This document shows, piece by piece, positions 1 to 52,095 of a stretch of 52,095 nucleotides of DNA (position 1 is the first letter of the stretch; each line of letters opens with the position of its first letter). Source of the stretch: a virus; IMG/VR virus record IMGVR_UViG_3300030118_002480, positions 1-52,095 of that record; one strand, given 5' to 3'. A program made the translations under genes and the position numbers. The notes beneath the pieces were generated by a model, which was not told the DNA's origin, made no database searches, and saw only the letters and a program-made list of their open reading frames with translations.

Positions 1-6
1 TAGATT

Positions 7-645
7 ATGGCAGACCAAAGTAATCTTACAATAGGTGGCATTGGTGGGGACCCTTCGGGGTCCCATCCCATAGGTGTTTTGTCTTCAAATTGGGCGCAAA
101 CAGAAACTAATATGAGCATTCAATTTACAGCTGGTACTATAATGTCTGACCCTGGAGCTACTGCTGCAGGTGAAACAGATACTTATTATAGTGAAGAGCT
201 ATGTATTGGTACTCTTAAGCCTGGGACTCAATTTGAAATTGGTGATACGGGTGATGCTCAAATAGAAGCATGTTGGCAATATTATAAATCTTCAAATGGT
301 AATAATTTTAACAGTGGAAACGAAGTTGTTCCTGGTACAGCAGCATTGCAAGATGGTGGCACATGGACAGATATAGGTACTGCTGCTCAAAATTATACAA
401 GCGAAGTGTTAGTTCCTGCTACTGCTTCAGATGAAGACCTTCTGTTAGCTGGAGTTGTTAGGTTAAGAGTTAAAATGGTAGTAACTGATGCTGGTAGTAA
501 TGGAGTTGCAGCAGGATTAGTTACAGCAGGTGTAGCTGCAGTTAATGCTGCATACGCAAGGTTTCCCCTTGACAAACAAGCAAAAAAGAACGATACTGTT
601 AATAACCCAGTTACTTTTGGTGGTATAGGTAAAGACCCATCATAA
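7..645 (+). CDS. Minor structural protein, tandem paralogue 2
   Basis: 212-residue protein, not recognised as a named family. It is closely related to the protein at 51403-52035, with long stretches identical in both (for example the segment around YYKSSNGNNFNSGNE and the C-terminus ending FGGIGKDPS). On a circular genome that copy lies immediately upstream, directly behind the major capsid gene, so a head decoration or minor capsid role is the best inference. The protein is rich in Thr, Ala, Gly and Asn and has no signal peptide or membrane segment. The start follows the same TAGATT-ATG context as the paralogue, but the true upstream ribosome site lies across the window edge. The N-terminal 30 residues differ most between copies and contain an RNA hairpin (47-64). 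Confidence 0.75.
   Translation: MADQSNLTIGGIGGDPSGSHPIGVLSSNWAQTETNMSIQFTAGTIMSDPGATAAGETDTYYSEELCIGTLKPGTQFEIGDTGDAQIEACWQYYKSSNGNNFNSGNEVVPGTAALQDGGTWTDIGTAAQNYTSEVLVPATASDEDLLLAGVVRLRVKMVVTDAGSNGVAAGLVTAGVAAVNAAYARFPLDKQAKKNDTVNNPVTFGGIGKDPS
47..64 (+). other. UUCG-capped hairpin inside coding sequence
   Basis: GGGACCC-TTCG-GGGTCCC forms a perfect 7-bp stem with a UUCG tetraloop, 40 nt into the gene at 7-645. It encodes part of GGDPSGSHP. The paralogous gene has a related, longer hairpin at the same place (51434-51458), although the flanking codons differ. Confidence 0.8.
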
Positions 646-657
646 CAATGTAATCGT

Positions 658-680
658 TAGGGGGTCTTTATGGCCCCCTA
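658..680 (+). terminator. Intrinsic terminator-like hairpin
   Basis: A 9-bp stem TAGGGGGTC / GGCCCCCTA (one G-T pair) with a 5-nt loop follows the stop codon by 13 nt. A short T run lies slightly downstream (687-691). An identical copy follows the paralogue at 52048-52070. It may reduce read-through from head genes into the tail genes. Confidence 0.65.
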
Positions 681-705
681 GCATAAATTTTTAAATGGAG
701 AAAAA

Positions 706-1251
706 ATGAGTGATTTAACAATAACACATGCGGGTAGCACTGTTACTCAGACTAGACAAGAAGTGCTATCCAATAATAAAAAATTAAATCAAATGAAAGT
801 TGATTTAATTGACGTAGAGCCAACAGTCGATACGAGTGCTTACACAGCAGGGGATTTAATGTTTGCCCCAATAAAGATAGAAAACGCAGTAGCGGTAAAG
901 GGCGGTTCGGCTATAATACAGAGTATAGCAGTAGCAAATGCAGATGCTTTGACTGGAGCATTTGATATAGTGTTTACTCAAAGTAGTAATAGCCCTGGAG
1001 ACTTAAACGACCCTATTGCGAGCGAAACAGGACTTTCAGCTGCTAATGCAGATAAAGTTTTAGGTGTTGTTAGTATTAGTAATATGGTTGATGTAGGAGT
1101 CACTTCTATAGGAGGAAAAACTAACATAGGCATGGTTATAAAAGCTGTTAATACTTCTAGGGATATATATGCTTTTGGAATAGCTCAAAGTACAGACAAT
1201 CCTACAACGGATACTGGATATAAATTAAGAATAGGAGTAGTACAAGACTAA
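706..1251 (+). CDS. Hypothetical virion-associated protein
   Basis: 181 residues, family not recognised. The composition is typical of phage structural proteins: many short beta-prone segments, rich in Ala, Val, Ser, Thr and Asn, with no membrane segment and no cysteine. The start has the strong site GGAG-AAAAA-ATG. The stop overlaps the next start by one base (TAATG), so the two genes are probably translationally coupled. Its position between the capsid-linked paralogues and an adhesin-like gene suggests a minor head or decoration protein; this is inferred from position only. Confidence 0.6.
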   Translation: MSDLTITHAGSTVTQTRQEVLSNNKKLNQMKVDLIDVEPTVDTSAYTAGDLMFAPIKIENAVAVKGGSAIIQSIAVANADALTGAFDIVFTQSSNSPGDLNDPIASETGLSAANADKVLGVVSISNMVDVGVTSIGGKTNIGMVIKAVNTSRDIYAFGIAQSTDNPTTDTGYKLRIGVVQD

Positions 1252-2387
1252 TGTTTCCAACAAGACGAGCAACAATGGGTGGCGATGTATTTAGAGATGA
1301 GTTTTCTTTAGCGTTTGATGGTACTGATGATTTTATAAAAATTCCACAACAAACTCACGCTCTTGCAAGTAGCAATTTTAGTTATGTGTTTTGGGTAAAA
1401 AGAAATGTTACTAACGCTGCACATAATATTTTAGGTCATACTGCAAGTGGCTCGAAACATATAAGATTTTCTTCTGATGGATTTTTGCAAATAGAAACAA
1501 ATACTTCAGGAGATTTAGCAACAGGGGTGCTATCCATTAATGATACAAACTGGCATCACTACGCAGTAGTTGTTGGTGGTGGGAATGGCACAGTATCAAT
1601 GTATCAAGATGGTGTATCTATTTCTGTAACAAGTCCTGATATTGGAGATTCTTTTAGTTTTAAAAGAATAGGACAACAAGGTGATGGTAGATTTTTTAAT
1701 GGCAATATATCAGAAATAGCCATATACAACAAGGCATTATCAGCATCAGAGGTAAAGACAATATATAATGGCAGAGAGCCTTATAATCACAAAGAAGGCG
1801 TATGTTCATCTAACTTACAAGCGTGGTGGCGTATGGGTGATGGGGTATTGGATACACAACCATCTAATCACACAAATTCTTTGTTAATATCTGATAATAC
1901 AAATGCCACTAAAGGGATTAACCTTTGGACAGAAACATATTCAAGTAATACAGGCTCGTGGTCAGCAGATGGAACAAATAGTTTAACGCAAGAAAATAAT
2001 GCAATAAAAATTACAGGCGATGGTAGTGATTCAGATGGTGCAAGAATTAAATTAAGAGCAACAAATGATTTAAGTAGCAATTTAACTGTAGGTAAATTAT
2101 ATGAATTAACTTTTAAGTCAAAGGTTTCATCAGGAAGTTCAGTAAATGTTCAATTTCAAATATCAAACGCACATAGCTTTGTAAATTTTGTTAATTATAC
2201 TACAGAATACAAGAAATTTAGGCATTATTTTATAGCAACAGATGCAACAGAAGCAGAGATTAAATGTAGTGCGATGGGAGATGGTGAAATAATATTTATG
2301 AAAGATTTTTCTGTAAGAGAAATTAATGGTAACTCAGGTGTAGGTGAAAGTTTTGATGGAAGCAATATTGTAGGAGATACGCCTTAA
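1251..2387 (+). CDS. LamG/concanavalin-like adhesin or decoration protein
   Basis: 378 residues. Residues about 12-175 look like a LamG-type jelly roll: a FDGTDDFIKIP opening, FSYVFWVKR, a WHHYAVVV strand and the closing ISEIAIYNKALSASEVKTIY, which is typical of LamG_3 domains. Residues about 210-350 resemble a second carbohydrate-binding (CBM-like) beta-sandwich, with LTVGKLYELTFKSKVSSG. Such domains bind glycans, so this is probably a capsid or tail decoration that contacts the host surface or polysaccharide. The start codon shares its A with the upstream stop, and the stop shares its A with the downstream start. The binding target cannot be read from sequence. Confidence 0.75.
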   Translation: MFPTRRATMGGDVFRDEFSLAFDGTDDFIKIPQQTHALASSNFSYVFWVKRNVTNAAHNILGHTASGSKHIRFSSDGFLQIETNTSGDLATGVLSINDTNWHHYAVVVGGGNGTVSMYQDGVSISVTSPDIGDSFSFKRIGQQGDGRFFNGNISEIAIYNKALSASEVKTIYNGREPYNHKEGVCSSNLQAWWRMGDGVLDTQPSNHTNSLLISDNTNATKGINLWTETYSSNTGSWSADGTNSLTQENNAIKITGDGSDSDGARIKLRATNDLSSNLTVGKLYELTFKSKVSSGSSVNVQFQISNAHSFVNFVNYTTEYKKFRHYFIATDATEAEIKCSAMGDGEIIFMKDFSVREINGNSGVGESFDGSNIVGDTP

Positions 2388-2620
2388 TGGATTTTAGTAA
2401 TAGAAAATGGGTAATTGTAAACGTATCTGATATAACAGATGAAATGATAGAAAGTGCAATACAATCATCTATGGATACACTTAGAAAATCATTAGATGGC
2501 ACTAAAGCAATACTCAAATGGGATGGCGACACGCCTACTTGCTTTGATGGTATGACAACGTATAATCATAGCGAAATATTAACAGAACTTGCTAAATCAA
2601 CTTGGACAGTAAATGAATAG
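2387..2620 (+). CDS. Small hypothetical protein
   Basis: 77 residues starting MDFSNRKWVIVNV, acidic, with a predicted helix in the middle (MIESAIQSSMDTLRKSL) and a WTVNE end. No known domain or membrane segment is visible. It is translationally coupled upstream (TAATG with the LamG gene) and overlaps the start of the small membrane protein at 2613. It lies in a tight late operon and the function is unknown. Confidence 0.6.
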   Translation: MDFSNRKWVIVNVSDITDEMIESAIQSSMDTLRKSLDGTKAILKWDGDTPTCFDGMTTYNHSEILTELAKSTWTVNE

Positions 2621-2771
2621 TTCAATAGATACAGTTAGAACATCTTTTGTTGGAATGAGTGGCACTATGGTAGCTTGGATGGAAGTTATTCCTCCATTTT
2701 TAAGCGCTTTAACAGCTATAGCTACTTTAATATATATGATACTAAAAATAAAAAACGAGGTTAAAAAATAA
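2613..2771 (+). CDS. Small membrane protein, holin-like
   Basis: 52 residues. After a short polar N-terminus there is one hydrophobic span of about 20 residues (PPFLSALTAIATLIYMIL), ending in a basic tail KIKNEVKK. Size, single transmembrane segment and charged C-terminus fit a small phage holin or holin-associated protein. The ATG lies 5 nt before the upstream stop, so the genes overlap. The alternative is an unrelated inner-membrane or virion membrane peptide. Confidence 0.5.
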   Translation: MNSSIDTVRTSFVGMSGTMVAWMEVIPPFLSALTAIATLIYMILKIKNEVKK

Positions 2772-2772
2772 A

Positions 2773-2931
2773 ATGGAAGAAAAAATAGCTAAATTAAAAA
2801 CAGATTTACAACAAGTAACTATTAAGTTAGAAGAGTTTACACAACTTAAATTTAAGTTATTGGGCGCAATAGAGATACTCGAATCTCTTGATGAGGAATC
2901 TGTTGAAGAAAAAGTAGAAGATGGCGAGTAG
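2773..2931 (+). CDS. Small coiled-coil protein
   Basis: 52 residues, highly charged, almost entirely helical with a heptad-like pattern (KIAKLKTDLQQVTIKLEEF) and a very acidic C-terminus. It begins one base after the stop of the holin-like gene and runs 11 nt into the next gene. Function unknown; the pairing with a membrane peptide is typical of lysis or chaperone-type accessory genes. Confidence 0.5.
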   Translation: MEEKIAKLKTDLQQVTIKLEEFTQLKFKLLGAIEILESLDEESVEEKVEDGE

Positions 2932-3586
2932 CATAATAACAAGAATAAAAGACCTTGTAGGCGATGAAGTTACTTCAATAGAAGGCTACAAAGACTTAAT
3001 TAATTCTGGGTTTAATCATGCTGCTGATTTAATCCCATCAGACTCTGAATTGTGGAGAAGTGCTTTGATTTCACCATCAACAGATTTGTCAACGATTGAT
3101 GCTTCTAATGCAAAAGTTATTTTGGTTACTAGAGAAGATAGTGGTGGTACTGATAGAGTAGCTAAAGAAGTTTCTTTGGATTATTTAAAAAGAGGTCAAG
3201 GTGACCCTACTAGCATATATTACAATGAAGGTAATTATAAAAATCCTATTTATAGTTTTGAAGCTAATGGTGATATGGTAATTAAACCAACTGGAAGTAC
3301 AGTAGCTATATATAGATATCAATATTTAATAGATACAGATATTACTGAAAAAACTTCTGGAGATGATTTTGATTTTCCTCAACAAGCTTTAAACTTAGGA
3401 ATATTAAAGGCATGTTCTTATCTATTGCAAGCTAAAATAAGTGAAGCTGTTCAAGAAGAAGAAGACAATGAATTGTTTGCTTTAACCCAAGGTCAAATAG
3501 CTACTATAGATAAAATGATTCAAGAAGAATTACAAAGATTAGGACTTCCTTTTCAATTAGTAGGAGATGGAAATGACATTAAATGA
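2921..3586 (+). CDS. Probable head-tail adaptor or tail-completion protein
   Basis: 221 residues, mixed alpha/beta, beginning with a helix (ITRIKDLVGDEV) and ending with a long C-terminal helical region (LGILKACSYLLQAKISEAVQ). Soluble, acidic, no cysteine cluster. It sits just upstream of two short adaptor-like genes and a fibre gene, the usual place for connector components. Family assignment is by context and fold-like appearance only. Its start overlaps the coiled-coil gene by 11 nt, and its end overlaps the next gene by 20 nt. Confidence 0.5.
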   Translation: MASSIITRIKDLVGDEVTSIEGYKDLINSGFNHAADLIPSDSELWRSALISPSTDLSTIDASNAKVILVTREDSGGTDRVAKEVSLDYLKRGQGDPTSIYYNEGNYKNPIYSFEANGDMVIKPTGSTVAIYRYQYLIDTDITEKTSGDDFDFPQQALNLGILKACSYLLQAKISEAVQEEEDNELFALTQGQIATIDKMIQEELQRLGLPFQLVGDGNDIK

Positions 3587-3869
3587 AATGATAGAATTAG
3601 TTAGACAGCATCATCCTAATATGGCTGATAATGAAATTAGATTACTACTCAATAGAGCATCTGATGATTTTTGCGCTAAAACAGAGCTTATTAAGCATAG
3701 TTTTAGTTTAGGTAGTGATGTAAACCCTGATTCAACAACAGCAAATAAAAGGTATTATACATTGCCAGATGAGATACTTACAATACGAGAAGTATATCTT
3801 AACAATGTAAAAATACCAAGAATGACTGGCAAACCTATTATAGATGATACAACTACAGAGGAGATGTAA
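3567..3869 (+). CDS. Adaptor-like protein, N-terminal part of a possible split gene
   Basis: 100 residues: helical start (TLNEMIELVRQHHPNMADNE), then a RYYTLPDEILTIREVYLNN strand region like that seen in phage adaptor and tail-completion proteins. It ends with ...TTEEM and its stop shares an A with the next ATG (TGTAATG). The following protein begins NPERYYYVDNDRLAII, which reads as a natural continuation. The two together may represent one ancestral adaptor split by a -1 shift. Confidence 0.55.
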   Translation: MEMTLNEMIELVRQHHPNMADNEIRLLLNRASDDFCAKTELIKHSFSLGSDVNPDSTTANKRYYTLPDEILTIREVYLNNVKIPRMTGKPIIDDTTTEEM

Positions 3870-4282
3870 TGTATACTAATCCAGAAAGATATTATTATGT
3901 AGACAATGATAGGTTAGCTATAATTGAAAAGAAAGGCTCTACTACAGTTGATGGCGCAACAACAAACTATCAAACTATATCAGCAGCTAAACCTATTAGA
4001 ATTAATAGTATATGTAAAGCTGACCATTTTAATACTGGAAGCAATATTAAAGAAACAGATTTTGAGTCTTCTACTGCTGGTCCATTAGGTCATATACCTC
4101 CTCAATTTCATGAAGCATTAGTATTTAAAGTAATTGCAATGGGATATAAAACTCCACCAACTATGGATATTAACATTGCTCAATACTTTGATATGGAATA
4201 TGAAAAGGTAGTTAAGCAAGGAAAGAAATTTGCAAGAAGTAACTATATACAAACTGGTGTTATTGCACCTCAAGAATTTTAA
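3869..4282 (+). CDS. Adaptor-like protein, C-terminal part of a possible split gene
   Basis: 137 residues, no recognised domain name. It starts with beta-rich NPERYYYVDND and LAIIEKKGS, then a helical second half (PPQFHEALVFKVIAMGYKTPP) that ends in a basic helix. The start overlaps the previous stop and the stop overlaps the next start, so the three short genes are tightly coupled. Either an independent small connector subunit or the C-terminal half of the preceding protein. Confidence 0.55.
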   Translation: MYTNPERYYYVDNDRLAIIEKKGSTTVDGATTNYQTISAAKPIRINSICKADHFNTGSNIKETDFESSTAGPLGHIPPQFHEALVFKVIAMGYKTPPTMDINIAQYFDMEYEKVVKQGKKFARSNYIQTGVIAPQEF

Positions 4283-4527
4283 TGGCATTTACTAGGCAAT
4301 CATTTAAGGGCAATAATTCTGTTGAACCTGCAGATACTAATAAGCAAGGTCAAGGCTCAGAAATATCTAATACTGGTTTAGATGATACTTTAGCTAATAA
4401 AAAAAGTCTTCCAGGTGCATTTAATTTATCTCAAATGACTGGAGTAAATTTTACCGAAATACCTGAAAACTTTAATAAAGATAATATATCACGATGGTTT
4501 CGTGATGATGGCAACACAACAACTTAG
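4282..4527 (+). CDS. Small hypothetical protein
   Basis: 81 residues, polar and probably largely unstructured (many Asn, Thr, Gln, Gly), no cysteine or membrane segment. The start overlaps the previous stop by one base. It lies between adaptor-like genes and a fibre gene. Function unknown. Confidence 0.55.
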   Translation: MAFTRQSFKGNNSVEPADTNKQGQGSEISNTGLDDTLANKKSLPGAFNLSQMTGVNFTEIPENFNKDNISRWFRDDGNTTT

Positions 4528-4535
4528 GAGTAAAT

Positions 4536-5816
4536 ATGTCGGCAACATTAACAGCAGATGTAATTTCAACAACTTATAAAAAAATATTATTTCAAAAAGA
4601 CGATAATAAACTTTACTATACTAATAGTGGTGGAACTGCTGATGTTGAAATGACTACACTTGCAAGTCCAATGACGTTAAGCGGATTAATTACAGCTAGC
4701 GCAGGAATAAAACTAGGTAATAATATTATATATAGTCAAAATGGAACTGCATCAATAACAACTACAGACACTACGGGAGATGTTGCTGTTACTGGTGATT
4801 TAACTATTACTGGAGGAAATATTACTAACGCTATAACAACAGATGCGTTATTAACAGCTACATCAGGCGTTAAATTAGGTAACAATATTATATATAACTC
4901 TGAAGGTACAGCAGCTTTAACATTAGATACAGATGAAGACCTTACTATTACTGGAGATTTAAAGGTATCTGGTGGAATAATAGAAAGCGCAACAGACGGT
5001 GATTTAGAGGTTAGGTCTGATGGCAATATTTCTTTTTACCTTGATGATGACAATGATGAAACAGGACAAAAGTTTTATTTTTATAATGATACTAATGAAA
5101 TAGCTACTTTAGATGAGTCTGGTAATCTTAAAATAGATGGAGAATTGCAAACTACTAAAATAGCTTATACTAATGGAACAGATGCTTTGACTGTCAATAG
5201 TGGGGGAAGTTTAACATCGGCAGGTTTATTAACATTAGGTGGTAACTTAGTTATACCAGATGGCGGCAATATAGGAAGTGCAACTGACACAAATGCTATA
5301 GCTATATCATCTGCTGGCGTAGTTACTTTTTCACAAAATATAGTTCAAAGCGGTAGTAATGCAAATGCATTTGCTGCAAAAACTACGTTTAGCAATGGAA
5401 TAATTCAAGCTCCATTAGCTGCAACTGGAACAGTAAATTTAGAACATACTGATAGTGGAGAAATTGTATGCGTAGATACTTCTGCTGCAAGTTGCATAAT
5501 AAATTTACCTAATTCAGATGTATCAGGAATTAATTATAAAATAATGGTTGTTAAAGTAGAAAGTGGAGATGCAACTCCAAATTATGATTTAACTATAAAT
5601 GGCGAAAATAATGCAGACTTCTTTTTTGGCGGAGTAGCACATGTAGATATAGATAATTCTAATGCCGTAGTAAGGAGTAATAATACTGCAAATTATATTT
5701 TAACTTGTACTGATGTTGAAGTAGGCACTGTAATTGAATTAGTTTCTGATGGCACAAAATGGAATGTGTCAGGAACTGTAACTGGACCAACAGCACCAGC
5801 ATTTAGTGGTTCTTAA
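4536..5816 (+). CDS. Fibre-like structural protein
   Basis: 426 residues of Gly/Asn/Thr/Asp-rich beta repeats typical of phage fibres. Two related blocks are visible, KLGNNIIYSQNGTASITT and KLGNNIIYNSEGTAALTL, each followed by an LTITG strand motif. The same style of repeat occurs in the large fibre at 15533-19825. The C-terminal third loses the repeat and may form a globular tip. A good ribosome site (TAGGAG) lies 9 nt upstream of the ATG. It could be a head fibre or tail fibre; the position next to adaptor genes does not decide this. Confidence 0.7.
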   Translation: MSATLTADVISTTYKKILFQKDDNKLYYTNSGGTADVEMTTLASPMTLSGLITASAGIKLGNNIIYSQNGTASITTTDTTGDVAVTGDLTITGGNITNAITTDALLTATSGVKLGNNIIYNSEGTAALTLDTDEDLTITGDLKVSGGIIESATDGDLEVRSDGNISFYLDDDNDETGQKFYFYNDTNEIATLDESGNLKIDGELQTTKIAYTNGTDALTVNSGGSLTSAGLLTLGGNLVIPDGGNIGSATDTNAIAISSAGVVTFSQNIVQSGSNANAFAAKTTFSNGIIQAPLAATGTVNLEHTDSGEIVCVDTSAASCIINLPNSDVSGINYKIMVVKVESGDATPNYDLTINGENNADFFFGGVAHVDIDNSNAVVRSNNTANYILTCTDVEVGTVIELVSDGTKWNVSGTVTGPTAPAFSGS

Positions 5817-5839
5817 TCAATACTTATAAATAGTATTGA
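5817..5839 (+). terminator. Intergenic stem-loop, terminator-like
   Basis: TCAATACT-(7 nt)-AGTATTGA gives a perfect 8-bp stem directly after the fibre stop codon. It is AT-rich and lacks a T run, so it may act in mRNA 3'-end stability rather than strong termination. Confidence 0.4.
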
Positions 5840-5886
5840 ATAATATTAAGATATGCTTAAATTATATTAATTAAACAGGAGAAGTT

Positions 5887-6180
5887 ATGGAATCTAGTTT
5901 TATGACATTTTTAACAGGTAACGCAGGCTTAATGACTGGCGGAGGTGCTGCTGGTATAGCATTGTGGGTACTAAAAAAAGTTCCTAATGAACATATCTGT
6001 TCTGTTGTAGAAACAACTTTTGAAACTTTAGGTAAAGCAATGACGTTAGGTCTTGGTAAATGGAAAGTTACAAAAGGACTTTGGAACTCAACAATAGAGC
6101 CATGGTTTATTGACCTTGTAGACAACTTTATGGGAGGTGCTGTAAGAGGCTTCATTAAAGGCTTAAGGTCTGATAAGTAA
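5887..6180 (+). CDS. Hypothetical protein with a hydrophobic N-terminus
   Basis: 97 residues. Residues about 9-28 are hydrophobic and glycine-rich (GLMTGGGAAGIALWVL), possibly a membrane segment, followed by an amphipathic C-terminus (WFIDLVDNFMGGAVRGFIKGL). A clear ribosome site (ACAGGAGAAGTT-ATG) supports the start. The stop overlaps the next start (TAATGA). Position near other small membrane proteins hints at lysis or membrane interaction; no family recognised. Confidence 0.55.
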   Translation: MESSFMTFLTGNAGLMTGGGAAGIALWVLKKVPNEHICSVVETTFETLGKAMTLGLGKWKVTKGLWNSTIEPWFIDLVDNFMGGAVRGFIKGLRSDK

Positions 6181-6497
6181 TGAAAGATAGGATGATAGTA
6201 TTTGAGGATATGATTGAATCACATACTGGTGACATCCTATGCGACGTAGGCATTAATGAAAAATATAATGCTTTTAGAAATAGACCTAAGAAATGCCCTG
6301 AATGTAACAGTCATTCAATGAGAGGCATAGAAATCTTAGGTGCATATGACGGCCCCATTATATGGGGCTGTCTTGAATGTGGGAACCTGCTAAGAAGGTT
6401 TAGCATAAAGAGAACAGAGAAAATGCTCAAGCAAGTTAAAGATACATTTACAAATCCAGATGATTGGGGTTTTTTAGAGCGTTCAGAGTTCTCGTAG
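6180..6497 (+). CDS. Zinc-ribbon protein
   Basis: 105 residues with two CxxC knuckles, C39/C42 (KKCPECN) and C64/C67 (WGCLECGN), spaced about 21 residues apart, a classic zinc ribbon. The flanks are charged helices. It is translationally coupled to the preceding small protein and lies 8 nt upstream of a metallophosphoesterase. Such proteins usually bind nucleic acid or protein; the target is not visible. The ribbon call is firm, the role is not. Confidence 0.7.
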   Translation: MKDRMIVFEDMIESHTGDILCDVGINEKYNAFRNRPKKCPECNSHSMRGIEILGAYDGPIIWGCLECGNLLRRFSIKRTEKMLKQVKDTFTNPDDWGFLERSEFS

Positions 6498-6505
6498 GAG
6501 AATAA

Positions 6506-7291
6506 ATGAATAGAGATAAAGGTGTAGTAAAACGTGCAATTATCACACCAGATAAGCATGTTCCTTTACATGACGTTAAAGCTACTAGCGTAGTTTTACA
6601 AGCAATAGAAATAATTAAGCCTGATATATATGTAGACCTTGGTGATTTAGGCGAATGGGGAAGTGTATCGCATTGGCAATGGAAACGTAAGAAAAAACCA
6701 CCATTGGAGTATATACTACCAAACTTAGAAAAAGAAGTTGATTCTGTTAATGAATTTTTAGATAAAGTAGATAGTTCTTTAGATAAAGCAGGATGCAAGA
6801 AAAAACATATAACTGCTGGTAATCACGATGAATGGTTAGACCATTTTGTAACTGAGTATCCTTATTTGAGCCAATATGGGTTTAAAAAAGCAATGAAAGC
6901 AGATGAACGTGGGTATACCTACCATAAGCCAGGAGAATACCTTAAAATAGGTAAAATGTATTTTTATCATGGTCATCATTTTGGTGGTAACTATCATGCA
7001 TCTAATCATTTAAGAAAATTAGGTTGTAATATAATGTATGGGCATCATCATAGTTTACAGCAAGATTCTGTAACACATATGGATGGTCCTAAATCAGCAT
7101 GGTCATTAGGTTGTCTAAAAGACATGTCTGATAAAAAGAACAAATGGTTAGGAGGCAGACAACACAAATGGGCCCATGCTTTTGGAGTGGTAGATTTTTT
7201 TACCCGTGGACATTTTACCGTACACGTAGTCCAGATAATAGACGGAAGCGCGTCCCTGTGGGGAGAGCTAATAAAAGGTAAATCAAAATAG
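6506..7291 (+). CDS. Calcineurin-like metallophosphoesterase
   Basis: 261 residues with the complete metallophosphoesterase signature: D16-K-H18, DLGDLGE with D47, GNHDE at 105-109, HGHH at 155-158 and GHHH at 179-182. These residues bind two metal ions and hydrolyse phosphoesters. Substrate is unknown: phage members include RNA 2',3'-cyclic phosphodiesterases, nucleotidases and DNA phosphatases. A good ribosome site (TAGGAGAATAA-ATG) supports the start. It lies in the late operon with a zinc-ribbon gene just upstream, so it acts late or is packaged. The last stop base overlaps the next gene, which seems to start with ATA. Confidence 0.9.
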   Translation: MNRDKGVVKRAIITPDKHVPLHDVKATSVVLQAIEIIKPDIYVDLGDLGEWGSVSHWQWKRKKKPPLEYILPNLEKEVDSVNEFLDKVDSSLDKAGCKKKHITAGNHDEWLDHFVTEYPYLSQYGFKKAMKADERGYTYHKPGEYLKIGKMYFYHGHHFGGNYHASNHLRKLGCNIMYGHHHSLQQDSVTHMDGPKSAWSLGCLKDMSDKKNKWLGGRQHKWAHAFGVVDFFTRGHFTVHVVQIIDGSASLWGELIKGKSK

Positions 7292-7575
7292 AAGTATTAC
7301 AAATTATAGAACAATATGGAGTTCCAATCGCTGTAGCAATAGCGTTTGGTTTTTTTATATGGAAACAGAATAAGTTTATACAAGATACTCTAATGCAAGA
7401 GCTTGATGAAAGTTTTGGTAGATTAGAAGCTATTATTATTAAGCTTATAGATGCGCAAAAACAAGCGTTAATAGTACAAAAAGAAGCTAAGGCTATGATT
7501 GATACTATGATTAAAATAAATGAAGCAAATAAAAAGAAATGTGAATCATGTGGGAGTACATTAGATGGTCGATAA
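7288..7575 (+). CDS. Membrane-anchored helical protein (holin or spanin-like) with apparent ATA start
   Basis: 95 residues if read from the ATA at 7288. The N-terminus (EVLQIIEQYGVPIAVAIAFG, then FFIWKQNK) contains one transmembrane helix followed by a long charged helix, and a C-terminal KCESCG pair. The first ATG in frame is at 7393, which would remove the whole membrane segment. An in-frame stop lies at 7279-7281, so translation must start between. AAAAGG at 7273-7278 is about 9 nt before ATA 7288, and ATA overlaps the TAG of the upstream gene. Architecture resembles small phage holin-type proteins. The alternative is a shorter 60-residue soluble product. Confidence 0.55.
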   Translation: MEVLQIIEQYGVPIAVAIAFGFFIWKQNKFIQDTLMQELDESFGRLEAIIIKLIDAQKQALIVQKEAKAMIDTMIKINEANKKKCESCGSTLDGR

Positions 7576-7771
7576 AGTAGTAAAATTAGCTTTTAAATTA
7601 TTAGTGAAAAAGTTTAAATTAGACAAATTAGAAGCAGTCTATACGTATGTATTTGAAGATAACGAATTAGACAAAGCTGTTAAAGCTAATACAAAAGAAA
7701 TTGAAAAAATTAAAGAAAGAATGATGCCTGGACATGCTCCAGTTAAAGAAAAAAAATGGTACGATAAATAA
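7565..7771 (+). CDS. Small basic helical protein
   Basis: 68 residues, Lys-rich and helical (VKLAFKLLVKKFKLDKL, then LDKAVKANTKEIEKIKERM), ending WYDK. It overlaps the previous gene by 11 nt and shares its stop A with the start of the giant nozzle-like gene. No family recognised. Confidence 0.5.
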   Translation: MVDKVVKLAFKLLVKKFKLDKLEAVYTYVFEDNELDKAVKANTKEIEKIKERMMPGHAPVKEKKWYDK

Positions 7772-10700
7772 TGCCTAAAAGATTAATAGAAATAAACAAG
7801 TTTACAGGAGGAATAGTAAGTACTCCATCTGCAACAGATACTGATGAGCAGTCTGCTAAATATTCATTAAACATAGACCCACAAACATCTGATGGACGAT
7901 TACAAAGTATAGACAGTGATAAATATCTTACATCTGATGGGTTTGCTAGTACAGGCACAAAGTTAACTGTGCAGTATGTAAGAGAAATGATTACAGTGCC
8001 TGATAAAAATAACAAAACCTCTTTAAATCTTGTTATAGGAAGAAATTCATCTCTAGGAAATGATTTTATAGATACAATATCTATAGTTAAAGATTTATAT
8101 GGAAAAAATATTGCTTTACAAGATTTGAATGACAGTTCTTTAAGCTCTATAACAAGTGAATATGATTTTCAATCTAATGATGATAAAGTGTTTATTGGAC
8201 TTGGAGGTTCACCATCATCTTCATCAAAAGTAGTGATGACTCCTAGCGGCACAACTATTAATGGTCAAGATAAAGGTGGAATTGATTTATTTGATGCTGA
8301 ATTATTTCCTCCAAACGCAACATCATTTTCGTCAATGTTTTCAGAATTTACAACATTTCCAATACATGGAAATACTGTTGGAACAAAGAATCTTGCTCAA
8401 GATGATTCTGATACTCCATTGTCTGTAATATATCCTGATTACGATAAAGCAGTTACTATAAACAGTGGAGTTACATTATACAAAACATTAAACCAAGATG
8501 CTGCTGTTCCAAATTCAGGTATATTAGCAGGCCTTAAAGTTGGTCAAATATTTAAATGCGCTGATGATACAGACACATTAGATGATGCTTTACTTGCTTG
8601 GAAACGATATGATTATGATATGTATGCTTCGGCAATAGCAGCTCATGATTTATTTATGTTTTGTGGATATTTAAATGAAGGTAGTTATGTAGATGTTCCT
8701 GTATTAAGATTTATAGGAAATGCTGCTACTCAAACTGCAGCTTTTACGTATGCTATAAAAGATGAAAGTTCTTCTTTATATAAAATTAGTTTAACGACAA
8801 CAGTTGATGCTACTGCTTTTCCTACCAGTTCAAATACAGATATTGTAAAAGATTCTTTAGGTGCAGATTATACTATAAAAAATGTTGGCAGTCGAATAAC
8901 CTCAATTGACTTATCAAGCCTTTCTAATTGGCAAGGTGGATACATTAGCGCTTTTTCTGCATGCAGTAGTCCACCTCTTTATAATTCAATAGGTTTAGCA
9001 AGTGAAGGTAGGGACCCACATGAAACAAATGGTGAAATTTATTATAATAACGGACATTTAAAAATATTATATAGACACGGTATATTTTATATTGGTAATA
9101 AAAATCAAACAAGTGCAATGTATAGATTAAATGCTATTGATTTTCATTCTTTAACAGATTTAGGTGTTAAAATAGAAGGTATTAGATTAGATTTTTCAAG
9201 AATTCCTGACCAATTACATGCTGAAGGTGGAAAAGGAATCGTTAGAAGAACTATTGAAGACCAACTTTTAAATCCACCAGAAGACCCTGCGCGACATACA
9301 TGGAGCAATATCCCTCAAAATGCTGAAATTATAGGTATATGTGAAACCTTTGATTGTGGTCAAATAACAAAAATAACTCCAGAAACTGGTAGTAATACAT
9401 ATAGTAATGTTTTTGGATATAAAATTACGGGTGGTAGTGGTGGCCAACACAGATTAACTAGTGGAGATAAGGTTAGATTTGCTGGTATGACAATTAGCGC
9501 TGATTCTCATTCTGTTGTTACTTCTAGTGCTTTAGAAGATTTTAATGTAAGCGCACCCTATGAAGTAAGTGTCGTAGAAGAAGGACAAGCTTTTTGGATA
9601 AATTCTGGCAGTGCAAGTAAAATTCCAGAAGCACATATTGGTCCTAATTATAGGGCTGCTATGTGGTGGAATGCTAAAGTATGGGTTTTGTATGGTAAAA
9701 AATCAAATACAGCATCTTTTGATAAATGGGATTTATTTTTATATAATGCAAATACATTAGAAATGGACAACAGCCGAAATATTTATATGGCTGATAGAAC
9801 TCCTCCATTTCAACAAGCAAGATATTATGAAACTACTACAAAAGATTCTGATGAAATAGGTAAAATATGGTATCCTGGGCAATTTGCGTTTATAAAAAAA
9901 GACCCTACTCCAGGTTTTAGCAATGCAGGAACAGATGATGGTGAATATGAAGGACAAGGGTTGCAAATTGGAGATGTTGCTTTGCCAGGCTCGTTTGTTG
10001 GTGATGAATCAGGTGACCAAGATTCAGGTATGTTTTGTGAAATTGCTTTTTATGACAAGGCAGGAAGATGGTCTTCTGCTGGAACAAAAAATGTGTTTCC
10101 AGAAGATGCAACTAATTTTGATAACCCTGTTGATTGGGTTGGAGGACTTGATGGTCCAATAGCAACTATAGGAACTCAAGATTCCCCGTATGGACATCTT
10201 AATGGCGCTTTAATGATTGGAAATAATATAGGATGGTCTACTGAAGAAAATGAACATAGACAAGTAAAACCATTGAATAATTCTTTACATCCACATGTTC
10301 CATATTCTACTTTATACAATAGTAATTTAGTTTATTGCGGGTTTAATAAATTTGATAGCAGTTCAATAGGTGGCGCAAACCATGAAGCTGTAAATTATGC
10401 TGATTATTTATATAATGGAGATGGCTATAGTGAACCTGACGATAGATTAAAAAATCACAATAGGCCAAAACATGCTGTAACTTTTATAGGTAAAGTTAAA
10501 GGAACTTTTGTAGCGCATCCAGGTATTATCCAAAGAACTGGAATACTTTCAACTATGTTTTCTCATGACCGTATGGATAGAGCTTTTGAAGTCAATAAAA
10601 ATTATCCAAGTAAATTAAAAAAATATAATGATGATTATACATTGTTTACAATAGATGATTTTAGTGGCCATTCAGGTTCTGTTATACAGGATAATGGCGA

Positions 10701-13700
10701 TTTAAGCATGAGTCTTAGTAACTCTAATAACGATGAAAAAACTCCATTAGGGGGAGTAGTAACGTGGAGACCTAATTTTGGAGGACCTGAAATAGAAAAT
10801 CCTAAATTTAGACAAACTACAAGAATTATAAATGGTATAGAAGTTGGGTCTTTAAGTAGTGTTAATGGAGGTTATGGTCATAGCAATCCAAGTGATAATG
10901 ATAAAGGTTGGGATGGTTATGCTCCACCATGTTTATTTAACCCAGGAAGCGGTTATTATGTTTATATAAATCGTTCATGGCAAAATATGTCAGAAATAAA
11001 TGCAAGACCTTTAAATCCAATTTTTTACGCTAATTACACTAGTAATGTAACAACTTGTTGGGGGTTTAACAGTACTTTAGATTCTGTTGGAAGATTTAAT
11101 AATTTTAGTAGTACCTGTATATCTGATAATGTTGCAACGCATTCAAGAGCTATTATAAAACAAAATATAAATGATAGTAATCGATATATCAATATGGAAG
11201 CACCTGCACATGAATCTGATGGTAATTCTATTAGTACTAGATTTTATCATGTACCTAATAATACTTATGTTGCAGGTTCTGGCGAATTTAATTTAACTTT
11301 TCGAAGCATGCCTAGTCACGCACAATCTATTTGCACTATGCATAAATTATCTATATCAAATGAACATGCTATTAATAATATATTTCCAGTAATTTTAAAT
11401 ACTAATATTGCTACTGACCAAACCGCAGGTGGAGATTTTGTTCCTGCATACATTTGTGGACTTACCAATGAAGGAACTAATGATAGCGGAATAGCTATAA
11501 TAAGAACTAATTTTGATTATATATGGGATAAATATGCAAACAATTTAGATAGTAGCGTAGATGGTTCATTTGACCAAGCTATACTATTTACAAATCATTC
11601 AGAACCTTCATCTGAAAGTCTTCCTTATAGATATGCTCTAAACAGACGAGGTACTCATCTTGCAGAAATAATAGACATAACTGATGCAAATACTGCTTAT
11701 GCTTCAACTACTGATAGTTTAGATGGAATGCAAATAAAACAAATAAATATAGATACATATAATGACAATGTTATTGGAAATAAATTAGTAGCATTAAGCC
11801 AAAAACCACTTAAAGGATTTACCGCTACATCAGTAATTGCAGATGCTGATTTTGATGTATGGGTTCAAACTAATTCTGAAGATGGTTCTAGTTTGTTTTT
11901 AGGCTATGAAGACAACGCATACACTAGAAACGTTGGTTCTCCTTTAGATGAAGATTTAAATGGTACGTTTTTTAGTGCAAATTCAGGAAAAATATTTGAT
12001 TCTGTAAACGATTCAACTATTCTTACAACACTTACTGGAGGATTAGATTTTGCAAACTCTGCTCAAGGTACTTCAGGAAATATAGTAGAAGGAGATTATT
12101 ATTATAAACTTGCTTATGAATATGATGATATATATCATTCTCCTTTAACTTCTACTTCTATAAAACATACAGTAAGTCCAACTGTTGCTGGTGAAGTGTT
12201 TGACTATATAAGTGTTACAGTTCAGCTACCATCGTCTATTGTTACTTCTATTCCTAAAAGAGTTACTGGAATTGCTGTATATAGAAAATTTGAAGGTGGG
12301 GAAGATGATGCTTATAGTTTAGTAAATATTGTTAAAATATCTGATAATTGGATTTATAATAGTGCTAATGACATTTATACAAAAACAATTTATGATAAAG
12401 ATACTTTAATGGGAACATATTTTGCTAATAATGGAATAGATGAAACATTACAAAATACATCATTAAATTATGGGTTATCTGCTGTAAATCAAGGATATTT
12501 ATTCGTAACTAAAGCTTTTCATCCTAATTTAAGTGATGTTAAAAATTATATATTTAGGTCGCAACCTGATAACTTTTTTACTTTTAATTGGATAGAAGAT
12601 TTTGTTATAATGCCTGAAGTGCCTATAGCAATGGTTAGTTTTAATAGCAGACTATATGTATGGGGTCAAAACGCATTGTATAAATTAGACCCATTTAGTA
12701 TGCTTATAGAAGATACGTATGAAGGTGTTAGTATTATAAATAAAGACTCTTTTGTTAAAACAGAATATGGTCTTTGTTTTATGGATAAAAACAATGTGTA
12801 TATACACGATGGCAATAAACCTGTAGCTATAGCAGATGCTATATTGTATTCATCTAATGATTCTGTTGTTTACAATACGACTGGAACTGATGGATATATA
12901 AAACTTCAACAAGGCTATAGAGAACTAGTAGAGCAAACTATTACTAATGGGCATAAGCCACATATAACATATTCTGGAAAACATAATAGTTTTTTAGTTC
13001 ATTTATCTAATGCCTCAACAGATGGAAAAACATTTGCTTTTAATTTAAATAAAAGAAGATGGGATTTGTGGGATTCTCCAAAACCTTATGCAATAACATC
13101 TTCTAAAGATTCTGATATTATTATTGCAGATACAGACAATATATATAATTATATTGACCTTAAATCTGAAGAGTTTACAGACTACAATAGACGAACATGG
13201 GATTGGTTTAGTAAAGACATTAATTTTGGAACAGATACTCAAGACAAAGTATTTAGAAGCATTAAGTTTTTAGGTACTCCTAGTATATATGAAACAGGAA
13301 ATACAATAGGTGTATATGATTCTTCTAATTCTAAAACAGCATCTGTTCAAGCATATGTAGATAATGATTTAGTTGATTTGACAGTTAAAAATAAGTTTTA
13401 TGAAACTATTAATTTAGGTGGAACGTATTTATTTAGTAATTTGTTTGATGCTAATCCTACAGTGTCTACGTTGCATATTAAAACACAAATTCAGCCTAAT
13501 ACTTCTAATGGAGCAGGCACTCAAGTAAATGAAGGTAATCAGAGTTTTATAAGAGCTGGACATTTAATTAAAATACAAAATGAAATTATGTTAGTTAAAA
13601 GCGTTACAAACTATACAAGTTTTACGGAATTATTTGTTGAAAGAGCAGTAATGGGAACTACAGGAGAAGTTCATATAGGTGGAGTAACTCAAACTATAGA

Positions 13701-13827
13701 TATAGTATCTCCTATACTTAAGTTTCCAGCAGGAACAAAGGGTAAAAATCTTAGTATTAGACTTACTGGGCAAAAAGGATATATTGATTCTATTGGTGTA
13801 GTTTACAAACCTAAAAGTATTAAATAA
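7771..13827 (+). CDS. Giant tail nozzle/hub-like protein
   Basis: 2018 residues. The start INKFTGGIVSTPSATDTDEQ, followed by a statement-like beta-rich domain, is typical of podoviral tail nozzle or hub proteins. Around residues 1440-1530 there is an Ig/Fn3-like segment (YYYKLAYEYDD to VTGIAVYRKF). From about 1568 to 1690 there are beta-propeller-like blades (GYLFVTKAFHP, SFNSRLYVWGQNALYKLD, YGLCFMDKNNVYIHDG), the hallmark of this class. The middle (about 350-1430) is a very large unrecognised insertion, probably additional beta domains. The family is usually 600-900 residues, so this one is more than twice normal length. It is coupled to both neighbours by one-base overlaps. Confidence 0.65.
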   Translation: MPKRLIEINKFTGGIVSTPSATDTDEQSAKYSLNIDPQTSDGRLQSIDSDKYLTSDGFASTGTKLTVQYVREMITVPDKNNKTSLNLVIGRNSSLGNDFIDTISIVKDLYGKNIALQDLNDSSLSSITSEYDFQSNDDKVFIGLGGSPSSSSKVVMTPSGTTINGQDKGGIDLFDAELFPPNATSFSSMFSEFTTFPIHGNTVGTKNLAQDDSDTPLSVIYPDYDKAVTINSGVTLYKTLNQDAAVPNSGILAGLKVGQIFKCADDTDTLDDALLAWKRYDYDMYASAIAAHDLFMFCGYLNEGSYVDVPVLRFIGNAATQTAAFTYAIKDESSSLYKISLTTTVDATAFPTSSNTDIVKDSLGADYTIKNVGSRITSIDLSSLSNWQGGYISAFSACSSPPLYNSIGLASEGRDPHETNGEIYYNNGHLKILYRHGIFYIGNKNQTSAMYRLNAIDFHSLTDLGVKIEGIRLDFSRIPDQLHAEGGKGIVRRTIEDQLLNPPEDPARHTWSNIPQNAEIIGICETFDCGQITKITPETGSNTYSNVFGYKITGGSGGQHRLTSGDKVRFAGMTISADSHSVVTSSALEDFNVSAPYEVSVVEEGQAFWINSGSASKIPEAHIGPNYRAAMWWNAKVWVLYGKKSNTASFDKWDLFLYNANTLEMDNSRNIYMADRTPPFQQARYYETTTKDSDEIGKIWYPGQFAFIKKDPTPGFSNAGTDDGEYEGQGLQIGDVALPGSFVGDESGDQDSGMFCEIAFYDKAGRWSSAGTKNVFPEDATNFDNPVDWVGGLDGPIATIGTQDSPYGHLNGALMIGNNIGWSTEENEHRQVKPLNNSLHPHVPYSTLYNSNLVYCGFNKFDSSSIGGANHEAVNYADYLYNGDGYSEPDDRLKNHNRPKHAVTFIGKVKGTFVAHPGIIQRTGILSTMFSHDRMDRAFEVNKNYPSKLKKYNDDYTLFTIDDFSGHSGSVIQDNGDLSMSLSNSNNDEKTPLGGVVTWRPNFGGPEIENPKFRQTTRIINGIEVGSLSSVNGGYGHSNPSDNDKGWDGYAPPCLFNPGSGYYVYINRSWQNMSEINARPLNPIFYANYTSNVTTCWGFNSTLDSVGRFNNFSSTCISDNVATHSRAIIKQNINDSNRYINMEAPAHESDGNSISTRFYHVPNNTYVAGSGEFNLTFRSMPSHAQSICTMHKLSISNEHAINNIFPVILNTNIATDQTAGGDFVPAYICGLTNEGTNDSGIAIIRTNFDYIWDKYANNLDSSVDGSFDQAILFTNHSEPSSESLPYRYALNRRGTHLAEIIDITDANTAYASTTDSLDGMQIKQINIDTYNDNVIGNKLVALSQKPLKGFTATSVIADADFDVWVQTNSEDGSSLFLGYEDNAYTRNVGSPLDEDLNGTFFSANSGKIFDSVNDSTILTTLTGGLDFANSAQGTSGNIVEGDYYYKLAYEYDDIYHSPLTSTSIKHTVSPTVAGEVFDYISVTVQLPSSIVTSIPKRVTGIAVYRKFEGGEDDAYSLVNIVKISDNWIYNSANDIYTKTIYDKDTLMGTYFANNGIDETLQNTSLNYGLSAVNQGYLFVTKAFHPNLSDVKNYIFRSQPDNFFTFNWIEDFVIMPEVPIAMVSFNSRLYVWGQNALYKLDPFSMLIEDTYEGVSIINKDSFVKTEYGLCFMDKNNVYIHDGNKPVAIADAILYSSNDSVVYNTTGTDGYIKLQQGYRELVEQTITNGHKPHITYSGKHNSFLVHLSNASTDGKTFAFNLNKRRWDLWDSPKPYAITSSKDSDIIIADTDNIYNYIDLKSEEFTDYNRRTWDWFSKDINFGTDTQDKVFRSIKFLGTPSIYETGNTIGVYDSSNSKTASVQAYVDNDLVDLTVKNKFYETINLGGTYLFSNLFDANPTVSTLHIKTQIQPNTSNGAGTQVNEGNQSFIRAGHLIKIQNEIMLVKSVTNYTSFTELFVERAVMGTTGEVHIGGVTQTIDIVSPILKFPAGTKGKNLSIRLTGQKGYIDSIGVVYKPKSIK

Positions 13828-15533
13828 TGGCTAGAAGACGCCTTACAAGAAAAAAAGTTAATGACCCTATAGTAGATACTGCTTTAAGAGATATATACGA
13901 TAAAATAGAGCATTTAATGCCTGAAACAGCTGGCAAGGCTTCTAAAACAGCACCGCAAATAGGTGATTTTCAACTTGTTAACAATGGTGACCAAACATCC
14001 TTAGCTCAATATACTGAAGAAGGTTGGATGGTAGATATGAACTCTAATTATGCTAGCGTATCTAATTCTAAAGACTTTAGACCTTCTGTTGGCTCATCTG
14101 GTAAAAGCAGAACCCCTGTAAAAGGAGAAGCTGTAAGATATGATAGAAATAAAAACATTGCTATTACAAACGATAAACAAGAAAGACTTTTATTAAATAA
14201 TACAGGCAATGAATTACGCGTTAGAAATGCTAATAATACAGCAGATGCTAAAGTAGTAGCTAAAAATTTTAATGTTACAGGAGGTACAGCAGCTAATGTA
14301 GGAGACATTACCCATGAACCTAAAACAGATTCACAAACTGATATTGTTAAAATAACAACAAATAATTTATTTATTCCAGGTGCATTAACAGGTGAATCAG
14401 TTCAAACAGCTGTAACTATTCAATCTAATGCAGACCAAGACGCAGTTATATCTTTAGGAGATACTACTCCTAATTGGGTTATGGGACTTGATGTTTCTGA
14501 TAATAATGGAACTAGTGCCTCAGGTAAATTTAAAATACACGCAACAACTGATAGTACTTTGCCTGATGCAGCAGATTTTGAATTAGATGTAGATGGTAAC
14601 CTTGTAACTGCAGGTACTATAACAGATGGCAGTGGAAATGTGTTGGGTGCAGATTCTAGTATATTAAAAACAGGTACTTCAGCACCTACATCAGCATCTG
14701 ATTTTTCAGCAGGAAATGGCTCTATGTTATGGGATACTACTACTTCAAATTTATATGGATTAAAAAATGATGGTGGTAAAATATTTAAATGGTCAGGAGC
14801 AGATTATTTAGATTTGCAATTTAACATTAGTGGATTTAATGATAATATTATAGGAAATACTATACTCATAACAGCTGGTGGTACTTCAGTTAATTCTAAC
14901 CTTCATTTTGATTGTACATTTAACAATCCTTCGGGAGGTACTTTTGCTGGAAGTATTACACATTCAGGAGAAACTAATTCAGGACAAGCTGGTTTTCCTT
15001 TATCTTTTACTCAAGCAGATTGCACTGGAAATCCATTGCAACTCATTAATTTTAATGATGGTTCAACTATAGATTTATTATCACCTGATAATGCAGATAG
15101 TTGGACTTCTGGTCGAAAAAGACAATCATTTACTATTGGCGTTAGCGATGGCAGCACAACTAAATTTGCTTATATAAATATTGATTTTAAAAATAAATTT
15201 TTTTATGGATATAGCACACAAGCAACTGCTTTGTCTAATATTCCATATAGTCTTAGCGGAGGAGGTGATTCTTTTGTTGCAACATCTATACCTACTTTAG
15301 CTCCTACATCAATAACAACTTCAGCAGCTGATAATTATATATGGGTATGCTATCCTTCTAGATTAACTGGTTCAGCTCCAACATTTAAAATTAATGGTTT
15401 TGCTACCACATTTATTGAAAATACTAATTCAAATACAGCAAATAGTGCATCTTATGCTTATATAGAAGAATTTAAATTATGGCGTAGTCCTAATAGTTAT
15501 AATAATGCAACACTTACATTGGAGATAAGCTAA
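13827..15533 (+). CDS. Tail fibre or fibre-adaptor protein
   Basis: 568 residues. A basic N-terminus (MARRRLTRKK) is followed by a short helix, perhaps the virion attachment part, then beta-rich fibre sequence (about 60-280), a SGNGSMLWDTTTSNLYGL linker region and a C-terminal beta-sandwich (about 330-568) that could be the receptor-binding tip. Overlaps both neighbours by one base (TAATG). Its style and position next to the 1430-residue fibre support a tail-fibre role. Confidence 0.65.
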   Translation: MARRRLTRKKVNDPIVDTALRDIYDKIEHLMPETAGKASKTAPQIGDFQLVNNGDQTSLAQYTEEGWMVDMNSNYASVSNSKDFRPSVGSSGKSRTPVKGEAVRYDRNKNIAITNDKQERLLLNNTGNELRVRNANNTADAKVVAKNFNVTGGTAANVGDITHEPKTDSQTDIVKITTNNLFIPGALTGESVQTAVTIQSNADQDAVISLGDTTPNWVMGLDVSDNNGTSASGKFKIHATTDSTLPDAADFELDVDGNLVTAGTITDGSGNVLGADSSILKTGTSAPTSASDFSAGNGSMLWDTTTSNLYGLKNDGGKIFKWSGADYLDLQFNISGFNDNIIGNTILITAGGTSVNSNLHFDCTFNNPSGGTFAGSITHSGETNSGQAGFPLSFTQADCTGNPLQLINFNDGSTIDLLSPDNADSWTSGRKRQSFTIGVSDGSTTKFAYINIDFKNKFFYGYSTQATALSNIPYSLSGGGDSFVATSIPTLAPTSITTSAADNYIWVCYPSRLTGSAPTFKINGFATTFIENTNSNTANSASYAYIEEFKLWRSPNSYNNATLTLEIS

Positions 15534-18500
15534 TGGCTGTAGAAATAGGAGATGTGTTAGGAGGTATTGGTAGTGGATATAGTTATAGACTTATAAAAGC
15601 TAAAGATATTAATGTTACAGAAGCAGATGCATTAACTAGTTTAACTGATGCGGATATATTTATTGTAGACGATAACGCAGCGGGAACTCAAGCTTCTACA
15701 AATAAAATAACAGCTGCTAATATGAAAACTTATTTTCAAACAAATGTATTAGCAACTACAGTTACTGTTTCAGATAGTACTTCAAATACAAATTTTCCAG
15801 TAGTATTTCATGACGAATCTAATGCTTTATTAGATGATACTGGTGCGTTAAGATATAATCCAAGCACAGGGACACTATTAGTTCCAAATTTATCAGTTAG
15901 TGGAACAACAACGCAAGTTGATACTGTAACAATGAACGCTCAAAATGCAGTAGTTTTTGAAGGAGCGACTCCAGATGACCATGAAACAACGCTTTCAATA
16001 GTAGACCCTACAGCTGACCGCACTCAATATTTAATTAATCAAAGTGGCTATATTCCATTATTACAAGCATCTACAACTACTGCAATAACTTCTACTCCAG
16101 AAGAATTAAATATACTTGATGGAGTAACTGCTACTGCTAGTGAATTGAATATTTTAGATGGCGTAACTGCAACTGCTACTGAAATAAACATATTAGACGG
16201 GTTAACAGCGTCTACTACCGAAATTAATCTTTTAGATGGAACAACAACAGGAACAGTTGTAGCTAGTAAAACAGTTGCAGTCGATTCAAATAAAGATATT
16301 ACAGGGTTTAGAAATATAACTTTAACAGGTGAATTAGACGCTGTTAGTTTAGATATATCAGGCAATGTAGATATTGATGGAACTTTAGAAGCAGATGCTA
16401 TAACAGTAGATGGAGTTGCTTTAACAACTTATATTTCAAATACTGTTGTAAATGCTTCTTTATTAGCTTCAACAGTAGGTGTATATGCAAACAATAGTAC
16501 TAACGAAACAGTTTATCCAGTATTTTCAGATGTAGCTACAGGAAATGTAGGTTTAGAATCAGATACTGGGCTTACATACAATCCAAGTACTGGGCTATTA
16601 ACAGCTACAGCATTTTCTGGTAATGTAACTGGCAATGTAACTGGTAATGTAACTGGCTCATCTGGCTCAACTACTGGCAATGCAGTTACTGCTACAGCAT
16701 TAGAAACAGCAAGAAACATTGGAGGTGTGTCATTCGATGGTACTGCAAACATAGACCTTCCAGGTGTAAATACAGGAGGCACTCAAAATACGACAGGAAG
16801 AGCAAATACAGCTTCAACATTAGCAAACTCAAGGCAAATAGGTGGTGTACCTTTTGACGGTAGTCAAAATATAACTCTTCCAGGCGTAAATGCAGCAGGT
16901 AACCAAAATACATCAGGCAATGCTGCGACTGCGACTGCTCTTGAAACGGCAAGAAATATAGGCGGAGCATCTTTTGATGGAACAGCAGATATTGATTTGC
17001 CTGGAGTAAATACAGCAGGAAATCAAAATACATCAGGTACTGCGGCTGTAGCAACTGATGTTACGCTTACATCTTATTCAGGCTCTGACGCACAATGTTT
17101 TCCTGTTTTTGGATTAAATGGAGCAGGAAATCAATCCTTGAACACAGATTTTAGTTTACAATGGAATGCTAGTTCTAATGTTTTAACTGCACCTTATTTT
17201 GTTGGTGATTTAACGGGTGATGTTACAGGTAATGTATCTGGGTCTTCTGGTTCATGCACTGGTAATGCTGCAACTGCAACTTTAGCATCAACTGTAACTA
17301 TTACAGATAATGAAAATACTAATGAAATTAATGCAATTGTATTTACTTCAAGCGGTGCTCTTGAAGGTGGAGATTTAGGATTAGAATCTGATGGTAATTT
17401 AACTTACAATCCAGCATCAGGAACATTAACTGCTACTGTTTTTAGTGGAGCGCTTTTGGGAAATGCTTCAACTGCAAGTTCAGCAAGTACAATCACTGGA
17501 GGTATTCAAAGTAATATTACAACATGCGTTAATCTTGCTACTGTTGGTACAATTGGAACGGGGGTTTGGGAAGGAACTAATATTGCTATTGCACATGGTG
17601 GAACTGGAGCTTCTAATAGCGATGACTGGTTAAACAGCAGAATAACTACAAATGCAGATGGTACTTTAAATTATGATGCTACTAGTGCAACTGCTCCTAA
17701 TCATGATAGTTTAGCAGGATTTGAACCAAATGAACATATAGATTGGACTGGAGCAAGCGCTGGAACTATACATGCTACTAATTACACCAATACGACTTAT
17801 AGTGTAATGGACACAAATAATAGTTATGCTGCTGGATTAGTTCCTGGTGGTAACGAAACTCATAATGATACTTATCTTAGAAAAGATGGTACTTGGGCTG
17901 CTCCTCCTACAGGAACTACTATTACTAATTATATTACAAATGATGCAGATGATACTATGGAAGGCACTTTAACTATAGATAAAGATTATTCTGGTACTAC
18001 TGGTGCTGTTATTAAAGGTTTAGTTGTTGATGCAGACCAAACAGGTAGTTTAGCTTCTAGTCAAATATTACAAGTTACTGGAATTGAAGTAGATATTGAA
18101 AATGATTCTAATTCTCATGCTGGTAGTTCTTCTATTATAAATTATGGAGCAAAAATTAATCTAGATACAAGTATTGCTGGTGGGAATGGTGGTGCTAATT
18201 ATGGTTTGCATGTTACGACAACGGGTGCAAATACATCAAGCTCTTACGGTTTATTTATAAACAATATAGATGGCGGTGACGACATTAAATTAAGAAGCTC
18301 TGCTAACAATGCTGATTATTCTACTATATCAACTACTACTAATGGAGCTACAACAATTTTAACAAAAGATGGAACAGGGGAACTTGCTCATCTTACATTA
18401 GATATAGATGGCGATATAGAACTTAATGCTGATGGTGGAGATATTATATTTAAAGATGACACTGCTCCATTAGCTACAATTAATTCTGATGGTTTAACCA

Positions 18501-19825
18501 TTAGATATGATGGTAGTTCTAATGCTGTGTTAAATTCTGTTAATGGAGCTGGAGATTTTACTATTTCTACTGTAGGTAATATACTTGGAACAGGCGTAAC
18601 TAATGAATTTACTTTAAAAAATGCAACAAGTGCAGGTGACCAATATGCGGTATTTGGAAATGGCAGTGAAGCTGTAACATTAACAAGTAAAAGCACGCAA
18701 GATATAAGATTAAATACTAACTCAGGAACTGATTCTGGCTTTCTTCATATAACAGATGGTGCAAATGGTTTAATTACTTTGCAACCAAATGGAACAGGGA
18801 CTTTATTGTTAGGTGTTAATGGAGGCGCTGTACAATTTGCAACTAATACATTTTTAGATTCTAACGGAAATCCATTGTTTGGAACAGCTGTAGCTTCAAG
18901 TGCTGTTAATAATGTAGAATTAGGTAACGCAGCTACAGGTAATGCTGTTACATTAAAAGCTACAGGAACAGATGCTAATGTACCACTTACAGTTTCTACT
19001 AAAGGAACAGGTAATATGATTTTAGAGGGCGGTGGAAATATTGAAGTAAATGCTGATGGCGGAAATATTACATTTAAAGATAATACTACAGAACTATTAA
19101 AAGTACAAGCCGAGGGTATCAGATTTCCAGACCAACATGGTATCCTTTTTAATGAAGATGATGTAGATAAAATTTATGGAGATGGCGATGACATAGTTAT
19201 TTCAAAAGACGATACTGATTTAATCTATATCAAGGATGATGAATTACAAACAGCATTGCCTTTAAAGGTAAAAGAATCAGCAGCAGCTGTATCAGATACT
19301 GCAGCATATGGTCAAATATGGATTAAAAATAACACTCCTAATGAACTTGCTTTTACAGATGATGCAGGTACAGATATTACTGGAATAGGTAAATATATGT
19401 ATGATATTCAATACGTTGGGTATTACTCTACATCAGCTGGTCCATCATACCTTCCAATAAATGGATATATATTTGAACAAACAAGTACGTCAGGAAGAAA
19501 TGAGTATATTGCTTTTGTAGCACCTTATAATGGGACATTAGAAAAAATTATGTGGAGAAGTGAAATTGCACAAGATGGAACATTTAGAAATTTAATTTGG
19601 GAATCTACAAATGGAACAGAGGTTCCAGGAACTATTCATGGCAGATGGGACCCAGTTGTTGATGTTGCAGATGATACTACTGTAGAATTTGATTATACTA
19701 CGACACCTACGAGTGGTACAAATGCTTTAACTAAAGGCAGAATATATGCTATTTCAATAGACCCAGTAACTGCTCCAAATGATACGAATGCTACAATAGT
19801 ATTTAAATGGGATATAACGTCATAA
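15533..19825 (+). CDS. Large repeat-containing tail fibre
   Basis: 1430 residues. Residues 191-242 contain four 13-residue repeats of the E(L/I)N(I/L)LDG type, a well-known shaft motif of phage tail fibres. Residues about 387-507 contain three repeats of about 40 residues of the type ETARNIGGVSFDGT...LPGVN, also fibre-specific. The middle has TGDVTGNVSGSSGS-type linkers. The last 120 residues lose the repeats (YNGTLEKIMWRSEI...) and probably form the receptor-binding head. No intramolecular chaperone motif recognised. It is the last gene before a gap with a candidate promoter. Confidence 0.85.
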   Translation: MAVEIGDVLGGIGSGYSYRLIKAKDINVTEADALTSLTDADIFIVDDNAAGTQASTNKITAANMKTYFQTNVLATTVTVSDSTSNTNFPVVFHDESNALLDDTGALRYNPSTGTLLVPNLSVSGTTTQVDTVTMNAQNAVVFEGATPDDHETTLSIVDPTADRTQYLINQSGYIPLLQASTTTAITSTPEELNILDGVTATASELNILDGVTATATEINILDGLTASTTEINLLDGTTTGTVVASKTVAVDSNKDITGFRNITLTGELDAVSLDISGNVDIDGTLEADAITVDGVALTTYISNTVVNASLLASTVGVYANNSTNETVYPVFSDVATGNVGLESDTGLTYNPSTGLLTATAFSGNVTGNVTGNVTGSSGSTTGNAVTATALETARNIGGVSFDGTANIDLPGVNTGGTQNTTGRANTASTLANSRQIGGVPFDGSQNITLPGVNAAGNQNTSGNAATATALETARNIGGASFDGTADIDLPGVNTAGNQNTSGTAAVATDVTLTSYSGSDAQCFPVFGLNGAGNQSLNTDFSLQWNASSNVLTAPYFVGDLTGDVTGNVSGSSGSCTGNAATATLASTVTITDNENTNEINAIVFTSSGALEGGDLGLESDGNLTYNPASGTLTATVFSGALLGNASTASSASTITGGIQSNITTCVNLATVGTIGTGVWEGTNIAIAHGGTGASNSDDWLNSRITTNADGTLNYDATSATAPNHDSLAGFEPNEHIDWTGASAGTIHATNYTNTTYSVMDTNNSYAAGLVPGGNETHNDTYLRKDGTWAAPPTGTTITNYITNDADDTMEGTLTIDKDYSGTTGAVIKGLVVDADQTGSLASSQILQVTGIEVDIENDSNSHAGSSSIINYGAKINLDTSIAGGNGGANYGLHVTTTGANTSSSYGLFINNIDGGDDIKLRSSANNADYSTISTTTNGATTILTKDGTGELAHLTLDIDGDIELNADGGDIIFKDDTAPLATINSDGLTIRYDGSSNAVLNSVNGAGDFTISTVGNILGTGVTNEFTLKNATSAGDQYAVFGNGSEAVTLTSKSTQDIRLNTNSGTDSGFLHITDGANGLITLQPNGTGTLLLGVNGGAVQFATNTFLDSNGNPLFGTAVASSAVNNVELGNAATGNAVTLKATGTDANVPLTVSTKGTGNMILEGGGNIEVNADGGNITFKDNTTELLKVQAEGIRFPDQHGILFNEDDVDKIYGDGDDIVISKDDTDLIYIKDDELQTALPLKVKESAAAVSDTAAYGQIWIKNNTPNELAFTDDAGTDITGIGKYMYDIQYVGYYSTSAGPSYLPINGYIFEQTSTSGRNEYIAFVAPYNGTLEKIMWRSEIAQDGTFRNLIWESTNGTEVPGTIHGRWDPVVDVADDTTVEFDYTTTPTSGTNALTKGRIYAISIDPVTAPNDTNATIVFKWDITS
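16103..16258 (+). repeat. Four 39-bp repeats in the tail fibre gene
   Basis: Four consecutive 13-codon units encoding ELNILDGVTATAS and variants. The units are diverged at DNA level, so slippage is not recent. They form part of the fibre shaft. Confidence 0.8.
16692..17054 (+). repeat. Three ~120-bp repeats in the tail fibre gene
   Basis: Three units of 39-41 codons: TALETARNIGGVSFDG..., TLANSRQIGGVPFDG... and TALETARNIGGASFDG..., each closing with LPGVN and an NT(T/S)G motif. Typical repeating fibre module. Confidence 0.8.
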
Positions 19826-19836
19826 TTTTTAATTGG

Positions 19837-19867
19837 TTTAATAAAGAGCAAAGTATTATATTATAAT
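19837..19867 (+). promoter_or_regulatory. Candidate sigma70-like promoter before ejection-protein operon
   Basis: A perfect TATAAT at 19862-19867 lies in the gap between the fibre gene and the gene at 19895. The -35 match is poor (TTTAAT at 19837 with a 19-bp spacer). The expected transcript would start only about 20 nt before the ATG. Confidence 0.3.
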
Positions 19868-19894
19868 GATATTTTCTAATTAAAAGGAAGATTT

Positions 19895-20566
19895 ATGAAT
19901 TTAGAGCAAATACAGAATTGGGCACAAAATGGTCCTATGGCTAATGATAAACAAAGTTTATTATTACCTGCACTAAGTGTAGGGGCATCTCTTGCTGGTG
20001 GTCTTATGGCTATGAGAAAAAACCCAAACCGACCTATTACGCCAGGAGAAGTTGCAGGAGATTTATCTAGAAGCCAAGGCGTAGTCAATCAAATGCAAGC
20101 TGGTTATGGACAAATGCAAAGCATGGGTCAAGGATTAATGGACCCTAATAGCGCTATTAACCAACAACAACAACAGATGATTAGAAATCAATCTGCTGAC
20201 CAACTAGCTATGCAACATATGTTAGCTAGAAGACAGGCAGCAGCTATGGGACAAGATTCTGGTATTACAGCAGCTCAAAATAGAGCGATGCAATCACGAA
20301 TGGCTCAAGGTGCTATGCAGCAAAGTCAACAAGCTTTTATGCAGAATAGAATGCAAGGAATGGGCGTTCTCGGGCAATCTCAAGGACTATTAGGAAATAT
20401 CGGTAGAATGCAAATGGGTCTTGATGAAAACATTGCACAAGCTAGATTAGCTGAAAGAAACTATGAACAGCAAGAGTTTGAAAGAAGAAACATGGCAATG
20501 TCTAGTATGTTGGGTGGTATAGGTTCTGGTTTAATGGGTGCTTACGCACAAGGGATACCTAAATAA
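19895..20566 (+). CDS. Internal virion/ejection protein, Gln/Met-rich
   Basis: 223 residues, extremely rich in Gln and Met in the middle (for example NQQQQQMIRNQSADQLAMQH), helical, with a Gly-rich hydrophobic segment near residues 26-42 and another near the C-terminus (MLGGIGSGLMGAYAQG). This is the usual appearance of podoviral ejection proteins (T7 gp14 or P22-like), which leave the capsid and insert into the host envelope during DNA entry. Good ribosome site (AAAGGAAG). It starts a run of four genes ending in the 2806-residue protein. Confidence 0.65.
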   Translation: MNLEQIQNWAQNGPMANDKQSLLLPALSVGASLAGGLMAMRKNPNRPITPGEVAGDLSRSQGVVNQMQAGYGQMQSMGQGLMDPNSAINQQQQQMIRNQSADQLAMQHMLARRQAAAMGQDSGITAAQNRAMQSRMAQGAMQQSQQAFMQNRMQGMGVLGQSQGLLGNIGRMQMGLDENIAQARLAERNYEQQEFERRNMAMSSMLGGIGSGLMGAYAQGIPK

Positions 20567-21399
20567 TGGCTTTACAATTTGATATGTCTAAAAACAATTG
20601 GCAACAAGATGTAATGTTGCAAGAACAAATGCGTACTCTTGGTGAAAATTTAGGTGATGCTGGTGCAGTAGTTGGGCAAAAACTATTTCCAGAAGGTGGT
20701 AAAAATTTATTAACTAAAGCATTAAATATTCCAGGGGCAATTGGAGCTACTGGACTTGCAATAAAAAAAGGAACTAAAGGATTGCAAGAAAAAATTAAAG
20801 ACACTCGTCAAAACATATCTACTGGAATTAAAAACACAGGTAGAAAAGTTAAACAAGCAGCAGATACAGCTGTAGATTTATTTATAGGCGACAAAGATAT
20901 GCTTGACCAGTTTGAAGGTTCTCAAGATAGTCCATTAGTAAAAGCTTTAAAGCAGAGAAAATTAAAAAGATTGCAAAAACAAGCTAGAAAAAAATCTTTA
21001 ATTCCATCAACAGAAATGTCTGATAAATATGTTACTGAAAGACCTCAAGATGTTGAATTTGGAGATGTTGATTTTGGGTTGCCAAGTGAAATGTATAGAA
21101 AACAAATTCCTATGCCTGGTCTTGAACCTCTTCCAGAGTTTGAAGCTCCTATTCCTAGACCTGCTAAAGAATTATACACTATACCAGCTGAAATAGAAGC
21201 TAAGAGAAAAAGAGATGTAAATAAAATGCCATTTAATCCTGGTGCTTTATATAGTAGTAAGGAAGCTGAAGCTAGGGGCGCATTAATGAATCAAATTTAT
21301 GGTCCATTGCAATCTTTGATAATGCAACAACCAAATAATCTTCCAAAAACAACGAGAACTGATGGTGCGATGGACATGAGAGTTAACAATCCATATTAG
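20566..21399 (+). CDS. Putative internal virion protein
   Basis: 277 residues. The N-terminal half is helical and basic (GIKNTGRKVKQAADTAVDLF, LKQRKLKRLQKQARKK); the C-terminal half is proline-rich and acidic (PMPGLEPLPEFEAPIPRPA), likely unstructured. No membrane span beyond a short Gly/Ala-rich patch. Start overlaps the previous stop (TAATGG). Assigned to the ejection module by context only. Confidence 0.5.
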   Translation: MALQFDMSKNNWQQDVMLQEQMRTLGENLGDAGAVVGQKLFPEGGKNLLTKALNIPGAIGATGLAIKKGTKGLQEKIKDTRQNISTGIKNTGRKVKQAADTAVDLFIGDKDMLDQFEGSQDSPLVKALKQRKLKRLQKQARKKSLIPSTEMSDKYVTERPQDVEFGDVDFGLPSEMYRKQIPMPGLEPLPEFEAPIPRPAKELYTIPAEIEAKRKRDVNKMPFNPGALYSSKEAEARGALMNQIYGPLQSLIMQQPNNLPKTTRTDGAMDMRVNNPY

Positions 21400-21407
21400 A
21401 GGAACAT

Positions 21408-22316
21408 ATGAAATTAAGTGAAGCTATAGCACAACGACAACAAAACGCAGAAAATCAATTCTTTACTAATCTGATGCAATTTGGCATGAACAATGACCCT
21501 GTATTTGATACTAGTGGCGATACACCTGTATACAAAGGCGATTCTATGCCGTTGCCATCAAAAACAGAAATTTGGAATCAGTATGTGCAAATTAAAGGCG
21601 GTAGACTATCGCCTCAAGATTTAGGATTATTTGAACAATACTACAATTCAGTAGTTGCAGCTAAAGAACAAAATACTTTAAAGGGATTACAAAATCTTGC
21701 TAATAGAGGCTATGAAGCAAAAGATATACGTAAGATAGTAAAGGACACTCCAGACTTATACAATAATTTATTAGACATGATTAGCGATGCAGAAGCTACA
21801 CAAACTCCTGAAGGATTACAACAAGCAGCTGCTATTAAATCATTTATACCATTAGATGAAGATGAAAGTTTACTTTCAAGAGCATCAGAATTTGTTTCAG
21901 AAAATCCTATTAAAACAGGATTTGGTGCTTATGGTGCTTTAAGAGGTGGGGAATATCTTTTATCTGGTAAATCAAAAGGTATTGGAAAAACATTAGGACT
22001 TGAAGATGTTAGTAAAAAGAAAACACCTAAGTCTAAAGCTAAAGCTAGAATAAAAAATATTAGAAAATTAACTCCTAAAGTAGGAACATCATTAATTGCT
22101 AGCGCTGTTGCGCCAAGTCTAGGTGAAGCAGTAGCAGGTGAAACAGGCAGAGAAGTAGGAGAATATGTTGGTGGTGGTTTAATGACTGCCGCAGGAGTAA
22201 GAGGATTATTAGGTTTGACATCTAAAGTTCCTCATCCTATAGCTAAAGGCCTTGGATATGGTGGATTAGCTGCTATGGGACTATACGACTTATATAATAC
22301 TGCAACAGAAGAATAA
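21408..22316 (+). CDS. Putative internal virion protein with membrane-active segments
   Basis: 302 residues. A helical first half (SEAIAQRQQNAENQFFTNLM) is followed by Gly/Ala-rich hydrophobic stretches: about 164-182 (TGFGAYGALRGGEYLLSG), 220-245 and 270-292 (GLGYGGLAAMGLYDLY). This resembles ejection proteins that form a channel in the cell envelope. Ribosome site GAGGAAC lies 4 nt before the ATG. No enzymatic motif seen. Confidence 0.5.
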   Translation: MKLSEAIAQRQQNAENQFFTNLMQFGMNNDPVFDTSGDTPVYKGDSMPLPSKTEIWNQYVQIKGGRLSPQDLGLFEQYYNSVVAAKEQNTLKGLQNLANRGYEAKDIRKIVKDTPDLYNNLLDMISDAEATQTPEGLQQAAAIKSFIPLDEDESLLSRASEFVSENPIKTGFGAYGALRGGEYLLSGKSKGIGKTLGLEDVSKKKTPKSKAKARIKNIRKLTPKVGTSLIASAVAPSLGEAVAGETGREVGEYVGGGLMTAAGVRGLLGLTSKVPHPIAKGLGYGGLAAMGLYDLYNTATEE

Positions 22317-22319
22317 TTT

Positions 22320-25300
22320 ATGGCTGAGTTCCAACCACGATTGGATGAGCGTACTGTAAGAACATTAATTGATTCTTATAAAAAGAATCCAGACGCTTAT
22401 GCAAACCTTAAAGACACAATACAGCAACACGCTGACTATCACAATATACCTTTCTATAGCGGTGAATTTAGTATATCTGATGCATTAACAGACCTTGGCT
22501 CAGGGTTTATAGAAGGTTTTACTACATTAAAAGTAGGCGACACTCCAGACAACGAATACGAAGCAATCTTTAAAAACCTAGGGCATTTAGCTGGTTTTGC
22601 GCCTGGTATTATAGGAGCGCCATTAGGTGCTGCTGCTAAAGTATCTGCTAAGTTAGGACTTAAAACTACATCTCTTATGACGGCAGCTAATACTGCTCGT
22701 TCATTAAATAACAAATCTGTTCCTATGGCTGTTGCTAATTTTGCAACTAAACAAACAAAAAAAATTGTTAAACCATTTCTAAATCAAGGTAGACTGGCTA
22801 AAAATGATGCAGTAAGGACTGCTAGTAATTTTATATTAGGTGAAAGAGCTAGACATATAGCTGAAGGTGCATTTCATTTAGGAGCAGCATCAGCAGCATC
22901 AGCTTGGCAAGGTGGTGTTGATGAAATGATGGCTGCATTTGTAGGTGGTGCACAAGCTGGTGGTGTATTTAGAAGCATAGGTAACTTTGTTAATACTGGA
23001 AGTGAAGCTGGCAATAAAGTAGCTAAGACATTAGCGGGTTCATTGTTTATGGGATTACCTGCTACTATGAGAGGTGCAACTACACCCGAACAAGTATATG
23101 AGTATGTTATGGGTGCTTGGTTTGGTGGACAAGAACGACCATGGACTGTAGCTAAAGCACAAAAGTTTTCACAAAAATATGAAAAAGATGCACAAAAACC
23201 TGGCAACGAAGCATTGGTTGAAATATATGACCCTGCTAGACATCCTGAGTTTAGTAAATTACCACCTGAAGTACAAAAAGAAGTAGTTACTCAGTTTAAT
23301 CAAACTAGAGGAACTGTAGAAGAACAGGTTCAACGAACAGCTGCTAATGAATTACAAAGACAATTAAATATAGAAACAGAAAAACTATTAGAGCAAGAAG
23401 GTGTGCCTAAAGTAGAAGTTAAAACTGAGCCTACTAAAATAGTAGAGAAAGAAAAAGAAGTATTTGAGACTGGTAGTACAGAAGAAAGTAACGTAGGCGT
23501 AGAACCCACTATAGACCCAAAAATAGGTAATAAAGCTCAGAACATAGTTAGATTTGATATGCCTGATTTCTTTAAAGGTAAAGAATTAACATCTCAACAA
23601 AGATTAGACCAGACAGCTGAGATAACAACTAAGATGTCTAATATATTAGACAAATACGTTAGAGGTCCCAAAACTAATGAGTCATCGGATGCATTTAAAG
23701 AAGTGCAAGAGATGTTACAAAAAGATTATAAATATCAAATTAACAATTCTAATAGAGACCCAGAAAGAGTATTGCGTACAGAAGGTGATATAAGGCAGTT
23801 TATTACTCGATATAAAAACGACAAGGTTACAGAAGTACTTACGACAGATGGTAGCAATATATACTTTTTAACACAACAGAACGCTAAGAATTTAGCAGGT
23901 AATAAAAAAGTATTAACAGAGCCATTAAAAATAGCTGACCAAATATGGAAGAAGTTAACTGGTAAAGATGAGCGTGCGCATACGTTTCTTGACCATATAG
24001 TTGTAGAGGGTGAAAATGGTCAACGTGAAATATCATTACAGAAGCTTAAGCAGATGGAGTACGCAGAGTACGGCGGTGCAAAAGATTACTATAATTTAGT
24101 AGGCAGCACTATAAAAGAAATGAATAAAAAAGGTTATAGTTATTTTGGTGGTAAGGGTACTGCAGATAGGCTATACTTTATGAAACACCATCCTAAAAGC
24201 AACACCGCTGGTAATATGCGAACTATTATATCTCAATTTAAAGCATCAGATATTCGTGCGCTTAGAAATGATTTTAAGAAAAAATATAATTTAACTCAAG
24301 CTGAGTTTGACAGGGGATTTGCATCTAATGTATTATGGCAGTTAGAAATGAATGGTTTAGAGTTTACACCTGCTAATATTAAAAAGATGCAAGGCGATGG
24401 GTTTTTAAAGAATGCAATAGCATTTAATAAAAGACTACCACTATTAATGACAGATGCATATTCTGCTGAAAAAGAGTTTTTTACTAACAAACAAAGCCCT
24501 GGGTACATAGCTGATTTAGTAGAGGGTAATTTTAGATACAATATTATACCTGATTTTGGTCAAAACTTATCTAAACGTTTACAAGATAAAATGAAAGAAG
24601 CAGCTAAGTTTTCAGACATAGAATCTACTAAAACAGAAGAACATCTTGATGGAGCTATCATAGCTAGAGACGATGTAGTAAAAGCCTTGAATTTAGAAAA
24701 AGGTACGCCTGAGTCTGGTACCAATAAATCATTAATAGTATCTCCTAATGCTGAACACGGTGCATTGCTTGGTAAATATGCAATACACCCAGCAGGACCT
24801 AAGTTATCAGCAGAAATGAAAGATGCTAATATACATATGAATATTATGGCATCTGCTGTTAAACAAAAAGGCACAAGAGAGTTTTATGAAGTATATGATT
24901 TAGACCCTACACATATCAAACAAGATTTAGGCATAAAGCAAAGTAAAAAGTTTATTGCACCGCAAAGTATCAAGAAACAAATGCTTACTAATTTAGTAGA
25001 AGCTATGGCGTTTCAAAAAGCATCTAAGGATGGTTTTACTGTTAAAGAAGCAGTTGATGGTATATTTAAAGATTTTATGGAACCACGTATTAAAGGTGAT
25101 GCAAAAGCTAATGAAGCATTAGATGCGTATTTAGAAAAACTTCCCACAGCATCAGATAAACAATTAGCTAAAGAACTAGATAAGTTAGACTTTGATGCTA
25201 TTGGGCTAGAACGTATAACAGATGCAATGAAACAACCTGGCAATCAATTGTTTTCTAAGGCATTTTATAACTATTTATTGTTAAATAGAAAATCTGCTAT

Positions 25301-28300
25301 AAGAGAAGAGTATGCTGAAGGTGTAATGACAGAAGCAGAATACGATGCAAATAATAGGGAAGTTGAGTATTATCATTCTGTTGCACAAAAGATGATATCA
25401 GCTGCACGTAAAGACGCTATTAGACGTGGTAAACCAGAGAATGAAGCTAACATATTTACGCATCCAGATATAAACAAATATAGAGATAAGATGATGTCTA
25501 GCTGGATAGTAAACTCTGTTACTAAACCAAAGGTTAAAAACTCTGCTGCAGCTATTATTAGACCATACGATGAAGGATTACAGAAAGATTTAGATGGCGT
25601 TAATCCTAGATTAAAAGAATTAAATACAAATTCTAAAATATTCTTCCTTGGAGATAAACATAAAAAGAAAATTGTTGAAACAGAGCTATATGGAGAGAAA
25701 ACACTCGAAGAGCTATATAACACGTACTTAAGTAAAAGTACTCCAGAATCGGCTAAAAAACGGCTAGAAGAGGTTTTTAGGACTGCAGTTATAAGAGTTC
25801 CAGCAGATTCTAACTCTGGTACACAGATACTGCAGTTTGCTGGATTTACTGGTAGAAATGACTATGGCATACTAATGCATGGGTTAAAAATGAGAGCGTT
25901 AGGTGGTGCTGACCTTGATATTGATTCTGCGTATATGTATTTTGGTGGTAAAGGTGGATTGAAAAAAGAATACAAAGATGTAATGGAAGCTCAAGAACAA
26001 GAGTTTTATGTTAAACAGAAAGATGGTAGATTTAAAATAGCTGATAACAAAGCTAAAGAGTTTGAGAAAAAGCTTATACAAGAATATAGCCCAAGAGAAG
26101 ACGCGTTATTTAAAAGTCAGGCTGGTATGTTTGCGCCTAATATGCGACATCAAGCATCAGAAGGTGCTGTAGAAGGTAGAGGACTTCTTGGTGGAGCTGC
26201 TGTTAATCCTAAAAACATTATGGCATCTGCATATCAAATGATACTTAATAAAGGTAAAGATGAATTTACTGTTAAGCATTTTGGTAAAGATGTAAAAGTA
26301 ACTCTTACCCCTAAAACTAAACCTCAAGAAATAGATTACGCAAATAAACTAATGCGTGCTACTGTTGGATTTGCATCTGATGCTATGGATTATGGTAAGC
26401 CTAAAGGTTATGAGAATTGGTATAAACAAGCATTAGAAGCTCACTTTACTGTTAAATCAAAAGTGCCATTAGCTAAGCTAAATGTTTCAGAGTTTAATAA
26501 AAATGGCGTTATTGGTATGCTAAGTAAAGCTAATAATGCATACTATGGCAAAGATTATACAAATCAACGTCAATATACTATGGAAGATAGAAAGAATCTT
26601 ACAGCAGAACTTATGGCTGAAGACCCAAAGAATATTACTACTATGACGCCTAAAATAGCTAGGTTATTGCATAATATAGATTACTCTGACCACGCATTAA
26701 ATAGGGTAAAATTTGATAGAATAACAGATTTATATAATAACTATAACAAAAGTGTAGCTGAGTATAGTTCTTTAAAAGGTATGTTAGGAAGAAGAACATT
26801 AAAAACACCTACTCCTACAGTAATTAATAAAGTGTATAAATACAATTTATTAAACCCTGATGCATTAGTTGCAGCTGCTAAAAACAAAGCTACCTTTTAC
26901 GATGTTATAAAAGGAACTAAGTTTGCTACATTTAAAAAGGCAAAAAATAAACTTTACACAGAACAAGAACGCATTGCTGTATTAGAACGATTAAAAGAAC
27001 AGGCTGGTGATTTTTCTGGTAGAGACATACAAACAATGGTTACTGTACAAGAACTTGTAAAAATTATAGATGTTGTAAAGAAAAGAGTTCCTGGTATTAC
27101 AAAAGCTGAAGTAAATGCAATGATAAAAGATGCGCATACTACAGTAGAAAAATTAAAAGCAGAATCATATTTAATGAGAGATGATAGGAATAGTTTAGAT
27201 GCTGAGCTTGATAGTGGAAGACAAAGAAAGTCTAAAGGCTCATCTATTAAAGACCAAAATGCTATTGATGCAGAAATAAGAAAATGGAAACGTAATAGAA
27301 CTGACATAGAAAAAAGATTGTTTGATACATTAATGTTAGGTTCATTGAATCGTGGTAATCCTGAAAGGTTAGCAGAACTAAACGCAATTAAACTAGAAAG
27401 ACCTTTAACTAATAAAGAACAAAGAGAATATAATACAGAGCTTACAAATACAGCAAGAACGTCATCATCTATGCTGGGATACAACAGCGAAGCTATGGAA
27501 ACTAATTCTATTGGAAAGTTTTTAGGTGAAATAAACAATACATACAACGAAGTATCTACTCATCGTGCACCAGAACAAATACGAAAAGAAGGAACTATAC
27601 TATTAGAAGAACCTACTAAAAAAGAAAGCATTGAAAAAGGATGGCCTGAGGAATCTGATGCTAAACTAACAGAAGTATTTACTACTGGATGGGAAGGCGT
27701 TAAAGAAGCTAAAGGCAAAACTAAATTAGATGCTGAGACTAAAGGGTATATTGATGACATTGTAATGGATTTAAAAACAGAAAACAATAAAGTAGTACAA
27801 AACATTGGGTTCATTGCACGTGAAGTTGTAGGCAAAGACATAAATATATTTAATAAACAAGATTGGATGGTACTTCGCAATTGGCTTAGAGACACTAAGA
27901 CTGGTACTTTTTGGCAACGATTAAAAGGTGAGGATATTAGCAAAGTATCACAGCGTACATACTTACAGTTTCCTGAAACGATTAATAAAGAATTAATGCG
28001 AGATGAAATAGTTCTGATGCAAAAGAAGGGTATATTTATGACAGCAGAAGGTATGAAGACTGGTAAGTCTATACTACCTACTCAGTACATGGACATTACT
28101 CAATATAGAATTAAAAGCGTGTTAGATGCAGCAGACGCAGCAAATGAACAGCTATCTTTAGAACGAGTAAAAGAATATACGTTTTTAGATGCTATACCTG
28201 AAGGCAGACAATTATGGGAAGTAGCTATGGTTAAACGAGAACTTCCTATGGCAGAAAAGATTTTAACAGATGTAAGTAAAAAAGATAAGCCTCTTGCTAT

Positions 28301-30740
28301 GTTCCACGCCAAGACATATACAGATGCTTTTAATGAAATTACCAAAAAACATAAATACGAATCTGATTTAAAAGATAAAGTTTATACTGTTGAAATAGAT
28401 AAAAAACTGCAAAAGTTAAAAGGCTCTGAAATTGTTGATATTATTAACAATAAAGAAACAGCGTATTATAAAAAAGAACTAGAGATTGCACAGGGTAATG
28501 TCCCTAAAGATGCTTCTGGTGATTTAAAAGTAATAGGAACAACTGCAGATGGTCAACCATTATATGCATTACAAAAAGCTATAGAGTTTGGTGTTCCTGG
28601 ATTTACATCTGGTCCTAAAAATAGTGGTTACGTTAAAGGATTCTACGACCCTAAAACTAAACAGAATCCAATTATTAACTTTGAAAAACTTGTAAACGAT
28701 TTCAATAGAGCTGTAGCTAAAAACAAAAAAATACCAACAGAATTTGGTATTGATGGTATAAATACTATAGCTAGGTCAATGAAATATGAAATAGCTACTA
28801 ATACTAAAAAGCTAAACAAAAAAGAATTAAAAGAAATGTATGAAACATTTCCATCTAGAACTGGTAGAATATCAGAAGAAATGTATTTTCCGCACAATCA
28901 TTTTAGTAAAAAGACTGCACTTAACGCACTTAAGGAATATGTAAAATATATACGCAAAAGCAGTTTAGATGTTAAAGAGCAAGATAAGTTAATAACTAAA
29001 TTAACATACAGACACCACGCATTGACTGGTGATTATATGTTTGAAGCTATTAATACTTGGGAAGGATTTAATAAAAGTTTAGAAAACATAGGTAAACGTA
29101 AACAGAAAAAAGAAGAGCGTATAAGTTGGTTGCAAGATATAAAGAAAACTGGTTCTCAACTTAGTAGAGAAGGTCATATACCTGGATATTCATTAGACAT
29201 ACAAGTTCCCACAGGTTATGGTAAAAGTTTAAATAATACATACTACAAACAATGGGCTCAAATACTTGCAAGAGATACTATATCTAAGTTTGAACAATCA
29301 ATGTTTGATAGAAAAGTACCAGAAAACATTAAAGAATCGTGGTCTACATTTTTAAAGCTTTATGTGCAAGGTGCTATAGGCAACCCTGATGTGGTCCCTG
29401 AGTATGTTTATGAGAATCCTAATATGAAAATAAAAGGTACACCTTATGGATGGTGGGCTGATAATAGAGTTAAGGATAGGCTTAATAAAATAGGCGACAA
29501 ATTAGGATTAATTAAGAAAGAATTACCTGAAGAACTTAGAGGTTTAGATTTAAATGATGTACGTAACTGGAGTAACCTAGAAGCTAAGTTTGAGTTAGCA
29601 TCGTTATTAGCACACCCTAAATCTGTTGTTGCTAATATCTTTGGTGGTACTATGCATACTGTACAATCTGTTGGTATGAAGACTTGGATGGATGCTAGAA
29701 ACAATAAGTATATGGCTGCACTTAGTGATAAGTTTGCATCTAAGGAAGCTAGAGAAGCGTTTGTAATTAAACAAGGCGTACTACCTGAGCAATTACTTGA
29801 GGAATATGGTTTAGCAACAGAATATCAATCATCTCGTAATAAAGAATTTATTGAACTTGTTGCACGTAAACTTAAGCGTGACCCTAATCTATCTAGCGAA
29901 TCTGTTTTAGATTTAGGTAAAGAAAAAGGTATCACAAGACCCGTTACAGAATTAGCAGCTAAGTTTATGTCTGTACCAGAAAGAGCATTAAGAAGAGATG
30001 CATTCATGGCACATTATTTATTTTGGTATAAAAAATTTAATGGTGCTATTAGAGAGTTTGACCACCCTATATTAATAGATTTAGCTAAAAAAGGAGTTAA
30101 ATCTACTCAGTTTTTATATTCTGCTCCATTTAGACCTATGTTTGCTAGAACAGCACTAGGTAAAGTAATGACACGTTTCCAGCTTTGGGGCTGGAATGCT
30201 ATACGTTTTAGAAGAGAAGCATTAAGACAAGCTAGATTATATGGTTTTAAAGGTAAAGAAGCAGAACGTGTGGCAAGAATAATGCAATTAGACCTATTTG
30301 TATTCTCATTAGGTAATGCTTTTGCATATTCATTATTTGATACAGCAATGCCATCGCCATGGAACTGGATGCAAGATACTAGTGAATGGTTGTTTGGTGA
30401 TGAAAAAGATAAGAAAAGAGCGTTCTTCGGTCAATGGCCACAGCCAATTGCACCATTACAGCTAATTACTCCACCAATAGCACGACTGCCAATGGCATCT
30501 ATGAGAGCTGTATTAGAAGATGATTGGGAGCGAGTAGCTAACTACTACGTACACACTATGTATCCATTTGGAAGAATATCTAGAGATTTTGTTGCTCAAA
30601 ACAACTTAATAGAAAACCCAATGTCACTTGTAGATAAGTGGACAGGCATACCATTAATAGGATTAAGTAGAGCGTCTAAAGAATTAAGGGAAGGTGAAGA
30701 AAGAAAAGTCCCAACACCTGGGTCAGGACTTACTTTCTGA
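22320..30740 (+). CDS. Giant ejection-type protein with putative double-psi beta-barrel RNA polymerase core
   Basis: 2806 residues. The N-terminus (1-350) has helical hydrophobic segments like ejection proteins. In the middle two polymerase-like signatures occur in the right order: a DG pair (D777-G778, LDGAII) with a SAVKQKG segment containing K848, and an R1159-V-P followed about 37 residues later by GGADLDIDSAYMY, with D1198, D1200 and D1202. Known family knowledge: one-chain QDE-1/YonO/crAss-like RNA polymerases carry a beta-type barrel with a catalytic Lys and a beta'-type barrel with DxDxD; the crAss-phage enzyme has DFDID. The C-terminus (about 2595-2720) is hydrophobic again. Inferred role: packaged RNA polymerase delivered with the DNA. 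No ribosome site is obvious before the ATG. Ends 18 nt inside the convergent minus-strand gene. Confidence 0.65.
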   Translation: MAEFQPRLDERTVRTLIDSYKKNPDAYANLKDTIQQHADYHNIPFYSGEFSISDALTDLGSGFIEGFTTLKVGDTPDNEYEAIFKNLGHLAGFAPGIIGAPLGAAAKVSAKLGLKTTSLMTAANTARSLNNKSVPMAVANFATKQTKKIVKPFLNQGRLAKNDAVRTASNFILGERARHIAEGAFHLGAASAASAWQGGVDEMMAAFVGGAQAGGVFRSIGNFVNTGSEAGNKVAKTLAGSLFMGLPATMRGATTPEQVYEYVMGAWFGGQERPWTVAKAQKFSQKYEKDAQKPGNEALVEIYDPARHPEFSKLPPEVQKEVVTQFNQTRGTVEEQVQRTAANELQRQLNIETEKLLEQEGVPKVEVKTEPTKIVEKEKEVFETGSTEESNVGVEPTIDPKIGNKAQNIVRFDMPDFFKGKELTSQQRLDQTAEITTKMSNILDKYVRGPKTNESSDAFKEVQEMLQKDYKYQINNSNRDPERVLRTEGDIRQFITRYKNDKVTEVLTTDGSNIYFLTQQNAKNLAGNKKVLTEPLKIADQIWKKLTGKDERAHTFLDHIVVEGENGQREISLQKLKQMEYAEYGGAKDYYNLVGSTIKEMNKKGYSYFGGKGTADRLYFMKHHPKSNTAGNMRTIISQFKASDIRALRNDFKKKYNLTQAEFDRGFASNVLWQLEMNGLEFTPANIKKMQGDGFLKNAIAFNKRLPLLMTDAYSAEKEFFTNKQSPGYIADLVEGNFRYNIIPDFGQNLSKRLQDKMKEAAKFSDIESTKTEEHLDGAIIARDDVVKALNLEKGTPESGTNKSLIVSPNAEHGALLGKYAIHPAGPKLSAEMKDANIHMNIMASAVKQKGTREFYEVYDLDPTHIKQDLGIKQSKKFIAPQSIKKQMLTNLVEAMAFQKASKDGFTVKEAVDGIFKDFMEPRIKGDAKANEALDAYLEKLPTASDKQLAKELDKLDFDAIGLERITDAMKQPGNQLFSKAFYNYLLLNRKSAIREEYAEGVMTEAEYDANNREVEYYHSVAQKMISAARKDAIRRGKPENEANIFTHPDINKYRDKMMSSWIVNSVTKPKVKNSAAAIIRPYDEGLQKDLDGVNPRLKELNTNSKIFFLGDKHKKKIVETELYGEKTLEELYNTYLSKSTPESAKKRLEEVFRTAVIRVPADSNSGTQILQFAGFTGRNDYGILMHGLKMRALGGADLDIDSAYMYFGGKGGLKKEYKDVMEAQEQEFYVKQKDGRFKIADNKAKEFEKKLIQEYSPREDALFKSQAGMFAPNMRHQASEGAVEGRGLLGGAAVNPKNIMASAYQMILNKGKDEFTVKHFGKDVKVTLTPKTKPQEIDYANKLMRATVGFASDAMDYGKPKGYENWYKQALEAHFTVKSKVPLAKLNVSEFNKNGVIGMLSKANNAYYGKDYTNQRQYTMEDRKNLTAELMAEDPKNITTMTPKIARLLHNIDYSDHALNRVKFDRITDLYNNYNKSVAEYSSLKGMLGRRTLKTPTPTVINKVYKYNLLNPDALVAAAKNKATFYDVIKGTKFATFKKAKNKLYTEQERIAVLERLKEQAGDFSGRDIQTMVTVQELVKIIDVVKKRVPGITKAEVNAMIKDAHTTVEKLKAESYLMRDDRNSLDAELDSGRQRKSKGSSIKDQNAIDAEIRKWKRNRTDIEKRLFDTLMLGSLNRGNPERLAELNAIKLERPLTNKEQREYNTELTNTARTSSSMLGYNSEAMETNSIGKFLGEINNTYNEVSTHRAPEQIRKEGTILLEEPTKKESIEKGWPEESDAKLTEVFTTGWEGVKEAKGKTKLDAETKGYIDDIVMDLKTENNKVVQNIGFIAREVVGKDINIFNKQDWMVLRNWLRDTKTGTFWQRLKGEDISKVSQRTYLQFPETINKELMRDEIVLMQKKGIFMTAEGMKTGKSILPTQYMDITQYRIKSVLDAADAANEQLSLERVKEYTFLDAIPEGRQLWEVAMVKRELPMAEKILTDVSKKDKPLAMFHAKTYTDAFNEITKKHKYESDLKDKVYTVEIDKKLQKLKGSEIVDIINNKETAYYKKELEIAQGNVPKDASGDLKVIGTTADGQPLYALQKAIEFGVPGFTSGPKNSGYVKGFYDPKTKQNPIINFEKLVNDFNRAVAKNKKIPTEFGIDGINTIARSMKYEIATNTKKLNKKELKEMYETFPSRTGRISEEMYFPHNHFSKKTALNALKEYVKYIRKSSLDVKEQDKLITKLTYRHHALTGDYMFEAINTWEGFNKSLENIGKRKQKKEERISWLQDIKKTGSQLSREGHIPGYSLDIQVPTGYGKSLNNTYYKQWAQILARDTISKFEQSMFDRKVPENIKESWSTFLKLYVQGAIGNPDVVPEYVYENPNMKIKGTPYGWWADNRVKDRLNKIGDKLGLIKKELPEELRGLDLNDVRNWSNLEAKFELASLLAHPKSVVANIFGGTMHTVQSVGMKTWMDARNNKYMAALSDKFASKEAREAFVIKQGVLPEQLLEEYGLATEYQSSRNKEFIELVARKLKRDPNLSSESVLDLGKEKGITRPVTELAAKFMSVPERALRRDAFMAHYLFWYKKFNGAIREFDHPILIDLAKKGVKSTQFLYSAPFRPMFARTALGKVMTRFQLWGWNAIRFRREALRQARLYGFKGKEAERVARIMQLDLFVFSLGNAFAYSLFDTAMPSPWNWMQDTSEWLFGDEKDKKRAFFGQWPQPIAPLQLITPPIARLPMASMRAVLEDDWERVANYYVHTMYPFGRISRDFVAQNNLIENPMSLVDKWTGIPLIGLSRASKELREGEERKVPTPGSGLTF

Positions 30741-31040
30741 TTCTTCTATCATACCCCACAACAACCATAAGTATACTGTAAGGTCTGTCAATCTACCACG
30801 TACATCTTCTCTTTGACTTTTATATCCTTTAATATAAGCAGATATTCCATCAAAGTGTTTTGATGCATATACCCAGAGAGCTTGTTCTCTAGATATGTTA
30901 CACGATTCTGCTACTCTTTCAAAGTTAGCAAATACATTATCTTCATTATGGGCGTATTCTTTTTGCCCTGAGTCACGAGTCTTTGTTATCTTTGGTAGAA
31001 TCTTCTTTTCCATTAGATTCTTCATTTCCTTGTGTTTCAT
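30723..31040 (-). CDS. Conserved small phage protein of unknown function
   Basis: 105 residues, helical, with a dense motif-like core: DSGQKEYAHNEDNVFANFER and KHFDGISAYIKG, then REDVRGRLTDLTVYLWLL. This looks like a small helical phage family linked to nucleotide metabolism, but I cannot name it with certainty. The ribosome site (TTAGGAGGTCTTA before ATG) is strong. It is the last gene of the minus-strand operon and converges with the giant gene, overlapping it by 18 bp. Confidence 0.6.
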   Translation of the reverse strand: MKHKEMKNLMEKKILPKITKTRDSGQKEYAHNEDNVFANFERVAESCNISREQALWVYASKHFDGISAYIKGYKSQREDVRGRLTDLTVYLWLLWGMIEESESKS

Positions 31041-31224
31041 TAAGACCTCCTAACTTTTCTTTCATAAATGCATGAAATGATTCTTGTGATAGCATTTTAT
31101 CTTCGTCTAACTTCATAAGCAATAGATTAATTGTCATTTCTACTGCTTCAACTTTTTGTATTGTTTGATTGATAACATTGATTATTTGTTTTTTACCAAT
31201 GTTTTTGTATTTTGCATTACTCAT
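30973..31224 (-). CDS. Small hypothetical helical protein
   Basis: 83 residues. First half helical (KKQIINVINQTIQKVEAVEM), second half highly polar and acidic (NEESNGKEDSTKDNKDS), likely disordered. It overlaps both neighbours (68 nt with the downstream gene, 8 nt with the upstream one), so expression is probably coupled. Function unknown. Confidence 0.45.
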   Translation of the reverse strand: MSNAKYKNIGKKQIINVINQTIQKVEAVEMTINLLLMKLDEDKMLSQESFHAFMKEKLGGLNETQGNEESNGKEDSTKDNKDS

Positions 31225-31468
31225 CTCTTTTCTCCGTATACATTGCCATAGCTTTTAATCGACCTTTTAATATTGTAGCTACGTTACTGTTTTCAAACTC
31301 AACTTGTGGTGTTCGTGTTGAATTGCCTTTTGTTATTGCAACAGATTCTGCTTGTTTTGTTTCTTGGCAAAGAAATAGTTCATTAGTTAATCGTTTTATT
31401 TCTTCATCTTTGTTATCTATTATTTGTTGTAGTTTTTGTATTTTATCTCTATAAAAGCTCATACTCAT
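31217..31468 (-). CDS. Small coiled-coil protein
   Basis: 83 residues. The N-terminal coiled coil (IQKLQQIIDNKDEEIKRLTN) is followed by a polar C-terminus. Ribosome site AGGAGG lies about 8 nt before the start, inside the end of the nuclease gene, which it overlaps by 20 nt. Function unknown. Confidence 0.5.
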   Translation of the reverse strand: MSMSFYRDKIQKLQQIIDNKDEEIKRLTNELFLCQETKQAESVAITKGNSTRTPQVEFENSNVATILKGRLKAMAMYTEKRDE

Positions 31469-32183
31469 CTTTACCTCCTATTTGAAATGTAGTTTTTAGT
31501 TTTGCTTTAATTTTGGGTTTTGGATTGCCACCATTCAAGAATCTCCATACACTATCAACAGACATAGCTATGTCTAAGTTAAACTTAAACTTTTTTAATT
31601 GATAGTTAGGTTCTCTTATCCATTTACCTTTAGTGTATAATCCTGCTAATATACCTATTTCTTCTCCTGTTATTTTAGATAACAGTTCTGCATACATATT
31701 TAGCTGTATTTCATGAGACTTATAATAGCCTCCTGTTTTGATGTCTATAATAGCATATTTACCATTCATTTTAGCTATTATATCACAAGTACCTGCCCAG
31801 GGTACATCTTTGTGCCACATAAACAATTCTGTGTCAATCATTTGTATTTCATTATCTCTCCAGAATTTTTCAAACGACATAAGATGCTTACATATTTCTT
31901 CATCTTCTGCTTCAACAGATTCACCATGCATATATTTTTCTGCAAGGTCATGAACAAGCGTTCCTCTATCTGCTGCTTTATCACGTTCTTCACACGCAAT
32001 TTTGTAGCTGGGATGATTACCTAACCATTGCTCAAAACCCTTACCTTTATTTAACGTACCACCTATAATAGTAGTAACTGAAGGCTTCCAATTGTAAGAA
32101 CCAACTGGCGCATACCACCTATCTCCTGATTCATGTCTTCTAATATCCAAGCTTTCTTTATACAGTTCTATTTTATCCTTCAT
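31449..32183 (-). CDS. PD-(D/E)XK nuclease, RecB/Cas4-like
   Basis: 244 residues with the RecB/Cas4-type active site: RGTLVHDLAE (H78), GTCDIIAK (D134), IIDIKTG (D147 and K149) and QLNMY (Q160, Y164). These residues bind metal and cut DNA; members act as phage exonucleases in recombination or DNA processing. No cysteine cluster for an iron-sulfur site is present, unlike Cas4. It lies in the replication/recombination operon next to another nuclease-like gene and shares a set with the Sak4-like ATPase and SSB-like protein upstream, which would make an exonuclease-annealase-type pathway. Confidence 0.85.
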   Translation of the reverse strand: MKDKIELYKESLDIRRHESGDRWYAPVGSYNWKPSVTTIIGGTLNKGKGFEQWLGNHPSYKIACEERDKAADRGTLVHDLAEKYMHGESVEAEDEEICKHLMSFEKFWRDNEIQMIDTELFMWHKDVPWAGTCDIIAKMNGKYAIIDIKTGGYYKSHEIQLNMYAELLSKITGEEIGILAGLYTKGKWIREPNYQLKKFKFNLDIAMSVDSVWRFLNGGNPKPKIKAKLKTTFQIGGKDEYELL

Positions 32184-32562
32184 AGTTCATTAACTCCTTT
32201 ATAGGCACTAACGCACCTTCACTAGCATTGTCATCACCACCTTTTACTGGATAACTAGCTATCCCTTCGTTTATTAATTTTTTAACTTTGGCTTTCATTA
32301 TATTAGTAGGCAACAATATTATCCCTTGTATCTCCCCCTCTAGGGTTAGTATTGTTGCCCACCAATCAGCCTTGGTAGTTGTTATGCCACTCAAGGTCCC
32401 ACGCCATACAAATTCTACAAATATATTGCCTGTCTCTTTCCATTTATCACGTTCTGTTTTGACTTCAATCAACCTGTTTGTATCTGCTGTCAATAATTCT
32501 GATAATGTACCCTCATATTTTATTCCGAAAGGCAAATCAATATCGTAGAATTTACTCATCAT
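32173..32562 (-). CDS. Putative PD-(D/E)XK-type endonuclease
   Basis: 129 residues. LIEVKTERDKWKETGNIFVE gives an ExK core followed by the TGNxxxE element, then LSGITTTKADWWATI. This E-V-K / TGN / SGI..T.ADWW pattern is found in small phage and transposon endonucleases of the restriction-endonuclease-like fold. An upstream acidic residue is available in FYDIDLPFG. Overlaps the next gene by 11 nt. Alternative: a related fold without nuclease activity. Confidence 0.5.
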   Translation of the reverse strand: MMSKFYDIDLPFGIKYEGTLSELLTADTNRLIEVKTERDKWKETGNIFVEFVWRGTLSGITTTKADWWATILTLEGEIQGIILLPTNIMKAKVKKLINEGIASYPVKGGDDNASEGALVPIKELMNYEG

Positions 32563-32782
32563 CTACTCCATTCATTTGTTCTTTAGCTCTCCAAGTATAT
32601 ACGCCATTCAAATACGTTTCTATCCACCAACATCCATTAGCAGCTTTTTTAATAGCTTTTGTACGTCTATCTACTGTTGATGTTTTTGGTTTTGAAAGCG
32701 TTCTACCTGCGTCTCTTTGTTCTGATGATAGGTTTACTAGAGTTGTTTTCTTTGTTGACTTTTTTATTTTTTTTAAGTCCAT
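32552..32782 (-). CDS. Small basic protein
   Basis: 76 residues, very Lys/Thr/Ser-rich at the N-terminus and with a compact C-terminal part (GCWWIETYLNGVYTWRAKEQ). A good ribosome site (AAGGAGATATAAA-ATG) fixes the start. Overlaps the next gene by 11 nt. Possibly DNA-binding by charge; no family recognised. Confidence 0.5.
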   Translation of the reverse strand: MDLKKIKKSTKKTTLVNLSSEQRDAGRTLSKPKTSTVDRRTKAIKKAANGCWWIETYLNGVYTWRAKEQMNGVDDE

Positions 32783-32848
32783 TTTTATATCTCCTTATCC
32801 ATTTGCCATTTTTAAATGTTAGATTGAACAGATTTTCTTGATGTTTTA

Positions 32849-32980
32849 TTATTTTTTCAACGCACGATATATTGTCCTTGTCGTTACGTTGTATCTTGTA
32901 GCGAGGTCTTTTATTTTCCATCCTAACAACCTTTTTAGTTTGATGCCGATTCTATCGAATTTGCTTATTTTGACGTTCAT
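32849..32980 (-). CDS. 43-residue helix-turn-helix protein
   Basis: 43 residues beginning MNVKISKFD. The second half, IKDLATRYNVTTRTIYRALK, is a textbook helix-turn-helix of the Hin/resolvase C-terminal kind (IKDLA..Y.V..RTIYR.L), with no room for any other domain. AGGAGG lies 7 nt upstream of the ATG; a nearer ATG in the other frame is closed after two codons. It overlaps the upstream gene by 29 nt. Likely a minimal DNA-binding regulator or accessory factor. Confidence 0.6.
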   Translation of the reverse strand: MNVKISKFDRIGIKLKRLLGWKIKDLATRYNVTTRTIYRALKK

Positions 32981-33209
32981 GCCATAACCTCCTGGCTTCT
33001 GCTTTTGTTTTGTTGTCTGCTTTTCTTTTTTCTCTTAGTACATATGTTCCATTTGTATAAAAGATAAAGTCTTTTTCTTCCCAATTTGCTAATTCATAAT
33101 ACTTATCTTGTGGATATGGACGTGGATTATTTAGATTCCATATTTCATCTGCCATTGTTGCGAGAGTAAGTATTGTATAACATTTAATAACCATTCCAAA
33201 TAATATCAT
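32952..33209 (-). CDS. Small hypothetical protein with hydrophobic N-terminus
   Basis: 85 residues. The first 18 residues are hydrophobic (MILFGMVIKCYTILTLAT), a weak signal or membrane anchor; the rest is polar with KTKAEARRLWHERQNK at the end. Strong ribosome site AAGGAG 5 nt before the ATG. It is the first gene after the long structured leader 33210-33379. Function unknown. Confidence 0.45.
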   Translation of the reverse strand: MILFGMVIKCYTILTLATMADEIWNLNNPRPYPQDKYYELANWEEKDFIFYTNGTYVLREKRKADNKTKAEARRLWHERQNKQIR

Positions 33210-33379
33210 AATATCTCCTTATGTGAGCGGGGAGAGCTGCACCAAACTATTGATAATAACTCCCGTTAATTGTTAATTGTTTGACTCTCCCCTTTTTCGA
33301 CTAGAAAGTTCCCATTACCTATACATAGGACATTATGAAAACATCTTGGAGTTTTTATACTGCAACTTCCAGCCAGTAT
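33210..33379 (-). promoter_or_regulatory. Structured intergenic leader with palindromic element
   Basis: 170 nt without a gene. It contains an 8-bp inverted repeat GGGGAGAG (33229-33236) / CTCTCCCC (33285-33292), with CAAAC/GTTTG pairing inside. At 33311-33333 there is a CCTAT-AC-ATAGG palindrome inside a motif (CCCATTACCTATA) that recurs before the ubiquitin-like gene (40868-40894). On the plus strand, CTCTCCCC is followed by TTTTT. Probably the control region for the downstream small genes and nucleases. Confidence 0.45.
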
Positions 33380-33856
33380 TTATTTAAATACATCGCTTCT
33401 AGCGAGTTTTCTTAATATATAATCTCTTGAATTTTTGTTTTGTCTTTTTAACCAACCTAATAACTTCTTGTATACTTTATCTGTTAAAGGTCCTTTTCTT
33501 GTATTGCAACGTGCACATATCATTTGAAGATTTGTCTTGATAGAATCTCCGCCGTGGCTAATAGGATTAGTGTGGTCACAAACCATATTGTTAACTTTAA
33601 GTATTTCTTTGCAATATTTACATTGTTTTCCGTACGCCAATAACATAAGTTCGCGTATTTCTTTAAGACTAATATCAAATAATACTTCATATTCTCTGCT
33701 CCTTCTTTTTAGTGAAGTTCGCAGTGTAGATGACTTTTTCATCAAACGATGAAATACACCTTTACTTCTGTTGCCATGATGTTTTTTAAGCTTTGGGAGG
33801 AACTTGTCCTCCCAAAACTTCATTCTACTAGTAATCTTACGCTTGGCCTGCTTCAT
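33380..33856 (-). CDS. HNH endonuclease
   Basis: 158 residues. A basic N-terminus is followed by a zinc-supported HNH fold: C79-x2-C82, D94-H95, HGGD at 101-104, N109 in KTNLQ and C114-x2-C117. The DH...N(L)...C pattern is the HNH active site; the family nicks or cuts DNA. It overlaps the small upstream gene by 20 nt. It may be a homing-type free-standing HNH or a genome-processing nuclease; it is not next to the terminase, which argues against the packaging role seen in HK97-type phages. Confidence 0.85.
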   Translation of the reverse strand: MKQAKRKITSRMKFWEDKFLPKLKKHHGNRSKGVFHRLMKKSSTLRTSLKRRSREYEVLFDISLKEIRELMLLAYGKQCKYCKEILKVNNMVCDHTNPISHGGDSIKTNLQMICARCNTRKGPLTDKVYKKLLGWLKRQNKNSRDYILRKLARSDVFK

Positions 33857-34037
33857 GCCAACCCAATTTGCTTCTCACAGCTAGCGTAAGATTTGTTTCT
33901 AGTTTCCATAGCCCTAAAATTAATGATGATGCTTTACCTGTTTCATCATTAATCCATGCTACGCCTATTCTAAACGTTTTAAATAGCTCTATCATAGCTA
34001 AATTATCGTCTAGTATTATTGTTATAAACCATCCCAT
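33837..34037 (-). CDS. Small hypothetical protein
   Basis: 66 residues, mixed alpha/beta, starting MGWFITIILDDN. No membrane span long enough to be certain and no known motif. The ATG overlaps the stop of the primase-helicase (TAATGG) and uses the ribosome site AAGGAGAG inside that gene. Function unknown. Confidence 0.5.
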   Translation of the reverse strand: MGWFITIILDDNLAMIELFKTFRIGVAWINDETGKASSLILGLWKLETNLTLAVRSKLGWHEAGQA

Positions 34038-35803
34038 TAGACTCTCCTTAATCTAAAACTTTCACGCCATTCTACATCTACATCAAATAATTCACCATCA
34101 GTATTTTTGTACATATGAATTTCTTTAATATTAGAATCAGCTTGACCATTAAGACCAATCACTTTACGTGATGCATTCTCAATAGCACCTGAACCTTTAC
34201 CTGCATACAGGTCTAAGACTTCATTTCTACTGTATTCCCTACTGACTTGTGATACTTGTATAATAATAACGTCTAGATTTACAGCCATATTAGATAAGTT
34301 ATGAGATATGTATTTAATTTGTTCATATTCTCCTTTAACATCTTTTGGCGTATCTACCAAATCAATATAATCAACAACAACAAGATATGGATTTAATTCT
34401 TTTATCTTGTCTTGTATTGATGTTAGAGTTGGCGTTACTGTTTGTATATGCAAATGCTGCAGTTCATCAGAATGTTTTTTGTATACTTCTTTGTAATTAG
34501 CATTAACTTGTTCTTTTGATAAACCAGATACAATTTGCAAATGACGTCTGTGCATATACCATGCTGAAAGTTCTAAAGATAAAAACAATGTTGGTATTTG
34601 CCATTGTTTGTTTATTCTATCGTTTTTAAAATCTACACCCAATGCAAGATTTTGCGCTAATGTAGTTTTGTTAGACCCTGTTGGACCGAATATAGTAACA
34701 AGCTCTCCTGGATATATTTGAGTATCATATCCCTTTAAATCAAACATATCTGATAAAGGTACAGTTCTACCTTGGAAGTTTGTTTCTAATCGTTCTTCGT
34801 ATTCTTTTTGTAATGTGCTAGAATCTTTAACATCAATATGATAATTTTTGTTTTTAAAGTAAATACATTTTGTTTGACAATGTTCTTTCATTACAGAATC
34901 ATGACAACTGTATCTGTAGTTTCCATTGTAAACAGATTCTATTTTTTGTATTACTGATTCTTCATTCATCATATTGTTATTCCAATGCAATATCATTACT
35001 TTTGCATAGTCACTAGGAACACCATTTCTTTTGAGATAACTAGCTATCCTAAGTAAGGTATTGTGCCTAGAGCCTTGTATTGGGCCATTTCTAAGCATTG
35101 TTTGCACACAAGGTACTATCTTCGTGGGCTCACTAACTTTGCTTTGTTGGCGTATTTTAGGGACATCTAGGCATATATAGCCTTCTAGCTCATTATCACC
35201 ATCTAATAATTCATATGGATATTCAAAACGAGGGTCTTTAGCCAAGTCGTGTATCTGTTGATAAGTATAGTTTAGTGCTTCATGTAATGTAATAGGTATT
35301 TTATATAGGTTTGTCTTTTGATTTTTAGTGTGAGAAACTCTATATATTCCACTTCTCATATATATACTACTATCTATATCTTCAAACAGATTTGACATTG
35401 TTTGTTTGACTTGATAGGGCAGGCTATCACTAGCTTGGAAATTGAATACTTTATTTGTTATGACGATATGATAACCAGTACCACTAAAATAACATTGTAT
35501 ACTCTCATCTAATACTTCTAAAGTATTTAAATGGAGCAGGGTATTACGCAATTGTTTTAGTGTGTATTCATCTGAGTTGTCTTTTCTATCTATATCAATA
35601 AGTATATTGTCAATACCACGCTTACCGTGATAGCCTTTTAACGTCCTATGTGAATTAGCATATTCTTTTGCATCATCACCGTAGAGATAAACAGAGCGAT
35701 ATAATGGGCTACCATCTTTAGGAAGATAATATCCAAGCTCGCTGCGCAACACTAGGTTACCCCGATTATTAGGGCTTCCAACTGCTATCTCTACATAGTT
35801 CAT
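34037..35803 (-). CDS. Primase-helicase fusion (AEP/prim-pol plus DnaB-like)
   Basis: 588 residues. N-terminal archaeo-eukaryotic-type primase: D70-x-D72 (LIDIDRKD), SGTGYH at 107-112, and GIYRVSHTKNQKTNLYKIP at 152-170. A PriCT-like helical segment follows (about 244-276), then a Cys/His cluster (C300, H301, C309, C313). The C-terminus is a DnaB-family helicase: P-loop GPTGSNKTT at 373-381, Walker B YLVVVDYID ending at 481, then IIQVSQVSREYSR. It primes and unwinds DNA for phage replication. The P-loop has Asn in place of the usual last Gly. Start ATGA overlaps the SSB-like stop. Confidence 0.85.
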   Translation of the reverse strand: MNYVEIAVGSPNNRGNLVLRSELGYYLPKDGSPLYRSVYLYGDDAKEYANSHRTLKGYHGKRGIDNILIDIDRKDNSDEYTLKQLRNTLLHLNTLEVLDESIQCYFSGTGYHIVITNKVFNFQASDSLPYQVKQTMSNLFEDIDSSIYMRSGIYRVSHTKNQKTNLYKIPITLHEALNYTYQQIHDLAKDPRFEYPYELLDGDNELEGYICLDVPKIRQQSKVSEPTKIVPCVQTMLRNGPIQGSRHNTLLRIASYLKRNGVPSDYAKVMILHWNNNMMNEESVIQKIESVYNGNYRYSCHDSVMKEHCQTKCIYFKNKNYHIDVKDSSTLQKEYEERLETNFQGRTVPLSDMFDLKGYDTQIYPGELVTIFGPTGSNKTTLAQNLALGVDFKNDRINKQWQIPTLFLSLELSAWYMHRRHLQIVSGLSKEQVNANYKEVYKKHSDELQHLHIQTVTPTLTSIQDKIKELNPYLVVVDYIDLVDTPKDVKGEYEQIKYISHNLSNMAVNLDVIIIQVSQVSREYSRNEVLDLYAGKGSGAIENASRKVIGLNGQADSNIKEIHMYKNTDGELFDVDVEWRESFRLRRV

Positions 35804-36408
35804 AGATTAGCTAGCGCATTGTCAGCCAAGTTAGTTTGTCCTTTTGGAGCAAAATCATCTTGACTAGCCTCTTTTAGATATCCATTTTCTTTTAACCATT
35901 TAATATCTTTATCACATTGCATTCTACCACCTTCTGTATTTAGCCATAGTTTTGGCCACATTTCTGTGTACACTTTATCTCCTGGCTTTTTAGGTTTCTT
36001 TTTGTATGCGTATGCAATAAACTCTTGATTTGTAGTTTTGAAATTATTATTCAAATGTTCTGCAATATTAGTAATTTCATTGCCATTTTCGTCTTCCCAT
36101 TTTTTATCAATAGTAAGACCACCTTTAAATCCAATCATTTCAAAGATATTGTACATTCTTTTAAGTACACTACCTCCTACAATTTTACCCTCACTATCTT
36201 TATCTAGTCTGCCTAATAAAGACATTTTGTTGGTGTATTCGCTACCCTTAACAGATAATTCTATTTCTAAGAATATTTCAGCCCAATCTTGTCCTGGGAA
36301 ATCACCACTTCTATCTTTAAAACCTACTGGTCCTACTTCTATTGCACCTAAGTATGAAGACTTAGGAGTTGTTGTTGTACTTGTTGTTTCTGGTTTGAAT
36401 ATAGCCAT
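35800..36408 (-). CDS. Putative single-stranded DNA-binding protein
   Basis: 202 residues. A Thr-rich disordered N-terminus, then a beta-rich body (IEVGPVGFKDR, WAEIFLEIELSVKG) that resembles an OB-fold, and a Gln/Asn-rich tail. It lacks the acidic DDIPF-type tail of bacterial SSB. The ATG is immediately after the stop of the Sak4-like gene, with AGGAGG 8 nt upstream, and it overlaps the primase-helicase start by 4 nt. Placement between recombinase and helicase is typical of phage SSB or annealing proteins. Confidence 0.55.
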   Translation of the reverse strand: MAIFKPETTSTTTTPKSSYLGAIEVGPVGFKDRSGDFPGQDWAEIFLEIELSVKGSEYTNKMSLLGRLDKDSEGKIVGGSVLKRMYNIFEMIGFKGGLTIDKKWEDENGNEITNIAEHLNNNFKTTNQEFIAYAYKKKPKKPGDKVYTEMWPKLWLNTEGGRMQCDKDIKWLKENGYLKEASQDDFAPKGQTNLADNALANL

Positions 36409-37083
36409 TTATTTAGCCTCCTTATATATATTTTTCCATTCAAATTTAACTTCTTTACCTTTTAGATGAGGACATCTACTACCTGCTTCTATGCTATCAT
36501 TAGCTTTAAAAGATACCATTAGGTTTTCTTTGTCATCACGATATACATAGCCAATAGCATCACAGCCAGCCATAATAACATTCTTTAGTTTACCTGTCAA
36601 ATCAAGAGATTCTGGTATTACTATAGGGTTACCTTCTGTTACTGCATACGCTACTTTTCTATGTCCAATGATGATAAGATGTTCTGCTACTTCTTTGAAA
36701 TGTGAAATAGTTTTAGCTACCTTTTCACGTACAAGTCCATAGCCTTTACCAAATGCTAAATCAGCAATAGAGTTTACGCCTTCTTCTTCGCATACTCTGC
36801 GTTCAGCCCACTCTGCGACCTTATCAATTGTATCAATAGCTATATATTTATACTTTACATCATTACTTTCTTTAATAGCTATCAATGTTTCAATTAATTC
36901 ATCTCTACTATTTACTTCTTGTATGTAACCTTCAATCATACGACTACCTTTTTCTGTATCTATTATTAGACAATCATCTAAATTAGATAGCATAGTAGTT
37001 TTACCAACTTTAGGTGCTCCATACAATAATAAAGTAGATGGATTTACAGAGACAGCTTTTCTCTTTACTTTTGTTAGTTTCAT
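36409..37083 (-). CDS. Sak4-like RecA-fold ATPase
   Basis: 224 residues with a P-loop GAPKVGKTT (22-30), an adjacent LIIDTEKGSRMIEG strand with acidic residue, Walker B-like YIAIDTIDK and IIIGHRK sensor-like strand. This matches the Sak4/AAA_24 type of phage recombinases, which cooperate with SSB in single-strand annealing recombination. Here the SSB-like gene follows directly. Ribosome site AAGGA lies 8 nt before the ATG. It follows the E1-like gene after a 73-nt gap with a stem-loop, so it is probably in the same transcript. Confidence 0.8.
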   Translation of the reverse strand: MKLTKVKRKAVSVNPSTLLLYGAPKVGKTTMLSNLDDCLIIDTEKGSRMIEGYIQEVNSRDELIETLIAIKESNDVKYKYIAIDTIDKVAEWAERRVCEEEGVNSIADLAFGKGYGLVREKVAKTISHFKEVAEHLIIIGHRKVAYAVTEGNPIVIPESLDLTGKLKNVIMAGCDAIGYVYRDDKENLMVSFKANDSIEAGSRCPHLKGKEVKFEWKNIYKEAK

Positions 37084-37108
37084 TGTGTTTTTCCTTATTT
37101 ACGATAAC

Positions 37109-37143
37109 GATAACTCGCCCTCAGAGATTGAAGACGAGCTATC
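37109..37143 (-). promoter_or_regulatory. Intergenic stem-loop between E1-like and Sak4-like genes
   Basis: On the minus strand, GATAGCTCGTC pairs with GGGCGAGTTATC (with wobbles), leaving a loop of about 11 nt. There is no T run, so an attenuator or RNA-processing site is more likely than a full terminator. Confidence 0.45.
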
Positions 37144-37156
37144 AATTTACTAATTG

Positions 37157-37828
37157 TCAGGCTGGGAAACAAGTATTTTTTTGTATTGTCATTGTAGGGA
37201 AGTTAAAAGTCAACATTGTTTCGTAAGGACTATTTGTAACTACTTTCCTAATAGCGTTTACAATCATACTACCAGCCATATTTGAGCAATAACTTGATGC
37301 TTTGACATTGCATGGTTCTGCATCACCTTCATCGTCAGAATACCATGTTTTTAGATATTTATTTAATGTCAAGTCTTTAAACAAATATTGCTGGTAATGT
37401 TCACCACCCATCCTACCATCTATCAACAAAAATGGTTTAGTTTGTTTGTTTGAACATATTTCTTGAACTGCATGTTTTCTAGATTTCATACTATCAAAAC
37501 CTAATATTACAATATCATTATTATTTTGATATCGAAACATGTTAAAATATTCTGGTGATTGTATTATTTCTAAATTTCTACAATTAATACTCATCAGATG
37601 TTCTTCCAATGCTTCAGTTTTTAACATGCCAATATGCTCATCCATATACTGAGATACGCCAATGTTTTCTGTTGCTACTTTGTCCATATCGTACAACACA
37701 AAGTTTTTAGCACCACATCGTAATAACTGAGTGGCTGCAGAGCTACCTATAGCTCCGCAACCTAGTATATGAAAAGTATATTCATGTAAAGTGTTTACTA
37801 AACCTTCGCTTCTCATGTTTATACCCAT
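37157..37828 (-). CDS. E1-like ubiquitin-activating enzyme, ThiF family
   Basis: 223 residues with a Rossmann ATP site GCGAIG (23-28), then D47-x-D49, N55-x4-Q60 and K70, D112 in LGFDS, and an IDGR strand: the ThiF/MoeB/E1 adenylation fold. The classical NLxRQ is altered to NIGVSQ, so the usual Arg is missing. Likely catalytic Cys candidates are C173 (AEPC) and C181 (SSYC) before the conserved helix NMAGSMIVNAI. It would adenylate the C-terminal Gly of a ubiquitin-like protein and pass it on as a thioester. Its start lies inside the end of the JAB gene, so the two are coupled. Last of the four conjugation genes. Confidence 0.92.
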   Translation of the reverse strand: MGINMRSEGLVNTLHEYTFHILGCGAIGSSAATQLLRCGAKNFVLYDMDKVATENIGVSQYMDEHIGMLKTEALEEHLMSINCRNLEIIQSPEYFNMFRYQNNNDIVILGFDSMKSRKHAVQEICSNKQTKPFLLIDGRMGGEHYQQYLFKDLTLNKYLKTWYSDDEGDAEPCNVKASSYCSNMAGSMIVNAIRKVVTNSPYETMLTFNFPTMTIQKNTCFPA

Positions 37829-38787
37829 CCATAACCTCCATAGTTTGTTTGATAGTTAGTTAATCTAGCATCATCATATGATTTTTCTACAGCTTCGTTA
37901 TCATATTTTAAATGTTCCCAAGGTTGCATAGTCATAGCTTTTTCAAGTACACTACCTTGTGGTAATATATTTACTTTAACTTTTGCATTCCTTGATTTTA
38001 AGTCCTTGTTTAACATTTTGATTCTACTAGAATATTCTTTATAATCTATAGTACCTTGACAAAACTCATCTATCACATCTGATATTGCTTCATCTAATGA
38101 TTCAATAAGTTCTGCATAAACAGATAAAGATTCTCCTTGAACCCATTTTAGTTTCTTGTTCGCATCAGGGTCTAATGCATCTTCTGTTTTATTATTGTAC
38201 CACATATTCATTTGACTGCGTGGAGTATATCCTTTTGTATGCCAGCCTGTATGAATAACTTCTGTTTTATTAGAACAGAGTTCATTATACTCTTTAAGCT
38301 GTTTCTTTGTTGCTTTAGGAATATCTCTTACAATCTCTAATGGTACATCTTCAGAAAACTCTATTGGTTTCCACACAGATACATTTAGTTTGTATTCTCC
38401 AAACAGATTGATAACAAGTGCAAGTGACCATGAGTCATTCTTCCATGCTTTTATTTCTTTATCGTCTGTTCCTGACCAGAATGCACCCATTGTATGATGT
38501 GAATGCCACCAACAAAACTTTATGTCTGTTCCGTATTTCATGCCAGCTTTGACCTGGTAATCTCGCAATGCTTCACCATCAAGCTCTGTTGTTGTTCCTG
38601 AATTTTCTTGTTTTAAGATAACTGGGTCAAATAACTCATACACAGTCTCGTTTGACACAGGATGTTTAGTTAATCTGTATGGTATCAACCCAGATATCTC
38701 GTTTTTGTCTTTGTCATATGCAATGCCTGCATATTGTTGCATGGTATTCCATGCTTTCTCTTTAATAATAAAGTTAGGTCTACTCAT
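37819..38787 (-). CDS. JAB/JAMM metallopeptidase (deubiquitinase-like)
   Basis: 322 residues. The N-terminal half is a JAB domain with a perfect JAMM motif: E30 (NEISGL), H95-S-H97, seven residues, S105, two residues, D108 (HSHHTMGAFWSGTDD). These bind zinc and cleave iso- or peptide bonds after ubiquitin-like Gly-Gly. The C-terminal half (about 160-322) is helical and unfamiliar, perhaps a substrate-binding part. It overlaps the E2-like gene by 8 nt and the E1 gene by 10 nt, with its AGGAGG site in the last codons of the E2-like gene. In this context it may mature the ubiquitin-like protein (removing the IK tail) or remove it from targets. Confidence 0.92.
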   Translation of the reverse strand: MSRPNFIIKEKAWNTMQQYAGIAYDKDKNEISGLIPYRLTKHPVSNETVYELFDPVILKQENSGTTTELDGEALRDYQVKAGMKYGTDIKFCWWHSHHTMGAFWSGTDDKEIKAWKNDSWSLALVINLFGEYKLNVSVWKPIEFSEDVPLEIVRDIPKATKKQLKEYNELCSNKTEVIHTGWHTKGYTPRSQMNMWYNNKTEDALDPDANKKLKWVQGESLSVYAELIESLDEAISDVIDEFCQGTIDYKEYSSRIKMLNKDLKSRNAKVKVNILPQGSVLEKAMTMQPWEHLKYDNEAVEKSYDDARLTNYQTNYGGYGWV

Positions 38788-40402
38788 TTATACCTCCTGA
38801 GGCTGCTAATTGTTCTTCCCATTGTGATATTTTAGCTTGCATTGCTGCAATATCAGGGTTATTATCAGTTTTTATTGGGGCTTCACCCCAGTAATTAGTT
38901 TCATCTGAGTACTTTAATTGCTCTAATTGGTCCCACAAGTTTTCAGGTCTTACAGAATCATTTATAGACATTAATATTGATTCTAGGTCTTGAAACTCAT
39001 AGCCTACATCAAACTCATTACTATTGTCGTTAATAAGAAAATTACCTACTATTTCTTCTACCATATACTGCGCATTTGAATCAAGATATGACTTAAGATT
39101 CTGATATCCAGTGCAAACACTTCGTGTTGGACAATTTTTACTATCATATTCTTCAACAATATATCTTGCATATGGAGAGTAATTTCTAGTTATTCTTTCG
39201 TTCCAATCTTTTTGAACACTATCTAGTTCTGTCATTACGTGTTTAAAGTATTTAGCGCGAAAGAACTCGTGTAAGCTAATATTAAGAGCTGTTCTTATTC
39301 TATGTAGTTCATCTTCATTTTCAACTTCTGGGAATGTGCCATAAGTCATAACTTGTGTGATTTCAGCGTATGGATTAGTTGCATCTTTGTTGTAAATATT
39401 ATTCCAATTCATAATACCCATAACAAAAGACATGTAATCATTTTTGTATAACGCACGTTCTATATCATCAGTATAACTAGATAAACATAATGTGCTCCAT
39501 GCATATCTTTCCATAGTCGGATGATTTAGCCTTCGGTATGGTATTGCATTAATGTATGGATGTTTACCGTGCATAACAGCTGCAGTATACTGTAAAGGAT
39601 ATCTGTTACCACCATTTAGTGCTTTGTACAATGGTCTATGAAACTTAAGATAACATTCAGGTACTCTCATTTTACATATCTCTTCGTTTCTGTTGTTAAT
39701 GATAGTCATATCTTTTGGCTTGCAATGTACAATTGTATATAATTGAATATCAGTGTGCTGTTCATTTATTTGAATGTAATTATATACTTTGTAATAATCA
39801 GACATAGCATTAGCTTGATTTGTACTTTCTATAATATTATCATAAGCTGTTCGTTGGCTTTCAATAATACTTTCAATACTACTATCAAGTGTTATTTCTG
39901 CTGCTTTAGCTCTATTGCGATAAGTATCGAGGCGTGACATTTGTCTTTGTAGTTGGTCGTATATCCATCTATTATCTTGTATTCTATTGAATATACTAGA
40001 CATTCCTGATGGTCTCATGTTAAATCTGTGAGCTTTTGTAATTGCATCTTTAACAATATCATAACAACCTTTTTTCCAAGCATAAGATTTAGTAACATCA
40101 ATTTTATCTGTTATTTCAAGAGCATCATACAACCATGTATTTGTTGTTTGCAGTTCTTCTTTAAACGCTATTATATCTTGCATTCCTGTATTATTTGCAA
40201 ACTGTTCTGCATCTACATTATCCCACAATGTATCAATATTAAGAATATCTATCCACAATGGTCGGTCCAATGAATCATATCGTGGTGGCCTAATAAACTT
40301 AATACGCGCTCCTGTTTCTGTAAATTCTACAGGAGATTTACTACACTCTACGATATTTTTATTGATTGTTGGACTTGAGTTAAAATCTAATAACAAATTC
40401 AT
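38780..40402 (-). CDS. Putative E2-like conjugating enzyme in a long multidomain protein
   Basis: 540 residues, no strong known domain by eye. Residues about 150-200 are helical, coiled-coil-like. Residues about 205-340 have E2-like features in order: beta strands (YNYIQINEQ, LYTIVHCKP), H281-P282-Y283-I284 (resembling the HPN motif), then C306 in STLCLSS and a following helix ending MNWNNIYN. The HP-to-Cys spacing is longer than in classical E2 (about 22 versus 8-10 residues). The rest (340-540) is helical. Its place between the ubiquitin-like and JAB genes is the place of BilB in BilABCD. The E2 call depends mainly on that context. Clear ribosome site AAAGGAG before the ATG. Confidence 0.5.
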   Translation of the reverse strand: MNLLLDFNSSPTINKNIVECSKSPVEFTETGARIKFIRPPRYDSLDRPLWIDILNIDTLWDNVDAEQFANNTGMQDIIAFKEELQTTNTWLYDALEITDKIDVTKSYAWKKGCYDIVKDAITKAHRFNMRPSGMSSIFNRIQDNRWIYDQLQRQMSRLDTYRNRAKAAEITLDSSIESIIESQRTAYDNIIESTNQANAMSDYYKVYNYIQINEQHTDIQLYTIVHCKPKDMTIINNRNEEICKMRVPECYLKFHRPLYKALNGGNRYPLQYTAAVMHGKHPYINAIPYRRLNHPTMERYAWSTLCLSSYTDDIERALYKNDYMSFVMGIMNWNNIYNKDATNPYAEITQVMTYGTFPEVENEDELHRIRTALNISLHEFFRAKYFKHVMTELDSVQKDWNERITRNYSPYARYIVEEYDSKNCPTRSVCTGYQNLKSYLDSNAQYMVEEIVGNFLINDNSNEFDVGYEFQDLESILMSINDSVRPENLWDQLEQLKYSDETNYWGEAPIKTDNNPDIAAMQAKISQWEEQLAASGGINE

Positions 40403-40419
40403 AGTTCTCCTTTATTTTA

Positions 40420-40443
40420 TAAGGGGGACCGAAGCCCCCCTTA
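40420..40443 (-). terminator. UUCG-capped hairpin between the Ubl and E2-like genes
   Basis: On the minus strand TAAGGGGGGC-TTCG-GTCCCCCTTA makes a 10-bp stem with one G-U pair and a C(UUCG)G loop, 26 nt after the stop of the ubiquitin-like gene and before the E2-like ribosome site. A T-run is missing, so partial termination or 3'-end stabilisation is likely. This would let the ubiquitin-like protein be made in excess over the enzymes. Confidence 0.6.
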
Positions 40444-40468
40444 ATTATTATTTACTTGTTAGGATACA

Positions 40469-40738
40469 TTACTTTATGCCTCCTGTTTTATTGTTAGCTA
40501 CCCAGCCGATACATAATGGTCTAGTTGTACCATCATCATTTAGCTCGTTAACTGGCATCGCAGATGAATTATCTGTATACAATTGGTCTTGAACATTTAC
40601 TGTAGCTTCATTAGGTATATCTAATGCTATTCTTAGTTCGCCAATAGTATTTGCTACGATTGTTTTAGTAGACCAGCTACCGTTTTCACTTACACTTACT
40701 GTTCTTTCACCGCTAGGTGCACTTGTTGCGTTTGCCAT
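40469..40738 (-). CDS. Putative ubiquitin-like protein with C-terminal TGG-IK
   Basis: 89 residues. After a 12-residue flexible start, a beta-grasp order is visible: strand RTVSVSE, strand STKTIVAN, helix TIGELRIALDI, strand ATVNVQDQ, and last strand CIGWVANNKTGG. It ends Gly86-Gly87-Ile88-Lys89. Ubiquitin-like proteins need an exposed C-terminal Gly-Gly, so a two-residue trim by the JAB enzyme is the natural prediction. Ribosome site AAGGAG, 7 nt before ATG. It is first in the conjugation cassette. A caution: the codons for GG form AGGAGG, which could also be a ribosome site. The family is not proven. Confidence 0.62.
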   Translation of the reverse strand: MANATSAPSGERTVSVSENGSWSTKTIVANTIGELRIALDIPNEATVNVQDQLYTDNSSAMPVNELNDDGTTRPLCIGWVANNKTGGIK

Positions 40739-40984
40739 AATATAGGCTCCTTATTTTATCGTTATCTGTTGAATTAAAAGTTTAGGTGGCTTGACCCTCG
40801 TTAGTGCCTAACAAACATTGTAAGTAAAATGTAAACACTCGCCTGTCAATATCTTTATAATGGGAACCCCATCACCTATAACTATGAGGTACATAGTTTA
40901 ATAATTTGCAGGTGCATACACGCGAACAAGACACGGATGAAAGGAGGATTGTACGCACCTGCGAGTAGATGGCTTATGCCACCT
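40739..40984 (-). promoter_or_regulatory. Long leader of the ubiquitin-like operon
   Basis: About 245 nt without a gene. On the minus strand it holds an 8-bp inverted repeat GCAGGTGC (40911-40918) / GCACCTGC (40964-40971), a palindromic motif at 40868-40894 shared with the leader at 33311-33333, and a TTGACA (-35-like) followed 21 nt later by TACAAT (spacing too long for a classical promoter). An ATAACGATAAAATAAGGA stretch before the ATG is similar to the leader of the Sak4-like gene. Probably a promoter or operator region for the conjugation operon. Confidence 0.45.
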
Positions 40985-41125
40985 TCATTTAGTATTGTAG
41001 TAAAGCGCAAACAGTCTTTTTTTAGACCACTTACTATCAAACTTGGTTGAAGGATACCGAGTTTTTGCCCATTGTAATAATTCGTATCTTGTTCTGTATG
41101 GACAATATTGTTTTATATAGCTCAT
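40985..41125 (-). CDS. 46-residue small basic protein
   Basis: 46 residues: MSYIKQYCPYRTRYELLQWAK at the start and KWSKKRLFALYYNTK at the end. Basic and aromatic, probably a small helical nucleic-acid or protein-binding peptide. The ATG overlaps the stop of the upstream gene (ATGA), which supports coupled translation. No family recognised. Confidence 0.5.
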   Translation of the reverse strand: MSYIKQYCPYRTRYELLQWAKTRYPSTKFDSKWSKKRLFALYYNTK

Positions 41126-41481
41126 TTTACTTTAGGAGAGCAAATATCTTTTGGTTCTGTGTCGAGTCTGGTGCAATATAGTTTACCATTCCAGTCAAAT
41201 GTGCTACAAGGACCTCGTAAATCTCGGTAATGTCTAAACACCTCTTCAAATTCACTTTTATTGATACTTAAATACAAAGGAATAAACTTATCCCTGTATA
41301 TTGTATCTGTAACTGTTTCTGTTATATACTTTGGTACTTCTACCATTACTTCTTTATCTTGATATACTATCTTTTCGACAGGTACATCTCGTGTTACCAT
41401 TGCATTGTATGATAAATAGCCTAACAATACAACAGCTACACATCCACTAATTAATGTTACAAATTCATTTTTATATCTCAT
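41122..41481 (-). CDS. Membrane-anchored hypothetical protein
   Basis: 119 residues. One transmembrane helix near the N-terminus (about 9-25, TLISGCVAVVLLGYLSYN), then a polar domain (VPVEKIVYQDKEVMVEVPKY...) with four cysteines in all: one in the membrane segment, and C92, C103 and C114 in the C-terminal part (GPCSTFDWNGKLYC...ICSPK). Orientation is unknown; a disulfide-bonded periplasmic domain is possible. Ribosome site GAGGTAAAA before the ATG. It lies in the early operon. Function unknown. Confidence 0.5.
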   Translation of the reverse strand: MRYKNEFVTLISGCVAVVLLGYLSYNAMVTRDVPVEKIVYQDKEVMVEVPKYITETVTDTIYRDKFIPLYLSINKSEFEEVFRHYRDLRGPCSTFDWNGKLYCTRLDTEPKDICSPKVK

Positions 41482-41499
41482 TTTTACCTCATAAGTTGT

Positions 41500-41574
41500 A
41501 ATAAAGCACGAACCGAGACTAATACTGAGCTTGTCATCGACGCAAAGTATCCTCTAATAAATCCGTGCTTTATT
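41500..41574 (-). promoter_or_regulatory. 11-bp inverted repeat in an early leader
   Basis: AATAAAGCACG (41500-41510) and CGTGCTTTATT (41564-41574) are perfect inverted repeats around 53 nt. The inner part shares ACTAATA and TGAGCTT with the leader at 42054-42115, and the flank TTTACCTCATAAGTTGTA (41483-41500) is also shared with it. A repeated structured RNA leader is likely. Confidence 0.5.
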
Positions 41575-41577
41575 TCG

Positions 41578-41892
41578 TTAATCATTGACTACAGGTTTAC
41601 ACATACAAACTTCATAAACCCTGTTATGGCAAGTATTGCAACTATCCATATTGTACTCATCTGGTGCTTCATATTGTGCTTTGTAATCTTCCCAGTCAAG
41701 AGGATAACCTCTGTCTTCAAAGTAGTTACGATTGCTTTCTTCTTCTGCTATATCAAAGTAATAGCCTATCAGTAAGAATGCAATTACCGCACCAATAAAC
41801 CAGTAATCAATATGTTTTAGATACATACCAGCTGTAACTGCTAACACAAAGATTGTAACAGTCCAATATAAAAATATATCAATTGTCTTCAT
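41578..41892 (-). CDS. Two-span membrane protein with C-terminal cysteines
   Basis: 104 residues. Two hydrophobic helices, about 6-23 (IFLYWTVTIFVLAVTAGM) and 31-46 (WFIGAVIAFLLIGYYF), then an acidic cytosolic tail with CNTCHN and CMC near the end, a possible metal site. Early-expressed inner-membrane protein; function unknown. The ATG is 4 nt after the stop of the small gene at 41895. Confidence 0.5.
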   Translation of the reverse strand: MKTIDIFLYWTVTIFVLAVTAGMYLKHIDYWFIGAVIAFLLIGYYFDIAEEESNRNYFEDRGYPLDWEDYKAQYEAPDEYNMDSCNTCHNRVYEVCMCKPVVND

Positions 41893-41894
41893 AT

Positions 41895-42035
41895 CTATAT
41901 TACCTGAACTGGTACTTTAGTTCTGTTAGGTTCGCTAAAGTATCTTCTACCACGTTTAAGTGCTGATACATAAGACTTAGCTACTACTACTGTTACTGCA
42001 CCATTTAATAAGTTTACTATTTTAAATTTATTCAT
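41895..42035 (-). CDS. 46-residue small protein
   Basis: 46 residues: MNKFKIVNLLNGAVTVVVA, then ALKRGRRYFSEPNRTK and VPVQVI. Beta-prone and basic; no family recognised. A good ribosome site (GAGGTAAAT-ATG) and the shared leader element at 42037-42053 support that it is expressed. Confidence 0.5.
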   Translation of the reverse strand: MNKFKIVNLLNGAVTVVVAKSYVSALKRGRRYFSEPNRTKVPVQVI

Positions 42036-42053
42036 ATTTACCTCATAGTTGTA

Positions 42054-42115
42054 GTGGTGGCTACTCGTCCAAGTAGTGAAAGGACTAGTAACAACACTTG
42101 AGCTTTTGCCACCAC
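42054..42115 (-). promoter_or_regulatory. 8-bp inverted repeat in an early leader
   Basis: GTGGTGGC (42054-42061) and GCCACCAC (42108-42115) are perfect inverted repeats; CTACT/AGTAG pairing lies inside. Shares ACTAGTA and TTGAGCTT words and the flank TTTACCTCATAGTTGTA (42037-42053) with the leader at 41483-41574. Confidence 0.5.
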
Positions 42116-42135
42116 CAATTATATATTAACGTTTA

Positions 42136-42155
42136 AAGGGAACGTAAGTTCCCTT
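42136..42155 (-). terminator. Terminator-like hairpin
   Basis: AAGGGAAC-4 nt-GTTCCCTT, a perfect 8-bp stem 6 nt after the stop of the gene at 42161. On the minus strand it is followed by TTT only. Likely separates the first early gene from the rest. Confidence 0.5.
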
Positions 42156-42160
42156 GAAGA

Positions 42161-42496
42161 TTAAGCAAACAACGTTTGCTTATCTTCTTTGGATTGGTTA
42201 TTGGTAGAGCCTGGTCCAATCCAAACCATAGGCGTCTCGTAAGCATCATCGTGACGCACAAGCAGACTATGGTTAGATGATGCTTTGATTGCGTCATTCA
42301 ATGCTGAAAAGTCTTCATCTTTCATCAGCTGAGCTTTGTTAAAGCATTGAATGCCGTAAATCTTAATACCCTCAACGCCGTTCTTGCTCTTTGAGGGTAT
42401 TACTGATACTGCATCTGGTGCTACTATCTTTGATAGTAGCTGATTCATAGTATCAGTAAATTTTAAATTGTTAACTATTTCTTGTAACTTTTCCAT
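42161..42496 (-). CDS. First early gene, hypothetical protein
   Basis: 111 residues beginning MEKLQEIVNNLKFTDTMNQL. Mixed alpha/beta, no known motif. I prefer this start over a longer reading from 42574 because AAAGGAGATAGAT-ATG is a strong ribosome site, and because the promoter at 42580-42585 would begin transcription near 42573, too close to 42574. As the gene next to the main early promoter it could be a host take-over or anti-defence protein; that is inference from position only. Confidence 0.6.
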   Translation of the reverse strand: MEKLQEIVNNLKFTDTMNQLLSKIVAPDAVSVIPSKSKNGVEGIKIYGIQCFNKAQLMKDEDFSALNDAIKASSNHSLLVRHDDAYETPMVWIGPGSTNNQSKEDKQTLFA

Positions 42497-43052
42497 ATCT
42501 ATCTCCTTTGTAAATTTAAAATTATCACTTACTAGAAGAGGAAGAATATCTATGTCTAGGGGTTGAGACAACAAGTTGTATTATACCAGTATGTGTAGTA
42601 AAAAGGTATAATACAATACGATTGTACGCAATGAATAACTCTCAACCAACCACAACCACAAGCACAAATGCCTAAACAAACAGCAAGTATTTGTAGTATA
42701 CAGCTAGTTGGTTGAGATTATGAGTGATGGCAGTGCTGGGGGCAACACAAATACAAGTTTCAACGAGAGTTGACCCCCACAGCCCGTAAATCAACCCCGT
42801 GGCATAGATGGTATATCACGTGCATCCATTCTACAGAAAATTTTTTGAAAATTTTTTTGTTGCATTTTTGCTCAACTTTCTTATTTTACTACGTAGTAGT
42901 ACTAATAGTAGTACTAGTAGTAGTGAGATTGGTAACATATAGTACCTAGTATCATTAGATAAACGTATGTAAGTACTAGTAGTACTACTGGTAGTAGGTA
43001 AAAATTTATTATTTGGATTTGATTCTGTTTTATTATTAAGTTATCTACCAAA
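42497..43052. promoter_or_regulatory. Divergent control region between early and late genes
   Basis: About 555 nt with no convincing gene. It contains the opposed TATAAT palindrome (42576-42616), three GGTTGAGA boxes in alternating orientation (42561-42568 plus, 42640-42647 minus, 42710-42717 plus), a G/C-rich inverted repeat (42736-42746 / 42769-42782), an A/T-rich stretch (42837-42859), a 12-bp palindrome TACTACGTAGTA (42887-42898) and a 13-bp direct repeat AGTACTAGTAGTA (42910, 42972). It may also be the replication origin. Confidence 0.6.
42576..42616. promoter_or_regulatory. Perfect 12-bp inverted repeat with opposed TATAAT boxes
   Basis: TTGTATTATACC (42576-42587) and GGTATAATACAA (42605-42616), 17 bp apart. 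On the minus strand the first arm reads CTGGTATAATAC, an extended -10 box (TGnTATAAT), well placed for the early operon. On the plus strand TATAAT at 42607-42612 could fire towards the late genes. The symmetry could also be a repressor operator. Confidence 0.6.
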
Positions 43053-43403
43053 TTGGAGGGTGTAATGGCAATATCAGCAGTTGTAAGAACTATTGTATCT
43101 TTGATAAGGAAGCATGGTTTATCTAGTGGAGTAAAAAAAGCTCGTAAAATGGGCTTCAAAAGCAAGGATATAAAAGCGGCAAAGATTAATTTTGGTAAGG
43201 ATAAGAAAAATATCACTTTGCCTAGTGGAAAAAAGTTAAAGCTAAAAAAGGGTTATATAAATACTGGGCCACCTGATTATAAAGTTGTTAAAGCAGATAA
43301 ATATGGCAATAAAACGCCTACACCTCGATTTCTTGAGAAAGATGTTTCAGATTACAAAACACTACCACGAAGATTTAGAGAACCACAGGATATTGATATT
43401 TAA
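43053..43403 (+). CDS. Small basic protein, first late gene
   Basis: 116 residues, Lys/Arg-rich. The N-terminus (AISAVVRTIVSLIRKHG) is a short amphipathic helix; the rest is basic with KKARKMGFKSKDIKAAK. Strong ribosome site GGAGGG before the ATG. No family recognised. It starts a cluster of very basic small proteins before the packaging genes, so a DNA-binding or virion role is plausible. Confidence 0.55.
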   Translation: MEGVMAISAVVRTIVSLIRKHGLSSGVKKARKMGFKSKDIKAAKINFGKDKKNITLPSGKKLKLKKGYINTGPPDYKVVKADKYGNKTPTPRFLEKDVSDYKTLPRRFREPQDIDI

Positions 43404-43427
43404 TAAAACTTAACGTAGGAGGTAATT

Positions 43428-43622
43428 ATGCCAGAAGTAGGCGGAAAAAAGTATTCATATACAAAAAAAGGTATGGCTGCTGCAGCTAAAGCTAAGAAAG
43501 CAATGGCGGCTGGTGCTAAAATGGGAGCTATGGCTGGAAAAGGAGCTGTAGATAGAAAAATGTTAAAAAAAGCAGGCAACAGAGATGCTGTAACTAAAAA
43601 GAAGATGGGTTACGGTGGCTAG
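43428..43622 (+). CDS. Ala/Lys-rich histone-like basic peptide
   Basis: 64 residues. The central part is AAAAKAKKAMAAGAKMGAMA, resembling bacterial histone H1-like Ala/Lys tails, then KGAVDRKMLKKAGN. Probably binds DNA or a nucleic-acid-rich virion part. Ribosome site TAGGAGGT is strong. Its last codons overlap the GTG start of the next small gene. Confidence 0.55.
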   Translation: MPEVGGKKYSYTKKGMAAAAKAKKAMAAGAKMGAMAGKGAVDRKMLKKAGNRDAVTKKKMGYGG

Positions 43623-43743
43623 AGTTAGTTGGTTATGGGGCGGTAAACGTTATTATGGTACTCTTATCAGAGAAACTAAGACGCATAAGTTTGCTAGAAC
43701 CCACAATGGTAAGATAAAAAAAATCAGAAAATACAATAAGTAG
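43615..43743 (+). CDS. 42-residue basic protein with GTG start
   Basis: 42 residues read from GTG at 43615 (MARVSWLWGGKRYYGTLIRE, then THNGKIKKIRKYNK). It overlaps the stop of the previous gene by eight bases, and it ends 5 nt before the next gene. Basic, compact beta-like. The case rests on coupling, composition like its neighbours and filling an otherwise empty gap; no good ribosome site is seen. Confidence 0.4.
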   Translation: MARVSWLWGGKRYYGTLIRETKTHKFARTHNGKIKKIRKYNK

Positions 43744-43748
43744 GTAAT

Positions 43749-44066
43749 ATGGCAAAAACACCAGCATGGCAGCGTAAAGCAGGTAAAAGCAAATCTGGTG
43801 GCTTAAACAGAAAGGGTATTGCGTCGTATAGAGCCGCAAACCCTGGTTCTAAGCTAAAGATGGCTGTTACCACAAAGCCAAGTAAGTTAAAGAAAGGCAG
43901 TAAATCTGCTAAAAGAAGAAGTTCTTTCTGTGCTAGAATGTGTGGAATGAAGCGTAGACTAACGGGAGCGAAAACGGCTAACGACCCAAACAGCAGAATA
44001 AACAAAGCATTGCGTAAATGGAACTGCAACTGCGGTAAAGAGCGTGCTAGGTCAATGAGTAAGTAA
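43749..44066 (+). CDS. DUF6321-like basic protein
   Basis: 105 residues, strongly basic. GGLNRKGIASYRAANPGSKL, then KLKKGSKSAKRRSSFCARMC and NDPNSRINKALRKWNCNC are the recognisable conserved blocks of the DUF6321 family of phages. Five cysteines in total; whether they bind zinc is unclear. Function of the family is unknown; it is usually near packaging or structural genes, as here. The stop overlaps the next start. Confidence 0.75.
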   Translation: MAKTPAWQRKAGKSKSGGLNRKGIASYRAANPGSKLKMAVTTKPSKLKKGSKSAKRRSSFCARMCGMKRRLTGAKTANDPNSRINKALRKWNCNCGKERARSMSK

Positions 44067-44563
44067 TGGAATATCAAGATATGCTCTCATCAACTGCGGG
44101 CCTATATGGAATGGCATCTTCTGAATTAGAAGATATAATGGATAGGATAGCATTCCATGAATCTGCTCAAACAATGGACCCATCTATAGAGCAAAGAGGT
44201 GGTGGTCCAGGCAGAGGCCTATTCCAATTTGAATTAGGAGAGAACCAAGGTGGAATGACCGCAATGAGACGATTGCGTCAAATGTTTGATGAACAAGGGA
44301 GTATCCCTGAATGGACAAATTACGACCCCCGAGAAGGATTAGACGCCTCTACTTTAAATGAAGAACAGCAAAAAATGCTATTTATGGCCAATATAAGAAA
44401 ACATCCTACAGCTTCATTGACTGGAGTTACCCCAGATAATTTAGCAGAATTTTGGCAAACCTACCATTATGCAGGACCAGAAGATAAAAGAAATTTATTT
44501 AACGAAACTATGAATGCATACGATGTAAGGTTTAAAAAAACAGCTGAGGAACAAGCTTTTTAG
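44066..44563 (+). CDS. Putative lysozyme/transglycosylase-like protein
   Basis: 165 residues. IAFHESAQTMDPS with E32 followed by QRGGGPGRGLFQFE is the arrangement of phage lysozyme-like (SLT/goose-type) catalytic domains, where the Glu acts on peptidoglycan. No signal peptide. Located just before the terminase genes, so it could be the endolysin or a virion-associated murein hydrolase. The exact family is uncertain. Confidence 0.6.
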   Translation: MEYQDMLSSTAGLYGMASSELEDIMDRIAFHESAQTMDPSIEQRGGGPGRGLFQFELGENQGGMTAMRRLRQMFDEQGSIPEWTNYDPREGLDASTLNEEQQKMLFMANIRKHPTASLTGVTPDNLAEFWQTYHYAGPEDKRNLFNETMNAYDVRFKKTAEEQAF

Positions 44564-45321
44564 TGTACGATATACCAATTAATCATAAAGACCGAGGCAA
44601 GATAGTCTATACGGTCTATAGAAAGAACGAAGCAGAAGATAATGGGATTGAATTTAAATATTGGAAAGAAGCGGAAGAAGGAGAATATGCAATCTCTGAT
44701 GACGATTATGTTGCAAAGGTCATCAAAAAGAAAGATTATGTGGCGGAAGACGGTCGTTCTAGTATTTATATGCGTTTTCCTTGGGGTTATACCTTTTATA
44801 ATCCTAAGTATGATTCTAAAAAACTTATTGTTGCTGGTCGCAAAACTAATGTAACTTTTACAGGTAAGAGTTATATAGAAGTTCAGGCAGGTCAGCAGAA
44901 AATGAAAAACCTAGCAACAATGTATGCGTTAAAGCCAGATTACGATATAGCTATAGAATGGGCATTAGGTTCAGTAACTAGTTCTCAAAGACGTAAATGG
45001 CGACGCACTATGAAATCGGAGGTCTTTAAAAGGATGGTACGAGAACAATTAGCGAGTTTATTGCAAGAACAGGGTTTAACAGAAAAATATACTCTTGATT
45101 TATTAGAAGATGCAATAAGAATGGCTAAGGATAAAAAAGATATCCCTAGCATAATGCGTGCTGTAGAAAACTTGCAGGATATGCATGGCATGAAAGAAAA
45201 GTATATGGAGAAAACGGTAGATAAGATAGAGTCTAAATCTGTTTCTATGATTGATGATATAGTAAAAGAAGAATCGCATATAGAGGCATCAAGGACTACT
45301 ACTAAACCAATAGATGAGTAA
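44563..45321 (+). CDS. Probable terminase small subunit
   Basis: 252 residues read from GTG at 44563, whose G also ends the upstream stop (TAGTG). The first half is beta-rich (IYMRFPWGYTFYNPK); the second half is helical (MVREQLASLLQEQGLTEKY, then DLLEDAIRMAKDKKDIP and a coiled-coil tail). It directly precedes and overlaps the large terminase gene by 8 nt. A DNA-recognition subunit is expected here; the identification is contextual. Confidence 0.5.
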   Translation: MYDIPINHKDRGKIVYTVYRKNEAEDNGIEFKYWKEAEEGEYAISDDDYVAKVIKKKDYVAEDGRSSIYMRFPWGYTFYNPKYDSKKLIVAGRKTNVTFTGKSYIEVQAGQQKMKNLATMYALKPDYDIAIEWALGSVTSSQRRKWRRTMKSEVFKRMVREQLASLLQEQGLTEKYTLDLLEDAIRMAKDKKDIPSIMRAVENLQDMHGMKEKYMEKTVDKIESKSVSMIDDIVKEESHIEASRTTTKPIDE

Positions 45322-46810
45322 TTATGAAGAACGTTATGCTCAACAGCAAGCGTTAAAAAAGTTATATACTAACATGGCATTGTTTGGAAGGTACTGCTTC
45401 CCAACAGCCCTCAAAAAGGAAATACCTCCTTTTCACTTCAATATCTACAAGTCCTTATCCGATAACACGCAACGAAGGGTCGCAATAGCGGCCCCTCGTG
45501 GTACAGCCAAAAGCACAACCACATCACTTATATTTCCATTGTGGAAAGCCGCGTTTAAACGTAGTGACGAAGATTTATTTATTGTTATTATATCAGAATC
45601 ACAAACTCAGTCTATTAACTTCTTATCTAGAATTAAATATCATTTGGCGCATTCAGATAAATTTACAGAGTTGTTTGGAGATATGGGACCTACTACTGCC
45701 AAAAGATGGACAAACAATGATGTTATACTTGCTAATGGTACTAGAATTATAGCTGTGGGTACAGGGCAAAGAGTTAGAGGGTTTATTGAGGGAGATACTA
45801 GGCCTAACCTAATTATTGTAGATGATTTCGAATCTGAACTAAATGCGTATACACCAGAAGCTAGAGCTAAAAATAAGAAATGGATGACTGAAGCAGTAAT
45901 ACCATCGCTATCAGATGACGGTAAATTAGTAATGATTGGTACGGTTATATCAGAAGATTGTTTTTTGTATTGGATAAAAGAATCTGCTTCATGGAATGTT
46001 CTATGGTATAGTATATGGGACGATGATGAAAAAAGTATATGGCCCGAAAGGTTTCCACATGAACGTATAATGCAAATAAAAGACGAATTTGCTAGTATTG
46101 GTAACTTGAATGGATTTTATCAGGAGTATATGAATATTGCTCAGTCACCAGATAATGCGCCGTTTAAACCTGAGTGGATACAAATGCATCATTACGATTA
46201 CGAAATACGTAATGGACAAGGGTGTTTAGTTAGAACAATAGACGATGAAGAAAAGATAATACCTGTCGAGGTGTATTCTGGTGTTGACCCCGCATCTTCA
46301 TTGTCCTCAAGGGCAGACTATTTTGTTATTGCCACTATTGGCATAGACAATGAAAATAATAAATACGTAATAGATATTAAAAGAGAACGAGTTACTCCTT
46401 CTAAACAACCCGATATGATTATTGATACGTTTACAAAATTTAAACCTAGACGAGTTAAGATAGAAACAACAGGTTATCAGGAAGCGCTACGTGTAGGTGT
46501 AAGAGACATAATGAGAGAAAAAGGGTTATACATACCAGGATTAGAGGCTGGTGTAAAACCAAGAACTAGAAAATCAGAACGATTATTGTCTATGGTTCCA
46601 ATGTTTGCTAGAAAACAATTTTATTTTAGACCAGAAGACATAAAACCCCAACAAGAATTTCTATCATATCCTAGAGGCAAACATGATGATGTTATGGATG
46701 CTGTGTGGACAGCATTAGATGGAGCAAAGCCGTGTAGACTTAAAGAATATGACGAAAAAAAGTATGATAAAAAGAAGAAAAAGAAATTCCTTGATTGGAT
46801 GACTATGTAG
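45314..46810 (+). CDS. terL: Terminase large subunit
   Basis: 498 residues. ATPase: Walker A variant APRGTAKST (60-68) and Walker B NLIIVDDFE (165-173). Nuclease: GVDPAS with D325, and HDDVMDA with D458, D459 and D462. It translocates DNA into the capsid and cuts it. Length is normal. The start overlaps the end of the preceding gene by 8 nt and is followed 15 nt after its stop by the portal gene. Very confident. Confidence 0.95.
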   Translation: MSNYEERYAQQQALKKLYTNMALFGRYCFPTALKKEIPPFHFNIYKSLSDNTQRRVAIAAPRGTAKSTTTSLIFPLWKAAFKRSDEDLFIVIISESQTQSINFLSRIKYHLAHSDKFTELFGDMGPTTAKRWTNNDVILANGTRIIAVGTGQRVRGFIEGDTRPNLIIVDDFESELNAYTPEARAKNKKWMTEAVIPSLSDDGKLVMIGTVISEDCFLYWIKESASWNVLWYSIWDDDEKSIWPERFPHERIMQIKDEFASIGNLNGFYQEYMNIAQSPDNAPFKPEWIQMHHYDYEIRNGQGCLVRTIDDEEKIIPVEVYSGVDPASSLSSRADYFVIATIGIDNENNKYVIDIKRERVTPSKQPDMIIDTFTKFKPRRVKIETTGYQEALRVGVRDIMREKGLYIPGLEAGVKPRTRKSERLLSMVPMFARKQFYFRPEDIKPQQEFLSYPRGKHDDVMDAVWTALDGAKPCRLKEYDEKKYDKKKKKKFLDWMTM

Positions 46811-46825
46811 GAGTTAAATTGCAAG

Positions 46826-49045
46826 ATGGCATATACCGTTAAAAAGAAACTTTCAGGCAAACCTTTAGTCGATGAAACATTAGACTTATTTCAGAAATAT
46901 GGTTCTAAGCGCGACAACTGGGCAAAGCATGCCAAAGAAGATAAAGAATTTAGACTTGGGCGTCAATGGACAAAAGAACAAGAGGATATATTAAGAGCTA
47001 GAGGACAAGCGCCTGTAGTTGTTAATAGAGTACATCCTGCTGTTGAAGCAGCAAAATCAATGATGTCTGCAAATAGACCATCATTTAGAGTAGCGCCTAG
47101 AGAAGATTCTGATAATAAAGTAGCACAAGTAATGAGTGCTATGCTTGCGTATATGTATGATATATCTGATGGGCGAACCGCAGTACGGCAAATGATAGAT
47201 GATTACTATGTAATGGGATTAGGATATATACACGTATATCAAGACCCAATGATGGATATGGGTAAAGGAGAAGTTTGTATTCACGATGTAGACCCACTTG
47301 ATGTATACGTAGACCCAAATAGTAGAGATAGATTTTTTAATGATGCCGAAAATATTATTATATCTAGATTATTTACTAGAGAGCAAGCTGCTAACTTATA
47401 TCCTATGTATGAAAAGGCTATTAAAAATGCTGCTAATAACGCCAGTGATTATGACCATGATAGGCCAGAAACAGGTAGAGCTAACGATATGGCTACTCAT
47501 TTTCCTGAAGATGTAGATAGAACAGATAATACTGAATACCTTAGAGGGTACGAACGTTATTATAAAGTAATGGTTGATAGGTATAGGATTTATGAAGTAT
47601 GGAGTAAAAAAGAATTACTATTAAATGAAGAAGAATATGCTAGCTACGTTCAACGACAAGCATATATAATTAATGGCGAAATAATTGATGACCCCGCACA
47701 AGCAAAGGTAATTTTATCTCAACTAGAACAACAAAGACAGCAGTATCAAACTCAAATGGAATCTGGTATGACGAGTATGGGTTTAGATGGCAATGCAGAA
47801 GTTCCTATTGCACCTGAACCTATTAACGTTGAAGAAGTAAGTTTTGCAGAACTTATTGAACGACAACTAATACAGACAGTTGTAACTCAAATTAAACGAG
47901 TCAATATGTGCGTTATTATGGGAGATAAACATTTATACAGCAGAGAGCTTCCAATAGAAGATTATCCAATTGTACCATTTATGAGTTTACATACAAGAAC
48001 TCCTTATCCTCAATCTGATGTAAGAATGATAAAAGGTCTTCAAGAATATATAAATAAAATGCGTTCATTAATAGTAGCGCATGCAACGACAAGTACTAAT
48101 ACTAAGATACTTGTCCCAGAAGGTAGTGTAGACATGTCAGAATTTGAGCAGAAATGGGCTCAGCCTGGTGTCGCAATCCCTTATGACCCAACAGATGGCG
48201 CACCAATGCCTGTTCAACCCTCTCCGCTTCCAAACGAACTTTATAGCGGTGAGCAAGTAGCTAAGCAAGATATTGACCATCAGTTAGGATTATATGAAAT
48301 GATGATGGGTAATGCCCAAGCTGCTCCACAAACCTACAAGGCTACAATTAGTCTTGATGAATTTGGACAAAGAAAAATTAAATCAAAATTAGCTGATATT
48401 GAAGCTGGTCTAACTAAAGTAGCTCAAGTGGCCATACCTTTAATGCAGCAGTTGTATACGCAAGAAAAAGTGTTTAGAGTAATACAGCCTAATAACTCAT
48501 TAAGTGAATTTGTTATTAATAAAAAGCTTATTGACGACAAAACAAATGAAATTACTACATTTAATGATATTACAGTTGGAAAATATGACGTAATTTATCT
48601 ATCAGGTAGTACATTACCTTCTAACAGATATGCAGAGCTTGAGTTTTATATGGATGCTTATCAGAAAGGATTGGTTGATAGAATTGAGGTTCTCAAGAAG
48701 ACAGAAGTATTTGATATGGAGGGTGTTGTTGAAAGAACCGACCAAGTCGGACAACTCCAAACACAGTTGCGACAAGCAGTTGATGAAATTAAAAAATTAA
48801 AAGGTGACTTGCAATCTAGAGATAGAGAGTCAGTTAATCTTAGAAAGAGAATTGAAGTTGAGAAATTTAAAACAGAACTTGACCAAGTTAGTAATAAAGC
48901 GAAAGCTGCAAGCTCTGTTTATGAAAAACGACTTGACGACAATATGGCCGTAATCAAGCGTGATATCGCTGGTTCAATAAAAACAGAGGCTTCTACCCCC
49001 GTAAGCGGCGAACAGGGCAAGCCGAAAGTGAGTAAAAAGAAATGA
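46826..49045 (+). CDS. Portal protein
   Basis: 739 residues, the size of podoviral (P22-like) portals. N-terminal wing/stem region: RGQAPVVVNRVHPAVEAAKS and MMSANRPSFRVAPRED, then DVDPLDVYVDPNSRD, which is typical for this portal class. A long C-terminal helix from about 640 (QLQTQLRQAVDEIKKLKGDL) may form a barrel as in P22. It forms the DNA entry vertex and binds terminase and adaptors. Overlaps the scaffold gene by 4 nt. Confidence 0.9.
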   Translation: MAYTVKKKLSGKPLVDETLDLFQKYGSKRDNWAKHAKEDKEFRLGRQWTKEQEDILRARGQAPVVVNRVHPAVEAAKSMMSANRPSFRVAPREDSDNKVAQVMSAMLAYMYDISDGRTAVRQMIDDYYVMGLGYIHVYQDPMMDMGKGEVCIHDVDPLDVYVDPNSRDRFFNDAENIIISRLFTREQAANLYPMYEKAIKNAANNASDYDHDRPETGRANDMATHFPEDVDRTDNTEYLRGYERYYKVMVDRYRIYEVWSKKELLLNEEEYASYVQRQAYIINGEIIDDPAQAKVILSQLEQQRQQYQTQMESGMTSMGLDGNAEVPIAPEPINVEEVSFAELIERQLIQTVVTQIKRVNMCVIMGDKHLYSRELPIEDYPIVPFMSLHTRTPYPQSDVRMIKGLQEYINKMRSLIVAHATTSTNTKILVPEGSVDMSEFEQKWAQPGVAIPYDPTDGAPMPVQPSPLPNELYSGEQVAKQDIDHQLGLYEMMMGNAQAAPQTYKATISLDEFGQRKIKSKLADIEAGLTKVAQVAIPLMQQLYTQEKVFRVIQPNNSLSEFVINKKLIDDKTNEITTFNDITVGKYDVIYLSGSTLPSNRYAELEFYMDAYQKGLVDRIEVLKKTEVFDMEGVVERTDQVGQLQTQLRQAVDEIKKLKGDLQSRDRESVNLRKRIEVEKFKTELDQVSNKAKAASSVYEKRLDDNMAVIKRDIAGSIKTEASTPVSGEQGKPKVSKKK

Positions 49046-49983
49046 CAGACAACATAGATACCCCGATGGAAAATGCCAATCCAAATGATGCAACTACTGC
49101 ATTTGAAGGACCATGGCCAACAGAAGGCTCTAGTGATAGTGTGTCTATTGAGGATGCTTTTTTAGGCACTCAAGAAACAACAGAACCACAGGAACAGGCT
49201 CCAGCAGTAGCTGAGACCCCTGAATCTGCTCCAATACAAGAGCAAGCACAAGAGTATTCTGCTAAAAATGACGAAAAACGATTTGAGTACTGGCAAAGCC
49301 AAACTGCTCAACGTGATAATCAAATAGCAGAAATTCAGCGGCAGAATGAGCAATTACAAGCTCAAATGCAAGCAATGCAAGTTCCACAACAAGAAGCAGA
49401 ACCTGTTGAAGAGTTTCCTGAGCCACCTGAAAGACCCCAAAAGCCTAGAGGCTACAGTAGAGAGGAAGCGTATAGCGACCCTACTAGCGAAAGCGCTAGG
49501 TACTTAGATGATTATGAGGAATGGCGTGATAACATGGCTGAATACGCTACTTTAAAACAAGAGTATACCGTAACTCAGATGCAAGAAAAGTTTGATGCTC
49601 AAGAAAAAGCTAGGCAAGATGAAATACAAAGACAACAAGCGCATGCAGCTCAACAGCAGCAAATGGCTGATGTCAGCACTCATCTTCAAGGTCATTATGG
49701 ATTTAATGATGCTGATGCTCAAGAGTTTATTCAACAGATGTCAGACCCTAATTCACTTAGTTTAGATAATCTTGTTCAGTTATATAGACTGCAAAAAGGC
49801 CAAGGCCAACCACAACCTAATGCTGGACCAAGTCCTGAGTTTCAACAAACACAAAGAGCTCAGCAGATACCATCTCCGATGGGAGTTCAGACAGGTCAAG
49901 GTGGCGGGAATGATGCAAGAAGTGACTCTGATAAGATTATGGATAGTTTAATATCGGATTTTAATAATAAAAATCCGTGGTAA
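49042..49983 (+). CDS. Scaffolding protein
   Basis: 313 residues, Gln/Glu-rich, acidic and disordered at the N-terminus, coiled coil in the middle (RDNQIAEIQRQNEQLQAQMQ), and proline-rich elements. Located between portal and major capsid, the normal place for scaffold. It would guide capsid assembly and leave before packaging. No protease motif is visible, so removal is probably by exit rather than cleavage. Confidence 0.8.
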   Translation: MTDNIDTPMENANPNDATTAFEGPWPTEGSSDSVSIEDAFLGTQETTEPQEQAPAVAETPESAPIQEQAQEYSAKNDEKRFEYWQSQTAQRDNQIAEIQRQNEQLQAQMQAMQVPQQEAEPVEEFPEPPERPQKPRGYSREEAYSDPTSESARYLDDYEEWRDNMAEYATLKQEYTVTQMQEKFDAQEKARQDEIQRQQAHAAQQQQMADVSTHLQGHYGFNDADAQEFIQQMSDPNSLSLDNLVQLYRLQKGQGQPQPNAGPSPEFQQTQRAQQIPSPMGVQTGQGGGNDARSDSDKIMDSLISDFNNKNPW

Positions 49984-50048
49984 CCAACTCTACTCGAAGG
50001 TCCCACGACAGCTGAGAGAGAGTTAATTAAGAGTAAAGGAGAATAAAT

Positions 50049-51392
50049 ATGGCTAATGCAACCGTATTTAGTACCTCTGCCAATCAAACTGGCACAGGTG
50101 TATCTTTAGACAATACTCGAAGAAAATTTGATTTTGGTGATAGGGTTGCCGAACTTGCTCCTCAGCAAAGTCCTTTCTTCGTTTATTTAAATAAAGTATC
50201 AAAAAAACCAACAAATGACCCTGTCTTTAAGTTTTTAGAACAAAGACATCAATACCAAAGACGTAATTTTACATGTGAAGCGGTTAATAATATGACAGCA
50301 GCTTCTGCAGGTTCAGCATTAAGTGAAAATATAGTAATAACAGCTCCTTATAATAGTAAAGGTAAAATACAAAATGATTGTAGACCTGAATTTATTGTAG
50401 GTGGTTTAGTTCTTGCAATTCAATTTGACCAAGGCGTTAAGCGAATTAAAATAGCAGAAGACGCAACATCAGGTTCTGGATTAACTTTTGCAGGTACTGA
50501 TGGTACTGACGGTCAAGTTACTATTGCAGCAGCTAAAATGACAGCTATTGATGCTATTGCTACTAATGATGATATATCTGCTGGAGCTAAAGGTCAAGTA
50601 ATTGGTTCTGCATGGGCAGAAGGAACTGACACTCCTGAAGGTTGGGAAGATTTAATGAGTGATAGCGAAGGTTATTGCCAAATCTTTAAAACTGGAATGA
50701 ATGTTTTTTCTAACACTGCACTTGCTACAGAGTATAGAGGCATTAAAAATGAGTTCCAAAGAATCTGGACAGATAAACTTATGGAACACAAAATGGACAT
50801 AGAACAAGCTATGTTATTTGGACTAGGTAATGCAACTGCTGGCGCAAGCACAACTAGATATACGCATGGAATTGTTCCGTATACAGAAGCTAATGGTAAA
50901 GTATATAGTATGACTTATGCTTCTTCTGGGTACGATGCTTTCTTAGATGCAATGGAAGATTTCTTTGCACCTGAAGGTGGTAATTCTGGAAACAAACTAG
51001 TACTTGCCTCAAGAAAAGTTATTACTTATTTAAATAAATTAGGTAATGGCTCTTTCTTAAACAATTCAGTTGGAGCTTCTCAATATAACTTAGATGTGCA
51101 AAATATTAAGGGCGCATTTGGGCATCAAGTAACAATGGTAAATACTATTTTTGGTAATTTACATTTTGTTGCTGAACCTTTATTGAGAGGTCCATGGGAA
51201 AACTATTGCGTGGCTGTTGACATGAAAAATGTAGCATACAGACCACTAGTTGGAAATGGAATAAGCAGAGATACCTTTGTTGAAACTAACGTACAGGATA
51301 ATGGAGTTGATGGAAGACAAGACCAAGTGATTACAGAAGCTGGTCTTGAAATCAGCTTACCAGAAACTCACGCTGTTCTTAAGTTTAGTTAG
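50049..51392 (+). CDS. Major capsid protein
   Basis: 447 residues after a clear ribosome site (AAAGGAGAATAAAT-ATG). The position after scaffold, length and composition fit an HK97-fold capsid protein of the podoviral kind: an N-terminal arm (VSLDNTRRKFDFGDRV), PFFVYLNKVSK, and IKNEFQRIWTDKLMEHKMDI, typical of the spine helix. No cleavage site noted. The next gene starts 11 nt downstream. Confidence 0.88.
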   Translation: MANATVFSTSANQTGTGVSLDNTRRKFDFGDRVAELAPQQSPFFVYLNKVSKKPTNDPVFKFLEQRHQYQRRNFTCEAVNNMTAASAGSALSENIVITAPYNSKGKIQNDCRPEFIVGGLVLAIQFDQGVKRIKIAEDATSGSGLTFAGTDGTDGQVTIAAAKMTAIDAIATNDDISAGAKGQVIGSAWAEGTDTPEGWEDLMSDSEGYCQIFKTGMNVFSNTALATEYRGIKNEFQRIWTDKLMEHKMDIEQAMLFGLGNATAGASTTRYTHGIVPYTEANGKVYSMTYASSGYDAFLDAMEDFFAPEGGNSGNKLVLASRKVITYLNKLGNGSFLNNSVGASQYNLDVQNIKGAFGHQVTMVNTIFGNLHFVAEPLLRGPWENYCVAVDMKNVAYRPLVGNGISRDTFVETNVQDNGVDGRQDQVITEAGLEISLPETHAVLKFS

Positions 51393-51402
51393 GAGGTAGA
51401 TT

Positions 51403-52035
51403 ATGGCAGACCAAAGTAATCTTACAATACTACGGGCGGACCCTTCGGGGTCCCGCCCAACGGGTAATTTATCTTCAAATTGGGCTCCTTCAATAAGCAA
51501 TAAAGTTGTTCAATATACAGCTAACACTATAATGTCTGACCCTGGAGCTACTGGTAATGGTGAAACAAATACTTATTATAGTGAAGAGTTATGTATAGGA
51601 ACTATTACAAATGGCGCTCAATTTGAAATTGGTGATACGGGTGATGCTCAAATAACAACATGTTGGCAATACTATAAATCTTCAAATGGTAATAATTTTA
51701 ACAGTGGAAACGAAGTTGTTCCTGGCACGGCAGCAATTCAAGATGCTGGCACATGGACAGACATAGGTAGTCCTGCTCAAGATTATACAAGCGAAGTAAT
51801 AGTGCCTGCTACTGCTTCAGATGAAGACCTTACATATGCTGGAGTTGTTAGGTTAAGAGTTAAAATGGTAGTAACTGATGCTGGTAGTAATGGAGTTGCA
51901 GCGGGATTAGTTACAGCAGGTGTAGCTGCAGTTAATGCTGCATTTTGTAGAATTCCTATTGACAAACAAGCAAAAAAGAACGATACTATTAATAACCCAG
52001 TTACTTTTGGTGGTATAGGTAAAGACCCATCGTAA
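51403..52035 (+). CDS. Minor structural protein, tandem paralogue 1
   Basis: 210 residues, related to 7-645. The start has an excellent site (AGGAGG-TAGATT-ATG). The C-terminal half is almost the same in both copies (from VVRLRVKMVVTDAGSNGVAA to the end). It directly follows the capsid gene, so a decoration or minor head protein is likely. On a circular map the second copy would follow across the window ends, making a tandem pair. The differences cluster at the N-terminus and in short loops. Confidence 0.75.
   Translation: MADQSNLTILRADPSGSRPTGNLSSNWAPSISNKVVQYTANTIMSDPGATGNGETNTYYSEELCIGTITNGAQFEIGDTGDAQITTCWQYYKSSNGNNFNSGNEVVPGTAAIQDAGTWTDIGSPAQDYTSEVIVPATASDEDLTYAGVVRLRVKMVVTDAGSNGVAAGLVTAGVAAVNAAFCRIPIDKQAKKNDTINNPVTFGGIGKDPS
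51434..51458 (+). other. UUCG-capped hairpin inside coding sequence
   Basis: GGGCGGACCC-TTCG-GGGTCCCGCCC: six pairs, a bulged C and four pairs, capped by UUCG. It is the counterpart of the hairpin at 47-64, with a different flank but the same DPSG codons. Confidence 0.75.
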
Positions 52036-52047
52036 CAATATAATCGT

Positions 52048-52070
52048 TAGGGGGTCTTTATGGCCCCCTA
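52048..52070 (+). terminator. Intrinsic terminator-like hairpin, copy 2
   Basis: Same 9-bp stem and loop as at 658-680, with an identical downstream flank up to the window end. Confidence 0.65.
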
Positions 52071-52095
52071 GCATAAATTTTTAAATGGAGAAAAA

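Follow-up and report, generated by a model that had tools for sequence, protein, structure and literature searches.

The four-gene cassette at positions 37157-40738 of the window (the whole stretch of viral DNA analyzed, 52,095 nucleotides) probably encodes a phage-owned, reversible system for conjugating a ubiquitin-like protein (Ubl) to other proteins, an assignment made without experiment and with neither an E3 nor a substrate identified. The genes, their order, their intact active sites, and the deep conservation of their linkage were observed directly. Bacterial Ubl conjugation is known from host defense (Bil and CBASS) and from uncharacterized operons of mobile elements, and a complete phage-owned version would reverse the usual direction, the phage modifying its host or itself. 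No description of a phage-borne Ubl/E1/E2/JAB cassette was found in the literature searched, parts of which were not available, and an earlier description elsewhere is not excluded.

Gene organization and linkage to the replication operon

An earlier note on this DNA had proposed a Ubl, E2-like, JAB, E1 cassette within an early replication block, and all four open reading frames (ORFs) were found on the minus strand in that order (89, 540, 322, and 223 amino acids) together with the motifs it had named (a KTGG-IK C-terminus, HPYI...C306, a full JAMM, GxGxxG, and C173). Purine-rich ribosome binding sites precede all four ORFs (TAAGGAG, AAAGGAG, CAGGAGG, and TGGAGG), the E2/JAB and JAB/E1 pairs overlap by 8 and 10 nt, respectively, and substitutions relative to related loci fall mostly in codon position 3. 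Broken or chance ORFs were ruled out by the ribosome binding sites, the codon-position pattern, and the conservation. The features of the region are:

40469-40738, minus: putative Ubl, beta-grasp-type modifier precursor ending ANNKTGG/IK (ORF; K-x-GG in homologues; ThiS matches in relatives)
40478-40483, minus: codons of the invariant Gly86-Gly87, with the Ile-Lys tail next at 40472-40477
38780-40402, minus: E2-like protein with helical N-terminal region, core, and helical C-terminal region carrying invariant Cys424 (AlphaFold2, Foldseek, C306 conservation)
39368-39802, minus: E2-like core, about residues 201-345, with beta-meander, HPYI...C loop, and helices (DSSP of the model)
39557-39562, minus: His281-Pro282 of the HPYI motif (His in 63/80, Pro in 77/80)
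39485-39487, minus: Cys306 codon, predicted thioester cysteine (invariant, 80/80)
37819-38787, minus: JAB/JAMM metalloprotease, 322 amino acids (Prok-JAB; JAMM 101/101; hhalign to crAss JAB)
38464-38505, minus: JAMM core H95-S-H97-x7-S105-x2-D108 (motif), with the E30 codon at 38698-38700
37157-37828, minus: E1/ThiF-like activating enzyme, single adenylation domain (Pfam ThiF 3e-20, above cut-off)
37745-37762, minus: nucleotide-binding loop GCGAIG, residues 23-28 (conservation)
37310-37312, minus: Cys173 codon, predicted E1 catalytic cysteine in EPCNVK (110/110)
36409-37083, minus: Sak4-like recombinase directly downstream of the cassette (phrog_124, 6e-34)
35800-36408, minus: SSB-position protein (position and conservation only, no family match)
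34037-35803, minus: primase-helicase (PriCT_1, DnaB_C)

The proposed placement was borne out: genes for a Sak4-like recombinase, an SSB-like protein (called from position and conservation only), and a primase-helicase lie just downstream of the cassette. Conserved synteny in relatives, set beforehand as a check, was recovered: all four genes occurred in 52 of 53 sufficiently long relatives, and the E1 gene was present on every one of the 57 contigs retrieved with the primase-helicase as an independent bait. The Ubl-E2-JAB-E1 order held in 66/66 co-linear loci, with Sak4 or ERF next after E1 in 82 of 98, and it was also identified on one Methanosarcinaceae and one Planctomycetes MAG contig. This strong linkage, together with the invariant cysteine of the E2-like protein, supports the central proposal of a phage-borne cassette.

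The modifier and its protease

The C-terminal K-x-GG was conserved in 66/66 distinct core Ubl homologues, compared to a K-x-GG near the C-terminus of only 5 of 1948 other small ORFs. The homologues are mostly single-domain proteins of 65-89 amino acids; 25 of the 66 terminate exactly at GG and the remainder carry variable tails. Matches to ThiS were obtained for six of 36 Ubl relatives, one (L071) above the Pfam cut-off and five weaker. Support for the fold comes from these family matches in relatives since the AlphaFold2 model of the window's own Ubl, built on a shallow alignment of nine sequences, was uninformative (pLDDT 48); a PDB profile search with the Ubl alignment gave chance-level matches only. 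Judged by sequence, the criterion of a stand-alone Ubl with a conserved C-terminal glycine is met, while the window protein's own fold is not confirmed.

The JAB protein matched Pfam Prok-JAB below the cut-off (E=9e-4), and the perfect JAMM motif claimed for it was complete, with E30, H95, H97, S105, and D108 invariant in all 101 sequences. Even lineages in which the Ubl has no residues past GG keep these positions invariant, suggesting protease work beyond trimming, namely deconjugation and hence the existence of conjugates.

The activating enzyme and a possible sulfur-carrier role

Residues R6, GxGxxG, D47, D49, N55, K70, D112, R117, and C173 were invariant among 110 E1 sequences. Either C173 or C181 had been put forward as the active-site cysteine; C173 is the better candidate (110/110 vs. 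106/110 for C181). Typical E1s have an ATP motif NxxRQ, whose Arg is missing from the window protein (NIGVSQ).

The Ubl and E1 belong to the same domain families as ThiS and ThiF, their closest models, and an E1 producing a Ubl thiocarboxylate for thiolation of nucleobases or cofactors, with the JAB recycling or trimming the carrier in the manner of JAB/CysO, is therefore to be considered. A replication context could, by inference, suit nucleotide or DNA thiolation. Such a pathway needs no E2, yet an E2-like protein with an invariant cysteine always lies between Ubl and JAB, and the phage E2-like and JAB genes are consistently linked, which differs from ThiS/ThiF. The E1 sequence has no MoeB/ThiF-type CxxC zinc pairs, no Pfam rhodanese, cysteine desulfurase, or thiolase domain was detected among the window proteins scanned, and no thiamine or sulfur genes were found in the neighborhood. 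The best NCBIfam ThiF equivalog scored 78 bits against a cut-off of 159. Membership of the ThiS/ThiF sulfur-transfer systems was rejected on the sub-threshold ThiF score and the absence of such neighbors, and a sulfur-carrier function is considered improbable.

The E2-like protein

AlphaFold2 modeled the 540-residue protein confidently (pLDDT 85.7, pTM 0.77) as a helix, a beta-meander, the HPYI...C306 loop, and further helices, and the core (about residues 201-345) is its best-conserved part among relatives. The motif HP[HNYF][ILVM]...C[x][GDSA] occurred in 63/90 E2 proteins, where shuffling gave 0.1 on average; when the remaining ORFs of at least 300 amino acids in the loci were scanned, it appeared in no proteins except those at the E2 position. 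Proteins at this position form a continuum (HPYI..VCLD, HPFV..TCFG, HPHI..ACLG, and HPNI..ICWG) that becomes the textbook HPH[IV]..ACxG in divergent relatives; residue 281 is F or Y instead of His in 17 of 80 sequences. Foldseek matched the model to same-position proteins, FpV4-sized and from cr128_1, and weakly to a phage protein with a CBASS E2 domain.

The E2-like assignment in the earlier note is supported by a confidently modeled core, with its elements in the order expected and an invariant C306, and it lacks a significant match to any solved E2. The whole model gave nothing in the PDB at E<=0.001, the helices outside the core dominating the query, and a PDB profile search with the E2-like alignment returned chance-level matches only. 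A Prok-E2_B search of three MAGs and control genomes was uninformative as it matched nothing anywhere, controls included. The absence of any matching E2 family model or PDB structure leaves room for a different cysteine enzyme or a scaffold, with the E1 transferring the Ubl directly and the JAB removing it, for which archaeal SAMP/JAMM systems functioning without a classical E2 are a precedent (PMC4443979). This reading was given little credence, given the invariant cysteine after HP[HNYF][IV] that is specific to the E2 gene position, the order of elements in the model, and the weak match to the CBASS-E2-domain protein.

The E2-like protein is also the fastest-diverging component (40% identity to that of relative L008, compared to 87% for E1), which might fit a substrate-choosing part.

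Comparison with known conjugation systems

Operon type 6d (Ubl/JAB/E1/E2; Iyer, Burroughs and Aravind, 2006; PMC1779556) shares four components as separate genes, a small stand-alone Ubl with a conserved C-terminal Gly, and an adjoining JAB and E1-like enzyme without rhodanese. In its E2 the His lies downstream instead of upstream, whereas HP precedes the Cys in most phage members; the operon adds a fifth, alpha-helical protein, while the phage cassette has long helical regions inside the E2-like protein; and the carrier in the present case is a phage.

The match to BilABCD that had been suggested holds for the gene order and component types, but the proteins fail the features that define Bil. 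According to PMC11354881, BilA has two Ubl domains, BilD combines inactive and active adenylation domains with a Cys domain, and the BilB CEHH motif consists of C, E+6, H+8, and H+13. In the cassette the Ubl is single-domain in most homologues, the E1 has one ThiF domain, and the window sequence C306-LSSYTDDIERALY carries neither E nor H at those positions. These three differences ruled out identity with BilABCD, which is moreover host-borne, in contrast to a cassette in a phage replication operon.

PRTRC systems are likewise mobile-element operons with Ubl, E2-like, JAB, and ThiF proteins, and no ParB-like gene was noticed among the cassette neighbors, although no dedicated search was made. 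PRTRC membership was excluded as all matches were far below the NCBIfam cut-offs (PRTRC_ThiF 26.4 vs. 144.75 bits for the E1 and PRTRC_A 14.7 vs. 101.8 for the JAB), the remaining PRTRC models giving none. CBASS Cap2/Cap3 shares E1, E2, and JAB chemistry and reversible Ubl-like conjugation. Cap2 is, however, a fused E1-E2 that conjugates cGAS, compared to separate E1 and E2-like genes and a dedicated Ubl in the cassette, and PADLOC matched only the E1 domain of E1-E2 models. Without a fused Cap2 or a cGAS-like nucleotidyltransferase, CBASS type II was discarded.

Bil and the CBASS Cap2/Cap3 (E1/E2/JAB) act in phage conflict (PMC11354881, PMC10097602). The cassette could similarly place its Ubl on a defense protein or, Bil-like, on structural proteins of rival phages, a sub-case overlapping with the conjugation reading, and the rapid divergence of the E2-like protein is compatible with an arms race. 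Direct evidence is lacking, and the fixed core block (57/57) in a replication operon, rather than an accessory region where anti-defense genes often lie, favors a core function; counter-defense or competitor exclusion remains possible but unlikely. Nothing was found to favor the countering of Bil or CBASS, as suggested in the earlier note, above other targets.

Predicted conjugation cycle

In the preferred reading of reversible conjugation, the trimming, thioester relay, conjugation, substrate, and timing are all inferred. The JAB would trim the Ubl tail past Gly87 (TGG/IK), after which the E1 would adenylate the Ubl Gly, hold the Ubl as a thioester on Cys173, and pass it to Cys306 of the E2-like protein. 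The large, fast-changing helical regions of the latter may select the substrate, to which the Ubl would be joined by an isopeptide bond, and the JAB could later strip it off. The constant position of the cassette next to genes for recombinase, SSB, and primase-helicase makes an early role most likely, with host or phage DNA-metabolism proteins as targets. Because a Lys is conserved ahead of x-G-G, tryptic digestion would leave TGG (or VGG) as a recognizable remnant on modified lysines, making substrates readable by proteomics.

Counterparts in Crassvirales and Flavobacterium phage FpV4

A widespread uncultured phage group has the cassette as a constant part of its replication operon and shares it with cultured Crassvirales. 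Gene order was identical in crAss001 (gp79-gp78-gp77-gp76) and Flavobacterium phage FpV4, where the genes are annotated merely as "thiamine biosynthesis" and "metalloprotease"; ThiF, JAB, and ubiquitin are not mentioned in the main text of a crAss comparative paper (PMC7886860). Whether large phage groups, including human-gut crAss-like phages, own a complete Ubl conjugation/deconjugation cycle as a core of infection, modifying host or phage replication and recombination proteins, and thus viral instead of hijacked or host-defensive, is an evenly balanced question. The conjugation reading would give a function to these crAss genes and is directly testable in crAss001 or FpV4.

The crAss-type JAB aligned to the window JAB at hhalign 95%, and the E1 of the crAss/FpV4 block was 27-31% identical to that of the window. 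The beta-grasp-like gp79 ends in KIKSG, and gp78 at the E2 position carries HSHV...PCTG; its profile-profile alignment with the E2-like protein (full length or core only) was weak, yet both cysteines aligned. The crAss/FpV4 type differs in a Ubl with an SG end followed by continuation into another domain, and in an E1 that often has an N-terminal extension.

Gene Content and Conserved Linkage of the Cassette

The IMG/VR record is an uncultured tailed phage of 52,095 bases carrying terminase, portal, and major head genes, and the four cassette ORFs lay exactly where the earlier note had placed them.

37157-40738, minus strand: cassette coding for Ubl (89 aa), E2-like protein (540 aa), JAB (322 aa), and E1 (223 aa)
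22320-30740: very long ORF, 2806 aa, without Pfam match
7771-13827: very long ORF, 2018 aa, without Pfam match

The four cassette ORFs are genuine genes, as a strong RBS preceded each of them, the last three (E2-like, JAB, and E1) overlapped (8 and 10 nt), and variation among relatives was mainly at third codon positions. The E1 gave a firm ThiF match (Pfam 3e-20) and the JAB was recognizable under the cut-off (9e-4); the window Ubl and 540-aa protein alone matched no family.

Relatives were sought among viral contigs using JAB, E2-like, Ubl, and E1 as baits. Synteny was conserved: of the distinct loci that carry E1 and extend at least 4.5 kb upstream of it, 52/53 had all four genes by HMM, and every complete set (66/66) was co-linear, with Ubl, E2-like, JAB, and E1 following one another on a single strand. 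The sole exception was the L097 clade, in which 3.3 kb of small genes, including one for a Cys-rich 239-aa protein, is inserted between E2-like and JAB (L097, L098, and L103: 1754-5069). With primase-helicase as an alternative bait to avoid bait bias, E1 was present in 57/57 contigs with >2.3 kb upstream and JAB in most. Among such contigs with at least 6.5 kb upstream, 10/25 lacked E2-like and Ubl by the cassette HMMs; a divergent E2-position protein was present where these were inspected or motif-matched, preceded by a beta-grasp-like small gene in those whose sequence was read. In 82/98 loci, E1 was followed by a Sak4 or ERF recombinase. Counter-defense is a possible role, but the conservation is that of a core rather than an accessory block.

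Some relatives had an additional gene between Ubl and E2-like, whose CxxxCxYC motif is radical-SAM-like (L127:1576-2436 and L131:1071-1946). One E1 frame was interrupted into 142 and 40 aa pieces (L007:4164-4835), and sequencing error or real decay is undecided.

The E2-Like Protein

The model of the E2-like protein was confident (pLDDT 85.7, pTM 0.77; 78-sequence alignment) and displayed a core flanked by long helical regions. The core opened with helix 176-200, followed by strands 204-211, 220-227, 230-235, 241-247, and 250-257, a loop with HPYI (281-284) and C306, and helices 308-319 and 323-335. Helix, strands, HP...C loop, and helices is the element order of UBC/RWD folds. C306 was conserved in 80/80 sequences, P282 in 77/80, and H281 in 63/80. 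The motif HP[HNYF][ILVM]...C occurred in 63/90 family members compared to 0.1 in shuffles, and all other occurrences in cassette-locus ORFs of 300 aa or more were themselves E2-position proteins. The L195 protein, recognized by the family HMM (9e-21), reads HPFV...GNTCFG and bridges the window-type motif to the HPHI..ACLG and HPNI..ICWG forms. Foldseek against viral models returned six near relatives first, then a 420-aa protein (E=7e-4) of the same length as the E2-position gene of Flavobacterium phage FpV4, a cr128_1 protein equal in length (435 aa) to the E2-position gene of cr128_1, and, from a phage, a protein labeled as a type II CBASS E2 domain (prob 0.47); against PDB, nothing was significant. 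The predicted E2 assignment thus has strong support from motif, position, and element order, and is unproven by fold.

Identity between the window and the related locus L008 was 87% for E1, 80% for Ubl, 67% for JAB, and 40% for E2-like, which diverges faster than its partners with the core as its best conserved part; this is compatible with changing substrates. A second invariant cysteine, C424 (80/80), usually belongs to a pattern of several cysteines (C-x5-C) that may be a metal site.

Active Sites, Putative Modifier, and Proposed Mechanism

In 110 E1 sequences, including crAss, archaeal, and planctomycete ones, R6, the GxGxxG loop, D47, D49, N55, K70, D112, R117, and C173 were invariant, a single gap aside. 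Either C173 or C181 had been proposed as the catalytic cysteine; C173 is the better candidate from the alignment because C181 is not invariant. The EPCNVK context of C173 resembles the CT motif in which the catalytic cysteine of E1 enzymes lies. The NxxRQ motif lacks its Arg (residues 55-60, NIGVSQ), replaced throughout this family, which is unusual for an active E1-like enzyme.

K-x-GG was present at the C-terminus of 66/66 distinct core Ubl homologues, of which 25/66 ended exactly there and the rest extended by 1 to 60 residues without conserved sequence (KTGG-IK in the window), a signature expected of a putative modifier precursor. For the window Ubl, an AF2 model built from only nine sequences failed, and the fold was therefore inferred from homologues: ThiS matched 6/36 relatives, among them the L071 Ubl (22.6 bits, cut-off 22.5). 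More distant clades have K-x-[ES]-x-SG-like ends (KVKSGK, KQESGT, TKSGD), similar to the KIKSG end of crAss gp79.

E30, H95, H97, S105, and D108 were invariant across 101 JABs, and the JAMM residues remained so even where the Ubl of the lineage requires no trimming, an argument for deconjugation as a further, inferred activity of the JAB.

Sulfur carriage by the cassette is disfavored because the E2-like gene is ever-present and no sulfur-transfer genes were found among the window proteins scanned. In the best supported mechanism, JAB would trim Ubl, E1 would adenylate it and form a thioester on C173, Ubl would pass to C306 of the E2-like protein, whose variable regions would direct joining to a substrate, and JAB would remove it; the components and their conservation are observed, and every chemical step is inferred.

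Relation to Known Systems and Distribution

Operons of the Ubl/E2/JAB/E1 kind are already known (Iyer 2006, PMC1779556). Bil is another known system of this kind; the gene order likened to BilABCD in the earlier note agrees, but the cassette fails the single-protein features of Bil. PRTRC identity was rejected with the cassette below PRTRC cut-offs, and CBASS identity for failing its architecture. No description of a complete phage-encoded version fixed in the replication operon was found in the searchable literature, which gave partial coverage; this variant, rather than the operon kind, is therefore judged new.

The same order was found in Crassvirales (crAss001 gp79-78-77-76, cr85, cr106, cr111, cr128, and DAC17), adjoining primase and uracil-DNA glycosylase genes, and in FpV4, adjoining a uracil-DNA glycosylase gene; the cassette genes there carry no annotation beyond thiamine biosynthesis, metalloprotease, or hypothetical. 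Outside phages, one Methanosarcinaceae and one Planctomycetes MAG contig, which may be mobile elements, carried Ubl, E2, JAB, and E1 in cassette order, with E2 motifs HPNI..ICWG and HPHV..GETLC plus a Cys-rich region, respectively. The Cys-rich region, which is long and forms a fusion with the planctomycete E2 (L170), looks RING/treble-clef-like. In gp79-type Ubls (L018:4259-4936 and L019:3680-4883), a second domain continues after KIKSG, resembling by eye a small helical DNA-binding (HeH/SAP-like) domain, and an HNH endonuclease gene lies between the two parts in cr106_1, just after KSG.
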